A DNA stretch of 64,000 nt from a virus: IMG/VR virus record IMGVR_UViG_3300021197_001279, positions 1 through 64,000 of that record. One strand, written 5' to 3'. The position numbers and the translations under genes were made by a program. Under the pieces are notes generated by a model that was given only the letters and a program-made list of their open reading frames with translations, searched no databases and was not told the origin of the DNA. Positions 1 to 64,000 of the stretch are shown piece after piece. Numbering within the stretch: position 1 is the stretch's first letter; every line of letters starts with the position of its first letter.

Positions 1-1020
1 TTTTCTTTCTTTTATATTTCTTATATCTATATATAATTTATATATTATATTATTATTAATATTATTTATAGGGGTTCTTCTTCTGAATGACGACCTTGTT
101 TTATCAGAACAAGTTTGTAAAACCTTTTTTCTTGGATTTAGGTTGACAAATGAGTTATAATTTGTTATAATTAAATTTGATAAAAGATTTATGTCATTGT
201 TATAGGCAAAATCATATTGATCAGTAAAAACTGAATCAACAGTGGGTAAGTTGTATCTAGATCTATAGTTCTTTGTGACAGGACTAGCAAGATCTGAGAT
301 AATAATGCTTGGTGCACGCTTACTAACACTGAAACCATACTGTTTAGCCATGTTAAGGTAATAGTCAAAAGCAGGGTTTGTCAAGAAAAAGTTTTCTTTT
401 AATTCATCGTCACCAATTGGCAATCCCGCTATATCAATACACAACCCGGAGGAAAAATTGGAAGATCTATAAGACCGTTGAAATCCGGACAAAGTTAAAG
501 GAAATGTATCACGTAATCTTTCCATGTATTGGACAAGGTAGTGAAGGTAGTCTTCAATTGTAAAGACACGATCCATAAATTGCTGCAAATAAGTCGAATT
601 AAAAGTAGACATACTATCACCTACAAACGATCTATAGTTTGGTAGTGTATCTTCGTACGTCCTGACTGCTCTTACCGCTGAGAGATAAGGGTCATCAACA
701 GGAAGCAATCCCAATCTACAGGCTCTGATGAAGTGATTCTCGAAGTCTTTAAACTGGTCTGCGACAAAATTCATCACTAGTTTTGTTCCCTGAGATTCGT
801 TTGTGATTGTAAGTGGTACAAGAAATTCTTTTCTTGCTATTACTGGCGTGAGTTCTCTGTTGACTTTTCCATAAAGAGTTTTCTCGGCAAAGTTAAAGTC
901 AACAACTTGCTCTGGTCCCAATCCTTCATTCTGAGGAAATGCCTCACGGTTGTATCTTGAACGCTCAACAGCAAGGGTTGAGGTTGATTCTATGTCATTT
1001 TTTCCTTTAAATTTGCTCAT
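1..1020 (-). CDS. Unknown structural-module protein, 3' end cut off by window edge
   Basis: The frame opens at an ATG (1018-1020) and stays open to base 1, so at least 340 residues are present and the C-terminus is missing. The ATG overlaps the TGA of the preceding baseplate-type gene (ATGA, 1017-1020), which suggests coupled translation and a place in the same tail/baseplate unit. AGGTAA lies just upstream as a modest ribosome site. I see no membrane segment, coiled coil or known motif. The N-terminus is MSKFKGKND, and the body is rich in Tyr, Phe, Asn and Asp like other virion proteins here. The last ~25 visible codons are very AT-rich (Ile/Asn/Lys) and differ from the rest. Function is not recognised; baseplate is inferred from position only. 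Confidence 0.75.
   Translation of the reverse strand, partial: MSKFKGKNDIESTSTLAVERSRYNREAFPQNEGLGPEQVVDFNFAEKTLYGKVNRELTPVIARKEFLVPLTITNESQGTKLVMNFVADQFKDFENHFIRACRLGLLPVDDPYLSAVRAVRTYEDTLPNYRSFVGDSMSTFNSTYLQQFMDRVFTIEDYLHYLVQYMERLRDTFPLTLSGFQRSYRSSNFSSGLCIDIAGLPIGDDELKENFFLTNPAFDYYLNMAKQYGFSVSKRAPSIIISDLASPVTKNYRSRYNLPTVDSVFTDQYDFAYNNDINLLSNLIITNYNSFVNLNPRKKVLQTCSDKTRSSFRRRTPINNINNNIIYKLYIDIRNIKERK
143..171 (+). promoter_or_regulatory. Possible antisense sigma70 promoter (TTGACA-N17-TATAAT)
   Basis: A full-consensus -35 (143-148) and -10 (166-171) are spaced by 17 bases on the plus strand, inside a minus-strand gene. No convincing plus-strand gene follows. The area is AT-rich, so chance is a real alternative. 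Confidence 0.25.
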
Positions 1021-4000
1021 GATACATTACCTATTGTAAACGCTGAGTATCCGACTACCATTGGCCCCTCTTGAAATTCACCAATTAGCCTTAATCCGTT
1101 TATTGTATTTATGATAGTTTCACCGGTTTCTTCAAAAATTACAAACTCTGCCTGTTCTTTAAGTCCTTGGAACAGATCTAAACTACTGGCTATCGGCTGC
1201 TCAGCCGAGACAAAGATAAAATCTGGTATGTAATCTAACTCTTCTTCTCTGTAAAGTTTCTGTGCATCCTCTAGACTTATGTTAACGGGGCTGAGATTTA
1301 CATCAACTCCCTGTACGGTCGGTGCCACCGGAGCAGGTGGGGTAGTAGGAGGTGCAGTGGGCTGTGCCCCACTAGTAGGGGTAGTAGAGGGTGTCGGAGA
1401 GGTAGATGGAGTCCCTGATGGTTGCGAGTCTTGAGGTGCAGCAGATGCCGCTGCTTGATTCTGCACTACTGCTGCCTGAGCGGCTGCTTGTGCGTTAGGA
1501 ACAACGGTGTTACCTGCGGTGGCTGTCTGTGCAACAGGTGATGCTGGGGTTGCTGAAGCTGCGCTGTTTTGAACATTATTAGCAGATTGATTAACAGCAG
1601 TTATACTAGAGAAGTATTTTGTTGCTTGATTTTTCTCAAGCAAACTTAAATCTGACTCTACTGCTGCGACAACATTTTCACACTGAGGAGTGCCTTTTGT
1701 TGACTTGGCTGGGGGTAGTGACCCGGTGAGGTTCTTGACCGCTGTTCCTGTTGCTTTTCCGTTTTGGACATAGGCCGTGGACCCATCCCCTGAGTAATAC
1801 ATCTGAGCCTCGATGGTCGTACTAAACCCTCCAACCCCAATTGAAGATCTAACACTTGTGACAGTATGATACCCTCCAAGACCCAGTTTATTAGCCAGAG
1901 ATCGTGTTTGACTACCTCCGACCCCGCCTTGGGTAGGCGAACCCAGTTTGTCCCCGCCAATCCCATAAGGATTGAGAAACAAATCCATACCTGGATAGAA
2001 GATTGTGTTACCAAACATTTCAATTGTTACCTTATAGACAGTTGAAAGCTGAAGTAGTCCATCGATACCTTGTTGGAAAAACCTAGCTTCACGAACAAAC
2101 TGCATGTCTGTCTTGGCAAAACTAACTGATTTTACAATACCTTTATTGTTCCCAATCTCAATGTGGTACATTCCATTATTATTGTCTGTTGCATAGTTTC
2201 CATTACCTTTTGTCGATAAGGAACTGCCAAGAACACCAAGATACATATAATTGTGATAGTTACCAATGTCTTTCATCTCAGATGTGGTATCTCCCTTAAA
2301 TGGAAAAATTTCAGTACCTTTACTCCGGTGAGTATCGATCTCAATAACCGGTACGGAACTAACATCATCATGTATTGACCGTAGAGGATCACCACCTTTG
2401 TTGTATGCTGTAAGTTGACCTGTTTGAAAACTAAAGTTCTTATCAATTCTTCTATTAACACAACTCTCAAGTAATGATTGCTGAAGCAGATTGCTTGATA
2501 GGTTCCTGATAAACGTTACAACCGGAAATGATTTTCTGGTCTCACCTTTCTTAAGAACATTATTTTGAAACCAGTCAGCAAAATATTCTACAGAAATAGG
2601 TATTTGCGCAATGTTAACGGTAGAATTTGAGTTCCCTCCACCGTTGTATACACCACCAAAGTCAAAACTACCAAGGATGAACTTGCAATTCTCAACTTCT
2701 TCTCTCAAACTTGAGGGGCTATCAATCTTGTACATGGTGTCAAGGATTGTGTGCAATAAATCACCAAAGTAAAAATACTGAATGGTGTTATCTTGTGGCG
2801 AATTGTAATTGTAATCCTCAGGTAAGTAAACTTGACTTAAAATAGTTTTTGTTACACCGGTCTCTTGCCCTTGTTTAATAGCATCCTCTGTGGTTACTTC
2901 TTTTTGTTGCGATTTAAGCCCTTTTAACACCGGCTTGTCTTTAAAGAATCCGCTAGTCCTGAAAGATACGGCTTGCGCTTGTGAAATCTCACAAACAAAA
3001 ATCTTGTTCCTCTCAATTAATCTTTGGATGATTGACTTTAATGCACGCTGTCTTATAACATCTTCTTGTGCATCAAGACCAGCCAAGATTCTTTGCAATT
3101 GATCTTGTGAGCATTGTTTGCTATTAACGACATCAATGTAATTTAATAGATTTTGCTTTCTTTGCTCAACAATCTCAGGAGTAGCCAGTGCATCATACTG
3201 ATGTGTTTTCAGGATTGTTTCAACATAAGCGCCATAACTAATTGTAAGATCTACTGTTCCATCGGTATTTATCTGAAAGTCATGATCAATCATGCAGAGA
3301 TAAAAGGCCTTATTGGTTCTCTCAAGAGATTCTACTAGTCTATTTGCCCCTGGCCCGTATGATGGAAACATGTCTTGCAGTTCACTAGCGCTAGGGATGT
3401 GATAACCAACTTCAGCCATAATTCTATAATAAGATGGACTGTATTGGTTTCTGTAAATTATGCTTTTGTCTTCCTTCGGGGGATGCAACACAAGATCAAC
3501 AAATCTATAAGTCTGGCCATTGTAGCTTTTTCTCTCAGCAATAAAGTCTCCAAACGATTGAAAATGCATCGTTAAGCTGGCCTTAATGTCTTTTCTGGAC
3601 TCTGCTGGGTTTGTGCCATTAAATTCAAATGAGAAGTTTTTTAAACCGACACCAGACCCTTTGTCAAACTGCATGTCAAGGAATTTTGTAGACGGACCAG
3701 TAAAGTTTCTTTCGCGATCTATGTCCTCTGTTGAGTCGAATACGAATTCTGTTTTTTGAGTACCTTCATCTGTGCTTTCCACACGATACAATCTAATTTT
3801 TGGAACAAGCGACGACAAAACGGCAGGAGGTATGTTGAACAATTCTTTTGCAACATCTGAGTTGAGCATCTTACTTAAAGTTGCCGATTGGTCATCGGTG
3901 TTTGAGACCATGTACAGTCTACCATCAAAAGGTAGATTGTTAAACTGATCAGTGAGGCTGTTACAAGTGTTGCTTGTGGGGCCTGTGGTGTTTTGCCTGT

Positions 4001-5252
4001 TATCGGCTTTCTTTGTTCTTCTATCCTGTATTATTTTTACGAAGGCACTGGAAAGCCTTGGCATGTTCATCATCAAGGCGCACTGCTTGAAGAATCGCTG
4101 GCGGTTCTTGATGTCTTCTTCGTCAAGTGTTGTAACATCTTCACCCAGAGGTGTATCAAGTAGTTCTGCGATTGCTCTTTTTTCTATTTGATCGACGGCA
4201 TCGCTAAATTCATCTGATGCGGGATCTAATTCATTAAGGTCTCTTCTGTCCTCTACAATTTGCTCTCTTCTCGCATTCTCAATAAACCTGGCCGCTAATG
4301 AATATAAACCTGAGTTAATCAGATCAATCTTCTCTCCCACTAGTGTCATCTCAGAGTTTACAGATCTATCTCTTTCAGCGTTAAATTTTTGTAGTAAAGA
4401 ACTTTGATTCTGGACAAATAAAACGTCTTCATCGTCTTCAATAACATTCTCTATGAATAAAAAGTAATCATTTTCAATTCTTGTCTTAAAATTTATAGTA
4501 CCGGGGTATAGATCAAAAAAATTTGATAATCCACCTAAAAAACCATCAGCAGTATCTCTTGGGTCTACCAAAACTTCACTATTGACAAGTGAGTCTCTTA
4601 TGTATTGCTCTATAAATTCTTCGTTTAGATCATTATCTAAAGAGGTATCTGGGAAGTCGTCTGGGTCGGTTAGCCCAAGTGTTTCGAAAACACCCTCGCT
4701 AATTTCACCCTCTGGACCTTTAAGATTAAATATCCTAACTGGGTCTTTGTTTAGTAATTTTTGTTTTACAAGTGCAGTTACAGCAAAATCAAAATCACTA
4801 AATGTATAATCTTGTCTAAGTGACCTAATCAAGGGTACGTCAAAAATATCAGTTTTAAGTCCGTATGCTACTATCTTTTTCTTTATTAATATAACTTGAT
4901 CAGCGGGAAAAGTTAAACTACCAAGAATGCCACCCTCGAGATCTACCCCTCGCCTAGTAGCGACACCTGTTTCATCTTCTCCAAAAACCTCAAGATTCAC
5001 ATATTCAAGTTCATAGGTATTGGAAGAGGGTTGGACATTTTGAAGTAATTGCCTCAACAAGTAAGTGCCATTATCTAATTCATCTATACTTTTTAATTGC
5101 TCTTCTATGTCCTTTTCAGTGGTAGCGTTTGCTATACTTCTTATTCTTCCTGCAATTGCTCGCAAGTGTTGATCAATTACATCTAGTGCATTTGCTTCAG
5201 CATTGAATTGAAATTCGTTGTCAAGATTATTTAATCTAATTGTTTCAGCCAT
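1017..5252 (-). CDS. Very large baseplate/hub-type structural protein (1411 aa)
   Basis: No clear family match by eye. The position, after the tape measure, a tube-cap-like protein and a LysM wedge protein, points to the baseplate. The residue ~1030-1190 region (for example FYPGMDLFLNPYGIGG, followed by GGYHTVTSVRSSI) reads like a hub/injection-type beta domain. It is followed by a low-complexity linker of roughly 110 residues of Ala, Pro, Thr, Ser and Gln (about bases 1300-1610) and a folded C-terminal segment of about 75 residues (EEELDYIPDFIF...). Such a linker suggests a flexible tether for a terminal domain. The ATG at 5252 overlaps the TAA of the upstream gene (TAATG). It is much longer than T4 gp27 (391 aa), so it may combine several baseplate functions; this is inference. 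Confidence 0.72.
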   Translation of the reverse strand: MAETIRLNNLDNEFQFNAEANALDVIDQHLRAIAGRIRSIANATTEKDIEEQLKSIDELDNGTYLLRQLLQNVQPSSNTYELEYVNLEVFGEDETGVATRRGVDLEGGILGSLTFPADQVILIKKKIVAYGLKTDIFDVPLIRSLRQDYTFSDFDFAVTALVKQKLLNKDPVRIFNLKGPEGEISEGVFETLGLTDPDDFPDTSLDNDLNEEFIEQYIRDSLVNSEVLVDPRDTADGFLGGLSNFFDLYPGTINFKTRIENDYFLFIENVIEDDEDVLFVQNQSSLLQKFNAERDRSVNSEMTLVGEKIDLINSGLYSLAARFIENARREQIVEDRRDLNELDPASDEFSDAVDQIEKRAIAELLDTPLGEDVTTLDEEDIKNRQRFFKQCALMMNMPRLSSAFVKIIQDRRTKKADNRQNTTGPTSNTCNSLTDQFNNLPFDGRLYMVSNTDDQSATLSKMLNSDVAKELFNIPPAVLSSLVPKIRLYRVESTDEGTQKTEFVFDSTEDIDRERNFTGPSTKFLDMQFDKGSGVGLKNFSFEFNGTNPAESRKDIKASLTMHFQSFGDFIAERKSYNGQTYRFVDLVLHPPKEDKSIIYRNQYSPSYYRIMAEVGYHIPSASELQDMFPSYGPGANRLVESLERTNKAFYLCMIDHDFQINTDGTVDLTISYGAYVETILKTHQYDALATPEIVEQRKQNLLNYIDVVNSKQCSQDQLQRILAGLDAQEDVIRQRALKSIIQRLIERNKIFVCEISQAQAVSFRTSGFFKDKPVLKGLKSQQKEVTTEDAIKQGQETGVTKTILSQVYLPEDYNYNSPQDNTIQYFYFGDLLHTILDTMYKIDSPSSLREEVENCKFILGSFDFGGVYNGGGNSNSTVNIAQIPISVEYFADWFQNNVLKKGETRKSFPVVTFIRNLSSNLLQQSLLESCVNRRIDKNFSFQTGQLTAYNKGGDPLRSIHDDVSSVPVIEIDTHRSKGTEIFPFKGDTTSEMKDIGNYHNYMYLGVLGSSLSTKGNGNYATDNNNGMYHIEIGNNKGIVKSVSFAKTDMQFVREARFFQQGIDGLLQLSTVYKVTIEMFGNTIFYPGMDLFLNPYGIGGDKLGSPTQGGVGGSQTRSLANKLGLGGYHTVTSVRSSIGVGGFSTTIEAQMYYSGDGSTAYVQNGKATGTAVKNLTGSLPPAKSTKGTPQCENVVAAVESDLSLLEKNQATKYFSSITAVNQSANNVQNSAASATPASPVAQTATAGNTVVPNAQAAAQAAVVQNQAAASAAPQDSQPSGTPSTSPTPSTTPTSGAQPTAPPTTPPAPVAPTVQGVDVNLSPVNISLEDAQKLYREEELDYIPDFIFVSAEQPIASSLDLFQGLKEQAEFVIFEETGETIINTINGLRLIGEFQEGPMVVGYSAFTIGNVS

Positions 5253-5584
5253 TATTCAAATGCTCCCAATACAACATTAAGGTTGGTTGGGATCTCAATA
5301 ATGTCTCCTGGCATCAAGTGCCCCTCTGTTGGTGTTTGATTCCACTGAGCGATGATGTACCAGAGAGATTGATCTCCATAGTATTGAAGAGCAAGTTTCC
5401 AGAACTTATCACCTGAAGTCCAAGCATGCTTGGCCACGTTGATTCTTTTTTTGTCTTCCTCGTCTGGGTAGATTAATTCCTCTGTTGTGTACTGAACGAC
5501 TTGCTTAACTCCTCGTTTTTCAAGTGCATTCTCGTACATTTCATTGTCATTAATTGCTTTTACTCTAGAATTAAATCTGCTCAT
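5252..5584 (-). CDS. Baseplate wedge protein with LysM domain, T4 gp53-like
   Basis: A 110-residue protein whose residues ~45-105 form a LysM-type domain: the WTSGDKFWKLALQYYGD segment, then WYIIAQWNQ and the MPGDIIEIP ending are the usual LysM landmarks. In T4-type phages gp53 is a LysM-containing wedge protein that joins baseplate segments around the hub, and LysM also occurs in small tail proteins of other myoviruses. T4 gp53 is longer (196 aa), so this is a reduced form or a functional analogue. It sits two bases after the upstream gene and overlaps the next by one base (TAATG), consistent with a co-translated baseplate set. Confidence 0.8.
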   Translation of the reverse strand: MSRFNSRVKAINDNEMYENALEKRGVKQVVQYTTEELIYPDEEDKKRINVAKHAWTSGDKFWKLALQYYGDQSLWYIIAQWNQTPTEGHLMPGDIIEIPTNLNVVLGAFE

Positions 5585-5586
5585 TG

Positions 5587-6222
5587 TTATTTACCTTTAA
5601 ATGGGAACCCAACTGCGCCACCGAAATCTTCTTCTGTTGTATTTGTGCTGAAGCCTAATTGATGCTCGTGTAAGACATTGAAGTCAATAGAAAGTTCGAT
5701 TACTTTTGGATAAAATTCTCCATTTGATGCAAACATTCCCATGTCCAATACAGGAGTCCAATTAAGGCTCGTGATATACCCAAGTAAGCCCGACTTATTG
5801 TCAACAGAGTTAATAACTAGGTTGGCAAATTTTAATCTAATAAGAGGAGACTTAGAGATACTCAGCGCATTTTGAGACACCACTCCACCACCCAGTTGTG
5901 TTCTATCGGTATTGTACTGAGGGTATAACATTTTTACCAACTCTCCACAGTTACCGAGATTGGCTTGTGCCTCATCTAAGTTTTTAGCCGGTAGAGACCA
6001 AGAAATAGAGTAAGACCTTTTAGTCCCTTGGAAAGTTGCAATGTCATCGTTGCGACCATAGACTTGTTCTGCGTTCCAGGTTGAATTAAAGTTCTGTGTG
6101 AAATTGTTAAGATAGGCCGGAAACTGAACTATAAGACCTGCTGAGATCATTGATTCGAATTCAAGGATCGCGCCCGTTGTTTTGGCATAGCCTGCTGGTA
6201 TTGTACCTTGATAAAATGTCAT
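5587..6222 (-). CDS. Tail tube-cap/baseplate protein (gp48/gp54 position)
   Basis: A 211-residue soluble protein directly downstream of the tape measure, overlapping it by four bases (ATGA-type junction). In T4 the genes after the tape measure gp29 are gp48 and gp54, which cap the tape measure and start tube polymerisation. The text shows a beta-rich, aromatic protein (FQGTKRSYSISWSLPA near residues 65-80, and a C-terminal KVIELSIDFNVLHEH strand), as expected for a tube-like fold. I cannot establish homology by reading, so the role rests on gene order and fold-like composition. Confidence 0.6.
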   Translation of the reverse strand: MTFYQGTIPAGYAKTTGAILEFESMISAGLIVQFPAYLNNFTQNFNSTWNAEQVYGRNDDIATFQGTKRSYSISWSLPAKNLDEAQANLGNCGELVKMLYPQYNTDRTQLGGGVVSQNALSISKSPLIRLKFANLVINSVDNKSGLLGYITSLNWTPVLDMGMFASNGEFYPKVIELSIDFNVLHEHQLGFSTNTTEEDFGGAVGFPFKGK

Positions 6223-8315
6223 CCGTTAGCCACCTCTGCAAAATAAGCATCAAGTTCTCTGCCGTTAGAAAGAACTAACTTTACTGATTGTCCTGCGAAC
6301 ATGTTTGGTATCTCAGCAACAACATTAACTGCGCTTCCTGCTGCAGCTGCTGCTGTCATCCCTGCTGAGGCTCCAGTGGACAATCTTGTTAAATTATCTA
6401 CAACCGCTCTTCCCTGAACCATTACCTCGCTAGATGCACCAAGTCTTGCCAATTGTGCATCAACGCCATCAAGTTCAGCGGTGTTAGCACTAAAGTTTAT
6501 GTTAGATAAGGCCATCACTCCAGCCGCAGCAGCACCAAGGCCAAGCAGTAAAGGAGTCAATGGGGCAATTGCTGTGGCTAGCGCTCCAATGCCGGCAACT
6601 AAACCACCACCAGTAGCAACTCCGCCGGCAACTCCAGCACCAGTAATAATACTAGTGAGAGTCCCAAAGCCACCGCCAATAACAGAAATAATCGGCCCAA
6701 TAACTTTAAGAGCGATACCAAGTGTACCAATGGTGCCAACAATTTTCATAAATGATTCTCGTGTATCATCATCAAATTGCTTCATGAAACTCATAACGCC
6801 GTCTAATGCACCATGAACCCCTTCAAGTATTGGCGTTACCATTACAGCAAATTCAGCGGCTAGCACTTTAAATTTGTCTTGGATCTCCATGGTGTCTCGA
6901 ACTGCTTTTTCAAGTTTGTTCTGAGCATCGGCGCTTCTTTCCATCTCTGAACGATACTGTTGGTATTGCCCCATGTTCATACCAAAGATTCTTTGTGCTT
7001 CGTTTATGTCCTCAATGCCTGCGGCTGAAGCCAAAGCCAACTGGCTGAACTTGTCCATGTCTTTGAATGCAACGCCTTGCGCTTGAGTTTGTCTTATCAG
7101 TGTCTCAATTCTTTCGTCCTCGGACATCATCAACATTTCGGTTGTTGACAATTGAGTACCAAGAAGAGCATTAAACTTTGCTGCGCCTTCTGCTGCGCCC
7201 TGGAAGGTGTCGAATTTCTTGGCAATACCTAGAAGGGTTGAAACCTCAACTCCCGCCAGTTTAGCGGCACTAGCGAGGCCCTTAAAGACCTGCATCGAAC
7301 GTGGGCCATACACAGCAAGCGTACCAAGAGACTGATTAAAGTCTGATGTCATCTGTTCTGCTGTAATACCAAGTTCGGTACCCATCATTGCCAATTCGCC
7401 GGCTACATTCTGTGCTTGGGCGGCTGTCATTCCAAGGTTCATGTTTAAGAACTGAAATGTCTCTGAAGCCATCTGTCCGTTGATACCAATTTTTCCTAGC
7501 AAAGATGCTTGAAGCACCATGCTGGTTTGTGCAGCTTTTGAGACATTGACAAAGTTTGTTGTTTGAGAAAACAATTCCCCTGTTGCTTTACCGGCATTAT
7601 CCAATCGAATGCCCAAAAGGTTTCCAGCATCTTGTGCATCAACCATAACACTGGATAGTTCTCTACCAGTACCTGTCGCAGTTGCTAATGCAGCGCCGGC
7701 CTTATCAGCCTCTAAAACGAGCATAGCAGTTGCTTCTGCTATCTTTGTTATAATACTAAGAGTCAGGTTTGTTGTGTTAAAAACATCTCTAAAGTTCTCA
7801 GCAAAAGCAGCGGCTGCTGGTTCTCCGCCTTCTTTTAGTGACTTACCTACCTTTACAATGTTAGCAAGAAAGCCACTACTTGCCATTGTACTGATTCCCA
7901 TTGAACCAGCAATGTCTCCAAGTAATTGCTTTTGTTCTTTACCGTATTTATTCTGAGCATTAGATAAGTTATTAAGTTCCTGAAATCTATCAGCAATTTT
8001 TCTAGCTGCTGGTGATAGAGAGTTTAAAAGATCATTTTGCTCTGTTAAGGCTATGTTGCCTTGCTTGAGTGCTTCAATAAACTTTTTGGCTTCACCAGCA
8101 TTTTCAGCATTCAATCTTATCTCAGATTCTAGAAGACGAATTTGCGCTTCTCTTGTACTAGTAAAGTCACTAAGAGTACTTGCAGCCTCTGCTTGTGCCC
8201 TTGCAAGGTCAACCTCTAATTGAAGCTGATCTTTGGCTAGGTCTTTATTGGCTTCTCGTTCTGCTTTTTGTTCTTTGAGAAGTTTAATTAATTCTTTAGA
8301 TTCTTCATTTGACAT
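6219..8315 (-). CDS. Tail tape measure protein
   Basis: A 698-residue protein with the typical tape-measure profile: a charged helical N-terminus (about residues 1-110, coiled-coil-like), long Ala/Gly/Met-rich helices, and a hydrophobic stretch around residues 525-610 containing several possible membrane-crossing segments (for example GVMSFMKQF, then IGTLGIALKVIGPIISVIG, then a Gly/Ala/Leu-rich run). Tape measures set tail length and leave the tail to open a path for DNA. For T4 gp29 the length is 590 aa, so the tail could be longer here. A strong GAGGGG ribosome site precedes the ATG. It lies after the gp26-like/chaperone genes, as tape measures generally do. Confidence 0.88.
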   Translation of the reverse strand: MSNEESKELIKLLKEQKAEREANKDLAKDQLQLEVDLARAQAEAASTLSDFTSTREAQIRLLESEIRLNAENAGEAKKFIEALKQGNIALTEQNDLLNSLSPAARKIADRFQELNNLSNAQNKYGKEQKQLLGDIAGSMGISTMASSGFLANIVKVGKSLKEGGEPAAAAFAENFRDVFNTTNLTLSIITKIAEATAMLVLEADKAGAALATATGTGRELSSVMVDAQDAGNLLGIRLDNAGKATGELFSQTTNFVNVSKAAQTSMVLQASLLGKIGINGQMASETFQFLNMNLGMTAAQAQNVAGELAMMGTELGITAEQMTSDFNQSLGTLAVYGPRSMQVFKGLASAAKLAGVEVSTLLGIAKKFDTFQGAAEGAAKFNALLGTQLSTTEMLMMSEDERIETLIRQTQAQGVAFKDMDKFSQLALASAAGIEDINEAQRIFGMNMGQYQQYRSEMERSADAQNKLEKAVRDTMEIQDKFKVLAAEFAVMVTPILEGVHGALDGVMSFMKQFDDDTRESFMKIVGTIGTLGIALKVIGPIISVIGGGFGTLTSIITGAGVAGGVATGGGLVAGIGALATAIAPLTPLLLGLGAAAAGVMALSNINFSANTAELDGVDAQLARLGASSEVMVQGRAVVDNLTRLSTGASAGMTAAAAAGSAVNVVAEIPNMFAGQSVKLVLSNGRELDAYFAEVANG

Positions 8316-8325
8316 TCAGGTCCCC

Positions 8326-8670
8326 TCAATCTCTGAAAGGCCATGGCAGATTTGTCTTCTGAGTGAAGTCTGCGGCGGCTGCATCAAGTTCGGCTTTGAT
8401 TGCCTTTGTGCCCTCGTCATCTTTGCCACGAGCAACATAAGATTCAAGGTATTCTTTTTCAAGATTCAACGCTCGAGCATAAGCCTTTACGTCTTCATAC
8501 TCTCCACGGATGACAAACTTAACGTCCTCTCCGTCTTCTTCATTAAGATTGGCAACAACGTTGGCATCTTTACCATAAATGTATTTGAGAAGTTTCTTGT
8601 TCCAGAAACCCCACATCTTCATAAAAGATTCCTGAAGAACCTCTTTGTTTGTAAAATCAATACGGATCAC
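8326..8670 (-). CDS. Small conserved-looking protein between tail chaperone and tape measure
   Basis: A 114-residue protein starting at a GTG (8668-8670) behind an excellent GGAGGG site six bases upstream; there is no better ATG. Features are KKLLKYIYG (residues ~25-33), VKFVIRGEYEDVKAYARAL (about 50-68) and an ending in NLPWPFRD. I believe similar short proteins sit at this position in T4-like marine phages, but I cannot name a family. A CTATTTA late-promoter element lies 21 bases upstream, so this gene starts a transcription unit that continues into the tape measure. A helper role in tail assembly is inferred from position. Confidence 0.75.
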   Translation of the reverse strand: MIRIDFTNKEVLQESFMKMWGFWNKKLLKYIYGKDANVVANLNEEDGEDVKFVIRGEYEDVKAYARALNLEKEYLESYVARGKDDEGTKAIKAELDAAAADFTQKTNLPWPFRD

Positions 8671-8691
8671 GCGAATCCCTCCGTCTCTTAT

Positions 8692-8698
8692 TAAATAG
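8692..8698 (-). promoter_or_regulatory. CTATTTA late-promoter element
   Basis: The coding strand reads GACTATTTAATAA, 21 bases before the GTG of the tape-measure operon's first gene. It is one of a set of such elements in intergenic gaps. Confidence 0.65.
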
Positions 8699-8726
8699 TC
8701 AAAAATTAGAAATGCCCATGGAAGTC

Positions 8727-8897
8727 TTATCTTGACTTTCCACGAGCCTTTTCTATTTCTTTAGCCTCTTCTTCGAATTGCTTCTTAAGGCGCTCTATAA
8801 ACCACTTACGAAGGCCTATGGGTAAATTGTAAGCCTCGGTAAGACTCCAGCCTCCGTGATGCTTAAGAATAAAGAACTGTTCATACACCGCTTCCAT
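8727..8897 (-). CDS. 56-residue tail-assembly protein, possible frameshift extension of the gp26-like gene
   Basis: A small frame from ATG 8895-8897 to TAA 8727-8729. Conserved-looking core: LKHHGGWSLTEAYNLPIG (residues ~11-28), then a charged helix ending EKARGKSR. Short proteins with a GGWS..EAYNLPIGLR..F pattern follow the gp26 gene in T4-like phages, as I recall. The frame also stays open upstream into the end of the gp26-like gene, without a stop from the T7 run at 8914-8920 onward. It can therefore be made either from its own start (only GAG nearby as a ribosome site) or by ribosomal slippage from the upstream gene, as in lambda G/GT and Mu tail chaperones. Confidence 0.75.
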   Translation of the reverse strand: MEAVYEQFFILKHHGGWSLTEAYNLPIGLRKWFIERLKKQFEEEAKEIEKARGKSR

Positions 8898-8901
8898 GTA
8901 C

Positions 8902-9738
8902 TCATCGTTGAGGCCAAAAAAAGTCGATCCCGAACGGGATCTCTACCTCCTCTGTGTGTCCACAGCTTTTGCATTTCATTTCTTGCTTTATCTCAATGTT
9001 AGGAGTAGCAGCCTCAAGACACAACTTTAGATGCCGGGCATCAGCAGCGGTGATGTTTTCTAGGACTCTGTGGATTAATTCTGTATCCTCGGAGTCTTCA
9101 ATTTTAATCGCAATTAATTTAATCTGTTCAAGCGTTGCACTTAAACTCTCGCTCTCAACATTGTCCATAATGTATTTTGCCAGGTAAGTTTCATCTTTGT
9201 TTGTCAACAATCTGAATTGTACACTGAACTTACAAAGAGGTAGCGTTGTACTAAATGTTCCATCTTCATTCTCGGCTATGTTAAGGGCCTCAGAAAGCCG
9301 TGTAGCGATAAGCCTAGGCTTGGTTAGGTTAAACACCATTTCGTTCGTTACAGAGCATTCTCGACACTTTACAGAGGCATCATAGCCTGCTCCATAAGCT
9401 GTTGCTCTTGCTGCAATTAATAAAGCATTCTTATCACCAATTAAAAGTTCATCAACGTTAATTGAATCATCAATGATAATGTTTTGCAAGAAGCGGTCAA
9501 GAACAATGCCCTTCGCAATAAGTGACCGATTTGTTAAAATGTCCTCATCCTTTGCAGTCATGAAGCGAATCTCAATCGAGTCCTTTCCATGTAATGGATG
9601 GCCTTTAGCGTAATGCTTACCCTTTGAAGGTATGTCAACAAGTTCTGTTGGAGCGACAAAATCTAACAGGCTCATCGGTGGAGCATCTGTTGTTGCCGGG
9701 CTGGTTTTTCCAAGTCGGCTTGAATTATTTCTTCCCAA
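8902..9738 (-). CDS. Baseplate hub assembly protein, T4 gp26-like (T4_baseplate family)
   Basis: 278 residues with the hallmarks of the T4 gp26 family: PSKGKHYAKGHPLHGKD (about residues 37-53), then RFMTAKDEDILT, then LLIGDKNALLIAARATAYG, a zinc-binding CREC motif (about 125) paired with CKSCGH near residue 257, and a terminal FGIDFFWP. In T4 this protein helps assemble the hub that initiates the tail; in many phages the equivalent gene just before the tape measure encodes the tail chaperone. The last codons carry a run of seven Ts (GAC TTT TTT TGG), a possible slip site into the overlapping 56-residue frame. T4 gp26 is shorter (208 aa); the N-terminal 35 residues here are low-complexity. Confidence 0.85.
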   Translation of the reverse strand: MGRNNSSRLGKTSPATTDAPPMSLLDFVAPTELVDIPSKGKHYAKGHPLHGKDSIEIRFMTAKDEDILTNRSLIAKGIVLDRFLQNIIIDDSINVDELLIGDKNALLIAARATAYGAGYDASVKCRECSVTNEMVFNLTKPRLIATRLSEALNIAENEDGTFSTTLPLCKFSVQFRLLTNKDETYLAKYIMDNVESESLSATLEQIKLIAIKIEDSEDTELIHRVLENITAADARHLKLCLEAATPNIEIKQEMKCKSCGHTEEVEIPFGIDFFWPQR

Positions 9739-9749
9739 TTTTCACCTCA

Positions 9750-10295
9750 TTAGTTTATGGTATTTGCAACAAGGGAAGCCCTTGTCGCTGCTCTACCGGC
9801 ACTATCATCAAGTGCAGCAAAGTCGTATGTAATTTGTATTGTTAGCTGGACTAGTTCGTCTGAAGAATAGTCTAATTTCCCAAAGTCAATGTTTGTTATT
9901 ATACTGTTGTGTAAAGTCCAAACTTCCAATGCCTCGCCATCTGGTCCAAGTTGATAGAAGATAATGTCATCACTGCCATTAAATCCTTCTTTCTTGATAC
10001 CGTCTACGTTAGGAACAGCTTCACCACCAAAGCCAGGATTATTGTACCCAGAGTTTGTTAGGTACTTGTAAATCTCTCCAGTTCTCACTGAGTCGTCAAC
10101 AACGGTAATTGTAATTGGCTGCCAGGTTACAACCCCAGGAAAGTTAAACTTATGGTTGATTAACTGATAGGAGTTGCTAGAAACTTCGACAGTGGGCTTG
10201 TCAATAGACTTAGCCCACCACCAAATTTCATTGCCATCGATCTTAAAACGAAACTGTCTTTTTGGATCAGTTGTATTGTCTTTCCAGAAAGCCAT
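9750..10295 (-). CDS. Tail tube protein, second copy (gp19-like)
   Basis: 181 residues, clearly paralogous to the preceding 186-residue protein: both begin M(A/G)FWK(D/E)N...(D/E)PKR.(F)RFKI, have a WWxKSI/VxxP segment, an FPGxVxWQ(P/D)IT(I/L)T strand and an acidic SDEL/SDDL stretch near the C-terminus. T4 gp19-type tube proteins polymerise into the rigid inner tube inside the sheath. The gene lies after sheath and tube 1. Two tube genes suggest either a specialised terminal ring (as gp54/gp48 are tube-like in T4) or a mixed tube. Confidence 0.85.
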   Translation of the reverse strand: MAFWKDNTTDPKRQFRFKIDGNEIWWWAKSIDKPTVEVSSNSYQLINHKFNFPGVVTWQPITITVVDDSVRTGEIYKYLTNSGYNNPGFGGEAVPNVDGIKKEGFNGSDDIIFYQLGPDGEALEVWTLHNSIITNIDFGKLDYSSDELVQLTIQITYDFAALDDSAGRAATRASLVANTIN

Positions 10296-10303
10296 CCATC
10301 ACC

Positions 10304-10864
10304 TTATTGAATGTAAGAACGAGCAGTAGCGCCTCTATTACCAGCCAAGATGTCACACTCAGCCCAATCGTAAGCAATCGTCATTGAGATTTCGCGAAGA
10401 TCATCAGAATCGTAGTTGAAAGTTGAAAGGTCAGCATCAACAATCATTGGGTGCTTAACTGTCCATCTTTCAATGTCATTACCGTCTGCATCAATAACAG
10501 TGATTACAAGGCTACTAATAGCCTCATCAGTGCTTTTAACTTTAGAGATAGTGTCAAACTGACCGTTATCTTTTACCCTGAAGCCGCTCTGCTCAAGCAG
10601 GTTCATTACCTGTGAAACAGCATCTGGGTTACTTGGATCTACCATGGTTAAAGTAATGTCTTGCCATTTAACTTTTCCAGGAAACTTGTAAGTGTTATCA
10701 AGATACTGATGTTCTACAGGACTTGAAGTAAATGTTGGAATCTTTACAGACTTCCCCCACCACATAGCGCCACCACTAGTTGAAGCACCGTCTGCTGAAT
10801 CTAGTTGAATTTTGAACCTAAATAGTCTTTTCGGCTCAACGTCATTTTCTTTCCAAAAACCCAT
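10304..10864 (-). CDS. Tail tube protein, first copy (gp19-like)
   Basis: 186 residues directly downstream of the sheath gene, the classic gp18-gp19 order. Landmarks: GFWKENDVEPKRLFRFKI at the N-terminus, MWWGKSVKIPTF, YKFPGKVKWQDITLTMVDP and a C-terminal SMTIAYDWAECD. These recur in the next gene, so the pair arose by duplication. A good GGAG site precedes the ATG (TTATAAAATT spacer). This is the more likely main tube subunit because it is first and next to the sheath. Confidence 0.88.
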   Translation of the reverse strand: MGFWKENDVEPKRLFRFKIQLDSADGASTSGGAMWWGKSVKIPTFTSSPVEHQYLDNTYKFPGKVKWQDITLTMVDPSNPDAVSQVMNLLEQSGFRVKDNGQFDTISKVKSTDEAISSLVITVIDADGNDIERWTVKHPMIVDADLSTFNYDSDDLREISMTIAYDWAECDILAGNRGATARSYIQ

Positions 10865-10896
10865 AATTTTATAACTCCTTCAAAATTAATTAGTGT

Positions 10897-13788
10897 TTAC
10901 TCGAATTCTACACCGCTTCTAGAGACTACAAAATCAATAGCAATGAATTCAATAGCACGAGCAGGCTTGATGAAGATCTGAGCATACATAATGTTCTGAT
11001 CAATCAGGTCAGGTGTGGTTGTGGTCTCGTCAAGAACAATCTTGAACTCGGTGATACCAAAGTTAGACTTAACGCTTTGTAGGATTCTACTTGAGCGCGA
11101 CTTGAAGCGGTTAAAGGTTACGTCAACTGCTTGATCAAACAAGAGGTCTCGAGCCACAGCACCGATGCGCTTCTTGATGAATACCATCAATCGACGAACG
11201 TTGATGCGATCAAGAGCAGACTGCTGAAGCTGAAGTGTCTTTTGTCCGAACACAACAATACCACCGGCAGCAGTAAAGTTAGCAATTGGATTAACTCTTG
11301 CAGCATAAAGATCATCACGAAGACCTTTAGTTAGACTACGCCAAGTATTAGTTACGCGAGGTCCATTTGGCCCACCAAGAGGATTCAAACCACCACGATT
11401 AAACCCAGCAGGGGCAAACCATGGCTGAGAGACAGCCTCAGATGCAGCTAGTGCACCAATACCGGCAACCGATGGTGGGACTAGAAGTAATGGATTGGCA
11501 CTTGATACTGTGTCTGCAAGTCTAACCCAAGGATAGTAAGCAGTGGCATAAGAATTATCAAGGAATCTTGCTGATAAATTGTTTACAGTGCTTTCAACAG
11601 AACCAGCAGCAGCAACACCGTTGCCACCATCATGCCCTGGAACATAACCTCCTTCAAGGTCAACAATTGCAAGGTGATCAGCACGTTCTGCAGCGTTTGA
11701 TAAAACACGGTCAGTAATAGCGGTATCAGTAACACCAGGTACAGAAAGAAGATCAAACGTAACATACTCTGAATTAGAAACTATATCAAGTGCCTTCTCA
11801 AGAGTCGCTCTTTCGTAAGATGTGGTCTCATCAGAACCAATGTTTGTATTGTCGAATGGATCAGCCTCAAAGATGTCAAGACCATCACGCCCACCAAGAA
11901 GTGGAGCAACAAACTGTCTTACACCACCATCGGTCGAACTAGTCAAAAGAGTTGATATGGTATTACCAGGAGTTCCGGCAACAGAGGTTCCGGCAGCAAA
12001 TGATCCTTCTTCAAAGAAAAATCTTCTTTGATTAGTTTCTTTTCTAAGATCATCAAGAGTGAACGTGAATGAGTATTCCATTCCATCAGGAGGTGTTCCC
12101 CCTTCGCTTAACTGTTGAGTAAACCCACCAGGCAATTCTCTAACAATATCAAAGTAACTATCATCTTGTCCAGATTCAGTTGAAGTTCTTCTATGATCGA
12201 TACCAAAGAGATAATCTTTATCATAAGGGGCAGAATTTCTTGCAAAGCCTGCATTAGTTGTTTGCAAAGCAGGGAACCTGAATGAAGCAGATAAGGCTGG
12301 AGCAGTAATAGGAGCAAAGAAAACATCACTAGCATCAACCGCAGCCAATTTAAACCCTGGCATGTTCACACCACCAGTTACAAAACTATGAGTTTCTGGG
12401 GTTCCACCTACAGCAGCAGCACCGGTACCAAGCTTAGCAACATAAGTCGAACCAGAGATTAGTGTAAGCCCTAGTGGTCGCAGCGGACCAGCATATCCAA
12501 CAGGTAGTGCCTGAGCATTATTAAGAAGGCCGTTTTCAACTACTGATGCCATTTCAATTCTAATATAATCTGATCTGTTTTCATAAAGACCTAGGGTGTT
12601 GAATCTCTTCTCGACAGAATCCCATTCAAGTCTTTCGTTACCAATTACTTTAGCGACATAGTTTGCATCACCTGGCCTAAGGGTACAGCCAGTGAAAGCT
12701 TCTACTCTCTGTCCGGCATTATTAATAACGTTAACGGTGAAAGATGGTGGGTTTTCTGCATCTCCGATGTTAAGGTCTGCAATTGCAATCTTGTATTTCT
12801 TTTGAATCTCAACGCCTTCACTTAAAGCAGCAAATCTAAATAGTTGTTGTTGATTTGGCTTCTGATCAATAAACCAAGGAGTTCTTGCAACTTGTGCGTT
12901 ACCTCGATTGTATCCCCAGTTATTATTTGCATTTGAACCAGACTGAAGTGCGAGGATAATACCATATTGCTGACCAGGGTTATTGTTGAAATCATTTACA
13001 TGCTCGACAACTGATTGCTCGAAAGTCTCACCCAGGAAATAATCAACATCGGTCAAACCAAAGTTTGCATTGTTATTAATTTTTTGTGGGTTTGTGTTCA
13101 GTGCCTTTCTGATGTAGTTACTGGTATCTGTTGGGTCAAAATTTACAACAAAGTTTTCAGAACCAACCCTAACCTTAAAGGTACTAGCCTTTGCAGCCGT
13201 AGAGATAGACTCTACAAACTGACCAGAAGCAGTTACAGCAGTCGCAGGAGCGGTTACAGTGTCAACGGGAGTACCACAAAGCTGAACACCAGTGGCATCT
13301 CCATCAATATAAAACACAGCAGCTAACGACCCTGTGTGATTACCGGTCATTGTACCAGATGGGCTAATAAAAAGTCCATAAGCAGACTTGTTACTAGCTG
13401 GTGTTGCGCTTGGTCCATCAGCGATCTTCCAACCTGCTTCTCCAGCATCAGTGCTGGCATCCGGTGACTTTTCACCTAGAAGTCTAACAAATTTAACTGG
13501 TCCAATATCAGCAGATAGATAAGCCTGTGCAGCATACATTGCGTACATTGGAGTTGCGTAGTTTCCTCCCCTCCAAGGATCTGATGAAGGGCTTTGACCA
13601 GAAACAGGGTCCCCAAAGGTTTCTCTAAAATCTGCAAAGTTTCTAACAATAACAGGCTGCATCGCTGGTCCCATCGGTGCTCTACCAATAAGAAGGAGTC
13701 CATCTTCTTCGGGAGTCGGGGTAATCTGCGATTGATCAACTTCTCTCAGTTGAACACCAGGTGAAATAAAATCAAATCTTCTAGGCAT
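10897..13788 (-). CDS. Contractile tail sheath protein (gp18-like)
   Basis: 963 residues. The N-terminus RRFDFISPGVQLREVDQSQ and the C-terminal block (SSRILQSVKSNFGITEFKIVLDE, split over residues ~900-930, then IFIKPARAIEFIAIDFVVSR) are typical of T4-type sheath proteins, where these ends form the inter-subunit beta mesh that transmits contraction. The middle (about residues 130-650) is much expanded with Asn/Ser/Thr-rich domains; T4 gp18 is 659 aa. The extra domains probably sit on the outside of the sheath and vary between phages (inference). Tube genes follow at once; a CTATTTA element lies 33 bases upstream. Confidence 0.93.
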   Translation of the reverse strand: MPRRFDFISPGVQLREVDQSQITPTPEEDGLLLIGRAPMGPAMQPVIVRNFADFRETFGDPVSGQSPSSDPWRGGNYATPMYAMYAAQAYLSADIGPVKFVRLLGEKSPDASTDAGEAGWKIADGPSATPASNKSAYGLFISPSGTMTGNHTGSLAAVFYIDGDATGVQLCGTPVDTVTAPATAVTASGQFVESISTAAKASTFKVRVGSENFVVNFDPTDTSNYIRKALNTNPQKINNNANFGLTDVDYFLGETFEQSVVEHVNDFNNNPGQQYGIILALQSGSNANNNWGYNRGNAQVARTPWFIDQKPNQQQLFRFAALSEGVEIQKKYKIAIADLNIGDAENPPSFTVNVINNAGQRVEAFTGCTLRPGDANYVAKVIGNERLEWDSVEKRFNTLGLYENRSDYIRIEMASVVENGLLNNAQALPVGYAGPLRPLGLTLISGSTYVAKLGTGAAAVGGTPETHSFVTGGVNMPGFKLAAVDASDVFFAPITAPALSASFRFPALQTTNAGFARNSAPYDKDYLFGIDHRRTSTESGQDDSYFDIVRELPGGFTQQLSEGGTPPDGMEYSFTFTLDDLRKETNQRRFFFEEGSFAAGTSVAGTPGNTISTLLTSSTDGGVRQFVAPLLGGRDGLDIFEADPFDNTNIGSDETTSYERATLEKALDIVSNSEYVTFDLLSVPGVTDTAITDRVLSNAAERADHLAIVDLEGGYVPGHDGGNGVAAAGSVESTVNNLSARFLDNSYATAYYPWVRLADTVSSANPLLLVPPSVAGIGALAASEAVSQPWFAPAGFNRGGLNPLGGPNGPRVTNTWRSLTKGLRDDLYAARVNPIANFTAAGGIVVFGQKTLQLQQSALDRINVRRLMVFIKKRIGAVARDLLFDQAVDVTFNRFKSRSSRILQSVKSNFGITEFKIVLDETTTTPDLIDQNIMYAQIFIKPARAIEFIAIDFVVSRSGVEFE

Positions 13789-13821
13789 TAAAATTCTCCT
13801 TATGCATTAATACATTCAAAG

Positions 13822-13828
13822 TAAATAG
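13822..13828 (-). promoter_or_regulatory. CTATTTA late-promoter element
   Basis: The coding strand reads GAAACTATTTACTTTG, 33 bases before the sheath ATG, in a 62-base gap between neck and sheath genes. Confidence 0.65.
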
Positions 13829-13850
13829 TTTCTTCAACTACGAAACGCAT

Positions 13851-14678
13851 TTAAGGCCTATACTTTCCATCATCATTAGCCCATGGCCTTGTATCGCCAA
13901 GTATCACTCTTTCTCTTGTGATTCTTACTTGAACTTGATTCTCTCTTCTTGTGATCTTTGGGCGGTCTCTGTTAGGTCCCTCGGACACAAGATAACCAAG
14001 TACCTTAAGATTAATTGTGGCTTCAAACACTCGCTCTTCAACACCAAGATCAGTGACGTTATTGGTGTTGTAGTTGTCTTGAATAAACGCTTCGTAACGG
14101 TGACCATCATACTCAGCAAGAAAGCTGTTCTTGGTATCAAAAACAAAACCAGGTAATAATTCATTCATCTGCTGTTGGTATTCTGTCTTTATCTTAACTT
14201 CGTACATGCATGTTATGTATGTTGGTACTGGAACAGTGATCGTTTCATAAACTATCTTTGAATTATCTCCTCTCCCTGTTTCGTCTCCGCGACCTGATTG
14301 TCTTAAACGATCAGCGTTGGCAAAGTTTCTTGTCTTGTCTTGCTTAATAATCCTTGTAGTTGCAACAGTTCCGCCACGATAATCGTTGACTTCTCCAATT
14401 GTCGCTTGAAAACCACCTTTAAATGTGTCCTCTCTAGATACTGATGCTCTGTGTACTGACATAAGGGGAAGCTTAAGTTTTCCAACAGAGTCTCTAAGTT
14501 CTTTGTTGTTCTTAATTTGATAAGGTCTCTCTGATCCGTGCCATACGATTGGTACCTTTTTAAAGCCATCGTTTGTTGTACATGAAAGATTGAGTACTTC
14601 ATCAAGATAATAGTAGATGGCAGAGTCAATTGTCTCTAGGCTTGATGGTTCAAATGTTTCTACGCTTTCACTGGGCAT
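13851..14678 (-). CDS. Tail completion/sheath stabiliser-like protein (gp15 position)
   Basis: 275 residues from the ATG at 14676-14678. The frame is open further upstream to a TTG at 14723, but the ATG gives a normal 11-base overlap with the preceding gene. The protein has VPIVWHGSERPY (about residues 45-56), LKLPLMSVHRASVSRED (about 67-84) and a PTYITCMYEVKIKTEYQQQMNELLP region, resembling the layout of T4 gp15, which caps the tail tube and locks the last sheath ring. It sits between a neck-like gene and the sheath, the expected place for gp15. Assignment rests on pattern and order. Confidence 0.7.
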   Translation of the reverse strand: MPSESVETFEPSSLETIDSAIYYYLDEVLNLSCTTNDGFKKVPIVWHGSERPYQIKNNKELRDSVGKLKLPLMSVHRASVSREDTFKGGFQATIGEVNDYRGGTVATTRIIKQDKTRNFANADRLRQSGRGDETGRGDNSKIVYETITVPVPTYITCMYEVKIKTEYQQQMNELLPGFVFDTKNSFLAEYDGHRYEAFIQDNYNTNNVTDLGVEERVFEATINLKVLGYLVSEGPNRDRPKITRRENQVQVRITRERVILGDTRPWANDDGKYRP

Positions 14679-15159
14679 TAAATAATCCGTCCCTTGCTCT
14701 AATGCACTCTGCTTGTATCTCAAAGCGTGGTGCTTCTACTTGCCCAAACAAAAGCTTGGGTTCGTTGAGTTTTACGATCTCATAGTAAATACTACCGTAT
14801 CTAACAAAGTCACCTTCTCGCACAAATAGGTTCTGGTCTTCTGTGAGTCTTCTCTTGTGGAAGTTCACTTTAATCTTTGTTGATTTATCAATTGCAATAC
14901 CACTCATGTCAGAGGTTTCAACTCCTTGGTACTCAACAAGCGCATGAACACGTACAGGATGAAGGAACGTTTTTTGTATTGCCTCTCCATAGATTGGGTG
15001 ATAGTTTGTATGCTCAATGTCGATTGGGAAGTAAAGGACCTGTTGACCAACAACTCGTTCGATAATTTCATCGTTGATTTGCTTTACAAGATTCTTTTCT
15101 TTTTCTCCAAGAAATAGTGGAGGTGGTGGCGATGCCGGTTGTTCCCATTCGTTGGACAT
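14668..15159 (-). CDS. Neck/head-completion protein (gp14 position)
   Basis: 163 residues. A proline-rich start (PASPPPPLF) leads into a beta-rich body: QQVLYFPIDIEHTNYHPIYGEA (about residues 40-61), KINVFHK-type strands, then FVREGDFVRYGSIYYEIV (about 112-129). This 'gate-like' sequence of a modest neck protein that specifies a surface strand pair before the tail terminator resembles gp14-type neck proteins of T4-like phages. Gene order (unknown 880-residue gene, this, gp15-like, sheath) supports a head-tail joining role. A GAGGG site precedes the ATG. Confidence 0.6.
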   Translation of the reverse strand: MSNEWEQPASPPPPLFLGEKEKNLVKQINDEIIERVVGQQVLYFPIDIEHTNYHPIYGEAIQKTFLHPVRVHALVEYQGVETSDMSGIAIDKSTKIKVNFHKRRLTEDQNLFVREGDFVRYGSIYYEIVKLNEPKLLFGQVEAPRFEIQAECIRARDGLFNAQ

Positions 15160-15162
15160 TTA

Positions 15163-17805
15163 TTACCCTCTTAAAATTCTTAGTTTAACTCTTCTTTTTG
15201 ATTCAGTCACTCCCTGCTCAGGCTCTGGGTCATCAAAGGAAACCTGTGATGGTGTTTGTCCGAGGTCCTGGTCGGCCTGGGCGATAACATCTGCGATGCC
15301 TAGTTTTTCAAGAGGAATGTTGTTATCAATGTAATCTACAAGATGGTCATTGATTCCCTCAAAGTAGGCTTCCTCTGCTATTGAATCAAGGTGATCTTTA
15401 ATTTCTGATTTCTTCTCAAAGTCATACTCATTAGCATACCAGCCAAGTTGGTATACAAACTGATCTTCGTCTTCGTCTTCTAATTGAAAGTAAATTCTCA
15501 TTTTGTCCACTGGAATTCTCAGTGCAACCTCACCTCCAAGTGCATCATACACAACATTTCGCACAAGACCTCTTGCAGATTCATTTGCGTATGCATGCTT
15601 AAGAAATGCAGCAATCTTGATACCTTCCTCTTCGTCTTTTTGATACTCGGTTACACCCTTGATTCTGTAACCAGAGGACATCGGTTCACCGGTTTCATCG
15701 TCATGGTACTCTTCAAAATCAATTTCAAAATCTCCATTAACATTTTTGTTCCAGAATTGGTTCTCGGCTGCTTCGCCAAAGACGTATTCGTTACCGCCAG
15801 GTAGAAGATCGTCTGCTTGAAGTGCCTTCTCGATAATCTGATGCATTGCACCACCTCGTGTTGCAAGGTGGTTAAATCCAAGCCCAACTCCATAACTCGA
15901 CCCGTCACCGGCAAAAACTTGCTCAAGTTGATACTCTATCTCTTCATACTGCCAATAACCCCCAATTATCTCAGACAAGAAATCACTATTGATATCTATC
16001 AATACTTTGTAGCCTGAAAATCTTGGGTCCTCAATGTATGTTGTTGTAACATTATCAACTAGACTTTCTCGCTGACCCAGCAATTCACCAAAGTTATCAA
16101 GTTTGCTATCGATTAGATCATTAACAGATGATGCTTCAGCGTAAGTCATGCCGGTTTCTCTTGGAAATTCAAAACGAAATTCAACAGTAGCGCCAATACT
16201 GATGTTGAAAGTGTCATCCCATCGTTCAACTTCATAATTAACATCGATGTTGGATGAAAGGCCGAGATTTTCAATTGTCTGTTGGATAATTTCTTCAACC
16301 GCTGCTTCGTTCATAAATCCTGCCTCAGCGGCTAATTCCCTCTCCATGTCATTGTCATAGTTTACTGAACCGATAAAGTTAATCTCAACGTCAGGAAATG
16401 CAATGTTAAACATTCTTGGTAAAGCATCTTTAACTCTAGCGCCCCCATCTTGGTATGAACCACCATAACGAGTAAAGGAATACATGCTAACATTATCGGA
16501 GGTTGTGAGTTCCGCCTCAGCAATGGCCTCAATCTTTTCTTTTTGTGCTTCCACTGTGGTGTTGTAAAGGTGATCCACAAGACCAGGAACTTTTTGTCCA
16601 TAAACGTTTCCTTGAGGAACAAGAAGTCTGATCGGGTTATCATCGCCGTTACTATTGTATGATACGTGCTTAATTCTCACTCTTGACACAGGAACCATAC
16701 CTTCAACGCCCCTTTCTTCGTCTGCAAAGATTTCTCCATCTCCCGCTTCTGGTAGTTCGTGTAGGTCAAGTTTCTCTCTAATCATCTCTGGGGTTATTTC
16801 TTGTCCTTCTTCTGCTCCGACAAATTCTCTAATGCTTTCTTCGGTCACAACATAGGAAATAAGACCATTACCGTGAGCCTCAGCCAAAGCACAGACGTTG
16901 TATTCGTCAAATCCCGCTGTTCCCTTACGAGAAGGTAATGAGTGACAAGAGTCTAAACCACGAAAGTCAGACATACGATAGACATCGATTGGGTGTCTGG
17001 AATAAATAATGTAGTTCTGCAACTTGTAGTTATCAATGTTTCTGGTTAGGTCATCCAATTTGCTTCCATCCAAAAGAAAGTCAGCAACTTTTTTAGCCGG
17101 TGGGGCGAGGGTTGTTTCAAAATAATTTCCATGACTTTTATTGAGTGATCCGAGTTTTGAATGGCGATAGGCTTCCGCTGCATCACTATCCCAATTATCA
17201 TAGTTTCCTTTTCCAAACAATTCCTTAAATGAAGCAATAAGTTTTGCAGCGCGTTTTGAGGCCTTTGCTATTCTTGGGATATATTCTCCCGCGACTTCCT
17301 CAAAACCTGGTCTTTCTCCATCTTCGTCTACTGTAAGTTCTCCGAGTTTGTCGGTGTATTCGTTAGCAAGGTCCCAGACACCTGTGACTCCTTCTTTCCA
17401 GTTTTCCCAGTTGTTAATAAAGGAAATTATGCGAGAGCCGATTTTTGATAACTTTAGATCAATTGTCTTTGAGACCTGTCTTCTGTTACCTTCTTTATCC
17501 TTGTATTCCTTCTCGACAACTTTAGTTGCCTTAAGAACAGGTTTTTTACCTGATTCGTCAAGATAGATAGTCCAACCGGCTCTACCGAACCACTTCTCCA
17601 AGTCGGCAAGAATACCGGTGGATTCTGTAGCACTAAAAGTTTGGGCCGTGCGATACTTACCATTGAAGAAATCATCAAACGGCAAGGCAGACGGAGGCAT
17701 CTCAAGGAGGTCTCCGAGATACTCAATCTCTTCTTCTGTGGCCTCTGTAACCTGTTGTTTTGATTCTAGGAGAAACTTTCTCCAAGTGCTGTCATTAAAC
17801 TTCAT
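15163..17805 (-). CDS. 880-residue unknown protein, candidate internal head protein
   Basis: Not recognised as a structural family. It begins MKFNDSTWRKFLLESKQ: the short amphipathic WRKFLLE followed by Ser resembles the capsid-targeting peptide of T4 internal proteins (MKTYQEFIAE), and LLE fits the L/I-x-E rule of gp21-type proteases. A second element around residues 270-320 (RHPIDVYRMSDFRGLDSCHSL, separated from YNVCALAEAHGNGLISYVV) looks like the 'MS...SCxSL' block of uncharacterised phage proteins. The C-terminal half is acidic and rich in Asp/Glu/Tyr; the last residues are basic (SKRRVKLRILRG). It lies in the neck region. A packaged effector, comparable in size to T4 Alt (682 aa), is a testable guess; a neck component is the alternative. 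Confidence 0.75.
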   Translation of the reverse strand: MKFNDSTWRKFLLESKQQVTEATEEEIEYLGDLLEMPPSALPFDDFFNGKYRTAQTFSATESTGILADLEKWFGRAGWTIYLDESGKKPVLKATKVVEKEYKDKEGNRRQVSKTIDLKLSKIGSRIISFINNWENWKEGVTGVWDLANEYTDKLGELTVDEDGERPGFEEVAGEYIPRIAKASKRAAKLIASFKELFGKGNYDNWDSDAAEAYRHSKLGSLNKSHGNYFETTLAPPAKKVADFLLDGSKLDDLTRNIDNYKLQNYIIYSRHPIDVYRMSDFRGLDSCHSLPSRKGTAGFDEYNVCALAEAHGNGLISYVVTEESIREFVGAEEGQEITPEMIREKLDLHELPEAGDGEIFADEERGVEGMVPVSRVRIKHVSYNSNGDDNPIRLLVPQGNVYGQKVPGLVDHLYNTTVEAQKEKIEAIAEAELTTSDNVSMYSFTRYGGSYQDGGARVKDALPRMFNIAFPDVEINFIGSVNYDNDMERELAAEAGFMNEAAVEEIIQQTIENLGLSSNIDVNYEVERWDDTFNISIGATVEFRFEFPRETGMTYAEASSVNDLIDSKLDNFGELLGQRESLVDNVTTTYIEDPRFSGYKVLIDINSDFLSEIIGGYWQYEEIEYQLEQVFAGDGSSYGVGLGFNHLATRGGAMHQIIEKALQADDLLPGGNEYVFGEAAENQFWNKNVNGDFEIDFEEYHDDETGEPMSSGYRIKGVTEYQKDEEEGIKIAAFLKHAYANESARGLVRNVVYDALGGEVALRIPVDKMRIYFQLEDEDEDQFVYQLGWYANEYDFEKKSEIKDHLDSIAEEAYFEGINDHLVDYIDNNIPLEKLGIADVIAQADQDLGQTPSQVSFDDPEPEQGVTESKRRVKLRILRG

Positions 17806-17809
17806 TATG

Positions 17810-19072
17810 TTATCCTACGAAAATTTTAAGTGGGGTATTGGCGACCATAGCGTTGGTATTGTCAATCATGCCTTTGTCTGTCTCGGCAAGTTTAGCGTAA
17901 AGCATCTCATCGAGTTGCTTGTTAAGTTCCTCACGAAGAGTGTTTTGTTCTTCTTTTGCTTGAGTTAAAAGTTCATTAGCATTAAGGGTTACGTTATCAC
18001 CAGGGATTGGAACAGAGTTTCCAAACTTCCCTCGGATTTGACCAAGAGTTTCTTTAGACAAAGCAAGAGAGAAACGTCTGATCCATTGCTGCCCAATTGA
18101 GTTAATGCTTTTAAAAGGAATATTCTCCATTGGTAGTGTGTTCATGTTGTTAATTCCATCGACACCAGAGTCATAAGAACCAGTTGCAAATGCATTATTA
18201 TCTTCAATAGAGAATCTAAACCAGAATTGTTCTGGTGATGTACTGTTGGGTATCGGATAAATCCTAACCTTGTTATCAGTAATCTCATAAGAGTAATGAG
18301 AAGTCCTTGTGTACAGATGATCTTCATATTGGATAGCCTGCATTTTGTTCTGCCAAACGGGAATAACCTGAAATGTAGAATCATCTGCATACTGGCCGTA
18401 TGTTTGCATATCGCCAACAACATTTAAACCACCGTAATAACCATAAAATCTCCACATTTGATGTGGACTTACGTAATACATGTTGCGTATTTTAATTCTT
18501 TTCGTTTTATCTTTTGTGTTGTCAGTAAAATCTGCGTATGGCACTCCACCAGCTGCAGCAGAAGAACTAACAATTGCCTGGAGATCGTAGTCTTGCTTGT
18601 CTACTACCATATCAAAAGATGCTGAGTAGATGGGTGTAGTTCCGCCAATACCTGATTCAGTTGAAAATTTGTCTGCTACTCTGAATGCGTAATCAAAAAC
18701 AAACTTAGGATATTTGAGAGATACCGAGTCTGTACCTGTCACGTTTCCTTTATGGTCAAAAGATCCTGTCTCGCCGCCAAGAGCGCTCCCTAAGGCATTT
18801 CTAGCCTGGTGTAGGTTAAGAATGTAGGAGTACTCTAAAACAGCCTCTTCATAGTGATTGTAGACGTTATCTGCCGTTAGTTCAATATCAAGGACATCTC
18901 CGCCCAATCTTTTGTAAGTATAAGCAACTTGTGCTGCTGCTCCTGTTACAAAGGAATCACTGGCACCATAAAAGTTGATTGCTAAAGTTGCAACCACATC
19001 ATCTGTGTTACCAGTTGAAGGTAAAATTATAGCACTTGTTGTTGATGCTGGTTTTAAAGTTGGAAATGACAT
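17810..19072 (-). CDS. Neck/portal-vertex structural protein (gp13 position)
   Basis: 420 residues from the ATG at 19070-19072, chosen over an upstream in-frame start at 19108 because GGAGG lies correctly before it and the terminator and promoter occupy the upstream bases. The C-terminal region has ALSKETLGQIRGKFG, then PIPGDNVTLNANELL and a coiled-coil-like EEQNTLREELNKQLDEM (about residues 345-395), a pattern I associate with T4-like neck/head completion proteins. It precedes gp14/gp15-like genes, so a gp13-like role is likely. It is longer than T4 gp13 (309 aa). Confidence 0.68.
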   Translation of the reverse strand: MSFPTLKPASTTSAIILPSTGNTDDVVATLAINFYGASDSFVTGAAAQVAYTYKRLGGDVLDIELTADNVYNHYEEAVLEYSYILNLHQARNALGSALGGETGSFDHKGNVTGTDSVSLKYPKFVFDYAFRVADKFSTESGIGGTTPIYSASFDMVVDKQDYDLQAIVSSSAAAGGVPYADFTDNTKDKTKRIKIRNMYYVSPHQMWRFYGYYGGLNVVGDMQTYGQYADDSTFQVIPVWQNKMQAIQYEDHLYTRTSHYSYEITDNKVRIYPIPNSTSPEQFWFRFSIEDNNAFATGSYDSGVDGINNMNTLPMENIPFKSINSIGQQWIRRFSLALSKETLGQIRGKFGNSVPIPGDNVTLNANELLTQAKEEQNTLREELNKQLDEMLYAKLAETDKGMIDNTNAMVANTPLKIFVG

Positions 19073-19095
19073 TAATAGAATTCCTCCGCTAACAC

Positions 19096-19102
19096 TAAAT
19101 AG
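19096..19102 (-). promoter_or_regulatory. CTATTTA late-promoter element
   Basis: The coding strand reads GAAACTATTTAGTG, 23 bases before the ATG of the neck gene and just after a terminator, so it re-initiates transcription for the neck-sheath unit. Confidence 0.7.
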
Positions 19103-19120
19103 TTTCAAGATAAAAGAAAA

Positions 19121-19149
19121 ACCCCTGCCACAAAAGTTGCAGCAGAGGT
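19121..19149 (-). terminator. Intrinsic terminator after the H1-like gene
   Basis: On the minus strand an ACCTCTGC/GCAGGGGT stem (8 pairs, one G-T) closes a 13-base loop and is followed by TTTTTCTTTT. Confidence 0.75.
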
Positions 19150-19173
19150 GCCATCGTTTTCACACAACACAGT

Positions 19174-19362
19174 TTAATCGGAGGAGTCAGATCCTTTGGA
19201 CGGCTTTTTCGTTTTAGCAGCGGCAGCTTTTCTTGCTTTCTTTTTTGCTTTTGCTTGAGCAGCACTTGACTTTGCCTTTGGAGCAGGTTTTGGCGCTGGG
19301 GCGGTCTCAATATTTGGGGTAGCTGCTCTTCTGTTTTTTCTTCTAGCACTTCTATGTGGCAT
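19174..19362 (-). CDS. Lysine/alanine-rich histone H1-like basic protein
   Basis: 62 residues containing 13 Lys, 6 Arg and 16 Ala. A basic RSARRKNRR start, a proline-spaced PAPKPAPKAK hinge, and an AKAKKKARKAAAAKTKKPSKG tract split across residues 37-57 resemble the C-terminal tail of histone H1 and bacterial H1-like proteins. These tails neutralise and condense DNA. It has its own GGAG ribosome site, a CTATTTA element 20 bases upstream, and terminators on both sides, so it is a one-gene late unit next to the capsid gene. A packaged DNA-condensing protein or a capsid-lining protein is inferred. An alternative 84-residue frame overlapping here lacks a ribosome site. Confidence 0.8.
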   Translation of the reverse strand: MPHRSARRKNRRAATPNIETAPAPKPAPKAKSSAAQAKAKKKARKAAAAKTKKPSKGSDSSD

Positions 19363-19382
19363 TTTAATTCTCCATTTACATA

Positions 19383-19389
19383 TAAATAG
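19383..19389 (-). promoter_or_regulatory. CTATTTA late-promoter element
   Basis: The coding strand reads TTTATAACTATTTATATG, 20 bases before the ATG of the H1-like gene. A TATTTATA just upstream adds a second similar box. Confidence 0.7.
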
Positions 19390-19400
19390 TTATAAATAAC

Positions 19401-19426
19401 AAAAGTCCCAAATTAATGGGACTTTT
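19401..19426 (-). terminator. Intrinsic terminator after the decoration-protein gene
   Basis: A perfect AAAAGTCCC/GGGACTTTT inverted repeat with an 8-base loop. It can work in either direction because A and T runs flank both arms. Confidence 0.8.
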
Positions 19427-19454
19427 GCCTGATTACGGTTAATTAATCTTAGGT

Positions 19455-20018
19455 TTATCCACCAAACAGATCGTATCCGTAAAGACGAAGGATGAACTTA
19501 CCAGCACCATAAGTACCAGCGGTAGATCCGGTGGTAACCATGTACAGGTATTTACCATCTACATCTGCATCAAGTTCTGCTGAAGAAACAACACCGACTG
19601 ATTGGTTAGCAGCAGCGATGATCTCAACTGCGTTCTTATTTGTCAAGTCTCCAGATGCAGAAACAGCTGACCCGTACCAAAGACCGATTGCATCTTCACC
19701 AGTTGTTGGAGTTTCAACACAAACAAGTTCCACTTCAGTAACGACCCCATAAGTTGGGTCGAGTAATGCAATTTGAGCGCCATCGGTAGTGACCTGCCCA
19801 AGTACCTTAGCGATACCGTTTGCATTACCAGCAGTGCTAACAGATCTTGCTACTCCCGCACCAAGGTCAATTTGAATGTCGGTTGTATACAATGAAGCAT
19901 CTCTAGTTCTTGACTGTTGAATGATTGAAGCACTCATAGCATTTCCAGCTGTCTGTGCTGCAGTTTCTCCGGCTTGGTTGATATTTGCCAACCTTCCTCT
20001 ACTTAATCTTCTTGCCAT
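19455..20018 (-). CDS. Candidate capsid decoration/structural protein downstream of MCP
   Basis: 187 residues. A basic start MARRLSRGRLANINQAG leads to a small beta-rich, Gly/Ala/Thr/Val body (LYTTDIQIDLGAGVARSV, YLYMVTTGSTAGTYGAGKFILRLYGYDLF). No enzyme motif or membrane segment. The position immediately after the major capsid gene, in its own unit between two terminators, suits an abundant outer-capsid or vertex protein; this is inference. AAGGAG lies at ideal spacing before the ATG. A ~130-base leader separates it from its CTATTTA element. Confidence 0.65.
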   Translation of the reverse strand: MARRLSRGRLANINQAGETAAQTAGNAMSASIIQQSRTRDASLYTTDIQIDLGAGVARSVSTAGNANGIAKVLGQVTTDGAQIALLDPTYGVVTEVELVCVETPTTGEDAIGLWYGSAVSASGDLTNKNAVEIIAAANQSVGVVSSAELDADVDGKYLYMVTTGSTAGTYGAGKFILRLYGYDLFGG

Positions 20019-20150
20019 TTTATTTCTCCTTATAAATTAAAATATTATTGCAATAACTTGTCTTTAATCAATGAAATACATCAGCGGCCTCGATGCAATT
20101 CTTTCTAGTGGCAGCCGCCCCGCCCCAAGGAGAATAAAACCAAGTTGCTT
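20019..20150 (-). other. Long 5' leader of the decoration-protein gene
   Basis: 132 bases lie between the promoter element and the start codon, much more than for any other unit here. The leader contains a G-rich GGGGCGGGGCGGCTGCC tract (minus strand), a possible GCGGC...GCCGC long-range stem and a perfect palindrome TTATTGCAATAA (20045-20056). No coding frame of note. It may regulate translation of an abundant protein, or simply be untranslated sequence. Confidence 0.45.
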
Positions 20151-20157
20151 TAAATAG
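20151..20157 (-). promoter_or_regulatory. CTATTTA late-promoter element
   Basis: The coding strand reads GAGAACTATTTAAAGC, directly after the MCP terminator, 132 bases before the next start codon. Confidence 0.6.
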
Positions 20158-20175
20158 TTCTCAAAGAAAGAAAAA

Positions 20176-20201
20176 CCCCCAATCGCAAAAGCGATCAGGG
20201 G
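20176..20201 (-). terminator. Intrinsic terminator after the major capsid gene
   Basis: On the minus strand CCCC-T-GATCGC, loop TTTT, GCGATT-GGGG, then GTTTTTCTTTC. GC-rich stem with one bulge and one wobble pair. Confidence 0.8.
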
Positions 20202-20230
20202 CCGTTCAGGAAGAACTAACTAATCAAGGA

Positions 20231-22048
20231 TTAGGTGTATTCTTCACCAAGAAGTCCACGAACGACAACAATACCGTACATGTCCGGACGAACCATCTTC
20301 TTAGCATAACGAGTCATTACGCCCTTACGAGGGACGAAGTCTTCTGGCCCAAAGATGGTAGGTGTAGTTTGCAGAGGCACATAAGGTGCATATACATAAC
20401 CGCTTTCAAGGAAAGAAGAACCTCTACGCCCAACAAGAATAACTGCTCGTGGGAAATAAGGATCAACGATTACGTCAAACTTACGGCTCAAAGAACCAAC
20501 GTTAACAGCGCCAATGTCGCCTTTGTCAGCATCAGCAGTAACGTTAGCACGGAATCCAGCAGTGAATTCAAGAACGTTAGCAACTTCAGGAGAACAAACT
20601 ACGAAGTTAGCACCACCACGAAGGGTTTTTCTGTGGATTTGAGCAGATACATCATTGATAGTTTCAATGAGGGTCTCATACCATTCAGAAACAGTTCCAG
20701 TAAAGTCTGGAGCAGCTTTGTTAGCACCAATCTCAGCACCAGTCTCACGATTAAGGAAGAGTCCTGGAGAACGAGACCAGTAGAAGGTACCAGCTTTTGC
20801 ACCGTTAACAAGGTCAGCAAGAATCTCACGATCAATTTCAAGAGCAATTTGCTCAGAAAGGATAGAAGTCAACTCAACCTCGGCATCCAAGTTGTGGTAA
20901 GCATTCAAGTCTTGTCCCAATTCTGGGGTCCACTTGGCCTTCAACTTCTTGGTTTGCGCTGTGATTGCGATACTGTCTACCTTGATGTTGATCTCTGGAA
21001 TGTCAGAACTGTTCTCAAGAGCAAACAGATCTCCAACAAGAGCACCAGGAGAGGCAGCTACATTATCATACTGATCCTTAACTGGGAAGGTAAATTCAGC
21101 AGCAGTAAATCCAGCGTTCAGTGCAGTTGCTGCCTGGTTGGCTGCAGATGCTTCAGGGATTGTGTATACCAATCTGATAGAATCACTAGTGGCATCAGCT
21201 GGTGTGTTATCAGCATCTGCTGCTACAACACGATCAGATAGACGACGAATTTGAGTAGCAGTGTTAGCTGTTATAGCAGTAACCGCAGTGTTAAGACCGG
21301 TACCGGTACCTATAAAAGCAGAGAGGTTGTTAAAGTCTGCATCACCTTCGTTTGAAACGATGTTTGCTGGATCAATGTCCAAAACAACAACTCTTAGGCT
21401 GCTATCTGTACTAGCCAGAAGATCTGGATCGTACTTGATTCTTTTCTTGTTAGCATCAGAAACAGCGCCATCAAGCAAGAAAATCAAAGCAGTGTTCTCA
21501 GCATTAGCTGACAAAACAGCATTCAAACTTCCACTTGGAGAAGCATATGCATAACCAGTAGCACCATCACGAAGTGGTCCACTGAATCCACCCTTGGTGG
21601 TAGAATCAACAAGATTAACACCTTGCTGAATGTCCTTACCAACTCTGTCAGTACCGTAGATAGACTGAGCATCAGTGTTACCCATACGAGGTGATCCACC
21701 AATTTCGTTAACTCCAAAAGTGAAGTCAAGGAAGAAGATGAGTCCAGAAGGGAGGCTCATCGGCTGAACGCTAACAAGATCGTTAGCAATAAGTCCGGCG
21801 AATACACGACGAACGATTGGGAAAGCAACAGCAGCGAAACCTTCAACATCACCACCAGCCATGGTAGATGATTCACGAAGAAGTTCTTTTGCTTGGTTTT
21901 CCAAGAGACGAGCCATGTTGTTCTTGTCATGGTCGTTTTGAAGGCCTTCAAGTAAACCAGTAGATTCCCACTTAGAAAGAAGAGCAGCGCCCTCCTTCTT
22001 CATGTCACGGCTCACTATACCTTCAGTCAATTTTGATACAATAGACAT
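20231..22048 (-). CDS. Major capsid protein (T4 gp23-like)
   Basis: 605 residues. The N-terminal third carries the T4 gp23 signature region around residues 78-110 (PIVRRVFAGLIANDLVSVQP, then MSLPSGLIFFLDFTFG). The C-terminus has AQIHRKTLRGGANFVV (about 480) and YVYAPYVPLQTT...GVMTRYAKKMVRPDMYG (about 555-590), as in gp23/HK97-fold capsid proteins. Residues 1-65 are helical and probably removed by the prohead protease (T4 cuts after residue 65). The central insertion (about 120-330) is Asn/Asp/Ala-rich. The order protease...scaffold-MCP is partly T4-like. AAGGAG precedes the ATG; no promoter element lies in the short gap after the scaffold gene, so it is transcribed with it. Confidence 0.93.
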   Translation of the reverse strand: MSIVSKLTEGIVSRDMKKEGAALLSKWESTGLLEGLQNDHDKNNMARLLENQAKELLRESSTMAGGDVEGFAAVAFPIVRRVFAGLIANDLVSVQPMSLPSGLIFFLDFTFGVNEIGGSPRMGNTDAQSIYGTDRVGKDIQQGVNLVDSTTKGGFSGPLRDGATGYAYASPSGSLNAVLSANAENTALIFLLDGAVSDANKKRIKYDPDLLASTDSSLRVVVLDIDPANIVSNEGDADFNNLSAFIGTGTGLNTAVTAITANTATQIRRLSDRVVAADADNTPADATSDSIRLVYTIPEASAANQAATALNAGFTAAEFTFPVKDQYDNVAASPGALVGDLFALENSSDIPEINIKVDSIAITAQTKKLKAKWTPELGQDLNAYHNLDAEVELTSILSEQIALEIDREILADLVNGAKAGTFYWSRSPGLFLNRETGAEIGANKAAPDFTGTVSEWYETLIETINDVSAQIHRKTLRGGANFVVCSPEVANVLEFTAGFRANVTADADKGDIGAVNVGSLSRKFDVIVDPYFPRAVILVGRRGSSFLESGYVYAPYVPLQTTPTIFGPEDFVPRKGVMTRYAKKMVRPDMYGIVVVRGLLGEEYT

Positions 22049-22069
22049 TTTTTTACTCCTTATAAATTA

Positions 22070-23323
22070 TTATTTAATGCCTGCGAGTTTTTGCATCTTT
22101 TCCATAAATGGATCAGCGCTTTTGTTCTCGCTTAAGTTTTGTCTCGAATTAAGCATAGCCGAAAGATTCGCTCTTCGGTTGACTGACTCGCTTAGTGATT
22201 GTGGACCTCTCTTTTTGGAGTTAGATCCCACTGTTGCTTTGAGTGTCTCATGAAGTTGCTTTGCTTCTTTTGGAGACTCCGCTGCGGCAATGGCTTCGAC
22301 AATTTTTTCTTTTTGTCGCTCATTCAAGGAGGCATCGCTTAAAGTGCGGTTTTTGTAAATTAACTTTGCGTTTGATAGCAAAGTTGCTTCAAGTTGTTCT
22401 TGAAGTCTGTATATCACGTTTTCAAGTTTCTCATTTTGAGAAGCAAGTACGGAAACTGTTTCGTGAAGGTCAGAGACTACACCAGGGTTTTCTGTAAGGG
22501 AGTCATCTTCCTCTTCTTCTAATTCGTCTTTATCACTGTGAGCATCATGTGCTTCTTGCTTTGCATGTTCATATTCTAAAGTGGCTTCATTTGTTTGAAA
22601 CGTTCCATCCTTATCTTCTCCCAAGTCAACAGTGATTTTTTCTTCTAGTACTTCATCTTCACCGAGAAGGTCAAGTAATTCTTGTAATTGAAGATCCATG
22701 TCGTCTTTTTCTGCATCTTCTGTGTCCACGGTATCATCAGTGTCGGACAAAAGGCTGTCAAGGTTACCCAGATCATCAGAACCAAATTCAGCAGCAACAT
22801 CATCACGAGGAAGTGCATCTTCTAATGGCGCATCATCCATAACATTCATTGCTTTCTCAAGAGCATCAAGGTCAATACTAACCATTCCATCGCCAAGGTC
22901 TTCAACATCAAGTGAAAACTCAACAGATTGATCAGCAGACATAGATGGATTACCAGCAAAAGGTGCTTCAATTTCACCAGCAGGTGCACCAGCATCCATT
23001 CCCATCTCTTCTTCTTGCAAGATGTCTTCTTCGTTTAGTTCTTGAAGATCCATCTCATTAACAAGATAAGGCTTCTCGCCTTCGGCTTGAACAAGATACT
23101 GTCCTTCTTGATTGAGGTCTTCGATGATCTCAACTATTTTTTCTTCGTGTCTTCTTTTAGACCCACAACGGGATTCCGCCACGGGTTCCCCTTCAAGCAT
23201 GGACTCTACGGCCTCTTTGATGTGTGGAGCATATTTTTCTATGATAGCCTGCTCGGCGTTTTTGAGTGCTGCTTCGCGCAAAGCGGCAGCATCAACAATG
23301 GCTTGTTCTAACATGCTAGACAT
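22070..23323 (-). CDS. Prohead scaffold/core protein (gp22 position)
   Basis: 417 residues, strongly acidic, with predicted long helices: residues 85-300 are dominated by Asp/Glu (for example DSLLSDTDDTVDTEDAEKDD), and 300-380 form a leucine-heptad coiled coil (ETVSVLASQNEKLENVIYRL). The end, FMEKMQKLAGIK, resembles scaffold C-termini that contact the shell. Scaffolds guide shell assembly and are degraded by the prohead protease. It directly precedes the MCP gene, as gp22 precedes gp23. T4 gp22 is 269 aa, so this is enlarged. GGAG lies 8 bases before the ATG. Confidence 0.85.
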   Translation of the reverse strand: MSSMLEQAIVDAAALREAALKNAEQAIIEKYAPHIKEAVESMLEGEPVAESRCGSKRRHEEKIVEIIEDLNQEGQYLVQAEGEKPYLVNEMDLQELNEEDILQEEEMGMDAGAPAGEIEAPFAGNPSMSADQSVEFSLDVEDLGDGMVSIDLDALEKAMNVMDDAPLEDALPRDDVAAEFGSDDLGNLDSLLSDTDDTVDTEDAEKDDMDLQLQELLDLLGEDEVLEEKITVDLGEDKDGTFQTNEATLEYEHAKQEAHDAHSDKDELEEEEDDSLTENPGVVSDLHETVSVLASQNEKLENVIYRLQEQLEATLLSNAKLIYKNRTLSDASLNERQKEKIVEAIAAAESPKEAKQLHETLKATVGSNSKKRGPQSLSESVNRRANLSAMLNSRQNLSENKSADPFMEKMQKLAGIK

Positions 23324-23356
23324 TAATGGGTCTCCTGAGAATACGTATTTCTTTAT

Positions 23357-23363
23357 TAAATAG
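23357..23363 (-). promoter_or_regulatory. CTATTTA late-promoter element
   Basis: The coding strand reads GAACACTATTTAATAAAG, 33 bases before the scaffold ATG; it would drive scaffold plus MCP. Confidence 0.7.
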
Positions 23364-23402
23364 TGTTCTCGATAAGAAAAGGAAGTTTATTCGCCGTAGT
23401 GG

Positions 23403-24176
23403 TTATTCTGTTACTGTTACTAAATTTCTCATTAGATTCGCATCTACTCTGTGAGTATAAACATAAAATCTTAATGGCTGGTTAGGGTCAAAATTAGAAT
23501 TGAAAGTAGAATTGTTACTAACTGTAACACGATCAACATAATAACCGTGAGTAGTGTTGTATGTCTGCCATTTGACAGTTAAATTTCCGCTGCCATCTTT
23601 TGAGAATCTAACCGCATTGACGGCGAGAAATTTAACACTATTCCCGATAAGGTTCCTATTGGTTGTGTAAACCTGGCCTTTATTATTTCCTGATCTCTGA
23701 TCTAGCCAAAGAACCGAGTTTCTTTCAACATCAGAGTATTGGAATGACTCTAGATCATCCTCAGCCATGAAGCCATAGAAAGCACCTTTACTCTCAACCT
23801 CAAACCTAATAACAAGGTCTGTTCCGTTTGAGATGCTAGCGATGCTTGGTAAAGTAGCAGTCAGAAGTGCATAGACTTGATCATCATTACCGTTTGGAAA
23901 TTTGTCTGCTCTAATTCTAAAAATGCTAGCGCCCGTGCCATCATCTTCGTACTCATATGTTAAGTCTGATTGAGGGCTTTGGATAACTTGATCTAGGTAT
24001 GATTGATTTTGTACGCCTTGCATGACAACCATAGCACCATACTGGTCGATTCCCTCTTCATCTCCGCCACCATCTGGTGTTAAGCCGTCAACCTTCTCAA
24101 TGCTATCAGCACTAATACCCTGTATCTTACTTAAATTACCAAGACTAATGTTAATTATTTTTGTGAAATCTGGCAT
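23403..24176 (-). CDS. Adhesin/decoration-type virion protein, unknown
   Basis: 257 residues. After a short N-terminal segment (FTKIINISLGNLSKIQGIS) the protein is a soluble beta-rich domain of about 180 residues (DLTYEYEDDGTGASIFRIRADKF, FLAVNAVRF, NPQPLRFYVYTHRVD-like strands), like a lectin-type jelly roll seen in tail-fibre partners. Met 24176 overlaps the TAA of the preceding gene (TAATG), so the two are coupled. It is last in the fibre block before the scaffold. No family recognised. Confidence 0.65.
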   Translation of the reverse strand: MPDFTKIINISLGNLSKIQGISADSIEKVDGLTPDGGGDEEGIDQYGAMVVMQGVQNQSYLDQVIQSPQSDLTYEYEDDGTGASIFRIRADKFPNGNDDQVYALLTATLPSIASISNGTDLVIRFEVESKGAFYGFMAEDDLESFQYSDVERNSVLWLDQRSGNNKGQVYTTNRNLIGNSVKFLAVNAVRFSKDGSGNLTVKWQTYNTTHGYYVDRVTVSNNSTFNSNFDPNQPLRFYVYTHRVDANLMRNLVTVTE

Positions 24177-24736
24177 TACAACTCTATCCAGGTACTTGAT
24201 GGATTAAAATAGATAACATTAGAGGTGTTCGTACAGTAACCAACGATCCTTACATAGTCTCCTCCGCCGCTTGGTGCGGTTGTATCCATACCACCAGCAG
24301 TTGCGCTAATGTAGACAGCCTTACCGGCAGAGAAATTTGATAGATAACTATGGGCATCAAACATTCCTCGGATTAAAACACCTGCACCGGCAGGGTCTGA
24401 GCCTAATGCAATTCCTAGCAATTGATCTGCACCGGATGCCACAGCATCGGCATCCACTTCTGTCCATGCTGAACTGCCATTAAGGTAATACAATTTTCCA
24501 GCAGTCAATGTGCCTGTTCCAAACTTTACAATCTCGCCCATTCCGGTATCATTTCCGTACTGTGTTGGGTCGTAATAAGTGCTTGCACCACCGTTTTTAA
24601 CCTGAAATCTTAATGAGCCACTTGTTTCTAGATCAATCTGGTCTTCACCGAAATCTATTTGCGTATTCCTTTCAGCATCATCTGCTGCTTTAAGATCTCC
24701 AATTACTTGAGCACCTTTTGAATAATTGTATCCCAT
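24176..24736 (-). CDS. Small beta-rich virion protein (fibre-associated)
   Basis: 186 residues from the ATG at 24734-24736, which has GGGAGG eight bases upstream. The longer open frame would run backwards through the terminator and is rejected. N-terminus GYNYSKGAQVIGDLKAADDAER; body LTAGKLYYLNG, LGIALGSDPAGAGVLIRGM, GKAVYISATAGG. This 'temper value, gain tag' style of beta strands is common in capsid-decoration and fibre-tip proteins, but I cannot name the family. Confidence 0.65.
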   Translation of the reverse strand: MGYNYSKGAQVIGDLKAADDAERNTQIDFGEDQIDLETSGSLRFQVKNGGASTYYDPTQYGNDTGMGEIVKFGTGTLTAGKLYYLNGSSAWTEVDADAVASGADQLLGIALGSDPAGAGVLIRGMFDAHSYLSNFSAGKAVYISATAGGMDTTAPSGGGDYVRIVGYCTNTSNVIYFNPSSTWIEL

Positions 24737-24763
24737 CTGGTTATCCTCCCGTAGATTACCTAA

Positions 24764-24770
24764 TAAATAG
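24764..24770 (-). promoter_or_regulatory. CTATTTA late-promoter element
   Basis: The coding strand reads CATTTCTATTTATTAGG, 27 bases before the ATG and immediately after a terminator. Confidence 0.7.
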
Positions 24771-24787
24771 AAATGTAAAAAGAAAAA

Positions 24788-24809
24788 CGGACAACCCGAA
24801 GGTTGTCCG
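24788..24809 (-). terminator. Intrinsic terminator with TTCG tetraloop
   Basis: On the minus strand CGGACAACC-TTCG-GGTTGTCCG (9 perfect pairs) followed by TTTTTCTTTTT. Ends the 724-residue fibre gene. Confidence 0.92.
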
Positions 24810-24848
24810 CCCAAGTAAAACTTGTAGGAAATAATCCCAATCCGAAGA

Positions 24849-27023
24849 TTAGAATACTCTCCAAAGATCACTAGCTACATAGACCAATTCAACAGCAGCA
24901 AATGGTGACTCAAGACGAATTGAGGCAGCGCCATCAATTAGTTGAGAACCAGCACGGTTGATTGTAATGTAACGTGCAACAGAGCAGTCAGATGGAGCCT
25001 TAACTTTAACTGATTGTCCTATAGCAGGAGAAGCAGGAAGAGTTACAGCATCTTCACCGTCAGCACTCATGTCAGCGAAGTAGTTAACTCCAACAACAAG
25101 AGTACCAGCAGCAGCAACGTTCTGAACTGGAACAGCGACATCAGACATGTATGTCTTCAGAACTGACATGTCCATTCTCTTAAGAGAACCGGCATCAGAG
25201 AAGATCATTTCATCGGTATCAGCAAGGGTACCAGTGAAATCTGTCTGTCCGCTAATAACGTTGTCATTAAGCATAGAGCCTTCAACAGCGTTAGCAGCGA
25301 TAGTCAAAGCACCACCAGCAGCGATAGTAGCATCACCACTAACATTTCCGAAGATTTGATCTTCAAGATTTGAGAAAGTGATTTTCTTGGTAACATCACC
25401 ACCAGCAGAATCAACAAGTGCAAGACTGTCTGCTTGAGCAACACTAGTCTTTGAAGCACCGAGGCCATTAAGACTAACTTCCAACTTACCAGAAGCAGCA
25501 ACGAGACCATCACTGGCCAAGAAGTCACCAATCTTACCGATTTGAGTCTGCTTCATAGTTCCATTGTCATTGTGCAAGAAACCATCACCAGCAGCAAGTG
25601 CAGTAGTACCGATTGAAGAAGCACCATCAAGGAGTGCAAATTCAGCAGCAGTTACAGCAGCAGAAGCATCAGTAGCAGCATCAGCCAAAGCAGGAAGGAA
25701 GTAAGATCCAGCGCTCAAAGTTGGCAATGTAAGAGTAGTATCGGCACCTGGGGCACCTGAACTAAGTACAGTCTCGTGATCATCAGCAGGTCCTTCAAAA
25801 GTGAAAGAACTGGTAATGTTGATTGTGGTTGAGTTAACAGAAGTAACAGAACCATTTACAGTCAAGTTTCCACCAACAGTAAGGTGACCAGTTGTAGAAA
25901 TAGTATCATCAGACTGACTACCGAAAGTAACGTTTCCACCAAGATCAACGTTAAAGTCAATCTTGCTAGCAGCGATAGCAGCATTTGAAGCAACAGAAGC
26001 ATTAACAACAGCATCTGAAGCAAGTTGATCTGCACCAACAGCATCGTCTGCAATCATTGCCTGCTCTACAGCATCATTAGCAATAGTCAAAGCACCACCA
26101 GCAGCAACAGTAGCATCACCAGAAACGTCAGTAAAAACAGCATCACGAAGAACACTGAAATCGATACGCTTAAGGGTACCATCATCAGAAATCATCAACT
26201 CGTCAGCATCAGCAACATCACCAGTCATTGCAGTTTGACCAGTAATAGCAGCAGCGGCAAGTGACAATGCACCACCAGCAGCAATACTTGCTTGACTAGA
26301 AACATTTGCAAAGATTTGATCTTCAAGATTTGAGAAAGTGATTTTCTTAGAGACATCACCGCCAGCAGAATCAACAAGAGCAAGACTGTCAGCCTGAGCA
26401 AGACTAGTCTTTGAAGCACCTAGACTGTTAATGTCAAGAGTAAGCTTGTTGTTTCCAACAGTAAGACCTTCATCAGCCAAGTAAGTAGAGAGACGAGAAA
26501 TATCGGTTCTCTTAATAGTACCATTGTCACTAACGATTAACTCATCAGTAGCAACAATAGCAGCACCAATGTCATCAAGTCCAGAAACGATGTTGTCGTT
26601 AAGCATAGAGCCTTCAACAGCGCTTGCTTGGATAGTAGTAGCACCACTAGAAGCGATAGCAACATCACCACTCATAGCAACTTCTTCATATGAAGTGCCA
26701 TCAGCAACAAGGATCTTACCAGATGTAACATCTGGCATGATGAACTTAGTTCCTGATTGCATTTCGAGATCCTTATGAACCTCAACACCTTCACTACCAT
26801 CAGCAGTAGATAGTTTCATGTAAATGTTTGAACCTTCTTTGATAACAAAAGCAGTTGCTCTAGCATCAGTCAAATTGATTTCCATGTCGTTACCATCAGC
26901 AGAGATAGAATCTAGTGCAATGTCAGCGACGTTCGTTATGTTCGCATCACCAGCGCTGAGACCATCCTCAGCAGTGATTGAACCGGAAGCAACGAATGCT
27001 CCCAATTGAAATTTATAAGCCAT
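24849..27023 (-). CDS. Repetitive tail fibre/adhesin protein
   Basis: 724 residues, rich in Ala, Ser, Asp, Gly. Two long repeat units (about residues 165-300 and 495-620) share SLALVDSAGGDV(S/T)KKITFSN, LEDQIF(A/G)NVS, and LMISDDGTLKR/MIFSDAGSLKR blocks. The last ~50 residues (GSQLIDGAASIRLESPF, AAVELVYVASDLWRVF) match the C-terminus of the next gene upstream, suggesting a shared trimer tip. Such proteins form long beta-structured stalks for host contact. The DNA repeats are near-identical (see repeat entries), so the gene can change length by recombination. A CTATTTA element lies 73 bases upstream, terminator downstream. Confidence 0.8.
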   Translation of the reverse strand: MAYKFQLGAFVASGSITAEDGLSAGDANITNVADIALDSISADGNDMEINLTDARATAFVIKEGSNIYMKLSTADGSEGVEVHKDLEMQSGTKFIMPDVTSGKILVADGTSYEEVAMSGDVAIASSGATTIQASAVEGSMLNDNIVSGLDDIGAAIVATDELIVSDNGTIKRTDISRLSTYLADEGLTVGNNKLTLDINSLGASKTSLAQADSLALVDSAGGDVSKKITFSNLEDQIFANVSSQASIAAGGALSLAAAAITGQTAMTGDVADADELMISDDGTLKRIDFSVLRDAVFTDVSGDATVAAGGALTIANDAVEQAMIADDAVGADQLASDAVVNASVASNAAIAASKIDFNVDLGGNVTFGSQSDDTISTTGHLTVGGNLTVNGSVTSVNSTTINITSSFTFEGPADDHETVLSSGAPGADTTLTLPTLSAGSYFLPALADAATDASAAVTAAEFALLDGASSIGTTALAAGDGFLHNDNGTMKQTQIGKIGDFLASDGLVAASGKLEVSLNGLGASKTSVAQADSLALVDSAGGDVTKKITFSNLEDQIFGNVSGDATIAAGGALTIAANAVEGSMLNDNVISGQTDFTGTLADTDEMIFSDAGSLKRMDMSVLKTYMSDVAVPVQNVAAAGTLVVGVNYFADMSADGEDAVTLPASPAIGQSVKVKAPSDCSVARYITINRAGSQLIDGAASIRLESPFAAVELVYVASDLWRVF
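25341..25460 (-). repeat. Fibre-gene direct repeat, copy nearer the 3' end
   Basis: About 89% identical by hand comparison to 26301-26420, offset exactly 960 bases (in frame). It encodes the SLALVDSAGGDVTKKITFSN unit. Confidence 0.85.
26301..26420 (-). repeat. Fibre-gene direct repeat, copy nearer the 5' end
   Basis: Partner of 25341-25460; includes a 30-base stretch without a mismatch (26311-26340). Confidence 0.85.
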
Positions 27024-27096
27024 ATATTTTTTCCTCCATTAGTATAATATTATGACGAGATGCACAAGCCAACCAGTGACAGAGTACACCTCCTAA

Positions 27097-27103
27097 TAAA
27101 TAG
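27097..27103 (-). promoter_or_regulatory. CTATTTA late-promoter element
   Basis: The coding strand reads TTTACTATTTATTAGG, 73 bases before the ATG of the repetitive fibre gene, in a 102-base gap. Confidence 0.6.
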
Positions 27104-27125
27104 TAAATCTTTGTGACAAAGTCTA

Positions 27126-28223
27126 TCAATAAATAAAGAATTTATCACTACCATTGGTATAAACATTAACAGCAGCGTAAGGTGATTCTAGTATAACTGA
27201 CGTTTGCCCGTCAATTTTGTCTGCACCAGTTGTCTTGATTGTTATGTTAAAATTATTTGAATTTCCTGCCTCATCTTTTATTATAAAGTTGGCACCACTT
27301 GAAAAACCAGAAGCAGCAGGTAGTCGTATGTCAAGAGCAGCAGAAGCAGAAACACCAAGTATTCGATCATTAACAGATGACGTTATTGTCGATGTCACCG
27401 CAGTTCTGGAGAAAACTGCAGATGAAAGTGTCACGGTAACATCGTTGCCACTATTAGATGCAACAACAGCAGCGCCAACAAAGTCAATACTTGTTGCAGC
27501 AGTTGTTATGTTTGAGCCTTCATCTTTAATAGTTAGATTCCCACCAGCAGAGGATGAGATGTCTGTTAATTTTTCGTTAAGGTATTTTCCTGTATAAATG
27601 TAAGCAGAGGCAGTGACTGGTATTGTAGAGGAGTTATAGTCCTGGATGAAAACAACACCGGAGTAATAATCGACCTGCCAATCTACAGTGTCACCGCTTG
27701 TAATTTCATTGGCTGCATCCGTTGGGTCACCCTTGTACAACTTAAGGAAGTATTTGTTGGGACTAGCATTTGAAATAAGAGGTGGTACTAATTGTAACGC
27801 ACCCCTGGTATCATAAACTCTTTGGCTATTAACAAAGGCACCTGAACCCTTTTGCGGGTTGTTTGAAGTGGTTTGGTAATCCGACGGCAGTTTGAGGTAG
27901 TAACCATGAGCACCACTTGTTGATGCCTCGTCTCCACCACCGCCTGTATCATTAGCATCATAAATTGTGTCTGACAGTGAGACAACATCTAAATATACTC
28001 TCTCAACAGTGGCAGGCCCACCAGCAGATGCACTCTGTACAGTAAGAAAGGTGTCACCAGGGCTGTTTGGAATAGTCTCCGCAAAAACACCATCTGATGG
28101 CATTGATACGTTTGATGGAATTGCCTCGTTAACGTCTCCCTTTAAGTTAGACGTGTGTGCTTTACCAAGAAGTTTCTTGGCGGCAAATTGCGTTGATGTT
28201 AAGTTAGTTTTTCCCGTACTCAT
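27126..28223 (-). CDS. Tail fibre/adhesin protein sharing a C-terminal tip with the next gene
   Basis: 365 residues. N-terminal attachment-like region (STGKTNLTSTQFAAKKLLG), middle beta domain with ANKYFLKLYKGD and WQVDYYSGVVFIQDYN, and a C-terminal block LDIRLPAASGFSSGANFIIKD...DKIDGQTSVILESPYAAVNVYTNGSDKFFIY (split over residues 300-365). The tip pattern IDGxxSIxLESPxAAV is shared with the 724-residue fibre, so the two probably fold as trimers with the same foldon-like end. It lies ten bases after the giant 1659-residue gene in one transcription unit. Confidence 0.7.
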   Translation of the reverse strand: MSTGKTNLTSTQFAAKKLLGKAHTSNLKGDVNEAIPSNVSMPSDGVFAETIPNSPGDTFLTVQSASAGGPATVERVYLDVVSLSDTIYDANDTGGGGDEASTSGAHGYYLKLPSDYQTTSNNPQKGSGAFVNSQRVYDTRGALQLVPPLISNASPNKYFLKLYKGDPTDAANEITSGDTVDWQVDYYSGVVFIQDYNSSTIPVTASAYIYTGKYLNEKLTDISSSAGGNLTIKDEGSNITTAATSIDFVGAAVVASNSGNDVTVTLSSAVFSRTAVTSTITSSVNDRILGVSASAALDIRLPAASGFSSGANFIIKDEAGNSNNFNITIKTTGADKIDGQTSVILESPYAAVNVYTNGSDKFFIY

Positions 28224-28232
28224 TTATTTGCC

Positions 28233-31200
28233 TTAATAAGAGATGTTTATCCTAGATAAATATCCTGTCCAATCTTTGTGTGCCGTAATTTTTACAATTA
28301 CATACTGATTATTTCTAATTTGTCTCTGTTGAAGCTGAAGTTGGAAGCTGTTTCCGTTCGCATCAACTGTCTGATCTAGTCCCGATCCACCACCACCATA
28401 GACACCAACACCATCAGTGCTGGGCTGTACTCCTGCGGAGTATGGCTTAACAGCATCACCCCAAGCAGTTGATGTATCATCTAAACCAGTAAAAGATGGA
28501 TCAGACGGTATCTTAATTTCTACATTAATAAATTTGTTTGCCCCTGGTGTGCCTGTGTAAAAAGCGCCAGACTTAGCAACTATTGTTGCATCACCATAAA
28601 GTTGTAGCGTTGGCGTTGCCGATGATACACCAGTCTGGTTTCTAAAGTACCTGTAGAATGTTCTGGTGGCTTTTGTTAGAGATGAATAATTTGGATTGTT
28701 TACAGGTGCCTGTAGTGTTCCACCGTTTGCAACGTTTCTTGTATCTCCAGCGTTTCCGATTTTTAGTGGAGAGATAGCGTAACCATTCACAGTCACCATG
28801 CCATCACAATATGCAGCATAATTTTCGTTATCATTAACAGAATTAGAAGAGTCCCAGGTATTACCACTGTTAGTTACGGCAGCTTGGTTTGCATAATTAC
28901 CAGAGACAATTCTGTAGGTTTCTGTATTAAAATACTCATTAGTGTTTAAATTAGTTGAACCAACAGAGCCAGAGTAAACCATGAAAGCAGTTTTTGAATA
29001 TGTTGTCGTTGTAAGGTTTGTTTTTATTGGGTGATCAACGGTTGATGCAACGGATACGTCATAAGCAGTAAATAAGCTAAGACCCTCTTTGATACTTGTT
29101 AGGTTATCAAACAAGACACTACCAGTAACCTGTATGTCTTCAGCCTCGCAGTTAGCACTATTGTTTAAAGCAGGTAGTGCAGAAGTTGCAGCAGAGACCT
29201 CCGAATTACTAACACCATCTCCATTTATGTTAATTTTTGTAACAGAAGAATTGGTAGTTGTTCCATAAGAAACAGCAGTTGAAGAATTCGAGTAAACGTT
29301 TGAGTAAACCTCAGAGGCTATATATTTAAAACTGGCACTTGGTCTACTAGCAAAGTATCCAACTCCTGACTGGTAATACCTATCAAGGTGATCGAAGTTA
29401 TCTAAACCAGCCGATGAAGAAGTCATAGCAACAGAACTAGAAGCATCATTGACCCAATCAACATAATTTGTTGTCGTATCTGATCCACCAATTCTATGAA
29501 TTACACGAGCATAGTTCCATCCGTTTCGCTGGTCAGTCGTACCAATTGTGTAAGTACCAGTCCTATAGTTCTTATTGTAATCAGGGATACCATCTGTTGT
29601 CTCAGAGAAACTTAACGCATTTGCAACAAAACCAGTGCCATTACTGTTTTGACTATTTATTGTACTCACTGAACTAGCCAATTGTATTGTATGTAATTCG
29701 CTTCCGTTCACCTCAATAACAAGAGAGCCTGTGTAAGCATTCTTAAAGGCATTAGTAGTATAGCTTGGGCTGTTGGCTGAGACATCTTCGTTTAAGTTAC
29801 CGTTTATGACTCTCAAAGATGTTATAACACCTCGCTGGTCTCCAGAAAAAGAATACACACCATTTGAATCTATGTTGGAACTGCCAATCGTTGAGCGTGT
29901 AGCGTTTGAATATCCAGTAACATCATTAGATGCTCCAAATGACAATTTAGAAGTTGTACCCTGGTCATCAGCATCGATGTCATCAAGAGTTGGGGCTTCT
30001 GTCGGAGCAGACACATCAGATGCTCCAAGTTGAAAATCAATTTGGCTAAATGTACCTGTCCAGCCTGCATCTGCAATCATCTTAACAACGACATAATCAT
30101 CATCTGCCACACTCTGTGTGCCAAAAGTTACGCAATGTACAGCATTAGAACTAACAGTTTCACTAGTGTTTGAGTTATCATCTGCGCCATTTATCAAAGC
30201 ACCATTGCCTTCTGCGTAACTGCCAAAGGCAAAGTTTTGTGAAACATCCAAGAAACCAGTTTTATCCGGGAACTTTACGAACATCTGCACGTTATTAGTG
30301 GTAAGCGAGTCGTTGTTAATCCTACTGCTCTTGGTTGTTGTTATTTTTAGATCTCGAATTGTTGCGCCTGATGTGTTTTGTACTTTTCGGAAGTAAGTCC
30401 TTGTCCCGGACACGCTAGAGTAATCAGGCTGGCCGCCATAAGCATTACCAGGGCCAGTGAAATCACCATTAGTAATCCCAGTACCAGAGGTGTTCTTTGG
30501 TGATTGTACTTTTTGTGCGAATACCAATAGCCCATTTGCATGATCCGAACCAGTCATGTGAGACCCAGAGTGCCAAGTTGCTGATGTTACTGCCGATTGA
30601 TTTGCAAAAGAACCAGATGGTAGACGGAAGGCTTCACTAGTAAACCTTTCAGATAAATTAGTTGTGTTGTTCGTAGTGTTGTCTAGTAGGATTCCACTAC
30701 CAGTCGCCGGCCCAACACCAGTTTGAGATTTAAACGGATGCGTGACGGTCACTTCATTTGTAAATGATGTGCCATAATATGTTGTGGTTGAGTTTGTAAA
30801 GCTAGCAGTTAATAAAATCTGCTTGGTGTAATCTTCTGATCCTCCAATTGCTGGAGGGGCTTGTGCCGTTGCAGATCCGTTAGTAGATGAGAATGTAATT
30901 ACACTCCCTGTTGGGTAAGTGTTTCTGTAGAAATTTGAAACCTGTGCATTGTAAACTGGAGCAGCAGAAGTATGGTATTTAACACCAGATAAATACTTAT
31001 CGCCTGAGAGGCCCAAGGATGAGATTCTAGGGTTGGTAAATGTAATTGCACTACCAGAAGCCTCTCCGTCGTTTAACCACTCTAAGAAGTTGGTTGTCTT
31101 CGTGCTAGCACCTATTACGTGTTTGACCTGAGCATAGTTCCAACCATTTCTCTGATCTCTGGTATCAATCACAACTTTTGAGGTTCTGTGCTTAAAGATT

Positions 31201-33212
31201 GTAAATGTTTTATTGTTTGCATCTGTAGCCGGATCAGCAACTGAAAGATTGATAAAACCAGATCCGTTTGCATTTAGGGCAATACCAGTACCTGAACCGG
31301 CGCTGCCTGTGCCTAAATCAACTGCTAGATTAATTGAATGAACGGAAGCACCGTTAACAAACAATTGTAGCGAACCAACCTCTGCATTACCAAAAGCATC
31401 TGCTGGGTGGTTCTCATTGGAACCTTCCATATCCTGAGCAACATTATAATTAACCGTCCCGGTAATCTCTTGATCTTTCTGATAAACGCCGAGTCTAAGA
31501 TTCGCACCAGATGATGCGATTGTAACTTGGTCGTTCACATCCAGTTCAGTAAAACCGGCAGTTGCTGCTTGCTGTGTATATCCTGTTGGGTCATTTGTCG
31601 TGTCAAAAGAAATCTTCATGGCATGACCAGCAGGAACGTTGTAATCAAGTTGGCTTACATCTGGTGCCGCATTTGGTACTAGAACAGAGAACAACTCATT
31701 AAAACGGTCTATCGGTGTACCAACAGGGGTCTCAGTTGTAAAGTCTAGGAAGAGTCCATCATTGTAATTTCCATCCTCGGCTGCACCAATAGTTGCGCCA
31801 CCAGAACCAAAATCAGCCCAATCACCACCAGAATTCTTAAATTGTAAGGTCCCAGAGTTATCTCTAAATCCATAGCCGCTAGCAGTGTCTGTGTCTCCAA
31901 ATGAAATGTAGCCACTACCTTGCACTCGTAAATTGTTTTTGGCAGACAAATACTTACCAGAAACCTCAAGGTCATCTGTTGTTGAATTGAATCCAAGTTT
32001 TACGTCTTGTGAATCTCCAAAGTTTATTTCTCTATCGTCTCCAACAAACACATCTCCCCAACGAAGGCTTGGTGTTCCGAGGGAAAAGTTGTCTGTTGGT
32101 ATTGCAGTTGCATCAGCATTATTTGCGGCGATTGATTTAGGAACAACGTTTCCGAAAACAACAAGACCTCTTTGTTGATCAAAATTGTTTTTATAAACTG
32201 TTCCTTGAAAATCACCAAGGACAGCAATTTCTTGAGTCCTGTCTGAGCCGCTAACAACACCATTGGAGGCGGATAATGGAGCAACTGTCTTTAGGGCAAA
32301 TCTAAAAAACGATTGTTTGGCTGTCGTATTCTCAGTTCTTTTAAACTGAATAGATCCTACTTCTTCCGCAACAGATGGAGATTCGTTAGTGGGCAGCTTA
32401 AAGCTTATCTCTCCTGCATGTAGTTGATTCGAGGTAGAACCAGAAGAAAATGTCCCGCCAAGTGTGTTAGCCAAAAAGATCTGTGGTCTTTGAGTAGCGG
32501 TAGCATTTCTATTTTCCATTTCAATTCTTGGTAAACAAACGCCAACATTATTAGAGTTCATCTTCAATGAACCCATATTTATTTCCATACCATCAGCAGG
32601 GCCTGAGCCGGTGATTGTTACGGCACCAGTTACACGAAGGTTTCCTTTAAATTGGCCACCCTTAATATCAAAGGTTTCGCCCGAACTTCCAATAGATCTC
32701 AAAGGGGCAAAGATTTTAATTGGTGATGCCCCAAAGATGCCGCCCTTAAGGGCAACCGGTGCTTCGAACACAGCAGTGCCAGAAACAGTCAGTGCAGGAT
32801 CTACGGCTCTATTGAATGTAGCGGCATCTGGAATAGAAGAGTCGGCAGCAACAGAGGCTGTAGCGCTATATTCTGTGCTTCCTTCTTTGTAAATTAAATC
32901 TGAATTGTTAGATGATGTTACTCTTATTTGCCCTGTGAATATGTGAGTATCATCAGTAGTGTTTCCAATTTGTGTTGAGCCGGTTTGTGATAAAATTATG
33001 GTCTCGTTAACATTAAGGGTATCAATGTTAAGAGTACCACTTAAATCCATGTCTCCTTTGATAAGAAGACTACCCGTCAAAACTACTGAGGAGCCATCGT
33101 AAACAAAGCTTTGGCTACCAGAGAGATTACTGGCCGAGTCCGATGTTTGGACTGCATGTGTGCCACCTCTACCAAGCGCACCTGAAACATATGCCCAACC
33201 GAATTCTGCCAT
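28233..33212 (-). CDS. Giant adhesin/tail fibre with internal duplication
   Basis: 1659 residues. The first ~450 are a beta-helix-like stalk (GSQSFVYDGSSVVLTGSLLI, LSGTLNIDTLNVNETIIL). Two large domains follow that are copies of each other: (D)QRNGWNYAQVKHVIG near residue 687 and DQRNGWNYARVIHRIGG near 1227, each preceded by a GSL.(L/I).VNG(A/S).(V/L)H(S/T)I segment and followed by TTN(F/Y)(L/V)(E/D)W(L/V)ND. The unit is about 540 residues. The domain content fits a receptor-binding fibre or large decoration. The ATG overlaps the stop of the preceding gene (TAATG). It is the largest gene of the fibre block. Confidence 0.78.
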   Translation of the reverse strand: MAEFGWAYVSGALGRGGTHAVQTSDSASNLSGSQSFVYDGSSVVLTGSLLIKGDMDLSGTLNIDTLNVNETIILSQTGSTQIGNTTDDTHIFTGQIRVTSSNNSDLIYKEGSTEYSATASVAADSSIPDAATFNRAVDPALTVSGTAVFEAPVALKGGIFGASPIKIFAPLRSIGSSGETFDIKGGQFKGNLRVTGAVTITGSGPADGMEINMGSLKMNSNNVGVCLPRIEMENRNATATQRPQIFLANTLGGTFSSGSTSNQLHAGEISFKLPTNESPSVAEEVGSIQFKRTENTTAKQSFFRFALKTVAPLSASNGVVSGSDRTQEIAVLGDFQGTVYKNNFDQQRGLVVFGNVVPKSIAANNADATAIPTDNFSLGTPSLRWGDVFVGDDREINFGDSQDVKLGFNSTTDDLEVSGKYLSAKNNLRVQGSGYISFGDTDTASGYGFRDNSGTLQFKNSGGDWADFGSGGATIGAAEDGNYNDGLFLDFTTETPVGTPIDRFNELFSVLVPNAAPDVSQLDYNVPAGHAMKISFDTTNDPTGYTQQAATAGFTELDVNDQVTIASSGANLRLGVYQKDQEITGTVNYNVAQDMEGSNENHPADAFGNAEVGSLQLFVNGASVHSINLAVDLGTGSAGSGTGIALNANGSGFINLSVADPATDANNKTFTIFKHRTSKVVIDTRDQRNGWNYAQVKHVIGASTKTTNFLEWLNDGEASGSAITFTNPRISSLGLSGDKYLSGVKYHTSAAPVYNAQVSNFYRNTYPTGSVITFSSTNGSATAQAPPAIGGSEDYTKQILLTASFTNSTTTYYGTSFTNEVTVTHPFKSQTGVGPATGSGILLDNTTNNTTNLSERFTSEAFRLPSGSFANQSAVTSATWHSGSHMTGSDHANGLLVFAQKVQSPKNTSGTGITNGDFTGPGNAYGGQPDYSSVSGTRTYFRKVQNTSGATIRDLKITTTKSSRINNDSLTTNNVQMFVKFPDKTGFLDVSQNFAFGSYAEGNGALINGADDNSNTSETVSSNAVHCVTFGTQSVADDDYVVVKMIADAGWTGTFSQIDFQLGASDVSAPTEAPTLDDIDADDQGTTSKLSFGASNDVTGYSNATRSTIGSSNIDSNGVYSFSGDQRGVITSLRVINGNLNEDVSANSPSYTTNAFKNAYTGSLVIEVNGSELHTIQLASSVSTINSQNSNGTGFVANALSFSETTDGIPDYNKNYRTGTYTIGTTDQRNGWNYARVIHRIGGSDTTTNYVDWVNDASSSVAMTSSSAGLDNFDHLDRYYQSGVGYFASRPSASFKYIASEVYSNVYSNSSTAVSYGTTTNSSVTKININGDGVSNSEVSAATSALPALNNSANCEAEDIQVTGSVLFDNLTSIKEGLSLFTAYDVSVASTVDHPIKTNLTTTTYSKTAFMVYSGSVGSTNLNTNEYFNTETYRIVSGNYANQAAVTNSGNTWDSSNSVNDNENYAAYCDGMVTVNGYAISPLKIGNAGDTRNVANGGTLQAPVNNPNYSSLTKATRTFYRYFRNQTGVSSATPTLQLYGDATIVAKSGAFYTGTPGANKFINVEIKIPSDPSFTGLDDTSTAWGDAVKPYSAGVQPSTDGVGVYGGGGSGLDQTVDANGNSFQLQLQQRQIRNNQYVIVKITAHKDWTGYLSRINISY

Positions 33213-34333
33213 TATTCATCGACCCCAGACCCTGATAGTTCATACATTCTAGCAGCAGGAATCTCTGTTAGTGCTGCTTGAAGTTGATAATCTATAGCAG
33301 AACCAGAGGCGGATAAAAATACTTGCTTGCACTTTACTGGTATTGTTACTTCATCTCCGTTACCTGCCAGTGGCCAGAAGTGAAGATTTCGATAAACGTT
33401 GTTAGTCAAAAAGAAAGGGCCAATTACAGGATTTAACTCATCTGACCCTCCAAAGTTTGTTAGATCATTTAGGTCATCATTATTACCACTTGAGTCTTTA
33501 ATGATTGTATTTGCTCCATCAATGACATCATTTTCATTATCGCCAAATTGATACCATAGTTTTAAGTTGGCGCCCTCTATGTTTCTAGGATCTGCTTTCC
33601 CACCGGTATTGTAAAGCGACGTAACGTTAGCCGCACTTAACTCCGCACTCCATACTGCTACTTCATCAATACCAACTACTTTATCTAAATCAATTCCATT
33701 AAATAGAACGAACTTGGTTGAACCAGTGAGAGGGTTCCCAGTGGCCCCAGTTGTTGTCGCGACAGCGCTACCATTCCTGTAAACATTAATGGCGCCACCC
33801 GCAGCACCATCAAAGGCCACTACAAAGTGATTCCAGCCATTTGTGAATTGGTTTGCATCAGAATCTGAGAAACTCTTATATGTTCCACCGGCTGTATCCA
33901 CTGATCTGATCTGAAACCTTCCGTTAAGACCGGAGGGGTTTCTTGGTCTAAATTCAATTGCATTATCTCCAGCTTCGTTTTGCAAAGCAATGAAGTTTTC
34001 ATTAGCATTGAAAGTGCCATTACCATCACTACCGCTAATCCAAAAGGCAAATGATGCTCCGCTTCCGTTTGGAATATCGAAAACATTATCAGAAGTTCTG
34101 AAATCCATAGTCCCTTTGGCCGCCAATGCATTGTTACTTAAAGAGCCGAAATGAACACGCAGTTCACCAGAGCCACTGGTTTTCTTAACCTTAATCTCTT
34201 TTGTGACTTGATAAAAAGATATTTTTTCTTCATTCTCATCAGAAATCTGAGATCCGGTTATAAATGGAATACCAGAAACTAAGTAAGAGCCAGCGTTTTG
34301 AAGACCAGTGGTGTATTTAAATTTTTCACTCAT
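33212..34333 (-). CDS. Virion protein of a three-member family with inserted LamG/ConA domain
   Basis: 373 residues. The N-terminal ~70 (KFKYTTGLQNAGSYLVSGIPF) and C-terminal ~50 residues (VKCKQVFLSASGS, then ALTEIPAARMYELSGSG) match the two small neighbours. In between lies a ~230-residue insertion with a typical LamG/concanavalin A-like plan: FAFWISG, GWNHFVVAFDGAAGGAINVYRNG, and KVVGIDEVAVWSAELS. Such domains bind sugars. The insertion turns a small surface protein into a likely carbohydrate-binding one (inference). GAGGGGGACC precedes the ATG. Confidence 0.78.
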   Translation of the reverse strand: MSEKFKYTTGLQNAGSYLVSGIPFITGSQISDENEEKISFYQVTKEIKVKKTSGSGELRVHFGSLSNNALAAKGTMDFRTSDNVFDIPNGSGASFAFWISGSDGNGTFNANENFIALQNEAGDNAIEFRPRNPSGLNGRFQIRSVDTAGGTYKSFSDSDANQFTNGWNHFVVAFDGAAGGAINVYRNGSAVATTTGATGNPLTGSTKFVLFNGIDLDKVVGIDEVAVWSAELSAANVTSLYNTGGKADPRNIEGANLKLWYQFGDNENDVIDGANTIIKDSSGNNDDLNDLTNFGGSDELNPVIGPFFLTNNVYRNLHFWPLAGNGDEVTIPVKCKQVFLSASGSAIDYQLQAALTEIPAARMYELSGSGVDE

Positions 34334-34343
34334 TTGGTCCCCC

Positions 34344-34757
34344 TCACGTATTTATGCCAGAACCAGTAAGTTCATACATGCGCCCTACTGGAATTTGGGT
34401 TTGTGAGGCAAATACTGAAAATGTAATTGATCCGCCACTGGCATTGGAGAAGTAAATTTCTTTACATTTTAGATCTAAAGTAAGACTAGTGTTATTTGGA
34501 ACGTCGTAGTAATGCTTGTTCGCAACAACATTTGCAGTAGAACTAGTTGAGACAAGGTGCACCCTAAGATCTCTATTACTAGTGGTTTCTGTGTTTGTTA
34601 TTACTACCTGCTTTGTTACATGTAAAAACTCAAGTTCTTGCTCACTAACTCCACTACCGGCGGTATGACCTAGTGTGTAAGTCTTAAGGTAAGGGTAGCC
34701 TGAGGAGACATAACAACCTGCTGCCTGCAGGCCTGGTGTATAGTGAAAGACTGACAT
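34344..34757 (-). CDS. Small virion surface protein, family member 2
   Basis: 137 residues. N-terminus SVFHYTPGLQAAGCYVSSGYPYLK, middle RDLRVHLVSTSS, C-terminus DLKCKEIYFSNASGG then QIPVGRMYELTGSGI. It shares this frame with the genes on both sides and probably has a compact beta-sandwich. The start overlaps the previous stop (TAATG). Role unknown; probable decoration or fibre-cap protein because the family is embedded in the adhesin block. Confidence 0.7.
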   Translation of the reverse strand: MSVFHYTPGLQAAGCYVSSGYPYLKTYTLGHTAGSGVSEQELEFLHVTKQVVITNTETTSNRDLRVHLVSTSSTANVVANKHYYDVPNNTSLTLDLKCKEIYFSNASGGSITFSVFASQTQIPVGRMYELTGSGINT

Positions 34758-35167
34758 TATGAAGCAACTCCTACTACTCCGTCAAGAGTAAACATTCTTT
34801 GGTCGGGTATCTCGGTTAACTCAGCATACACTTGAGCCTCAGAGGTTCCAGAGCCAGTCCAGATAAATATCTCTTTACATTTAACGTTAAAGCTTATTTC
34901 TTTACCAGCATTTACAATAAAATAATTGGCGTTATCATTTGCACCGTGAGTGTAGCCATGTTCGCCATCTGCTCTTGGCGCAAAGCCAACCCTAATTGCA
35001 GTTGAACCATCGGTGTTTTTCACTAAAATTGACTTAGAAACTTGAGGAAAAACAAACCTCTCGCTAGTACTAGCATTAATCCCAGTAGAACCAGAAAGGT
35101 AAGGACGACCAGCAACTTGATAAGAGCCAACGTTATGAAGACCAGCGGTATAATAAAAATTTGACAT
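34757..35167 (-). CDS. Small virion surface protein, family member 1
   Basis: 136 residues. N-terminus SNFYYTAGLHNVGSYQVAGRPYLSG, middle TAIRVGFAPRADGEHGY, C-terminus NVKCKEIFIWTGSG then AELTEIPDQRMFTLDG. It lies 20 bases downstream of the bS21 gene and is the first member of the triplet. No catalytic or membrane features. Confidence 0.7.
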   Translation of the reverse strand: MSNFYYTAGLHNVGSYQVAGRPYLSGSTGINASTSERFVFPQVSKSILVKNTDGSTAIRVGFAPRADGEHGYTHGANDNANYFIVNAGKEISFNVKCKEIFIWTGSGTSEAQVYAELTEIPDQRMFTLDGVVGVAS

Positions 35168-35187
35168 TTTGGACTCCTATAAGTTAA

Positions 35188-35400
35188 TTAGTTGTTTTGG
35201 GCCATTTTTCTCATTCTTTTTTTATGCCTGGCAATCGCCTTTTTCTTTGCTAAACGCTTCTTTTCAGAAGGTTTACGAAAATACCTTCTTTCCCGAACCT
35301 CGTCAAAAATTCCAGATTTTTTACATTTTCTCTGGAATCTTTTGATGAATCGATTTGGGTCTTCATTTTTTCTGGGTTTTACCGTAATGTTAGTTGCCAT
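35188..35400 (-). CDS. rpsU: Phage-encoded 30S ribosomal protein bS21
   Basis: 70 residues that read through as bS21: TVKPRKNEDPNRFIKRFQRK, CKKSGIFDEVRERRYFRKPSE, KKRLAKKKAIARHKKRM. The family landmarks (basic RFxRxCxKxGIxxEVRxRxxxxKPSxxKRxKKxxAxxR) are all present and the length is normal (E. coli bS21 is 71 aa). bS21 sits near the anti-Shine-Dalgarno end of 16S rRNA and helps initiation; phage copies are known in large marine phages and are thought to enter host ribosomes. Here the gene is inside a structural operon between a tagged small protein and the adhesin block, suggesting late expression. Confidence 0.93.
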   Translation of the reverse strand: MATNITVKPRKNEDPNRFIKRFQRKCKKSGIFDEVRERRYFRKPSEKKRLAKKKAIARHKKRMRKMAQNN

Positions 35401-35401
35401 T

Positions 35402-35839
35402 TTAATTTCCTGCTAGTTTTTTCCAAACGCCACTTGAAGCAAAAGCCCCAATGTTAACGCCCGGGTCGTTAGGTGCCATACCGTCTAATGCTTTTGATCC
35501 ATGTGGCGCATTTGACGTGCCGCTGTTTCTATTGGACATTGGTGTAGTCCCCTCAAAAAGATCAACACCATTATATGCACCTTGTCCAATAGAGTCAAGA
35601 AGAGCCTTTCGCCTCTGCTTTTCTGCTTCTGCACGTTCATGTAATCTTCGGTTTGCTTGCTCATCAGACTCTAATTGCACTCTCTGTTTGTTCTCTTGCA
35701 TTAAAGGTTGTTGGTGTTGAGATGTACCTATCATAACTTCACTAATGATAGTTGACAGGGTACCTTCTTCAAAAATAACTTCTTTAATGCACTCCTTAAT
35801 TAGAGGTCTTAGCATTTTCTTTAATTCTGTCTTGTTCAT
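35402..35839 (-). CDS. Small protein with charged N-terminal helix, unknown
   Basis: 145 residues. It begins with an amphipathic helix, NKTELKKMLRPLIKECIKEV, then IFEEG, resembling the 'L..(I/M)..LIKE' starts of other small proteins here. Residues 55-90 are highly charged (RRLHERAEAEKQRRKALLD); the rest is Gly/Asn/Ser-rich and likely unfolded. One base after the protease stop. Function not recognised; a head-core or cargo protein is possible. Confidence 0.65.
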   Translation of the reverse strand: MNKTELKKMLRPLIKECIKEVIFEEGTLSTIISEVMIGTSQHQQPLMQENKQRVQLESDEQANRRLHERAEAEKQRRKALLDSIGQGAYNGVDLFEGTTPMSNRNSGTSNAPHGSKALDGMAPNDPGVNIGAFASSGVWKKLAGN

Positions 35840-36457
35840 TTAATCCCCTAGAATTCTTCTAAATAGCCCATCGATGTTGTTCTCTTTTCTCTCCTTAAGG
35901 CGAGATGAAACAACCTCAGACATCCCTCTACCAGGATAAACATAGGCATCTGGAGTGGAAGGTTCGGACACAATGTCAAAACAAATCAATTGGAAGTCAG
36001 CCTCTACAACTGTCTTTCCCATGCTTTCTCGGACAGATCCAAGTCCACGAGAAGAAATACCAAGTTTAACCCCGGCATTCACTAGGTCTTTAAGAATTCT
36101 ACCTGAAGGAGTGTCGAGGACTTTAATCTTACCCATAACATCCTTTCCTTCCCACCAAACTTGAGTTATAATGTGAGAAACATTCTTAAGGTTAACAACT
36201 GAATCGTCTGGGTGATCTAGTTCACCGCATGCGCGATTGTCTTTGACTACCCGACTATAGTTGTCCATTTCTCTCTTAAGAACCTCGTAAGGGTACACAC
36301 GGCCATTTCCGTTCTGCTTGTCTGCAGTTTGAATACGACCAGAAAGAAACATTGTTCCATCGTTCATAGCCTCTCTCTTCTCGGCCTCTGTTAAGAGATC
36401 AAGACAGACACCATCTTTGCAAAGTTCATAAAATTCTTGTAAAAGTTCTTTTCCCAT
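35840..36457 (-). CDS. Prohead core protease (T4 gp21-like)
   Basis: 205 residues from the ATG at 36455-36457; GAGGGAAGG is placed correctly, so the longer frame (GTG at 36493) is rejected. It has RVYPYEVL, CGELDHPDDS with the catalytic His (about residue 82), QVWWEGKDVMGKIKVLD, and GISSRGLGSV with the catalytic Ser (about 135-136), then PSTPDAYVYPG. This matches the T4 gp21/herpes-type serine protease that cleaves scaffold, internal proteins and the capsid N-terminus after L/I-x-E. It is preceded by a terminator and lies 12 kb from the scaffold gene, unlike in T4. Confidence 0.93.
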   Translation of the reverse strand: MGKELLQEFYELCKDGVCLDLLTEAEKREAMNDGTMFLSGRIQTADKQNGNGRVYPYEVLKREMDNYSRVVKDNRACGELDHPDDSVVNLKNVSHIITQVWWEGKDVMGKIKVLDTPSGRILKDLVNAGVKLGISSRGLGSVRESMGKTVVEADFQLICFDIVSEPSTPDAYVYPGRGMSEVVSSRLKERKENNIDGLFRRILGD

Positions 36458-36480
36458 ACCTTCCCTCAAAATAAAAAATA

Positions 36481-36499
36481 GAGTGGGCGCCACCCACTC
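36481..36499 (-). terminator. Intrinsic terminator before the protease gene
   Basis: On the minus strand GAGTGGG/CCCACTC encloses a five-base loop and is followed by TATTTTTTATTTT. It overlaps the upstream region of the protease. Confidence 0.78.
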
Positions 36500-36548
36500 G
36501 CGTTAAGAACCGCTGCAACAACGGCGGACTGGCTGTAATGTCCAACGC

Positions 36549-36878
36549 TTAATCACCAACATGTTCACCCCCTGGTCTTGGTGATACTCTTAGGCCAAAG
36601 TCATTGACTAAAACCGAGAGCAAATAAGTAGTACCCGCCCCTAAACAGGCTAGGCAAAAAGCATTCGCAAGCGAATACTCGAATGTAAATAGTTCCGTAA
36701 AGCCGTTAATGCCAAAAAGAAACAAGGAACACCACCAACCCATGCATAACGGGCAGTTCCATAAAGTGTTCCATTTTTTTGTGTAATCTTTTTTTGGCCT
36801 TATGTTCTCAAAAATCTTTCCGTAGACAATAATAAATGTCATTCCGTAAGCAGTTAAGATGAAATGTAACGTATCCAA
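36549..36878 (-). CDS. Three-TM membrane protein with CPLC motif (DUF1360-like)
   Basis: 109 residues with hydrophobic segments at about 3-20, 46-64 and 68-92, and a CPLCMGWW motif (Cys42, Cys45) before the second. The 'C(P)(x)C.G.W' pattern recalls DUF1360 proteins found in phages and bacteria; function unknown. It sits between a ParB-like gene and the protease, in the head operon, so an envelope-facing role during infection (for example superinfection control) is only a guess. Confidence 0.72.
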   Translation of the reverse strand: MDTLHFILTAYGMTFIIVYGKIFENIRPKKDYTKKWNTLWNCPLCMGWWCSLFLFGINGFTELFTFEYSLANAFCLACLGAGTTYLLSVLVNDFGLRVSPRPGGEHVGD

Positions 36879-36879
36879 T

Positions 36880-37389
36880 TTAACCTCGCTGTAATCCGTA
36901 AGTTATTAAAAACCATAGGTCACGATCAAAATAATCTTCTTCTATGTGTTCTTCGCTTTTACCAAAAAATCTTATTTCCACTGGGATTGGCTGGTCTGTT
37001 TGGCACCCTAGTCGTATACGATGGTTGCCCTCATACACTCTGGCTATGATATCATCACCTTTCCATTCGGCAACAATAAGCACAGGTTCTTGTATTCCCC
37101 TTTCGGCAACGTCGGCTTTGAGATCAGCCCATTCATCAAAATCATAACGACCGGTTCCTAGCCCAGAACCTCTCCTGAAGCCTCTTTCGTGCTCTCCTGC
37201 CTTGCCTTTCATTCTTGTGATTGGACCACCATTATCCTTACAAATAGCAAAACCTCTGTACGTTGCAGTTAAGTGGTCGTTGTCTTTCTCTGTATGATAC
37301 CCAGGGTGTTTTTTTAATTTACCCTCAAACTCTTTGTTTTCGTTTAGAAACTTACGCCAACTCTCAAGTATGATTCGTTGTTTACTCAT
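36880..37389 (-). CDS. ParB/sulfiredoxin-fold protein with possible head-targeting tag
   Basis: 169 residues. N-terminal IILESWRKFLNE followed by Asn resembles the tag of the 880-residue protein and contains the L-x-E cut pattern. The body (about 90-140) has a ParB-N pattern: LKADVAERGIQEPVLIVAEW then ARVYEGNHRIRLG. ParB-N domains bind nucleotides/CTP or act as nuclease- or kinase-like enzymes. The C-terminal ~30 residues are acidic-aromatic (EEDYFDRDLWFL). TAATG junction with the preceding gene. A DNA-interacting internal protein is an inference. Confidence 0.72.
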   Translation of the reverse strand: MSKQRIILESWRKFLNENKEFEGKLKKHPGYHTEKDNDHLTATYRGFAICKDNGGPITRMKGKAGEHERGFRRGSGLGTGRYDFDEWADLKADVAERGIQEPVLIVAEWKGDDIIARVYEGNHRIRLGCQTDQPIPVEIRFFGKSEEHIEEDYFDRDLWFLITYGLQRG

Positions 37390-37919
37390 TAGTAACTGTA
37401 CCTTCCATAAAGGTAAGGAGCAAACAGATTATTTTGATTGATTGATCCCTTCTCGGCCTCGGCAGGAACTTCACCAAGTTCTGTTGACTCTTCTTTATCA
37501 GGCTCAAGTAACGCATCGTCTTGCATGGCATCGTAAGCAGTTGTGCCGGCAATGTAAGACTGTTCTGTCTTAAACCACTCAGATAATGATAGGAGGGTGG
37601 CTTTTATTGAGTCAAGTTTCTCTGACTCCATTATTGTACCTTCCATTGATCCATAAACATTACCGCCCTGGATTGAATCGTATTCAATGATACCTTGCTT
37701 TCTAAGGAACTCTAGCATTCTAGATTCCGCACCGTAAACAAGATCCGACATGATGTCTTTTGGGAAAGCAATTACCTTGTTGTCTTTTTGTTTAATAATG
37801 ATGTCAATGTCTTTATGTTCCATAATCATCAAGTCGCCGTTGAGAGCAGACCTAATGTTCATCTCAAATGTTATGTTAAACTCTTTTTCCAACTCTTCAA
37901 TGTTAATTTTAATGGCCAT
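37389..37919 (-). CDS. Unknown protein in the head operon
   Basis: 176 residues, acidic, no membrane segment. N-terminal KINIEELEKEFNITFEM, middle KVIAFPKDIMSDLVYGAESRM, end QNNLFAPYLYGRYSY (Tyr-rich). It lies where T4 has the small core genes 67/68 between portal and protease, so a core or connector role is conceivable. Overlaps its neighbour by 11 bases. Confidence 0.65.
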   Translation of the reverse strand: MAIKINIEELEKEFNITFEMNIRSALNGDLMIMEHKDIDIIIKQKDNKVIAFPKDIMSDLVYGAESRMLEFLRKQGIIEYDSIQGGNVYGSMEGTIMESEKLDSIKATLLSLSEWFKTEQSYIAGTTAYDAMQDDALLEPDKEESTELGEVPAEAEKGSINQNNLFAPYLYGRYSY

Positions 37920-38724
37920 TTCTTTTTACCTCCGCAATGAGGTCTTGAATGTAGAAAATCTCTTCAATAATTTGCTGATTTAGGGGGCTTTGTGCATAGT
38001 CATCCAACTTTGCTCTAACTTTTTGAAAATTTTCGGAAAAGGCATTATTGGCGTTTGCTACAATCTCGGCATCTACGGACTCTTTGAGACGCCCAATCTC
38101 TTCATTTAGATAAGACTTCAGTCCAAGCCCATTATCAGAAAATGATGTAATGTAATTGGTCAATAATTCTTTTTGTTCTTCTCTCAAAGTTCTATCGTAT
38201 GTTTCGTTAAACTTGTTAACAAATGTTTTGTAGGTTAAATTATCAACATGAGCCATCTCTTTTTCTTCTACATCTTCACGAGATAGCAATTCTACCATTC
38301 TCTCTTCTAACATAATTCTCTTTTTAGCATTGAGGGATTTGTTCTGGAAGAATAAGCCAACAGTCGCAATGTCTTTGTAGTTTGGCATAAAGTTAGAATA
38401 GACACTCGCCCCAAGTTGCTTATTGATCTTATTGATCAAGCTTGTTTGAGAATTGAAAACTTGAGTTCTATCAAGTGATTCGAAGTCAACTCTAGATTCC
38501 GTCAAGAGTCTTGTATGGTACTTGTCTTCTAAGTCTTTTGCTTCTAGCAATTCTCTATAGATACCTAATTCATTTGATAGAATTGTGCCTCTTGAAAAAT
38601 ACTCTTTAAGAATAGACTTGATTGTTGACTGTCTGCCAGTATCTTCTCTGACTACTGATCTGGTCAATTCTTTGATCAAGCATTCGTAAAGAAAAGCGGT
38701 ATTTCTTTTCTTATTGTGTTTCAT
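37909..38724 (-). CDS. Unknown helical protein next to the portal
   Basis: 271 residues, mostly alpha-helical by composition, with KRNTAFLYECLIKELTR at the N-terminus and a C-terminal coiled coil (IEEIFYIQDLIAEVKRNG). Strong basic/acidic alternation but no catalytic motif. Overlaps the portal gene by 14 bases, implying coupled translation. It may help form the prohead core or initiate assembly on the portal, as gp40/gp67/gp68-type factors do in T4; this is inference. Confidence 0.65.
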   Translation of the reverse strand: MKHNKKRNTAFLYECLIKELTRSVVREDTGRQSTIKSILKEYFSRGTILSNELGIYRELLEAKDLEDKYHTRLLTESRVDFESLDRTQVFNSQTSLINKINKQLGASVYSNFMPNYKDIATVGLFFQNKSLNAKKRIMLEERMVELLSREDVEEKEMAHVDNLTYKTFVNKFNETYDRTLREEQKELLTNYITSFSDNGLGLKSYLNEEIGRLKESVDAEIVANANNAFSENFQKVRAKLDDYAQSPLNQQIIEEIFYIQDLIAEVKRNGH

Positions 38725-40645
38725 CTTGATTTCCCTTTGTTAAAGATTCAATTAAATTTTGAAGTTCTGCACTGGTATTAAATAGTTTTGTCTCTTCCAA
38801 AACATCCACTGATTCTTGAACTACGCCACGAGCAAGAGAATCTAATCCGCCGAAGCCAACCTTTCCAGGAAATGTTTTGCGAGAAGTTCCAACTTCACCA
38901 CTGGCCTGGTTTCTCATTTGCTTAGATAGTCCGCCTTTTCTATACGATGCCTGGTGACTCTTATAAGGCCCTCTTTTCTTAGGTCGATCATCTCTTTTAG
39001 CAGGAGGCGCTGCAAGAAGAGGGCTGTCATCCCCATCAGTGTCACCACCAGTGTCACCTCCGGTATCTCCAGCTGTAGGTGTTGCTGGTGTATCGTCGGT
39101 GTCCCCACCTCCTCCAAGATCACCAAGGCCAAGGTCTCCTCCGGTATCGCCACCTAAATCACCTAGTCCGCCACCGGCATCACCTGGTGCATCACCAGCA
39201 CCTGCGGCTTCAAGACTAGCTAAGAACTTACGGTCATGATACATTTCTCTTTGCATCCGGATAAACTCATCCTCTGACAATCCAAGAAGGTTCTCGGCAA
39301 CCCAACGCTTAGAGAAGTACCCTTCGTTAGCGCCTTTAGCAACATCAAACTTTGTCTTCCAGTTTTCAAGTTCTTGCATCTCGGCAATCTTTGAAGGATT
39401 ATTAAGAGATAGACTAAAGTTAAGAAGATCGTCTCCGCGATACCCTAGAGTGTAAAGATGGACAATTCCAATCTTTTCAAGTTCTGCGATTACAACCCTC
39501 TGAAGTCTTTGGATTGTTCTCGCGAATCTAATGTCTTTCTGAGCAAGGGTTGTCTTGTCCTCAGTTGCGCCCTCGCCCATAGACAAGTATGACTGGGGAA
39601 CTTTCAGGGCAGAAAACAACTTATCGCGGAGATACTTAACGTCCTCGATCTGTGAGGTAAAAGTGCCACCAGGAAGGTTAGTAATGTCTGTAGAGGATTG
39701 TCCGCCTCTAATTGGTACAAAGTAGTCTTCTTCAATTGAAAGAGGGTTGTAACGTAAATCTACGCGGCCTGTGGTAGGGTCTACAACCTGGTGTCTTTTC
39801 ATTTGGGTCATAACCTTTTGCATGTACTGCTCCACATCTTGTGGTGCGATTCCGCCAACGTCAATCTTAAATACACGACGATCAGTGGCACGAACAATTC
39901 GGTATGCCATCATAGCATCTTCAAGAAGCGTTAACTGTCTCCAGATTCGCCGAGCCGGCTCAAGAACAGATGTACCATAAGGAGCATGTTTATCATGACC
40001 GAGAACTCTGAAGTGAGCAACCTGCCAATTTTCCAGGGTCAAACCAGCGGTGTTCCATTGGAACTGAATGTAATTTGGATTTGTCTTATCCTCGCCCTCT
40101 AATCTCTCAATCTCTTGAGATGGGAGACCAATGCAGTTTGTAATACCACGCAAGTCGTCAATGTCCAAGTACAAGAACAAATCTCCATACTTACACATGG
40201 TACGTGCCCAACCAAATAGATTGTGTTCGATGTTCAGTGTGTCACGATACAAAGAGTCAAGAACAAACTTTATCTCTTCATTAGCACACTTAATGTGCAT
40301 CATTGGGGTAAGGGTCGAATGGGTTGTCATCTCGTCTGCATAGATGTCAAGCGAAGAAGCAATCTCTGGTGTGTATTCCATCTGGTCAAAATCTACGTAA
40401 CGTTCAGAACGATTACGGTTAGAGATCATGTTAACCGTGGTGACATTCATCGGGTTGTATTCTGACTTCTTAAATTGTTGACCTGAGGCTGACCTGAATC
40501 TTGAAGCGTACATATCCAAATGTCTTCTTCTTAATTGTCTTCCAGACTGTGTTCTTCGCCTAACAAGAGGCCCAGAGAATACTTTTGTCAATGACTTGAA
40601 CAAATCATTTTGATTATTGTTTGGGTTTCTATCGTTCTTTGCCAT
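38711..40645 (-). CDS. Portal protein (T4 gp20-like)
   Basis: 644 residues. Residues 1-480 follow the T4 gp20 pattern: YTPEIASSLDIYADEM, FGWARTMCKYGDLFLYLD, AYRIVRATDRRVFKIDVGG, and LREDKLF-type DVKYLRDKLFSALKVPQSYL. The ring of these subunits is the DNA entrance, tail attachment point and head-assembly origin. Unusual is a C-terminal extension of about 160 residues: a Gly/Asp/Thr tract (GDLGGDTGGDLGLGDLGG, GDTGGDTGGDTDGD), then a basic KKRGPYKSHQASYRKGG stretch and a helical end. That tail is likely flexible and interior-facing (inference). Confidence 0.93.
   Translation of the reverse strand: MAKNDRNPNNNQNDLFKSLTKVFSGPLVRRRTQSGRQLRRRHLDMYASRFRSASGQQFKKSEYNPMNVTTVNMISNRNRSERYVDFDQMEYTPEIASSLDIYADEMTTHSTLTPMMHIKCANEEIKFVLDSLYRDTLNIEHNLFGWARTMCKYGDLFLYLDIDDLRGITNCIGLPSQEIERLEGEDKTNPNYIQFQWNTAGLTLENWQVAHFRVLGHDKHAPYGTSVLEPARRIWRQLTLLEDAMMAYRIVRATDRRVFKIDVGGIAPQDVEQYMQKVMTQMKRHQVVDPTTGRVDLRYNPLSIEEDYFVPIRGGQSSTDITNLPGGTFTSQIEDVKYLRDKLFSALKVPQSYLSMGEGATEDKTTLAQKDIRFARTIQRLQRVVIAELEKIGIVHLYTLGYRGDDLLNFSLSLNNPSKIAEMQELENWKTKFDVAKGANEGYFSKRWVAENLLGLSEDEFIRMQREMYHDRKFLASLEAAGAGDAPGDAGGGLGDLGGDTGGDLGLGDLGGGGDTDDTPATPTAGDTGGDTGGDTDGDDSPLLAAPPAKRDDRPKKRGPYKSHQASYRKGGLSKQMRNQASGEVGTSRKTFPGKVGFGGLDSLARGVVQESVDVLEETKLFNTSAELQNLIESLTKGNQDETQ
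38779..38785 (-). promoter_or_regulatory. Possible CTATTTA element inside the portal gene end
   Basis: The coding strand reads AAAACTATTTAATACC, 54 bases before the next ATG. It matches the intergenic consensus but lies in coding DNA, where such 7-mers also occur by chance. Confidence 0.3.
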
Positions 40646-40648
40646 TTT

Positions 40649-42232
40649 TTATCCTTTGTAAATCCAGAAAAATTCTTTTGCTTGCTTTATCTCTTCTTCA
40701 TACTTTTGAGAAAATGATTGAGAATATCCTTGCTGTCCTCTAATCTGTGTATTCATTCTTGTCTCTGACTTCATTATGCCACCAAGCATAGCTTTTTTGT
40801 ATTCGACCTCCACTTGGTTGGCCTGCAGGGCTGTGTCTCGAACCCAACAACCAATTGCTAATGCCATAACTAGATCGTCATGATAAGAACGCATGGCTTG
40901 GGGTTTGCCGTTATGCCAAATAAAAGTCTTTAATTCGTGAAATAACCTCGTAGAGTGTATACTAATTAGTTTGTTTCTGATGAACTCTTCTAATTTTGCT
41001 ACAATAAGGGGCCTTGTTTTTGTTGAAGTAGTAAATCCAGGCACTGCTCTATCATCATAAGCACCTTTGTATGCTTCAACATATTCATGAGTTCCCTTTA
41101 TTGAGTAGTACAAGTTTGGATAAGCAAGGTCCTTTAGTTTTTCCAAAACAGAGATCCCAATACCGTTGTTCTCAACAACAAGCAGACAATCTCCATACTC
41201 TTTACCTGCATCAAACAGGATCTGTGAGTAGAGGTCTAACGATGGCTTACCTTGATACTCAGCAACAATAGACATGTTATCAACACGTATTACGTGAAAA
41301 ACAGATGAGTCCTGACCATCGCCCCTCGCAACGTCCGCTACCAAGAGATAAGATGCTTCCTCAATGTGCTTCTCCCAAATCCAAAAGTTTCTATCGTGTC
41401 CTGTTCTATAGATTGGATCTTGCTGGCATTCGAACAACCACTGCATGTCATCAGGGTGAACTACAGTATCACCGGATGTATTGAAGTTACACTCTAACTC
41501 CTGTGCAATTTGTCTTCGAGACATGTTCTTTGTCTCTTTCTCAAACCATTCTTGGTTCCTATCGGGATGCACATCCCAGGGTAAATTAATTGGGTGAAAA
41601 TCGTTCTCTTCTGACTCTGCATCAACGTAAGTCTTGTGGAACCAATTTCCTACCCCATTTGGGGTTGACAATGCGATACAACGTCCACCAGTTGACAAGG
41701 TAGGGTAAAGACCGGTCCATAGATCTTCCAGGCCGTCTACGTGCGCTGCCTCGTCTATAACGAGCAGTGATAATGCTTCCGAACGACCAGCATCACCAGA
41801 GGTGGTTCCTGCTTTAATTTGTGATCCGTTATTAAGTTCAAATGCTGTCCTATTGTCAACAGAGATTTTTGCAATCTTGATAAAGTCTGGTAGATTGTTT
41901 GTAATTGCCTTTACTTTCTTTACAAGGTTTGCTGCTGTCTGAAACTTGGTTGCGATGACAAGAATGTTCTTGTCTCGATGAAACATCATAAACCAGACAA
42001 TGTACCCGGCAGAGATTGTCGAGATACCTAACTGTCTGGCTTTCAGAATGATGTTGAAACGATAATCGTTAAAATCCTTAAGCAGGTCCTTCTGGTAGTC
42101 GTAAGTCTTGAATGGAATCAAGCCGTGCATAGGATGAGAAATGCGACAGTAGTTATCAATGAAGTATTGAGGACTCTTGCCGCATCTAATTATCTCTTGA
42201 ACTTTTTCGTTTTTGGAAAGTTTATAACCCAT
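40649..42232 (-). CDS. Terminase large subunit (gp17-like)
   Basis: 527 residues. ATPase motifs: LKARQLGISTISA (Walker A-like, about residue 64), SLLVIDEAAHVDG (Walker B, about 157). RNase H-like nuclease: LLVADVARGDGQDSS (about 297), LLVVENNGIG (about 353), and HDDLVMALAIG (about 452). It docks on the portal and pumps DNA. T4 gp17 is 610 aa. It lies at the head of the portal-protease operon. Confidence 0.95.
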   Translation of the reverse strand: MGYKLSKNEKVQEIIRCGKSPQYFIDNYCRISHPMHGLIPFKTYDYQKDLLKDFNDYRFNIILKARQLGISTISAGYIVWFMMFHRDKNILVIATKFQTAANLVKKVKAITNNLPDFIKIAKISVDNRTAFELNNGSQIKAGTTSGDAGRSEALSLLVIDEAAHVDGLEDLWTGLYPTLSTGGRCIALSTPNGVGNWFHKTYVDAESEENDFHPINLPWDVHPDRNQEWFEKETKNMSRRQIAQELECNFNTSGDTVVHPDDMQWLFECQQDPIYRTGHDRNFWIWEKHIEEASYLLVADVARGDGQDSSVFHVIRVDNMSIVAEYQGKPSLDLYSQILFDAGKEYGDCLLVVENNGIGISVLEKLKDLAYPNLYYSIKGTHEYVEAYKGAYDDRAVPGFTTSTKTRPLIVAKLEEFIRNKLISIHSTRLFHELKTFIWHNGKPQAMRSYHDDLVMALAIGCWVRDTALQANQVEVEYKKAMLGGIMKSETRMNTQIRGQQGYSQSFSQKYEEEIKQAKEFFWIYKG

Positions 42233-42241
42233 TTAATCCTT

Positions 42242-42718
42242 TTATAGATTTCCCTGTTGCTTCAGGAGGTTTTGTATTTCTTTAACAAGCGAATCCGAAA
42301 TGTCTTCTTCTAGTTCCTCTGGTTCATCAGGAATAGCGGCAAGAGATGCTTCAACTGCTTCCGGATCATTACGCATTAAATCAACCGAGCGTGGAGTCTG
42401 CCCAGGGAAAAGAAGTGGGTTTCGGAGAATAAGCGCCTTAAAGACATCAGATAATTCTGGATCTATCTGTGAGATCTTTTCAAAGTCCATGTCCATCTGA
42501 GCCGTGTCTCTACCGCCGTTGTAACGTGCGAATAATTCTGCAAAGGCCGCTTGAGAACCTAAATCAAAACCAAGACCAGGCTGATTGTCCAGGACATCAT
42601 CAGCGCTAATGTCTTCGATACCAGCGCCAACAGGCTCGGCATGCTCTTCTTCTTTAATTCTCTGATACTCTTCTTTGACGATTTGGTCAAGTCTTTCTTT
42701 TGTAATCTTAAGTTTCAT
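42242..42718 (-). CDS. Candidate terminase small subunit or tagged head protein
   Basis: 158 residues, acidic, next to the large terminase. Begins MKLKITKERLDQIVKEEYQRIKEEE, a helix shared in style with two other small proteins here. Body GFDLGSQAAFAELFARY, ISQIDPELSDVFKALILRNP; C-terminal helix SDSLVKEIQNLLKQQGN. T4 gp16 (small terminase, 164 aa) has the same size and place, but I see no DNA-binding HTH. Both roles remain possible. ATGA junction with the preceding gene. Confidence 0.6.
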   Translation of the reverse strand: MKLKITKERLDQIVKEEYQRIKEEEHAEPVGAGIEDISADDVLDNQPGLGFDLGSQAAFAELFARYNGGRDTAQMDMDFEKISQIDPELSDVFKALILRNPLLFPGQTPRSVDLMRNDPEAVEASLAAIPDEPEELEEDISDSLVKEIQNLLKQQGNL

Positions 42719-43257
42719 TGTTCGGTTCCTCTTGTATCATTTGAAGGTCTCTTATCAGAGAATTGTTCTAAAAATTTTCTTGTGACATCACGTTCAGTGT
42801 CTTCAGAAGGCTGGAGGATTGGATCTGACTTCATTCCTGAGATTGTGTAGTGTTGGTATGCCTGAACGAAAGTTCGAACACGAGAGGTGCTTTGTACGAG
42901 GATTTGAGGCTGTCCCTTGGCAGACAAGCGAACAGAGTTTCCTGTAAGTGCCTTATATTCTCTTTGAAGGAACTTCTTGATCTCATTAAGCATTCTGGCG
43001 ATTTCTTGGTCGTACTTTGGATCTTTAACATCCTCAAGACGAGTATCGCTTTGATAATTAATAATCATTGAGTTTCCGTAGAACTTTACAGAAAAACCAT
43101 CGTTAACTCTTTTATCAATAATTGGATGCCCTTGCTCTCGATTAAGGCCAACTTTTCTTGCTTGACCGTCAAGAGAGTATCTCTCATCATGTGCGCCATC
43201 GTAGGCGTTTGCGGCTGCTTGAGCAAGCCCTTGAACAATTTCGTATGTTGAACTCAT
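42715..43257 (-). CDS. Unknown protein upstream of terminase genes
   Basis: 180 residues. Features: SIGNS of a compact beta-alpha body, VKFYGNSMIINYQSDTRLEDV and EIKKFLQREYKALTGNSV, then a charged C-terminus rich in Asp/Arg. Contains no cysteine or membrane segment. ATGA links to both neighbours show one co-translated string leading to the terminase. Family not recognised. Confidence 0.65.
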   Translation of the reverse strand: MSSTYEIVQGLAQAAANAYDGAHDERYSLDGQARKVGLNREQGHPIIDKRVNDGFSVKFYGNSMIINYQSDTRLEDVKDPKYDQEIARMLNEIKKFLQREYKALTGNSVRLSAKGQPQILVQSTSRVRTFVQAYQHYTISGMKSDPILQPSEDTERDVTRKFLEQFSDKRPSNDTRGTEQ

Positions 43258-43628
43258 TTATTTGGTCTCCATCCCGTTTTCCATCTTTCTTCTCTGCCCT
43301 CGACCCATTGTATGTAACATTCTTCGCAACATTCAAATTTGGTCATGTACACATCATCATTTGATTTAAACGAATAAGTATTACAAACTGGGCAAGAGCG
43401 CTTGGACTCTTCTTTAACTAGTTTTCTCGGAATAAAAACGCCTTCGACCTCTACTTTGTCATAGTCTTCTAACGTCTCTCTCACGTAAGTTTCTTTGAGT
43501 CCGGCAACGTACTGTTGTTCTTTTTCGTTGTCCCATAATGATTTTGGGTTTACAACAGTATCTTTGCCATACTTTTTTGCTATCGCTTGCTCTATCTTAA
43601 CAGCGTAGTTTGGATCTTTATTGGGCAC
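43254..43628 (-). CDS. Zinc-ribbon protein, unknown
   Basis: 124 residues from a GTG at 43626-43628 (GAGGTGA just upstream), chosen over a start at 43673 to avoid a 56-base overlap. C-terminal zinc ribbon: CPVCNTYSF ... CCEECYIQW (about residues 78-110). The N-terminal part DPNYAVKIEQAIAKKYG and NEKEQQYVAGLKETYV is helical. Zinc ribbons usually bind nucleic acid or protein partners. Located in the pre-terminase string. Confidence 0.7.
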   Translation of the reverse strand: MPNKDPNYAVKIEQAIAKKYGKDTVVNPKSLWDNEKEQQYVAGLKETYVRETLEDYDKVEVEGVFIPRKLVKEESKRSCPVCNTYSFKSNDDVYMTKFECCEECYIQWVEGREERWKTGWRPNK

Positions 43629-44049
43629 TCTCACCTCTCTCTTGCCAATCGTAAGAAATAGTGTCCTCCTCAATCGGGCCGCCTTTTGCCCATGTTCTGC
43701 ATGAGCGTGCGCTATGACACTTAAAATGATGCATCCAGCAATAACCTAAACGACCATCGTCATCAGAAGTAACACCGGGCATACAGTCATCCATCCTTGG
43801 ACTAATGTCAAAAGCAACACAATTGCCGCAATTTGATTTTTTAGCGGCTTTCTCAGTTGTGTTCCAGTACTCAGCAATGTCTTTCCAGTAATCACCTGGC
43901 TCTTCTACATTAAGAGGGCCGTACTGGATGTGTTCTGCTTTGATTGAAGCATCACGATTCTTTGTGTTTAACTCCAAATCCTGTGTTGCCTCAGGGCATG
44001 CAAATCCCATAAGTTGCTTCATTGCTTTGATAATTCTAATTTTAATCAT
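43618..44049 (-). CDS. Cysteine-rich protein, unknown
   Basis: 143 residues from the ATG at 44047-44049 (ATGA overlap with the previous stop). Cysteines cluster in CGNCVAFDISPRMDDC and GYCWMHHFKCHSARSC, with histidines nearby, so a metal-binding fold is likely; the pattern resembles small cys-rich proteins of T4-like marine phages that I cannot name. Paired with the zinc-ribbon gene that follows. Confidence 0.7.
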   Translation of the reverse strand: MIKIRIIKAMKQLMGFACPEATQDLELNTKNRDASIKAEHIQYGPLNVEEPGDYWKDIAEYWNTTEKAAKKSNCGNCVAFDISPRMDDCMPGVTSDDDGRLGYCWMHHFKCHSARSCRTWAKGGPIEEDTISYDWQERGESAQ

Positions 44050-44444
44050 TGTATGTTTTTCGCTGCGTAATAAGTCGCAATCGATGCTCCTGTTCCTATT
44101 CCGAAACCTGCTAAAAACCAACCAATTGTGCGGTATGGGCTTTGTTGTTTCTGTAGTATTTCTATTTCTTCATCTCGCAAACCAATTAAAGTCTCGCTTT
44201 TCTTCTTTTCAATTTCAAGTTCTGCCTTTACGTATTCCATCTCTAAAGCATGTTGAGCAGCAAGAGTCTTCCCTTGGTACTGTAAAGAAATTTGGCACTG
44301 CTCTTGCAACTCTTCGTTGCTAGCAATTAAATTAACAACTGCTTCGTCGTTGAATAGTCTACCATCAATAGGGGCAGGATCACCCTTCTTTATAGTATAA
44401 CTCAAAGGCTCAGCAATTGCAAGCGAAAAAAACAAAAAAATCAT
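44046..44444 (-). CDS. Exported coiled-coil membrane protein (spanin-like)
   Basis: 132 residues: hydrophobic signal (MIFLFFSLAIA, likely cut near Ala/Glu), a KKGDPAPIDGRLFND segment, coiled coil at residues ~45-95 rich in Glu/Lys/Leu, and a C-terminal TM segment WFLAGFGIGTGASIATYY. The GxPAPxDGxLF motif recurs in phage lysis-associated small proteins. With the preceding gene it may form a two-component spanin-like pair for outer-membrane disruption. ATGA junctions on both sides. Confidence 0.65.
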   Translation of the reverse strand: MIFLFFSLAIAEPLSYTIKKGDPAPIDGRLFNDEAVVNLIASNEELQEQCQISLQYQGKTLAAQHALEMEYVKAELEIEKKKSETLIGLRDEEIEILQKQQSPYRTIGWFLAGFGIGTGASIATYYAAKNIQ

Positions 44445-44824
44445 TTATTTTTAATCCCAAATTCTTTGTAGAGTATGTCGTCAATAACTTTTGGGTCATG
44501 ACTGTTCTCTATCAACAGTTCCTTAACCCGCTCTGCTCGTCTTTTCTTTAACTCGTCACGAGATTCGTGCATCTGTCTGTCCGCAACTGCAATTGCTTTC
44601 TTGTACTTCTCTTGCGCTTTTTGCTTAAGATCATCTTCTTCAGCATCTAGATTTTTTAGAGCCTTGCGTTCTTTTTTATACAACTCTCTTGTTGACTTAA
44701 GTTGTTCCTTGGCAGCAGCAGTTCTTCTGTTTCCGGCAAGAAATGCAATTAAGATGGATGCACCAATGACCAGCACTTTCCAATTGTGTTTACACCACAG
44801 TTTAAATGCTGGCCACCAGGTCAT
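44441..44824 (-). CDS. Membrane-anchored coiled-coil protein (i-spanin-like)
   Basis: 127 residues from the ATG at 44822-44824, which overlaps the previous TAA and has GGAG upstream; a TTG at 44839 is less likely. N-terminal TM segment KVLVIGASILIAFLAG (about 16-31), followed by a long charged coiled coil (YKKERKALKNLDAEED, AVADRQMHESRDELKKRR) to the end. This N-anchor plus periplasmic coiled coil is the plan of inner-membrane spanins. Next to a holin-like gene. Confidence 0.65.
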   Translation of the reverse strand: MTWWPAFKLWCKHNWKVLVIGASILIAFLAGNRRTAAAKEQLKSTRELYKKERKALKNLDAEEDDLKQKAQEKYKKAIAVADRQMHESRDELKKRRAERVKELLIENSHDPKVIDDILYKEFGIKNK

Positions 44825-45102
44825 TATCCATGTCTCCAAGTCTTAGCAAGGTCAATGGCAGATTGTCCGCCGATGTACATCATTGCAATAAGACCCCAGG
44901 TATCCGGGTCAAGAGTTGACCAGATCATAAGAGCGGTTGCAACACCAAACACAAGAAGCTTTCTTGAGATTAGTTTTTCTTGAACCCCATCAAGGATTCC
45001 TTTCTCTGGGTCATCAAGGTGCAACTGAGCAGCAACACTTTCGCAATCGATGCTTTCAACGACAGCTTCTACTCTGTCTATTACTTCTTCTTTTAAATCC
45101 AT
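44824..45102 (-). CDS. Two-TM protein, holin candidate
   Basis: 92 residues: an acidic, helical N-terminus, then two hydrophobic stretches (LLVFGVATALMIWSTL at ~48-63 and WGLIAMMYIGGQSAID at ~69-84) separated by LDPDT, and a short basic tail. The YIGGQSAxD ending is common in small phage holins. Holins trigger lysis timing. No endolysin gene is seen in the window. Assignment rests on topology and neighbours. Confidence 0.6.
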   Translation of the reverse strand: MDLKEEVIDRVEAVVESIDCESVAAQLHLDDPEKGILDGVQEKLISRKLLVFGVATALMIWSTLDPDTWGLIAMMYIGGQSAIDLAKTWRHG

Positions 45103-45105
45103 TTT

Positions 45106-45426
45106 TTACTTCTCCTCTTCGAGTTTTCTAAGTCTTTCAATCTCTCTTTTAAGTTCTTTAGAAATAGGAGGTGTCTTTTTACCATCATCCATTAATCTCA
45201 TGAACATCCGAGCAGTACTGGTAAGTTTAGCGGCAGCTTTTTCCTCTGGTGTTTTTCCAGCAGAGCGAGGTGTCCCCATTCTTCCGAGTCCTTTTGCACC
45301 TGACTGAGCATCAGCCTTTCGTTTAGCATACTCCTCATCGCTTTCACCTTTGGCCCTGTAGACCTCACCCATTGCATCAAGTTCTTCTAAGATCATCTTT
45401 ACTAATCTTTCTTCTGTAAGTTTCAT
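45106..45426 (-). CDS. Small helical protein with N-terminal tag-like peptide
   Basis: 106 residues from the ATG at 45424-45426 (GGAG eight bases upstream; the longer TTG frame enters the terminator region). Starts KLTEERLVKMILEELDAM, an amphipathic helix like those of the small protein before terminase. The rest is charged and Ala/Gly/Lys-rich (RKADAQSGAKGLGRMG) with a coiled-coil end KELKREIERLRKLEEE. First gene after the terminator, so it opens the lysis-packaging unit. Function unknown. Confidence 0.7.
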   Translation of the reverse strand: MKLTEERLVKMILEELDAMGEVYRAKGESDEEYAKRKADAQSGAKGLGRMGTPRSAGKTPEEKAAAKLTSTARMFMRLMDDGKKTPPISKELKREIERLRKLEEEK

Positions 45427-45451
45427 TTTTTTGTCTCCATAAAGCAAAAAA

Positions 45452-45477
45452 CCTATCTAGATTTTACTCTAAATAGG
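45452..45477 (-). terminator. Intrinsic terminator after the Mre11-Rad50 fusion gene
   Basis: On the minus strand CCTATTTAGA/TCTAGATAGG (10 pairs, one wobble) with a six-base loop, then TTTTTTGC. The upstream arm itself contains CTATTTA. Confidence 0.82.
45470..45476 (-). promoter_or_regulatory. CTATTTA element embedded in terminator stem
   Basis: The coding strand reads AAGCCTATTTAGAG, 43 bases before the first gene of the lysis-packaging unit. It lacks the A usually found before CTATTTA, so the match is weaker. Confidence 0.45.
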
Positions 45478-45485
45478 CTTCAAGT

Positions 45486-48400
45486 TTAGATTTGGACGTG
45501 TGCGTATCCGTCTTTCTTCTGTATGTCAATTGTCATATCAACAACGTCTTTGAGAGTTTCGAGGTGTGAAATCAACAGAACCGTCTTAAATTGTGACTTA
45601 ATCATTTGAAGAAGTCTGATAAAACCGTCCATGTGTTCTGCATCCAATGCCGTTGCCGGTTCGTCAAGAATAAACAATTCCGATTTTGGAAGATTGGTTA
45701 TCGAGATTAGACCTAAGCGAATAGCCATCGAAGCAATTGTCTTTTCTGCTCCGGAACCCATCGATAAAGGTCGAGGATCGTATTTTGGATGTTTAATGTA
45801 GATTTCAAGTTTGCTGCCAACGTTATCAAAGAATACTTCAAAGTCAACAATACTGTTTAGAATCTTTGCAATCTCTGAGTTGATGACTGATAGCATTGAC
45901 CTGATAACTCTATAAGAAACCCCATTGGGATGCATTGCCTGGATGAAAAGATCGTATGCAATGTAATCTCTCTCATAAGTTTGAATCTCTGCTAGTTTTG
46001 CTTCTGCCTCCTTTATTTGTTGTCGGGTTGCCCCTTCTTCAGATACAAGACCCATTGTCTTCTTTTCGCACCGAGTGAGATCACGAGTCTTGTTTTCAAT
46101 CATTGCCCTGACAGATCTAACGTCTCTTTTTAGAGAATCAATGTTATCAAATGCTTCTTGGTTTTCATAGTAGTGATCTTTCTTCTTTCTTAGTTCTCTA
46201 ATCTCTGACTTAACGAGTTGCTTTGTTGCTTGCCACATTTGAATTTGAGTTGTGATCTTTTGGATCTTGGCCTCAAAGTCTGACTTTTGCTCTTCAAAGC
46301 TGACAAGTTGTTCGCGTTGCTGCGTTATGGTATCAAAGTCAAGTGCTTCCATTTCGGACTCTAAGAATGCAATCTCATCTTGTAGATTACTAATTTGCGC
46401 TTCAATAGCTGGGGCATCTGCCTTTGCTTTGTTAGCATCCTTAACAAACTTGTTGTCAGAACAAAATCTACAATTAGGATCGTATTCGTGATCATGCAGC
46501 ATAGCAATCTTTTTATTTAGATTACGCAACTTGGTTTCTTTTGGCCTAAGATCGAGTGTCATCTGTTCATGTTCGTACAGTAATTCTTTATGCTTTTGAA
46601 CTAAAACATCCAATCTAGATAATTCTTCTGGGTCAATCTTGGATACTACATCTTCAAGTTTTGTTTGAAACTCAGTACGAGAGATTCCCATTAATTTAAT
46701 TTTACCAACAAGATTAGATTTCTCTCTTGTCTTTTCCTCCAGGTCAGTTTCAATCTGAGTTATGTCAATCCACCCATCTTCTACGGAACGAAGCTGGTCT
46801 TCGATGAGGTCCGATTCTTCTTCCAGTTCCTTTATTCTTGCTTTAAGTTTCTCGCATAAACCAGACTGTTGCGCTATCTCTTCTAAAATTTCTTCTAGCG
46901 CCTCTTGTCCATGAACCAGTTTCTTATGCCAATCAATGGTACTAAGGTGTTTAATAATACCCTTAAGTTCCGCAGAGTCTTTCTTGGCGAGTTTATGTTT
47001 CTCTTCAAACATCTGTAGATCAAGGAATTTAGCCAGAATCTCTTTACGCTTTGTAGACCCCTCGTTAATGAAGCCTAGAGAATCAAGTTGGGAGGACATA
47101 GAGGTGATCATGAAATCTTCAAAGGTACCAAATGCTCTTCTGATGTTCAGGTCTGTCTCATTACGAGTTGTGCCATTCTTGCTTTCTGCCATCGTTCCAA
47201 GAGCATACTTGGTAAAGTCTAGGTCTGTTTTTGCTTCTTTTGTTACAGTACCTTTGCTCTTCTTCTCATAGGATTCAAGGGAGCGAGTGATTTTGAATGT
47301 GTCGTTCCCTACCCCTATTTCAAGCTGTACCCTGGCCCTGTCTTTGTTCTGGTTAATAAGGTGGACATTCTTCCTTTCAGTCTTTGAAGTTGTATTGAAC
47401 ATCCCAAAAAGAACAGAGTCAATGATACTTGACTTTCCAGAGTAGTTCTTTCCAAAGATACCTACAAGCCCGTTGAGTTTAGTGAAATCAAGTTCATTTT
47501 TCTCTCCATAGTTAAACAAGTTGTTCCACTTCATCTTTCGAAGCTTCCAAATAATGTTTCTGGAGATATCTTCACTTGTTTCAATTTGCTTGTTATAGTT
47601 GGAGTTTAATTCAATAATCCTATCCAAAACATCATCAGTGATTTCTTTATCACCCAAGAATTCTTTAATGTACTTCTCTTGTGTATTTGGGTCTCGCATG
47701 TTGATAATCTTGCTGTCTGGATTATCTCCATCCAAGCCCAGACCAGAATAGCCTGCCTTGTTGACGAAATTGACCGTATAGGCACTCCATTTGGTTCGGG
47801 CATAGTCACAGGCCCTACGCAACTTTGCTAGCGGTAGATTGTAATGTGAGACCAATCTGAGCCTAGCGTTCCTTGGGACATCAGCCTTTGGTAAAGTACC
47901 ATCTTGATTAATCTGAACTGTTACAAATGGTCGTGGCGACATAAACAGTCTTGGTTCAACTTTAAACTTCTTTTTGCCTCGAATGTCCCATAGCAAATAA
48001 CCTTTGAGGAGAGATTCTCCAAAGTTCTGTTGTACTGTTGATCCGGCGTACCAAATACGACCTTCTTCATCAAGCTTTTGTTTTCTGTGGATATCTCCGA
48101 GCATAGCATAATCAAACTCATCAAAAATGTTGATTGAATCTTCACCGCTTTCTAGAGTGAACCCGTCCGAGATCTTGCAGCCACGAATCGCTCCATGATA
48201 AAGGGCAATGTTAATCCTAGACTTGCTGCTCGGAGCCATCCAGTTATCTCGGTCAAATACCGAAAGAACATTAAGGGTTATCTTTTTTCCCAATCTTGTT
48301 TCCCCAGAATTCTTCAAAAGGTGTAAGTTGGGGTGCCCAAGGGTTTCTATAATTGGCGTTATTGCATCCTGTCTATTATCGTTCTTTAGGTTACCATCGT

Positions 48401-48641
48401 GGTTACCAAGAATAAGATAAGTTGGTGCAATGTCAGCCAAGTTTTTAAGAAAGTCAGAGCATAGTTCAAAATACTCTGGGGATAGTTGCGTTTTAGTATG
48501 GGCAATGTCTCCAGTGTGAATGATGTAATCTGGTTGTTCTCTTTCAAGAGATTCGTAAATCTGTTTGAAAACTATTTTGTATTCTTCTTGATACTTTACA
48601 TTTCGAATGTGCGTATCACTAATGTGAGCAAATCTAGTCAT
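45486..48641 (-). CDS. Single-chain Mre11-Rad50-type nuclease/ATPase (gp47-gp46 fusion)
   Basis: 1051 residues. Residues 1-330: metallophosphoesterase nuclease with SDTH (Asp9, His11), TGD (Asp45), GNHD (79-82), ALYHGAIRG and LGDIHRKQ. Residues 360-1051: Rad50/SMC ATPase with GKNYSGKSS (Walker A, about 397), two coiled-coil arms, CRFC zinc hook at ~724, LSMGSGAEK signature (~960), ELFILDEPATALD (Walker B, ~990) and LISH. In T4 these are two genes, 47 and 46, whose complex resects DNA ends for recombination and origin-independent replication. Here one reading frame covers both without a stop. GGAGGA precedes the ATG; terminator follows. Confidence 0.95.
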   Translation of the reverse strand: MTRFAHISDTHIRNVKYQEEYKIVFKQIYESLEREQPDYIIHTGDIAHTKTQLSPEYFELCSDFLKNLADIAPTYLILGNHDGNLKNDNRQDAITPIIETLGHPNLHLLKNSGETRLGKKITLNVLSVFDRDNWMAPSSKSRINIALYHGAIRGCKISDGFTLESGEDSINIFDEFDYAMLGDIHRKQKLDEEGRIWYAGSTVQQNFGESLLKGYLLWDIRGKKKFKVEPRLFMSPRPFVTVQINQDGTLPKADVPRNARLRLVSHYNLPLAKLRRACDYARTKWSAYTVNFVNKAGYSGLGLDGDNPDSKIINMRDPNTQEKYIKEFLGDKEITDDVLDRIIELNSNYNKQIETSEDISRNIIWKLRKMKWNNLFNYGEKNELDFTKLNGLVGIFGKNYSGKSSIIDSVLFGMFNTTSKTERKNVHLINQNKDRARVQLEIGVGNDTFKITRSLESYEKKSKGTVTKEAKTDLDFTKYALGTMAESKNGTTRNETDLNIRRAFGTFEDFMITSMSSQLDSLGFINEGSTKRKEILAKFLDLQMFEEKHKLAKKDSAELKGIIKHLSTIDWHKKLVHGQEALEEILEEIAQQSGLCEKLKARIKELEEESDLIEDQLRSVEDGWIDITQIETDLEEKTREKSNLVGKIKLMGISRTEFQTKLEDVVSKIDPEELSRLDVLVQKHKELLYEHEQMTLDLRPKETKLRNLNKKIAMLHDHEYDPNCRFCSDNKFVKDANKAKADAPAIEAQISNLQDEIAFLESEMEALDFDTITQQREQLVSFEEQKSDFEAKIQKITTQIQMWQATKQLVKSEIRELRKKKDHYYENQEAFDNIDSLKRDVRSVRAMIENKTRDLTRCEKKTMGLVSEEGATRQQIKEAEAKLAEIQTYERDYIAYDLFIQAMHPNGVSYRVIRSMLSVINSEIAKILNSIVDFEVFFDNVGSKLEIYIKHPKYDPRPLSMGSGAEKTIASMAIRLGLISITNLPKSELFILDEPATALDAEHMDGFIRLLQMIKSQFKTVLLISHLETLKDVVDMTIDIQKKDGYAHVQI

Positions 48642-48676
48642 TGTTCCTCCTACGTATAGATTCGATATCCTCGGGA

Positions 48677-48683
48677 CTATTTA
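48677..48683 (+). promoter_or_regulatory. CTATTTA late-promoter element, plus strand
   Basis: The plus strand reads GGGACTATTTACAAATACC, 22 bases before the ATG of the plus-strand gene: same sense and distance as for minus-strand genes. Confidence 0.6.
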
Positions 48684-48705
48684 CAAATACCGGGGGGCCT
48701 CATGA

Positions 48706-48873
48706 ATGAACTGGGCGGTTGTTATACTGTTTATTGTAATGTCAATTTTCACATCTGAACTCGTGGATTCTGTGAGGAATCGTCGTAAGTTTGACCTTGC
48801 AGATCAGTATGTAACTGCACCATTTCTTGGCATTATTTTCCTTGCTGCTTTACTAAGCGGACTCCTCCTCTAG
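48706..48873 (+). CDS. Two-TM small membrane protein on the opposite strand
   Basis: 55 residues, the only convincing plus-strand gene. TM1 at about 2-19 (NWAVVILFIVMSIF), a charged loop VDSVRNRRKFDLADQY, TM2 at 38-55 ending in SGLLL. A CTATTTA element lies 22 bases upstream and a GGGGGG run is a poor ribosome site. The last 21 bases overlap the 3' end of the 71-residue minus-strand gene, and a small hairpin (48867-48885) spans the stop. Topology is like small holins/antiholins or superinfection-immunity proteins, but no family is recognised. Confidence 0.65.
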   Translation: MNWAVVILFIVMSIFTSELVDSVRNRRKFDLADQYVTAPFLGIIFLAALLSGLLL

Positions 48874-49068
48874 GCCGTCTAGGGGAATCTTCAACTCCTC
48901 TAGAGCCGACATGGCAGCCTCCATGTCATCATAGCCATCTCTAATGAAGCCATAATAAAGGGCTTCAACATCATCTGTTAAATTATAGTTATCTGCGTGT
49001 CGCTCGGCTGCTTCTAGCCATGTTTCGTCTTCATCGCGATAAAATGGAATAAAAATATCTTTGCTCAT
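48853..49068 (-). CDS. Small acidic protein, unknown
   Basis: 71 residues, strongly acidic (RDEDETWLEAAERHADNYN, YDDMEAAMSALEE). One helix-rich domain, no metal or membrane motif. Overlaps the thioredoxin stop by four bases (ATGA), so it belongs to the replication unit. A regulatory or DNA-mimic role is possible in principle, but only acidity supports it. Confidence 0.65.
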   Translation of the reverse strand: MSKDIFIPFYRDEDETWLEAAERHADNYNLTDDVEALYYGFIRDGYDDMEAAMSALEELKIPLDGLEEESA

Positions 49069-49385
49069 GAGTTCTCCTTATTTGTATTAATAAAACTGTT
49101 AATTTCATCTGCACCTCTGGCACCAATAAGTTCTGCCACATCTTCACCGTTAACAAACATAAGCAGTCTTGGCACAGATCTAACGTTATAATTATTAATT
49201 AGTGATCTATCCATTGAGTCAATGTCCACCTTATAAAAATAAACATCTGAATGTTCCGGTGTCACACTAGTCATTGTCCTACTCAATACTTTGCACGGTT
49301 GGCACCATCCGGCTGAAAACTGTATTATAACGTTTCCTGCGGATGTTAACTCTTCAAATTTCTCTCTATTGTCTATAATTTGCAT
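49065..49385 (-). CDS. Thioredoxin
   Basis: 106 residues with the whole thioredoxin plan: VIIQFSAGWCQPCKVL with the redox pair Cys28/Cys31 (WCQPC instead of WCGPC), KVDID strand, and cis-Pro72 in VRSVPRLLMF. Phage thioredoxins supply electrons to ribonucleotide reductase or act as polymerase clamps. The Gln in the active site should alter redox potential. AGGAAG precedes the ATG; follows the tRNA gene in the replication unit. Confidence 0.93.
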   Translation of the reverse strand: MQIIDNREKFEELTSAGNVIIQFSAGWCQPCKVLSRTMTSVTPEHSDVYFYKVDIDSMDRSLINNYNVRSVPRLLMFVNGEDVAELIGARGADEINSFINTNKENS

Positions 49386-49408
49386 TTTTCTTCCTTTGTT
49401 GATTTATG

Positions 49409-49491
49409 TGGGATTGGGGGGACTTGAACCCCCACGCTCAATGAGCATAGCATTTTAAGTGCCATGTGTCTACCTATTCCACCACAATCCC
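49409..49491 (-). tRNA. tRNA-Leu(UAA)
   Basis: Minus-strand cloverleaf: acceptor GGGATTG/CAATCCC, D arm with GGTAGAC, anticodon stem TGGCA/TGCTA with loop CTTAAAA (anticodon TAA), long variable arm GCTC-ATT-GAGC typical of Leu class II, T arm GGGGG-TTCAAGT-CCCCC, discriminator A. CCA is not encoded. It reads UUA, useful in an AT-rich phage. A TTGACA box lies 36 bases upstream. Confidence 0.95.
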
Positions 49492-49499
49492 ATAATTTT

Positions 49500-49527
49500 A
49501 ATGTAACATGTTCACAAAATTTGTCAA
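49500..49527 (-). promoter_or_regulatory. Sigma70-type promoter before the tRNA gene
   Basis: TTGACA (49522-49527), 16-base spacer, TACATT (49500-49505); the expected start is near the tRNA 5' end at 49491. It overlaps the primase stop. Confidence 0.5.
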
Positions 49528-50462
49528 ATACTATTGAGCATTTTTTCTAAAAAATACATTTCATTATCTATCGGTACTGATAACTTTAATTTGTCTCGAA
49601 ATGTTTCTGGACTCATTGAGCCGATGTCCTCGTAATCATCAATTGGAACCTTATGAATTTCAACATCGTATTGAAGCATCGACATAATAATCCACTTTGC
49701 TTTCTTTTCAGCATCCGGGTCTAAGGCAAGATACACAGGAGTATCATGAGCAGCGATTGCTTGAAACAGTAATGACTCAGGTCGCAGTGTTGAACCAAGA
49801 ATAGGGATGGAATTCTCACCAGCAACAATAGCATCAAATGCACCTTCAACAAGAACCAGTGGCTCATCCCAATCAACGCTCAATTCATTAAAGATAATAT
49901 CTCTGCCACAAGGCGGATTAAGATACCTACGGTTATGCCCAACATAAGAGCGAGCGATAAAATAGTTAACGTCCCCATCTGAATTAAACGATGGGATAAT
50001 GACCCTTCCGCTGTATCTTCCTTTCTCACAGTATCCGATTTTCCATTTAAGGATCTCATTTCTTTCTATACCTCGATTACGTAAATAGTCTAAAGCACGT
50101 TTTGAACCCAAAGGTAGGTGCTTATTGCATAAAGAGACAAACTCAGGAGGAAGATCAATCACTTGCCTTTCTATAACATCGTTCATTTCGTTTAAGATTT
50201 TATCAAACTCAGACAGGTCCATTCGACCAATCAGTTCTAGATACTGTTGTCGTTGCTTGTAATTGCCAAACTTGCGGACAAGACGATAGATGTTCTTGCC
50301 ACGCTGATCACATACCCAGCACTTGAAAGCGTTCAGTGAAAAGTTAACTGACATCTTTTTCTTGTGATGACCACAGTATGGACAGTGAAAGAGAAATTCA
50401 TCATTGGATCTTCTATAAGACCCTAGAACTTCTGTTAAAATTTTAAGTTTGTTGTGTTGCAT
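49524..50462 (-). CDS. DNA primase, zinc-finger plus Toprim
   Basis: 312 residues. Zinc finger FHCPYCGHHKK ... FKCWVCDQRG (Cys27, Cys30, Cys48, Cys51), and Toprim core LVLVEGAFDAIVAG (about 207) with VYLALDPDAEKKAKW (about 247). This is the T7 gp4/T4 gp61-type layout without a helicase domain. It makes RNA primers for lagging-strand synthesis; the helicase must lie elsewhere. The ribosome site is GAGGGG. Confidence 0.92.
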   Translation of the reverse strand: MQHNKLKILTEVLGSYRRSNDEFLFHCPYCGHHKKKMSVNFSLNAFKCWVCDQRGKNIYRLVRKFGNYKQRQQYLELIGRMDLSEFDKILNEMNDVIERQVIDLPPEFVSLCNKHLPLGSKRALDYLRNRGIERNEILKWKIGYCEKGRYSGRVIIPSFNSDGDVNYFIARSYVGHNRRYLNPPCGRDIIFNELSVDWDEPLVLVEGAFDAIVAGENSIPILGSTLRPESLLFQAIAAHDTPVYLALDPDAEKKAKWIIMSMLQYDVEIHKVPIDDYEDIGSMSPETFRDKLKLSVPIDNEMYFLEKMLNSI

Positions 50463-50478
50463 TTTTACCCCTCATGAA

Positions 50479-50507
50479 AACCTATCACGGCGAGGCAAAG
50501 TTGTCAA
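50479..50507 (-). promoter_or_regulatory. Possible sigma70-type promoter before the primase gene
   Basis: TTGACA (50502-50507), 17-base spacer, TAGGTT (50479-50484) in the 55-base gap between resolvase and primase. The -10 is weak. Confidence 0.4.
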
Positions 50508-50517
50508 GTATTTTTGG

Positions 50518-51021
50518 TTAAATTCCTGAGAGGGCAACAATAACAGAGTCAGCCATGTCGTCTGTTCCGGGTCTTGGGTTACCGTGTCGTGTTAGTTCTA
50601 CAACAAAATCATTAGGGTATTCGTTAGCAACCCATTCAATGATCATTTTCTTGGTATCGTCTCCACGCTTGATCTTAAGTCCAACTTTCTTTCTGGCTGA
50701 TGATGCGTTGACAAGTTCGGCTTCCATCTCAAAAACAATTGGTACCAAGATAGAAATCATACCATTAAATCGTTGAAGCTTGCTCATGGTCATGGCAGTT
50801 GTCTTCCCGCCAGAGAAAGCCATGAAAGGTGCTTCAATTACAACTTTATTTATATTATAATTATTATTTATATTATTTAATATATCATAAAACTCTAATG
50901 CTCTTGTCTCTAAAGAAACAGAGGATTTAAATTTTTTAAATTGACACATAAGAAGTTTTTTGTCTTGATCAATTATTGAGTAGCCGATCTTACTGCTACT
51001 TACATCTAAACCTAAAATCAT
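50518..51021 (-). CDS. RuvC-like Holliday junction resolvase
   Basis: 167 residues. LGLDVSSSKIGYS (Asp6), VVIEAP (Glu63), and a C-terminal GTDDMADSVIVAL (Asp155, Asp158) give the RNase H-fold catalytic quartet of RuvC. It cuts branched DNA before packaging. T4 uses the unrelated endonuclease VII, so this is a different solution. The ATG overlaps the preceding TGA (ATGA). Confidence 0.9.
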   Translation of the reverse strand: MILGLDVSSSKIGYSIIDQDKKLLMCQFKKFKSSVSLETRALEFYDILNNINNNYNINKVVIEAPFMAFSGGKTTAMTMSKLQRFNGMISILVPIVFEMEAELVNASSARKKVGLKIKRGDDTKKMIIEWVANEYPNDFVVELTRHGNPRPGTDDMADSVIVALSGI

Positions 51022-51197
51022 TTGTTACTCTTTAGCAATTGCTCTTCAAGGTCTCTAATCTCTTTCATTAACCTTGAGTATTCTCTAATGTTTCCATTTC
51101 TTTGAAACTCAATGGACTGCTCGTACTTCTTGTCGATCTGGGATCTTATCTTTTCATCCTCAGTCGGAAAGAACAAATTATATATAAATTTAAACAT
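51018..51197 (-). CDS. 59-residue helical protein, first gene of the replication unit
   Basis: ATG at 51195-51197 with AGAGG upstream; TGA overlaps the resolvase ATG. FKFIYNLFFPTEDEK start, then a coiled coil with SIEFQRNGNIREYSRLM and RDLEEQLLKSNK. Short proteins with a QRNGxxRxYxxL motif occur in T4-like phages, as I recall. It stands just 22 bases after a full-consensus promoter, so it is the promoter-proximal early gene. Function not known. Confidence 0.8.
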   Translation of the reverse strand: MFKFIYNLFFPTEDEKIRSQIDKKYEQSIEFQRNGNIREYSRLMKEIRDLEEQLLKSNK

Positions 51198-51218
51198 AAA
51201 AAACCTCTACTATGTTAA

Positions 51219-51247
51219 ATTATAACACATTTAATCTTAAATGTCAA
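51219..51247 (-). promoter_or_regulatory. Full-consensus sigma70 promoter of the replication unit
   Basis: TTGACA (51242-51247), exactly 17 bases, TATAAT (51219-51224) on the minus strand. The -35 overlaps the last codons of the preceding structural gene. It can be read by host RNA polymerase without phage factors. Confidence 0.88.
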
Positions 51248-52424
51248 GCTTTAACTTAAACAAAAACTCTCTATCTTCTGTTTTTCTAACAGGGGTTGCA
51301 AGTTTGGCATAACCAATCAGATTCTTCTCATCATCATACAAGGCAACCTTGGAAATGTATGTCTCTTTCCTAAACGGCGGAGTAGAGCCTGTAAATGGCG
51401 AATGCACAACGTTTGCTATCTCCATGCTAGGTTCGGTATACATGTAAGAGGAGGTTGCTTTCGTTGCAAATCTCCTAGAAGCATTGGTATCTTTCAAGTA
51501 TGTTGGGTTGTTTGAATGGTTAAGTTCATTATATGGCGCCTTAGCTAGCATAGTTAATGTTTGAATGTCATTGGTACCTTGAAATTCAATGGCGCACGAA
51601 GCAGATAAAGTTGTCAATGCAACATTAGCCGGTGTTAGGCCGTCGTTAGCACCTCGGCCAAAGTAAATCCATCGAGGACTACCGTTCGTTGAATTGTCAA
51701 TTAAGTTCCCAATCACTGCTGGTCCAAGATCAGTTGATCCCGTTAGTAGAATAATTCCTTCGTTGTAAAGTATGGAACCCACAACCCCACCGGTAGTTGA
51801 ACCAGAAACTTGAACTAGATCACCATTAAAACGAGAGTCAGATGCTTGCGCTGCAAGTGTCCCAGATACATACCATTTAAGATTAACAGTACCTTTCTTA
51901 ATCGATGAGCCGTAGAAGATACTTGGTATGGTAATCATGTTTACAGCATCAGTGTTCGAACTTGGTGTGGAATAGTAAGTCTCAAAATCATAGCGCGGAG
52001 AAAGATAGGCATAATGATTGACGGTATTCTTAAGGGCCTGTAGTCTGCGAAAGTCTGTGCCCGTTGTGCTATTTACAAAATACCTTGTGATGGAGGCTGA
52101 TAGGTTGTAGCTTGATGTTATTTCTTCTCCACCGTACCCGTATTGCGTGTTCCAATCCTTCTTACTTATTGTCTTGAACGTATTTTTAAAGCCATCCTTG
52201 ACAACAAACGGATAAATTGTTTGCGCAGTGGGCCTATTAATGTTATACTCATAAAGTGAAATAAAACCTACGGGCACCCCTTTAATGTTATCAAAGTGTG
52301 TACCAGAGATGTTTGTTTCGTTATTGATGTATACAGAGCCACTTTGAATGTAGAATTCTACATTCGGGTATGTCTTTATTGTATTGACGAAAAGATCGTC
52401 TTCTGTAAATTTGTAGTATGACAT
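51237..52424 (-). CDS. Structural protein, paralogue of the next gene
   Basis: 395 residues. A middle STRAND block SSIKKGTVNLKWYVSG, EGIILLTGSTDLG and a C-terminal YISKVALYDDEKNLIGYAKL...REFLFKLKLDI segment correspond to KGTFELELGI, AGIAVISGS and YITTVGLYNDNNELMATAKL...TEFTIRARLDY of the 372-residue neighbour. Beta-rich, Tyr/Asn/Ser/Thr-rich. A fibre or baseplate-periphery protein is likely. Last gene of the right-hand structural unit. Confidence 0.68.
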   Translation of the reverse strand: MSYYKFTEDDLFVNTIKTYPNVEFYIQSGSVYINNETNISGTHFDNIKGVPVGFISLYEYNINRPTAQTIYPFVVKDGFKNTFKTISKKDWNTQYGYGGEEITSSYNLSASITRYFVNSTTGTDFRRLQALKNTVNHYAYLSPRYDFETYYSTPSSNTDAVNMITIPSIFYGSSIKKGTVNLKWYVSGTLAAQASDSRFNGDLVQVSGSTTGGVVGSILYNEGIILLTGSTDLGPAVIGNLIDNSTNGSPRWIYFGRGANDGLTPANVALTTLSASCAIEFQGTNDIQTLTMLAKAPYNELNHSNNPTYLKDTNASRRFATKATSSYMYTEPSMEIANVVHSPFTGSTPPFRKETYISKVALYDDEKNLIGYAKLATPVRKTEDREFLFKLKLDI

Positions 52425-52430
52425 AACATT

Positions 52431-53549
52431 TTAGTAATCCAATCTGGCCCGGATGGTAAATTCTGTATCTGGTGATTTCTTCAGAGGTTCTGATAGTTTG
52501 GCAGTCGCCATCAACTCATTGTTGTCGTTGTAAAGCCCAACAGTAGTAATGTATGCTACAGGGTTGTCAGTAGACTGTGACTTGACACGAATTTTTGAAG
52601 AGTCAACATAAGTTGGGTTTGAACTATAGTTGAATTCATTGTGATTTGCGCGACAGAAGTAAACAGTTGAATTTAACTCAGTTGTGTTATTAAATTGCAT
52701 GTTGTAAATTCTACTTCTGATTGCATCGGCAGATGATGAAATCTCAGAACCAGACAGGAATTGAAAACCTGTTACTCCGCTGGTAGCAGAGAAGGCTGTG
52801 CTGTTTAAGGAATTATTTAAGATACCGGCATCAGCCTGATCGTTAAATACAGAACCTGAAATGACAGCGATTCCTGCTTGATAAAAGATCAAACCAACGG
52901 AAAAACGATTGTTGTTCTTTAACTGTTGTCCGTTTGAAACAGATGCAGTTGCAGACAAGATTCCATATTCTCCAGCAGGTGAATTGACAAGATAACTTGG
53001 TGATGCTAAAGAAGCACTGTAATCTGTAATTTTAATTCTGTTATTAAAGTTTGTACCAGTGTGAGTGAAAACATCATCAATACCAAGTTCTAATTCAAAC
53101 GTTCCTTTTTTAATTTCATCCTTGTTAAGGAGTCTTGAAAAATTAATAAAGAAAACACTGTCTAATTTTGTTCCACCGTCAAGTAGGTTTCCGTCCTCAT
53201 CAAAAGCAAGAATAGAACCGGTTGCATCATAACCCATAAGAACCTGAGCCATCTGGTTGTAGATGTTCTTTTTCTTAGTTACTTGTACTGTGGTGTCATC
53301 AAAAAGCGGAGTATCAACACGCAAACCAAAAGTAATATCAAAAATATGGTTCGCCGAAGAACTTAGGTAAGGGTAGTCATAAACTGACTGGAACATTCCG
53401 TGGGTGTAGTTTTTAATGTTTGGCTCAGCACCATAGGTACCTCCAGCACCATACGTACCAGAAATAATTGTTCCAGTTAGTGGGATGGCCTCATGTAGAA
53501 GGGTTCTTGTTGAAACTACATCGTTTTCGTTTAGTGGTTTATACGTCAT
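52431..53549 (-). CDS. Structural protein, paralogue of the preceding gene
   Basis: 372 residues. N-terminal MTYKPLNENDVVSTRT resembles SYYKFTEDDLFVNTIK of its paralogue, and the C-terminal VALYND...AKLSEPLKKS block is shared. The middle holds HIFDITFGLRVDTPLFDDT and FHFINFSR-type FFINFSRLLNKDE strands. No enzyme motif. Six-base gap to the following gene shows co-transcription. Confidence 0.68.
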   Translation of the reverse strand: MTYKPLNENDVVSTRTLLHEAIPLTGTIISGTYGAGGTYGAEPNIKNYTHGMFQSVYDYPYLSSSANHIFDITFGLRVDTPLFDDTTVQVTKKKNIYNQMAQVLMGYDATGSILAFDEDGNLLDGGTKLDSVFFINFSRLLNKDEIKKGTFELELGIDDVFTHTGTNFNNRIKITDYSASLASPSYLVNSPAGEYGILSATASVSNGQQLKNNNRFSVGLIFYQAGIAVISGSVFNDQADAGILNNSLNSTAFSATSGVTGFQFLSGSEISSSADAIRSRIYNMQFNNTTELNSTVYFCRANHNEFNYSSNPTYVDSSKIRVKSQSTDNPVAYITTVGLYNDNNELMATAKLSEPLKKSPDTEFTIRARLDY

Positions 53550-53558
53550 TTTTTATCC

Positions 53559-54509
53559 TTATGCAAGTCTAATGTACCTAACCGGTACGTCTAAAATACT
53601 ACCTGTCTTAACGCCGGTAATTCTAACGTTGGTGTCGATGAAGCGAACACTACTGGTTCCACCACCGCCGGCTGTTCTGTTTGTCAAGGTATCAGTGCCA
53701 CCTAGTTCAGTAAATAGGTATGAACTTGTGTTTGTGTCCATTGAGGACTTGATCTTGAACGATACTCGTGTTCCTCTTGGTCCGCTGATTGCTTCAGTTG
53801 TCACATTACCATCCTCAAGGATCTCGGTTACAAAAGTGTCTCCAAGGTCTACAGTATAATATGCAACATTATCATCATCGATATAATCAGGGGTCGCCTC
53901 GGTGCCTTCGCGATCTGCTAGCTTACCAAGTCTATTATCCATCTGGACAATATAACTAGTTTCTTTCAACTCATCATCAAGCTTTCTCTTTGGAGAAATT
54001 TCTGTAGTGTTAAGGCCTTGGTCAACCTGTATGTAGTTTTCACTAGCAAGAGTCTCGCCTCGGATAAATCCTTGAACAATGGAGCCATCAGCAGCGACAG
54101 CTACACCAGTAGTTGTTGAGGTGCTTCCATCATTATCTTCTGTTTCTGCGTTAACAGCAACCAAAAACGCATTCTTTGTCGCATGTCGCTTGGTGTTATT
54201 GTTTCTTTCGTTAAGAACACAAACAGGCAAAAACAATAACTCAAGATTGTCATAGGTCAGAAGCCTAGTTTTAACGCTAGAAGCGTTGTTTGTGAATGCC
54301 TCTAGAATAGGTGTCTGCAGGATTTCAAGGTCGTAGTATGAACTACCACTAGCATGATTCTTGTTGTAAAGAGAATAATCAATCTCTTCATCTGCAAGAG
54401 CAAATTTTGTGATCTGGAATGAACCATCACCCTTTGCTAAAACTTTTCTTCCGTGGTCTGTGAGCACGACATCTAGAATAATGTCACCGCTGTTGTCTAA
54501 AAAGGCCAT
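53559..54509 (-). CDS. Structural protein of the 'T-GR-L--G' family, copy 1
   Basis: 316 residues. N-terminal GDIILDVVLTDHGRKVLAKG ... ITKFALADEEIDYSLY ... ILQTPILEAF is shared in pattern with the 321-residue gene at 59401-60366 and is common in large marine phages as an unassigned virion protein. The remaining two thirds are beta/Thr-rich. A CTATTTA element lies 25 bases upstream, so it opens a separate unit with its two downstream genes. Confidence 0.7.
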   Translation of the reverse strand: MAFLDNSGDIILDVVLTDHGRKVLAKGDGSFQITKFALADEEIDYSLYNKNHASGSSYYDLEILQTPILEAFTNNASSVKTRLLTYDNLELLFLPVCVLNERNNNTKRHATKNAFLVAVNAETEDNDGSTSTTTGVAVAADGSIVQGFIRGETLASENYIQVDQGLNTTEISPKRKLDDELKETSYIVQMDNRLGKLADREGTEATPDYIDDDNVAYYTVDLGDTFVTEILEDGNVTTEAISGPRGTRVSFKIKSSMDTNTSSYLFTELGGTDTLTNRTAGGGGTSSVRFIDTNVRITGVKTGSILDVPVRYIRLA

Positions 54510-54534
54510 TTAATAACTCCCATTACGTCTTTAA

Positions 54535-54541
54535 TAAATAG
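54535..54541 (-). promoter_or_regulatory. CTATTTA late-promoter element
   Basis: The coding strand reads TTAATTCTATTTATTAAAG, 25 bases before the ATG of the 316-residue gene. Confidence 0.7.
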
Positions 54542-54548
54542 AATTAAC

Positions 54549-56444
54549 TTAGAATTCTTCTTCTGATTTATTTTTCTTCAATTTAAAATTCACATTATAA
54601 TCAATTATTTTACCTGTTGTTGTAGATTTAACTCGTATTTTGAACCTTCTACCCCAAACAGATTCCTGGGCAACACCCAGTTTTAATCGATCAACCGTCC
54701 CCTTATAAGTATCTTTGTTGAACAAAACATTCTGTTGTTCGTCAAATAAAGTTTGCTCAATAACCGGAGTTACTTGAAAAAGGCTCTTGAATGCCTTCGA
54801 CATTTGATAGACATCCGGCTGTGGAAACTCATATTTACTAACCACTACTTTGGCATCATCTGCATCTGTCAACAGTTCTACTTCATAAACAGGTGAAGGA
54901 TTTGATACCAAGTCTTTTTCATTTATCTTACGAAACATGTAGTAATACTTAGTGTTAGGAGCAACCCGATCAGTAAACATTGCATCTTCAGTCTTGAAAG
55001 GTGCGCCAATTTCAATTAATTTCTTGTCCCTAAAGTCATCATAAGATGATGGTGGCATTTTTGTTTTAAAGATCTCGTACAAACCATCTTCTCGGCTTGT
55101 ACTAAATTGAAACAATTGTTGCCCTTCTCGCCTGTTTATTGTCATTTCTTCAAGTTGTCTTTCATCTTCTGGTAAAACAGTGATAAACTCACTCATCATT
55201 CTGCCCTTTGTGGGAGATAAGTAAATGTTTATTTTGTTCTCTGAGTTCATTCTCGTAACAAATCGAACGTCTGGTGGTAGTGACGGAGGCTGGATAACCT
55301 TGATTGTTTGGGTAAACATCTCAAAAGGTACAATCATGACTGTTGGCTTGTTAACTACGTCTACAAGTGCCTCATCCTCTACAAAACGGAGATTGGTGTA
55401 CCGATAACTATTACCTACCAGAATGTAGTGCGCGGTACCTTTGTACGCATAGGTTTCACCATACTTTATTTGCGAATCCATAAATGTTGAGATGTCATCC
55501 TCTGCCGGTATGTAAACCTGTTGTGCCTTGGGGTCCACTGGTACTCCCAAGTATTTGTCTATGCTGTAACAAAAGTCCTCTTTGTAACACTCAGTGTTGG
55601 CCACAATGTCCTTAAAGCTTCTGAAGTTTTTTGACAACTGTCTTACATAAGAAAGAAACAGGGTTTTCTTAAAGGTGTTAATCATCTCAGAATCATCTAT
55701 CTTGTCCTCGGAGTACAAGTCAGACTCAAATGATTCAGAATTAACCCAATTCAATAAACTGTAGATTGGAACTGGTGTGTCTTCTGAGACTGTCTGATTA
55801 TTTTGGACACTAAAGGGAATCTCTACTTTTTCTCCCTCAAGATAATCATTCAGCACTGTATCATACAATCCAACTTTTCTCAGGAAGTTCGTAAAGTCAT
55901 TTGTCACTCTGTTCTTAATAGCAATCTCGTTGTAGTAAGGCTTATCGTCAACCTCTTGATGGCCACCTGGTAAAATCAATCGTGATAAATCAGCGCCCTC
56001 AGGAGCCTGAAAGGCTGGGGGTAGTGCAGCTTCTGGAACTGCAACTGAAATTCTGTCGTATTCTGGGGAGTTAAAATTAAAGTTACTAAACACATCATAG
56101 GTTGCGGCAGTTTTATTTAGTGAAATTGTCTCTACATCAAGGGCGTTTTGAGGAATCTCAAATGTTGTGTAGTGGTCTGTGTAGTCTACATCTAACGTTA
56201 GATTTTGAGAGACTAAGGATCTGACCGAAGTACTCACTTTTGAGGTTAATTTAATTGTCTGAACTTCTGCGATAATTCCATCTTTCTCTTCTATTTTACG
56301 TCCACCGTATTCAAGGTTAAAAAGCCTAGAGTCTATGACTTTAATTCTAGCAGTGCCAAAACCATAATTGTCAACCACTTTGGCAAAACCAGTGGCTACT
56401 TTTAAATTGTCCTGTGTTGATTCGGCTATCTTTACTTTTGGCAT
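54549..56444 (-). CDS. Large baseplate/fibre-type structural protein
   Basis: 631 residues. N-terminal KVKIAESTQDNLKVATG; middle FEIPQNALDVETISLNK, IVPFEMFTQTIKVIQPP; C-terminal FKIRVKSTTTGKIIDYNVNFKLKKNK beta strands and a short acidic/basic end. No recognised motif. The ATG overlaps the stop of the 985-residue gene (TAATG), so these two are likely made in fixed ratio. Probably a wedge or long-fibre-linked component by size and context. Confidence 0.68.
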   Translation of the reverse strand: MPKVKIAESTQDNLKVATGFAKVVDNYGFGTARIKVIDSRLFNLEYGGRKIEEKDGIIAEVQTIKLTSKVSTSVRSLVSQNLTLDVDYTDHYTTFEIPQNALDVETISLNKTAATYDVFSNFNFNSPEYDRISVAVPEAALPPAFQAPEGADLSRLILPGGHQEVDDKPYYNEIAIKNRVTNDFTNFLRKVGLYDTVLNDYLEGEKVEIPFSVQNNQTVSEDTPVPIYSLLNWVNSESFESDLYSEDKIDDSEMINTFKKTLFLSYVRQLSKNFRSFKDIVANTECYKEDFCYSIDKYLGVPVDPKAQQVYIPAEDDISTFMDSQIKYGETYAYKGTAHYILVGNSYRYTNLRFVEDEALVDVVNKPTVMIVPFEMFTQTIKVIQPPSLPPDVRFVTRMNSENKINIYLSPTKGRMMSEFITVLPEDERQLEEMTINRREGQQLFQFSTSREDGLYEIFKTKMPPSSYDDFRDKKLIEIGAPFKTEDAMFTDRVAPNTKYYYMFRKINEKDLVSNPSPVYEVELLTDADDAKVVVSKYEFPQPDVYQMSKAFKSLFQVTPVIEQTLFDEQQNVLFNKDTYKGTVDRLKLGVAQESVWGRRFKIRVKSTTTGKIIDYNVNFKLKKNKSEEEF

Positions 56445-59401
56445 TAGTATCCTCCTCCACCACGTCTTCTGGTTGTTGAGGTAGTTGCGGCTTGCCGTCT
56501 TTGTCTTCTAGTAGAAGAAGAATCAGTTACCTGACCTCTATTTGAAACCCTAGAGCCAACTCTCTGATTTGTTGTTTGACTGGTTCCGATTATCTTTGTA
56601 GATTTAACATAAGAACTATCTAATCTCTGTGTAACTATGTTTGTGGTGGAGTATTTTACAATCGGGGATACCACTGTGGAAATATTGGAAATCGTTAGTG
56701 ATGGTATCTCACTGTATTGGGGTGTGGACAGATCTTTATTGGACACAACAAAAGTTTGGTTCCGTACGGGGAACATTAGGTTAGCGCTTGGCCCTAGGTC
56801 CATAGGGGCATCCTCATAGTACCTCATTCTACACAAAAGAGTTGAGTCTTCTGTTACATCCGATGTCTTTAGCATCTCGAAAATAGGCTGCGTTACAATC
56901 TCTACACCGTTTGAATCAGTAGCAAAGCCAGTGATTTTTTCAATTTTTTGCATGGCTTTGAAAGCAATCTCAAATGCATTTAGGGATGATACTTCCTTGA
57001 GCGGGTCAACGGGCGACTGTAAAATGTTGTTTTTGACAGAATTAGACCTTGAGTTAATCAGCGCCTTGGTTTGTATTGGTTGATTGGCCACATCTTCAGC
57101 ACTGTATTTTGCGGAACCTAGAATGTAAGATAAAACATTATCAGCGGAGGCAAAATTATAAGCAGCTGACCCAAGAGTAGGATTGTTATTAAAAGTAGCA
57201 ACAATTTGCCCTACTGCTAGTTGGGTATCTTCGGTCGCCGGTGGTGTGAATTCATTGTCAACATTAATAAATTCAGAATTCTCTCCTAAGTAATGGACAC
57301 TTTCAATTAATGTTTTTTGTGCCTCTTCTTCATTCTGGCCTGAGGTGTCTTGTACTTCAGTTTTTAATGATGGATTAGAAAAGCCAAAGCCACGCATTAA
57401 ATTTTTTGCCAAACCATGATTATTTTTCTTTCCGACTCTTGTCCGACCTGTCGTGGTTTGACTGGAGGTTCTTCTTATACTAGTTGCAATTTGTCGTGCA
57501 CCAGCCACAAGGTCGTTTGTTTTCTTCAAATCAAGGCTATCAACATTCTCAATTGATACCGTCTCGTCCCTGTACTGTAATGATAAAGGCGAAAAGTAAG
57601 AAACCTTTACGGACTCAAGTGTAGTCAATGCACTCTGCATTTCCTTAGGCAGGGACTTTAACTCTTCTGCTGTTGCAATGTTGGAATCGTAATAAAATCT
57701 ACTAAGTTCCTGTGACCCTCTACTAAGTAAATCTTCTGGTCTTAAAACTGGTAGGCCCTTTGTTACAACTGGTGGTATGTAATTGTACGAACGATTGTAA
57801 TCAAAGAAATTAACATTGTCCTCGAAAGTCTTATTAAGAAAGATACGAGCCGGCATGAAAGTCGTCTTGGTTGTTTTTGGTGTCTTGCTGTTGTATTCAT
57901 TACGAACACCGAAGCGCTCAAACATGAGACTGCTTAAATCGTCTAAATCGGCAATAAATTTTTCTGATGTTGTTGGGTTGTAAGAGGCAACAGAGAAGCC
58001 TTTAATTTTTTCATTAATGAGTCTTCTTTTCTCTGTGTCGTTAAAATCTTTGAAATACTGTAAATTATTGTAGTAAACTTCTATGATTGAAGATACATCA
58101 GCAGGGACAAAGACTCCATCCCTAAGCCTTCTCATCTCATAATCATAAGAGCCTTTCCTGCTTAATGCGTGATGTATCTCTTTCATTCTGCTCAAAGAAG
58201 AGCGAAGTTGTAAAATTATGTTATCGATGTATTCTTGTGATTTATCTTTAATTGTTAACTCAACTGAATATTTAAAATTACCCTTGTTCTTTCTTGTTTT
58301 AGAGTCATCGGTAAACTCAAACGCACGAATGTTTCTGTTCGTGAACAGGTATCTTTCCTTCAATAGTTCTTGAGGCCTCAGGGAATAAGGCGCTATGTCT
58401 GTAGAAGAGGCAATTATGACACTCTTTTTCGTATTGAGTGTGCTATTTTGGTAAGACCCCATTTTTCCTTTAACTAATCTAACATTGGCATTAAACCTCT
58501 TGACAATCATTTGGGAGATTTGAATCTGGTTTAGAAAGTCGTTAAACATCCTCGCACTTAAATCTGCTATCTTTGTACCAAGTTTTGTTCTAGTAAGCAA
58601 TAGTTGCTTCATGTTGACGAAAAACATTCCATTCAAATCATCATTGTTATTAACAGACAAATGAAGGTTGCTAATCACTGGGTTATTTTGGATTGAGTCT
58701 CTTTGTCTATCAGAAAAGCTTCTCCCTCTTCGGTCTACTAGTTTTAGGTTTTGAACGGTTGCTGTTCTAAGCACGCTATGGGGTGCTGCTGTGTGTCTAG
58801 ATCCTTCCATGTACATTCCGTCATGTTGATGGACAGGGCCACTCCAGACCGTATTATCAGGCTTGTAGAACACAGTAGATGTCTTAACAGCAGTGCCTCT
58901 TGCTAATACCCGTTCTGAAACCAGTGCTCCGTGATAAGAGGACAACTCGCCGGTCATGTCAAGTTGTAAAAAGCCACTAAGAGCCTTTGTATCAATGTAG
59001 CATACTGCAAAGATGGACAAATTTTCTGTATCAGAAGGGACGGTAAACTTAACTTTTTTTACATAAGCACCGTTTAATTTTTTAAATTGTTTAATCGGAA
59101 ATTCATGAATCTTAGTGGTATCATCAAAGAAAGCGTTTTTTTGTAATTCTGATGGTAGTGGAGAAACAGTGCCCTCAGTCAAACGCTGTGAAAGCGATGG
59201 TCTTCTGGTTTCAATCAAGGCAACCTTTAAAAAATCAGAAAACAAAGAGTTGTAGCCCCAGATGGTTCTATCCCCTTCCGTGGCATCAAACAACTCCAAG
59301 TTAACTGAGCATGTAAAGGACTTGGTTGTGTTATCATCCAAGACTATTCTGGCAATGTAACAGTTCGGGACATTTTCCAAACCTACTAATTCATTCGGCA
59401 T
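56444..59401 (-). CDS. Large structural protein with arginine/glycine-rich C-terminus
   Basis: 985 residues from the ATG at 59399-59401 (TAATG overlap); a TTG at 59410 is possible but less likely. N-terminal PNELVGLENVPNCYIARIVLDD; the body is long and helical/beta with SELTIKDKSQEYIDNIILQL-type segments. The last ~45 residues are low-complexity (RVSNRGQVTDSSSTRRQRRQ then TTRRRGGGGY), a flexible basic tail that could bind nucleic acid or another virion protein. Family unknown. Confidence 0.68.
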   Translation of the reverse strand: MPNELVGLENVPNCYIARIVLDDNTTKSFTCSVNLELFDATEGDRTIWGYNSLFSDFLKVALIETRRPSLSQRLTEGTVSPLPSELQKNAFFDDTTKIHEFPIKQFKKLNGAYVKKVKFTVPSDTENLSIFAVCYIDTKALSGFLQLDMTGELSSYHGALVSERVLARGTAVKTSTVFYKPDNTVWSGPVHQHDGMYMEGSRHTAAPHSVLRTATVQNLKLVDRRGRSFSDRQRDSIQNNPVISNLHLSVNNNDDLNGMFFVNMKQLLLTRTKLGTKIADLSARMFNDFLNQIQISQMIVKRFNANVRLVKGKMGSYQNSTLNTKKSVIIASSTDIAPYSLRPQELLKERYLFTNRNIRAFEFTDDSKTRKNKGNFKYSVELTIKDKSQEYIDNIILQLRSSLSRMKEIHHALSRKGSYDYEMRRLRDGVFVPADVSSIIEVYYNNLQYFKDFNDTEKRRLINEKIKGFSVASYNPTTSEKFIADLDDLSSLMFERFGVRNEYNSKTPKTTKTTFMPARIFLNKTFEDNVNFFDYNRSYNYIPPVVTKGLPVLRPEDLLSRGSQELSRFYYDSNIATAEELKSLPKEMQSALTTLESVKVSYFSPLSLQYRDETVSIENVDSLDLKKTNDLVAGARQIATSIRRTSSQTTTGRTRVGKKNNHGLAKNLMRGFGFSNPSLKTEVQDTSGQNEEEAQKTLIESVHYLGENSEFINVDNEFTPPATEDTQLAVGQIVATFNNNPTLGSAAYNFASADNVLSYILGSAKYSAEDVANQPIQTKALINSRSNSVKNNILQSPVDPLKEVSSLNAFEIAFKAMQKIEKITGFATDSNGVEIVTQPIFEMLKTSDVTEDSTLLCRMRYYEDAPMDLGPSANLMFPVRNQTFVVSNKDLSTPQYSEIPSLTISNISTVVSPIVKYSTTNIVTQRLDSSYVKSTKIIGTSQTTNQRVGSRVSNRGQVTDSSSTRRQRRQAATTSTTRRRGGGGY

Positions 59402-60366
59402 TAGTCGCAAACCTCCACATCAGTAACTCTTGTTCCGTAAATGTCAAAATCAATAGCCTCACGGTCTGGGCAGTTAACTTCGGCATCAATAAAGATTTCT
59501 TTTGACTTTAGGCTCTCAAGACCATCGCAAATGTCACTCTCTGGTATCTCACTGTCTGTTAGAAAGTTAAAGTAATGCTCGACATAATCAGGAGTTGGGT
59601 CTACCGAAACAGGAGTTGAGTCAACCATTAAGTCGTCAACTATTGTTTTTTGTTCTGGTAGGAATTTTAGCGATTTAAATGTTTCATTTCCAGAAACCTC
59701 GTCATACATAAACACTTCCACTTCTAGACCGTCTTTAAACTTAAACCCATTTAACTCAAGAAGTTCAACGAGTATTTGATCTTCATCAATTTTTATGTAT
59801 GTGTTGTCAGGCTTAGTGGCACTCACAGATTTGTTGAGGCTTGATAGTCTACCTCGAACCCTTGGGTCATTTGCGGTATTGCCAACGCTCATTGTGTACT
59901 CTACATCACAATTGATTTGCGGAATGTGCTTTTCGTAATAAGAACCAGTCAGTGTAGACTCAACGCTACCAGAGATTTTACCTTGAATAAAAGATGTCTT
60001 AAACCTTGGAGGCTCATCTTTTGCCGCATCGGAAGTCCCAAGGGGTTCGGTTAAAAAATGAACCCTTTGTTGTGTACTTGGTCTTCTGATTTTCTTAACT
60101 GAAAGGTAGTTTTCTGACTGGGTGATTGTACTACCGGGAGAATCTATGTCTCTCTGTGGTCTTAGGCGTGGTGTTTCTTCAATAATTCTGGTTCTGATAG
60201 CGGTGCTATCCTCGGTAAACCCACCAGCAGCAGCATCATAAAGAATGTCATCATCAAAAAATGCATAATAAGCCGGCTTCAATCTGCCGAGAGAAAGAAG
60301 ATGACGACCGTATGGGGTCAATTCAATTGAGATAACATCTTGTTTTTTATCAAAAAATGTTGTCAA
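59401..60366 (-). CDS. Structural protein of the 'T-GR-L--G' family, copy 2
   Basis: 321 residues from a TTG (60364-60366) that overlaps the preceding TGA (TTGA), with no suitable ATG near. N-terminal QDVISIELTPYGRHLLSLGR ... YYAFFDDDILYD ... IIEETPRLRPQ matches the pattern of the 316-residue gene. The rest is acidic. Such proteins occur in multiple copies in large phages; role not established. Confidence 0.7.
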   Translation of the reverse strand: MTTFFDKKQDVISIELTPYGRHLLSLGRLKPAYYAFFDDDILYDAAAGGFTEDSTAIRTRIIEETPRLRPQRDIDSPGSTITQSENYLSVKKIRRPSTQQRVHFLTEPLGTSDAAKDEPPRFKTSFIQGKISGSVESTLTGSYYEKHIPQINCDVEYTMSVGNTANDPRVRGRLSSLNKSVSATKPDNTYIKIDEDQILVELLELNGFKFKDGLEVEVFMYDEVSGNETFKSLKFLPEQKTIVDDLMVDSTPVSVDPTPDYVEHYFNFLTDSEIPESDICDGLESLKSKEIFIDAEVNCPDREAIDFDIYGTRVTDVEVCD

Positions 60367-63300
60367 AGCCCAACTCCTCCGCCACCAGAAAATCCAGGAC
60401 CAGAGCCTCCTCCAGAATTACTACCACCAGATGTCCCTCCGGCTAACAAAGAAGCAGCAGTGGAACCAGCAGAAGCAGCAGGTGTTGGTTTAGCTGCTTG
60501 AACAACAGCTTTTTGTCTTGTACTCTTTGGAACGTCGGCTTTTATGTCTTGCATTATTTTATTATCCACCGGTGGAGGGAGGTTTCCAAGATTGACTTCC
60601 GCATCTATTTTAACTAGTTCTACGAGCGAAAAGAAATCGTAAGGCCAGTTGTAAGTAATCCCCGTGTCATCACCTAGTTGACCAGAAGTAGTGCCCTCTA
60701 AATCAATACCTGATGTATCTGCTGTAGTTCCTTTCTTATCAACAACTTTATCGAAATAATTTGTCTTTGCTCTTTTCTTGGCTTTAAAAATCATCCATTG
60801 AATCTTGCTATCAAGATTTGTTTGAATGTTTTTACGAACCTCTCCAGCTTGAATCTCTGCTCCGCCACCAAGTAATTCTTCGCTAACAAGAGAGTGGCCA
60901 ATAGTAACCTCTGACTCTTCGAAAGAACGACCAATTTGTGGGGGTAGATTCTGCCACATGTTAGTTACATCTTCTCTGGTAAGATTATGCTTGAATTCAA
61001 AAACATACATTGCAAATGGATCAATCTCGTTGTATTTTACAAAGTCCATTGAAGGGGGAAATACATACTTTTTCATGTTGCGAACCATGTCAACAATAGA
61101 CTTTCCTGTCTTCGGTTCAACAAGGGGAGGGTACACACCTGGTGCAACTTCTCTTCTAATGCCATCTAGGGCCTCATCGATGTCTCGTCGAGCGATTGAG
61201 AAGAATTTACGAGTACCGTCTTGTTCTAAGAAAGGCACTGCAACAACAGCCTCAGAAATTTCTTTTACTAGCGGGGCTTCACCAAGACGAACTGGTTCTT
61301 TAGAGAATCCGCATAGATCTGCCAAAGAGCGTACATAAGTATCCTGCTCTGTTCGACGTATTCCTAGTTGTCCTGTCATCCAGTCGGACGGCAGATCAGT
61401 TACTTGAAGGAAAATTCCTTTTGCTGGGTCTGTTTCTATCACACCTTTTTGGTGCCACATGCCTCTCGCTGATGATTCTGAAGCAAATGTCGGAATTGTT
61501 AAAGCACTATCTTCTAGACTGCTGTATGAATTGAAGTTCAGCATTGGAGTTTCGAATTTAGGCTGTATGATCCACCTTGCTTTCCTGTTGTTTGTGACAT
61601 CTGTTGTCACATCAATGGTTTCTTCTCCAACATTCTGTGGGTTAATCTCGCCTTTTGAGAAAAGGTTAACGCTTGAGTTAAGTTGCATGGCATTGTAGTT
61701 GATATAATAACTATTTTGTGGTGCTGAAACGACAGGAGGCTTTGGGACTGTAAATTGTCTTGATGTGTAGTTATAAAAACCTGTTGCGCCCAAGTTTGAA
61801 TTAGACCTGCCACTTGAAGAAGTTATGACCGTGTTGTCTAAAACACTAAGTATCAACTCTCTCCATACGTTATCAGAGCCTGAGTATTCACTGTAGGTTC
61901 CAGTTGCAAAGTGAAATCCTTCATAACCAGTCAAATCACGTACTGTTGAATTTTCTGGTGTCCAATGTCTTGTAAAGTAAGGGTACTTTGAAACGTTAGT
62001 TAGAATCTCATCAAGTGAATACTTTCTTGATTCTGTCGGCCTAAAGATGACATCACACCAAGCCTCTCCATTATAATAAGGTGGGGTAAACGGATAATTT
62101 GAACCGCTAAAAGAGTCTGGTCTTTGAAAAGTTCTTGAGCCTAATAGGCACTCGTTACCAAGAGATGGTATTCCGAAAGCCGATGGTCTGGAGTACATCG
62201 TAAAGTTTTCTCGTGCACCACCAATAGCATTTTCATCTTGGGGCGGTATGACTAAAAAATCAGCAGGAGCATTTGTCGTGTTTGCCGCGTACTGGTCCTT
62301 AAGAGAATCGGTTGATTTGTACATCTTGATTCTCATCATGTAGTACTTGCCGGCCTCTGCGTTACCGAATGATGGATTTTGTGACTCAAGCGAGGCTAGA
62401 GTTGTGAAATTACTATCTTTTAAGAAAAACTCTGGAACTTCAGCCAAGAAGTTATTGGCCAACTTCTTGTATAGATTATCGCCATCTCCGGCCCAAATAG
62501 CGGTTAGTTCTTCATCTTGAAGACCGAATGGGTGAGGCTCCTGGGTGGAATATTCATCCTGCGCTAAGAATGTCTCTGGCTCAACAAGTGCTTCAAAGGG
62601 TATTCTCTTACTGAATACTGAGTTTAGTTGATTATTAAATCCCTTATCATGAGCAGAGCCAGTACACAGAGAAGAACCTGTGATAACAAAGTTTATTTTG
62701 TCTTCAGAGCCGCCGAGTGTTACATCGAATGACCCGACTTCAATCGCACCGGCACCACCGTCTTTAGCAAATAAGACTGGGTAGTCACATGCAACACCGG
62801 CCTTAATGGTGTTAAATAAGGCACCTGGTGCAAACAATGGTTCTATCAATGGCTGGACGGCAAATGGCTGGTCTCCTGATGCAATTGTGCCTGTCTGGAA
62901 TAACTGGATGTTATTTGCATATGATGAATAAAACTGCTGACTCATTTGAGTTGCTCTTTCTGCCGGGTAGAAACCCTCGTATGGAAGAAATTTCTTAACA
63001 GCCTTACATCTCAAAGCAAGAGAGATTGGATTAGCAAAATCCTCATGATCTTTCTTGATCAAATCAAAGTGCTTTAAGAATTCACTGTTCGATAGAACTT
63101 TATAGAACGTTGAAGAACCACTAGTGGTCGTATTCTGCTCTAAGGCACCAGATAACTCAAAAATCTCTTTTAGTTCCTCAGTGACACCTTTGGTCTCGTA
63201 AGTATTTACGTGAGAACTGATTCTAAACTCTGGTACAATTGAGTAGCCTTGACCTTTCAATCGGATGTTTTGATTGAATTCTTCATAAGAATCATAAGAT

Positions 63301-64000
63301 GGACCAGAACCGTGTTGCTTTGCTGCATCCCAAGCTGCGAGGCCTTCAAACAATGAACCGGTTGCAATCGCTGTTTTCCCTGCCGTCTCTGCAATGTCCA
63401 TGCCCGGTTGAGGTGAAACAGATTGAATTGTGTTGAGAGTATGTCTTCGAGAATAAAAAGCGGATGATGTTAAGAACTGGTGCCTTGTTGGGGTTGGTGA
63501 GACTTCATAAATTGAAGGAGTACCATCGGCAGCGTATTGACCTCTGGCAATTTGACTATAAGAATTCATTAACATTCCAGCGCCACCAGCAGAAGCCGAC
63601 AGTGCAGTGTTGAAAACTGTTGCACTAGTTCCTGTTTGTTTACCAGTATCATAGCCGCCTATACCTACTGCGGATACACCAGATACCAAAATACTGCCAC
63701 CTCTAGAGCCGCCAACATAGTAACCGTAAGCAAAAATGCTATTAAAGTTAGTAGATGCACTGGCGATACTTCTTGTTGCCCAATCTTGTTGAACATCGAG
63801 AGGCCACATTGATTGAGACGGAACCGTAATTCCAAAGCCATTGCTAGTTCCAGATTCTGCCCTGTTCTCTCTTGCATCTCTCCAAGAGGTATTCACAAAG
63901 AACGTTCGTGATCTTGTCTTGTCAAGAAAAGCAAATTCCTGCTTTGGCCAAATCTGTTGCTTGTACGAAAGGAATTGGAATCTATCCATTGGTGATGAAT
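60363..64000 (-). CDS. Giant structural protein, 5' end probably outside the window
   Basis: At least 1208 residues from the first internal Met (63987-63989), but the frame remains open to base 64000 and no ribosome site stands before that Met, so the real start is likely beyond the edge. Content: Tyr/Phe/Asn/Ser-rich with repeated aromatic strands (SKYPYFTRHWTPENS, GYEGFHFATG), no catalytic motif, and a Gly/Ser-rich C-terminus (ASLLAGGTSGGSNSGGGSG). A long baseplate or fibre-type protein is the best reading. Confidence 0.7.
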   Translation of the reverse strand, partial: SSPMDRFQFLSYKQQIWPKQEFAFLDKTRSRTFFVNTSWRDARENRAESGTSNGFGITVPSQSMWPLDVQQDWATRSIASASTNFNSIFAYGYYVGGSRGGSILVSGVSAVGIGGYDTGKQTGTSATVFNTALSASAGGAGMLMNSYSQIARGQYAADGTPSIYEVSPTPTRHQFLTSSAFYSRRHTLNTIQSVSPQPGMDIAETAGKTAIATGSLFEGLAAWDAAKQHGSGPSYDSYEEFNQNIRLKGQGYSIVPEFRISSHVNTYETKGVTEELKEIFELSGALEQNTTTSGSSTFYKVLSNSEFLKHFDLIKKDHEDFANPISLALRCKAVKKFLPYEGFYPAERATQMSQQFYSSYANNIQLFQTGTIASGDQPFAVQPLIEPLFAPGALFNTIKAGVACDYPVLFAKDGGAGAIEVGSFDVTLGGSEDKINFVITGSSLCTGSAHDKGFNNQLNSVFSKRIPFEALVEPETFLAQDEYSTQEPHPFGLQDEELTAIWAGDGDNLYKKLANNFLAEVPEFFLKDSNFTTLASLESQNPSFGNAEAGKYYMMRIKMYKSTDSLKDQYAANTTNAPADFLVIPPQDENAIGGARENFTMYSRPSAFGIPSLGNECLLGSRTFQRPDSFSGSNYPFTPPYYNGEAWCDVIFRPTESRKYSLDEILTNVSKYPYFTRHWTPENSTVRDLTGYEGFHFATGTYSEYSGSDNVWRELILSVLDNTVITSSSGRSNSNLGATGFYNYTSRQFTVPKPPVVSAPQNSYYINYNAMQLNSSVNLFSKGEINPQNVGEETIDVTTDVTNNRKARWIIQPKFETPMLNFNSYSSLEDSALTIPTFASESSARGMWHQKGVIETDPAKGIFLQVTDLPSDWMTGQLGIRRTEQDTYVRSLADLCGFSKEPVRLGEAPLVKEISEAVVAVPFLEQDGTRKFFSIARRDIDEALDGIRREVAPGVYPPLVEPKTGKSIVDMVRNMKKYVFPPSMDFVKYNEIDPFAMYVFEFKHNLTREDVTNMWQNLPPQIGRSFEESEVTIGHSLVSEELLGGGAEIQAGEVRKNIQTNLDSKIQWMIFKAKKRAKTNYFDKVVDKKGTTADTSGIDLEGTTSGQLGDDTGITYNWPYDFFSLVELVKIDAEVNLGNLPPPVDNKIMQDIKADVPKSTRQKAVVQAAKPTPAASAGSTAASLLAGGTSGGSNSGGGSGPGFSGGGGVGL

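Follow-up and report, generated by a model that had tools for sequence, protein, structure and literature searches.

A small basic protein with a conserved charge layout, encoded between the capsid and neck genes of a T4-like phage

Why does a phage give a 62-residue polycation its own transcription unit within the head module, and is so short an open reading frame (ORF), built of low-complexity sequence, a gene at all? We addressed these questions in a 64,000-base window, the whole stretch of DNA analyzed here, which is part of an 86,004-base IMG/VR virus record.

A separate transcription unit in the head module

The head and tail module on the minus strand of the window is T4-like. The major capsid protein (MCP) encoded there is 44-46% identical to its best cultured matches, in Flavobacterium immuto phages, Microcystis phage Mel-JY01 and Rhodothermus phage RM378, and we provisionally regard the uncultured phage as far-T4-type. 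The relevant features are as follows.

42232..40649, minus strand: terminase
40645..38711, minus strand: portal protein gp20
36493..35840, minus strand: head maturation protease gp21
22070..23323, minus strand: prohead scaffold candidate at the gp22 position, directly preceding gp23, net charge -64
20231..22048, minus strand: MCP gp23 (PF07068, E 4e-74; phrog_138, E 3e-72)
20174..20203, minus strand: intrinsic terminator 3' of the MCP gene (13 pairs, dG -21.9)
20151..20158, minus strand: promoter-like ACTATTTA of the 187-aa gene
19455..20018, minus strand: 187-aa protein in its own unit, Arg-rich N-terminus MARRLSRGRL
19398..19429, minus strand: intrinsic terminator upstream of the basic gene, closing the 187-aa gene (13 pairs, dG -18.8)
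19383..19390, minus strand: promoter-like ACTATTTA of the basic gene, 20 nt upstream of the ATG
19370..19373, minus strand: ribosome binding site GGAG, 7 nt before the ATG
19174..19362, minus strand: basic protein gene, 62 aa, MPHRSARRKNRRAATPNIETAPAPKPAPKAKSSAAQAKAKKKARKAAAAKTKKPSKGSDSSD
19121..19149, minus strand: intrinsic terminator 3' of the basic gene (13 pairs, then TTTTCTTTT, dG -18.2)
19096..19103, minus strand: promoter-like ACTATTTA of the neck gene
17810..19072, minus strand: neck or head-completion-like protein, 420 aa (phrog_211 'head-tail adaptor Ad2', E 1.3e-9, C-terminal part)
17805..15163, minus strand: 880-aa protein, between the neck gene and the tail sheath
13788..10897, minus strand: tail sheath

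The protein at the gp22 position matched no family in a PHROG profile search. It contains a 60-residue stretch of charge -22, and gp22 is strongly acidic in every relative measured. Homologues of the neck protein in immuto phages carry a head completion annotation, and the neck gene is the conserved anchor downstream of the basic gene. A relative of the neck gene (54% over 244 residues) also occurs in locus L181, a candidate division WOR-3 MAG contig (CP070664.1), where it may reflect a prophage, a hint of the host or a misassembly. Between gp21 and fibre-like genes, three adjacent proteins of 373, 137 and 136 aa (33212..35167, minus strand) share the start M...YT.GL.N.GSY.VSG.P and, from this likeness, appear to be a small tandem paralogue family.

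On the minus strand, genes and signals follow one another as MCP gene, terminator, ACTATTTA, 187-aa gene, terminator, ACTATTTA, GGAG, basic gene, terminator, ACTATTTA, neck gene. The sequence-only reading had put the basic gene beside the capsid gene; it does lie in the head module, but the 187-aa gene (20018..19455) intervenes before the MCP. A strict scan of this strand found only five terminators in the whole 64-kb window, three of which separate the MCP, 187-aa, basic and neck genes. The motif ACTATTTA is present in 14 copies in the window, compared to 2.9 expected, and none of 100 shuffles reached that number. Twelve of the copies are on the coding strand, and several stand 20-40 nt before structural genes, with a few within genes; further minus-strand copies lie at 8692-8699, 13822-13829, 23357-23364 and 27097-27104. 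Among relatives, ACTA[TAG]TTA is found 14-35 nt upstream of the basic-gene ATG in 70 of 100, a count that takes in one-base variants of ACTATTTA, against a background of 0.024 per 60 nt. The T4 late promoter TATAAATA was found in none of 100 regions upstream of basic genes, and matches in a sigma-70 promoter scan were no more frequent than in shuffles, with none at the basic gene. Because of its position and enrichment, we read ACTATTTA as a candidate late promoter core of this phage group, distinct from T4's TATAAATA. Shine-Dalgarno-like sites precede the basic ORF in nearly all relatives. Every element of the single-gene unit proposed earlier, two terminators, a promoter-like motif of its own and a ribosome site, can thus be assigned coordinates, and the motif and terminators support the separate late expression that was suggested with it, which would presumably be strong.

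Conservation of the gene and of its charge layout

The earlier count of 13 Lys, 6 Arg and 16 Ala in 62 residues is exact; with 7 Pro, 2 Asp and 1 Glu, the protein has a net charge of +16, a pI of 11.8 and a mass of 6.5 kDa. An Arg-rich N-terminal block (residues 4-12) is followed by a Pro/Ala hinge (15-29), a Lys/Ala C-terminal block (33-54) and an SDSSD end, so that the first 15 residues carry +6 and the last 25 carry +8. AlphaFold models two low-confidence helices (4-14 and 34-50) flanking the hinge, with a mean pLDDT of 64.

The ORF is coding and under purifying selection. Its nearest relative, in locus L086, is 90% identical, and between the two pN/pS is 0.23, synonymous changes making up 8 of 14 although synonymous sites account for 24% of the total (p = 0.007). 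For close pairs within the family pN/pS ranges from 0.07 to 0.67 (pooled 0.33), and the protein is also kept in L082, L087/L088 and L159. Searches with the MCP and neck proteins yielded 157 IMG/VR loci; the window's own locus and a further one bring the total to 159. The 117 with both genes in order made up the complete interval set. A short K/R-rich ORF occupies the MCP-neck interval in 99 of these 117 loci (about 85%), which bears out the expectation that related genomes would carry the gene next to the MCP, and its stop almost always falls 28-134 bases ahead of the neck gene. The basic ORF is missing from this interval in the other 18, half of which have no room for it, with 94-131 bases between MCP and neck. 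We judged the ORF choices in L062 and L081 to be false and dropped them from the family set. When all non-overlapping ORFs of the 159 loci were scanned, 86 of the 114 plus-strand ORFs with both ends basic fell in the MCP-neck interval, indicating that the pattern is specific to it; most of the others belong to truncated loci, where they immediately precede the neck gene, or are bS21-like proteins further off. A spurious or decaying ORF of low-complexity repeats might be suspected from its shortness and composition and from the 11-38% identity of most of the family to the window protein, but that explanation is contradicted by the purifying selection, the ribosome site, promoter-like motif and terminators and the position conserved in 99 of 117 loci, and is almost certainly wrong.

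What the family keeps is a charge blueprint, two basic ends around a neutral or acidic spacer, rather than a sequence. The gene and this layout are conserved while most of the sequence varies, so that the refuting case named earlier, a gene that is not conserved, does not apply. Across 92 distinct members (median length 95.5 residues, range 38-142), charge per residue averages +0.39 in the first 15 residues, -0.03 in the middle and +0.34 in the last 25, and in 98% of them the middle is less basic than either end. Net charge has a median of +13 (range -2 to +26), and 82 of the 92 have adjacent K/R pairs among the first nine residues. Pro/Ala, Thr/Pro/Glu, EAKA-type helical repeats and EEVVE-type acidic coils serve as interchangeable spacers. 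The window protein, a short family form with a Pro/Ala hinge, belongs among these two-ended basic head-module proteins as defined by basic ends, a neutral or acidic spacer and location between gp23 and neck, although its own spacer is mildly basic, unlike the family pattern.

The ends themselves look modular. In 16 members [ED]NS[VQIL] stands at residues 27-31 irrespective of total length, and this constant place marks a fixed N-terminal module. The C-terminus TKKPSK[GE]SDSSD is common to the window, L086, L082, L088 and L083, whose N-termini are of three unrelated kinds; L130 and L131 are alike except for the N-terminus, which L131 shares with L003 while the rest differs. These patterns indicate that phages trade both N- and C-terminal modules with one another. 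In four loci (L005:4134-4547, L178:3348-3761, L179:2370-2780 and L180:324-686) a Rho_N/SAP-like segment replaces the basic C-terminal tail. It scores 16.4 bits against PF07498, below the cut-off of 24.9, and resembles several phage nucleic-acid families (best 1e-6), making it the best hint in the sequences that the C-terminus may bind nucleic acid.

Relation to known proteins

The basic family is described by neither Pfam nor PHROG and is absent from the cultured relatives examined. A Pfam search with the window protein gave no matches up to E 1, and 66 members (the window protein and 65 relatives) had no consistent match in Pfam or PHROGs: 10 PHROGs and 6 Pfam families, coiled-coil or Rho_N-like, were each hit by only 1-2 of the 66. 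Searching 50,697 phage records by tblastn with the window protein and a 103-aa relative returned nothing, a negative weakened by the BLAST low-complexity filter. For this reason we read the neighborhoods of cultured relatives directly, and found no such ORF beside the MCP or neck gene in Mel-JY01, the immuto phages, RM378, P-HM1, C48C1, AG-345-F15 or LR756508. A literature search turned up no paper describing the family.

The comparison with histone H1 made in the sequence-only reading holds for composition and fails for membership. Like the C-terminal tail of the linker histone, the protein is rich in Lys, Ala and Pro and disordered, but it lacks the globular winged-helix domain, for which Pfam gave no match, and has an extra strongly basic N-terminal block. 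None of the 66 members matched a histone family at E 0.001, and no HU/IHF or other known bacterial nucleoid protein domain was matched in the Pfam and PHROG searches. Apart from the basic family, the short K/R-rich proteins that recur in these loci are all phage bS21 (rpsU) homologues, which differ in location, most often lying several kb ahead of the MCP, and in their motif KRF.KK..K..I.E..R...Y.KPS, which is missing from the basic family. Such bS21-like genes occur in the head modules of relatives (L016:1085-1330, L046:2081-2323, L053:2450-2695, L054:8460-8702, L068:8582-8827 and others), and one bS21 is annotated in Mel-JY01 (L161:5146-5373).

The T4 internal proteins IPI, IPII and IPIII and the prohead core proteins are, like the basic protein, small, late and encoded in the head module. 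Sets of T4 internal proteins vary widely and have in common only a short N-terminal targeting sequence (PMC3012670; PMC7697877), and in the basic family too, short N-terminal modules recur ahead of variable bodies. However, the T4 proteins have a capsid targeting sequence of roughly 10 residues that is cut off by the head protease. They gave no sequence matches to the basic family, none of whose members contains the targeting-like motif W..FL.E. The sequence [LI]xE appears somewhere in 67 of 92 members (50 expected by shuffling), with the first one within the N-terminal 20 residues in 17, whereas the window protein has no LxE/IxE site. We therefore reject a protease-cleaved T4-type internal protein for the window protein. 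By defining features the basic protein appears to be neither a histone H1 nor a T4 internal protein, although it may work like either. Two other window proteins, of 880 aa (17805..15163, minus strand) and 169 aa (37389..36880, minus strand), share an N-terminal [ST]WRKFL[LN]E[SN] that resembles a T4-type capsid-targeting sequence with an LxE site; relatives carry similar N-termini, MKLLxENWxKFLxE..., and the two are candidate ejected head proteins.

Possible roles in the phage head

From its sequence and setting, the basic protein probably acts in the head by binding DNA or scaffold, and the earlier interpretation along these lines is plausible; DNA condensation, capsid lining and action on the nucleoid, the roles first offered, remain inferences. 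The best explanation as a whole, to which we tentatively assign a probability of about 0.45, is a late two-ended polycation that works in the phage head. A small, mostly disordered protein would be produced late and abundantly from a transcript of its own and would reside in the head. The acidic gp22, at net charge -64, and DNA are the partners that a +16 peptide would most obviously have. Its N-terminal basic block would dock on an acidic partner, either the gp22 scaffold or the inner shell, and its Lys/Ala/Pro tail would bind and partly neutralize DNA, so that packing might be eased or DNA tethered to the shell. The single-gene late unit, the gp23-neck position, the charge blueprint, the purifying selection and the acidic gp22 support this reading, and the Rho_N-like tails of L005, L178, L179 and L180 are consistent with a nucleic-acid-binding C-terminus. 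Against it stand the lack of a T4-type targeting motif in the family and of an LxE/IxE site in the window protein. Because 18 of 117 relatives do without it, the gene is not essential to this head type, and since some members are near neutral (net -2 to +2), bulk charge neutralization is not the role in all of them.

It is possible, though unlikely, that the protein serves assembly only, as a co-scaffold or chaperone on the acidic gp22 core, and is absent from the finished head. The strong negative charge of gp22 with its concentrated acidic stretch, late expression and the hypervariable polyampholyte spacers would suit such a factor. However, the idea that relatives without the basic gene have a less acidic scaffold proved wrong, as their gp22 is equally acidic, and the window protein offers no protease site for removal at maturation. 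We consider it quite unlikely that the protein is instead an intracellular, non-virion factor coating host or replicating phage DNA (or RNA). The resemblance to the H1 tail and the Rho_N-like C-terminus of the L005 relatives would fit, but the late-type promoter motif and the fixed place between gp23 and neck do not, and T4 MotB, like other known factors acting on the host nucleoid, is made from an early gene (PMC7827196).

A further proposal turns on the neighboring 187-aa protein, which matched no family in PHROG and Pfam searches. AlphaFold predicts a beta-sandwich (pLDDT 75.6, pTM 0.73), and in Foldseek the model matches uncharacterized viral proteins at E 1e-13, with a weak match at E 2e-3 to a solved capsid chain, that of Ralstonia phage GP4; it is a plausible candidate for a capsid decoration protein. 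Over 50 loci, the more alike two basic proteins are in their first 25 residues, the more alike are their upstream 187-aa-type proteins (r 0.49, or 0.45 with neck similarity taken out; 0 of 500 permutations). MCP and neck similarities are correlated with each other (r 0.57), and the pattern suggests that the N-terminal module and the upstream gene move as a cassette. We treat this co-exchange as a lead, since permutation leaves shared ancestry in. It may reflect a functional pairing, in which the N-terminal module anchors or cements the 187-aa protein on the shell, and both genes are single-gene late units; it may be simple recombination between a terminator and the repeat-rich spacer. Many loci have the basic gene without such an upstream gene, and in L052 and L074 a gene of the upstream type is present but the basic gene is not, leaving the partnership only a slim chance. 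A more elaborate form of the head reading, which we also think quite improbable, would make the protein a modular shell-to-genome tether, with an N-terminal docking peptide that is swapped together with the beta-sandwich protein, a variable spacer and a polycationic or Rho_N-like tail that would bind nucleic acid. Conserved by charge layout and not by sequence, it would be a functional counterpart of core protein V of the unrelated adenovirus.

The charge of packed DNA in tailed phages is usually accounted for without genome-lining proteins. The surprise here is a conserved charge blueprint carried by a modular, hypervariable sequence, in a gene with its own late transcript. Because the charge pattern is kept and almost no sequence is, such a gene would escape homology searches and low-complexity filters; it would largely escape tryptic proteomics as well, since the window protein, whose tryptic peptides include AATPNIETAPAPKPAPK, yields a single peptide longer than 7 residues. 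If the protein does work in the head, T4-like phages may use polycationic proteins to pack their genomes more often than databases suggest, and the swapping of modules would provide a natural mutagenesis series for polyampholyte function.
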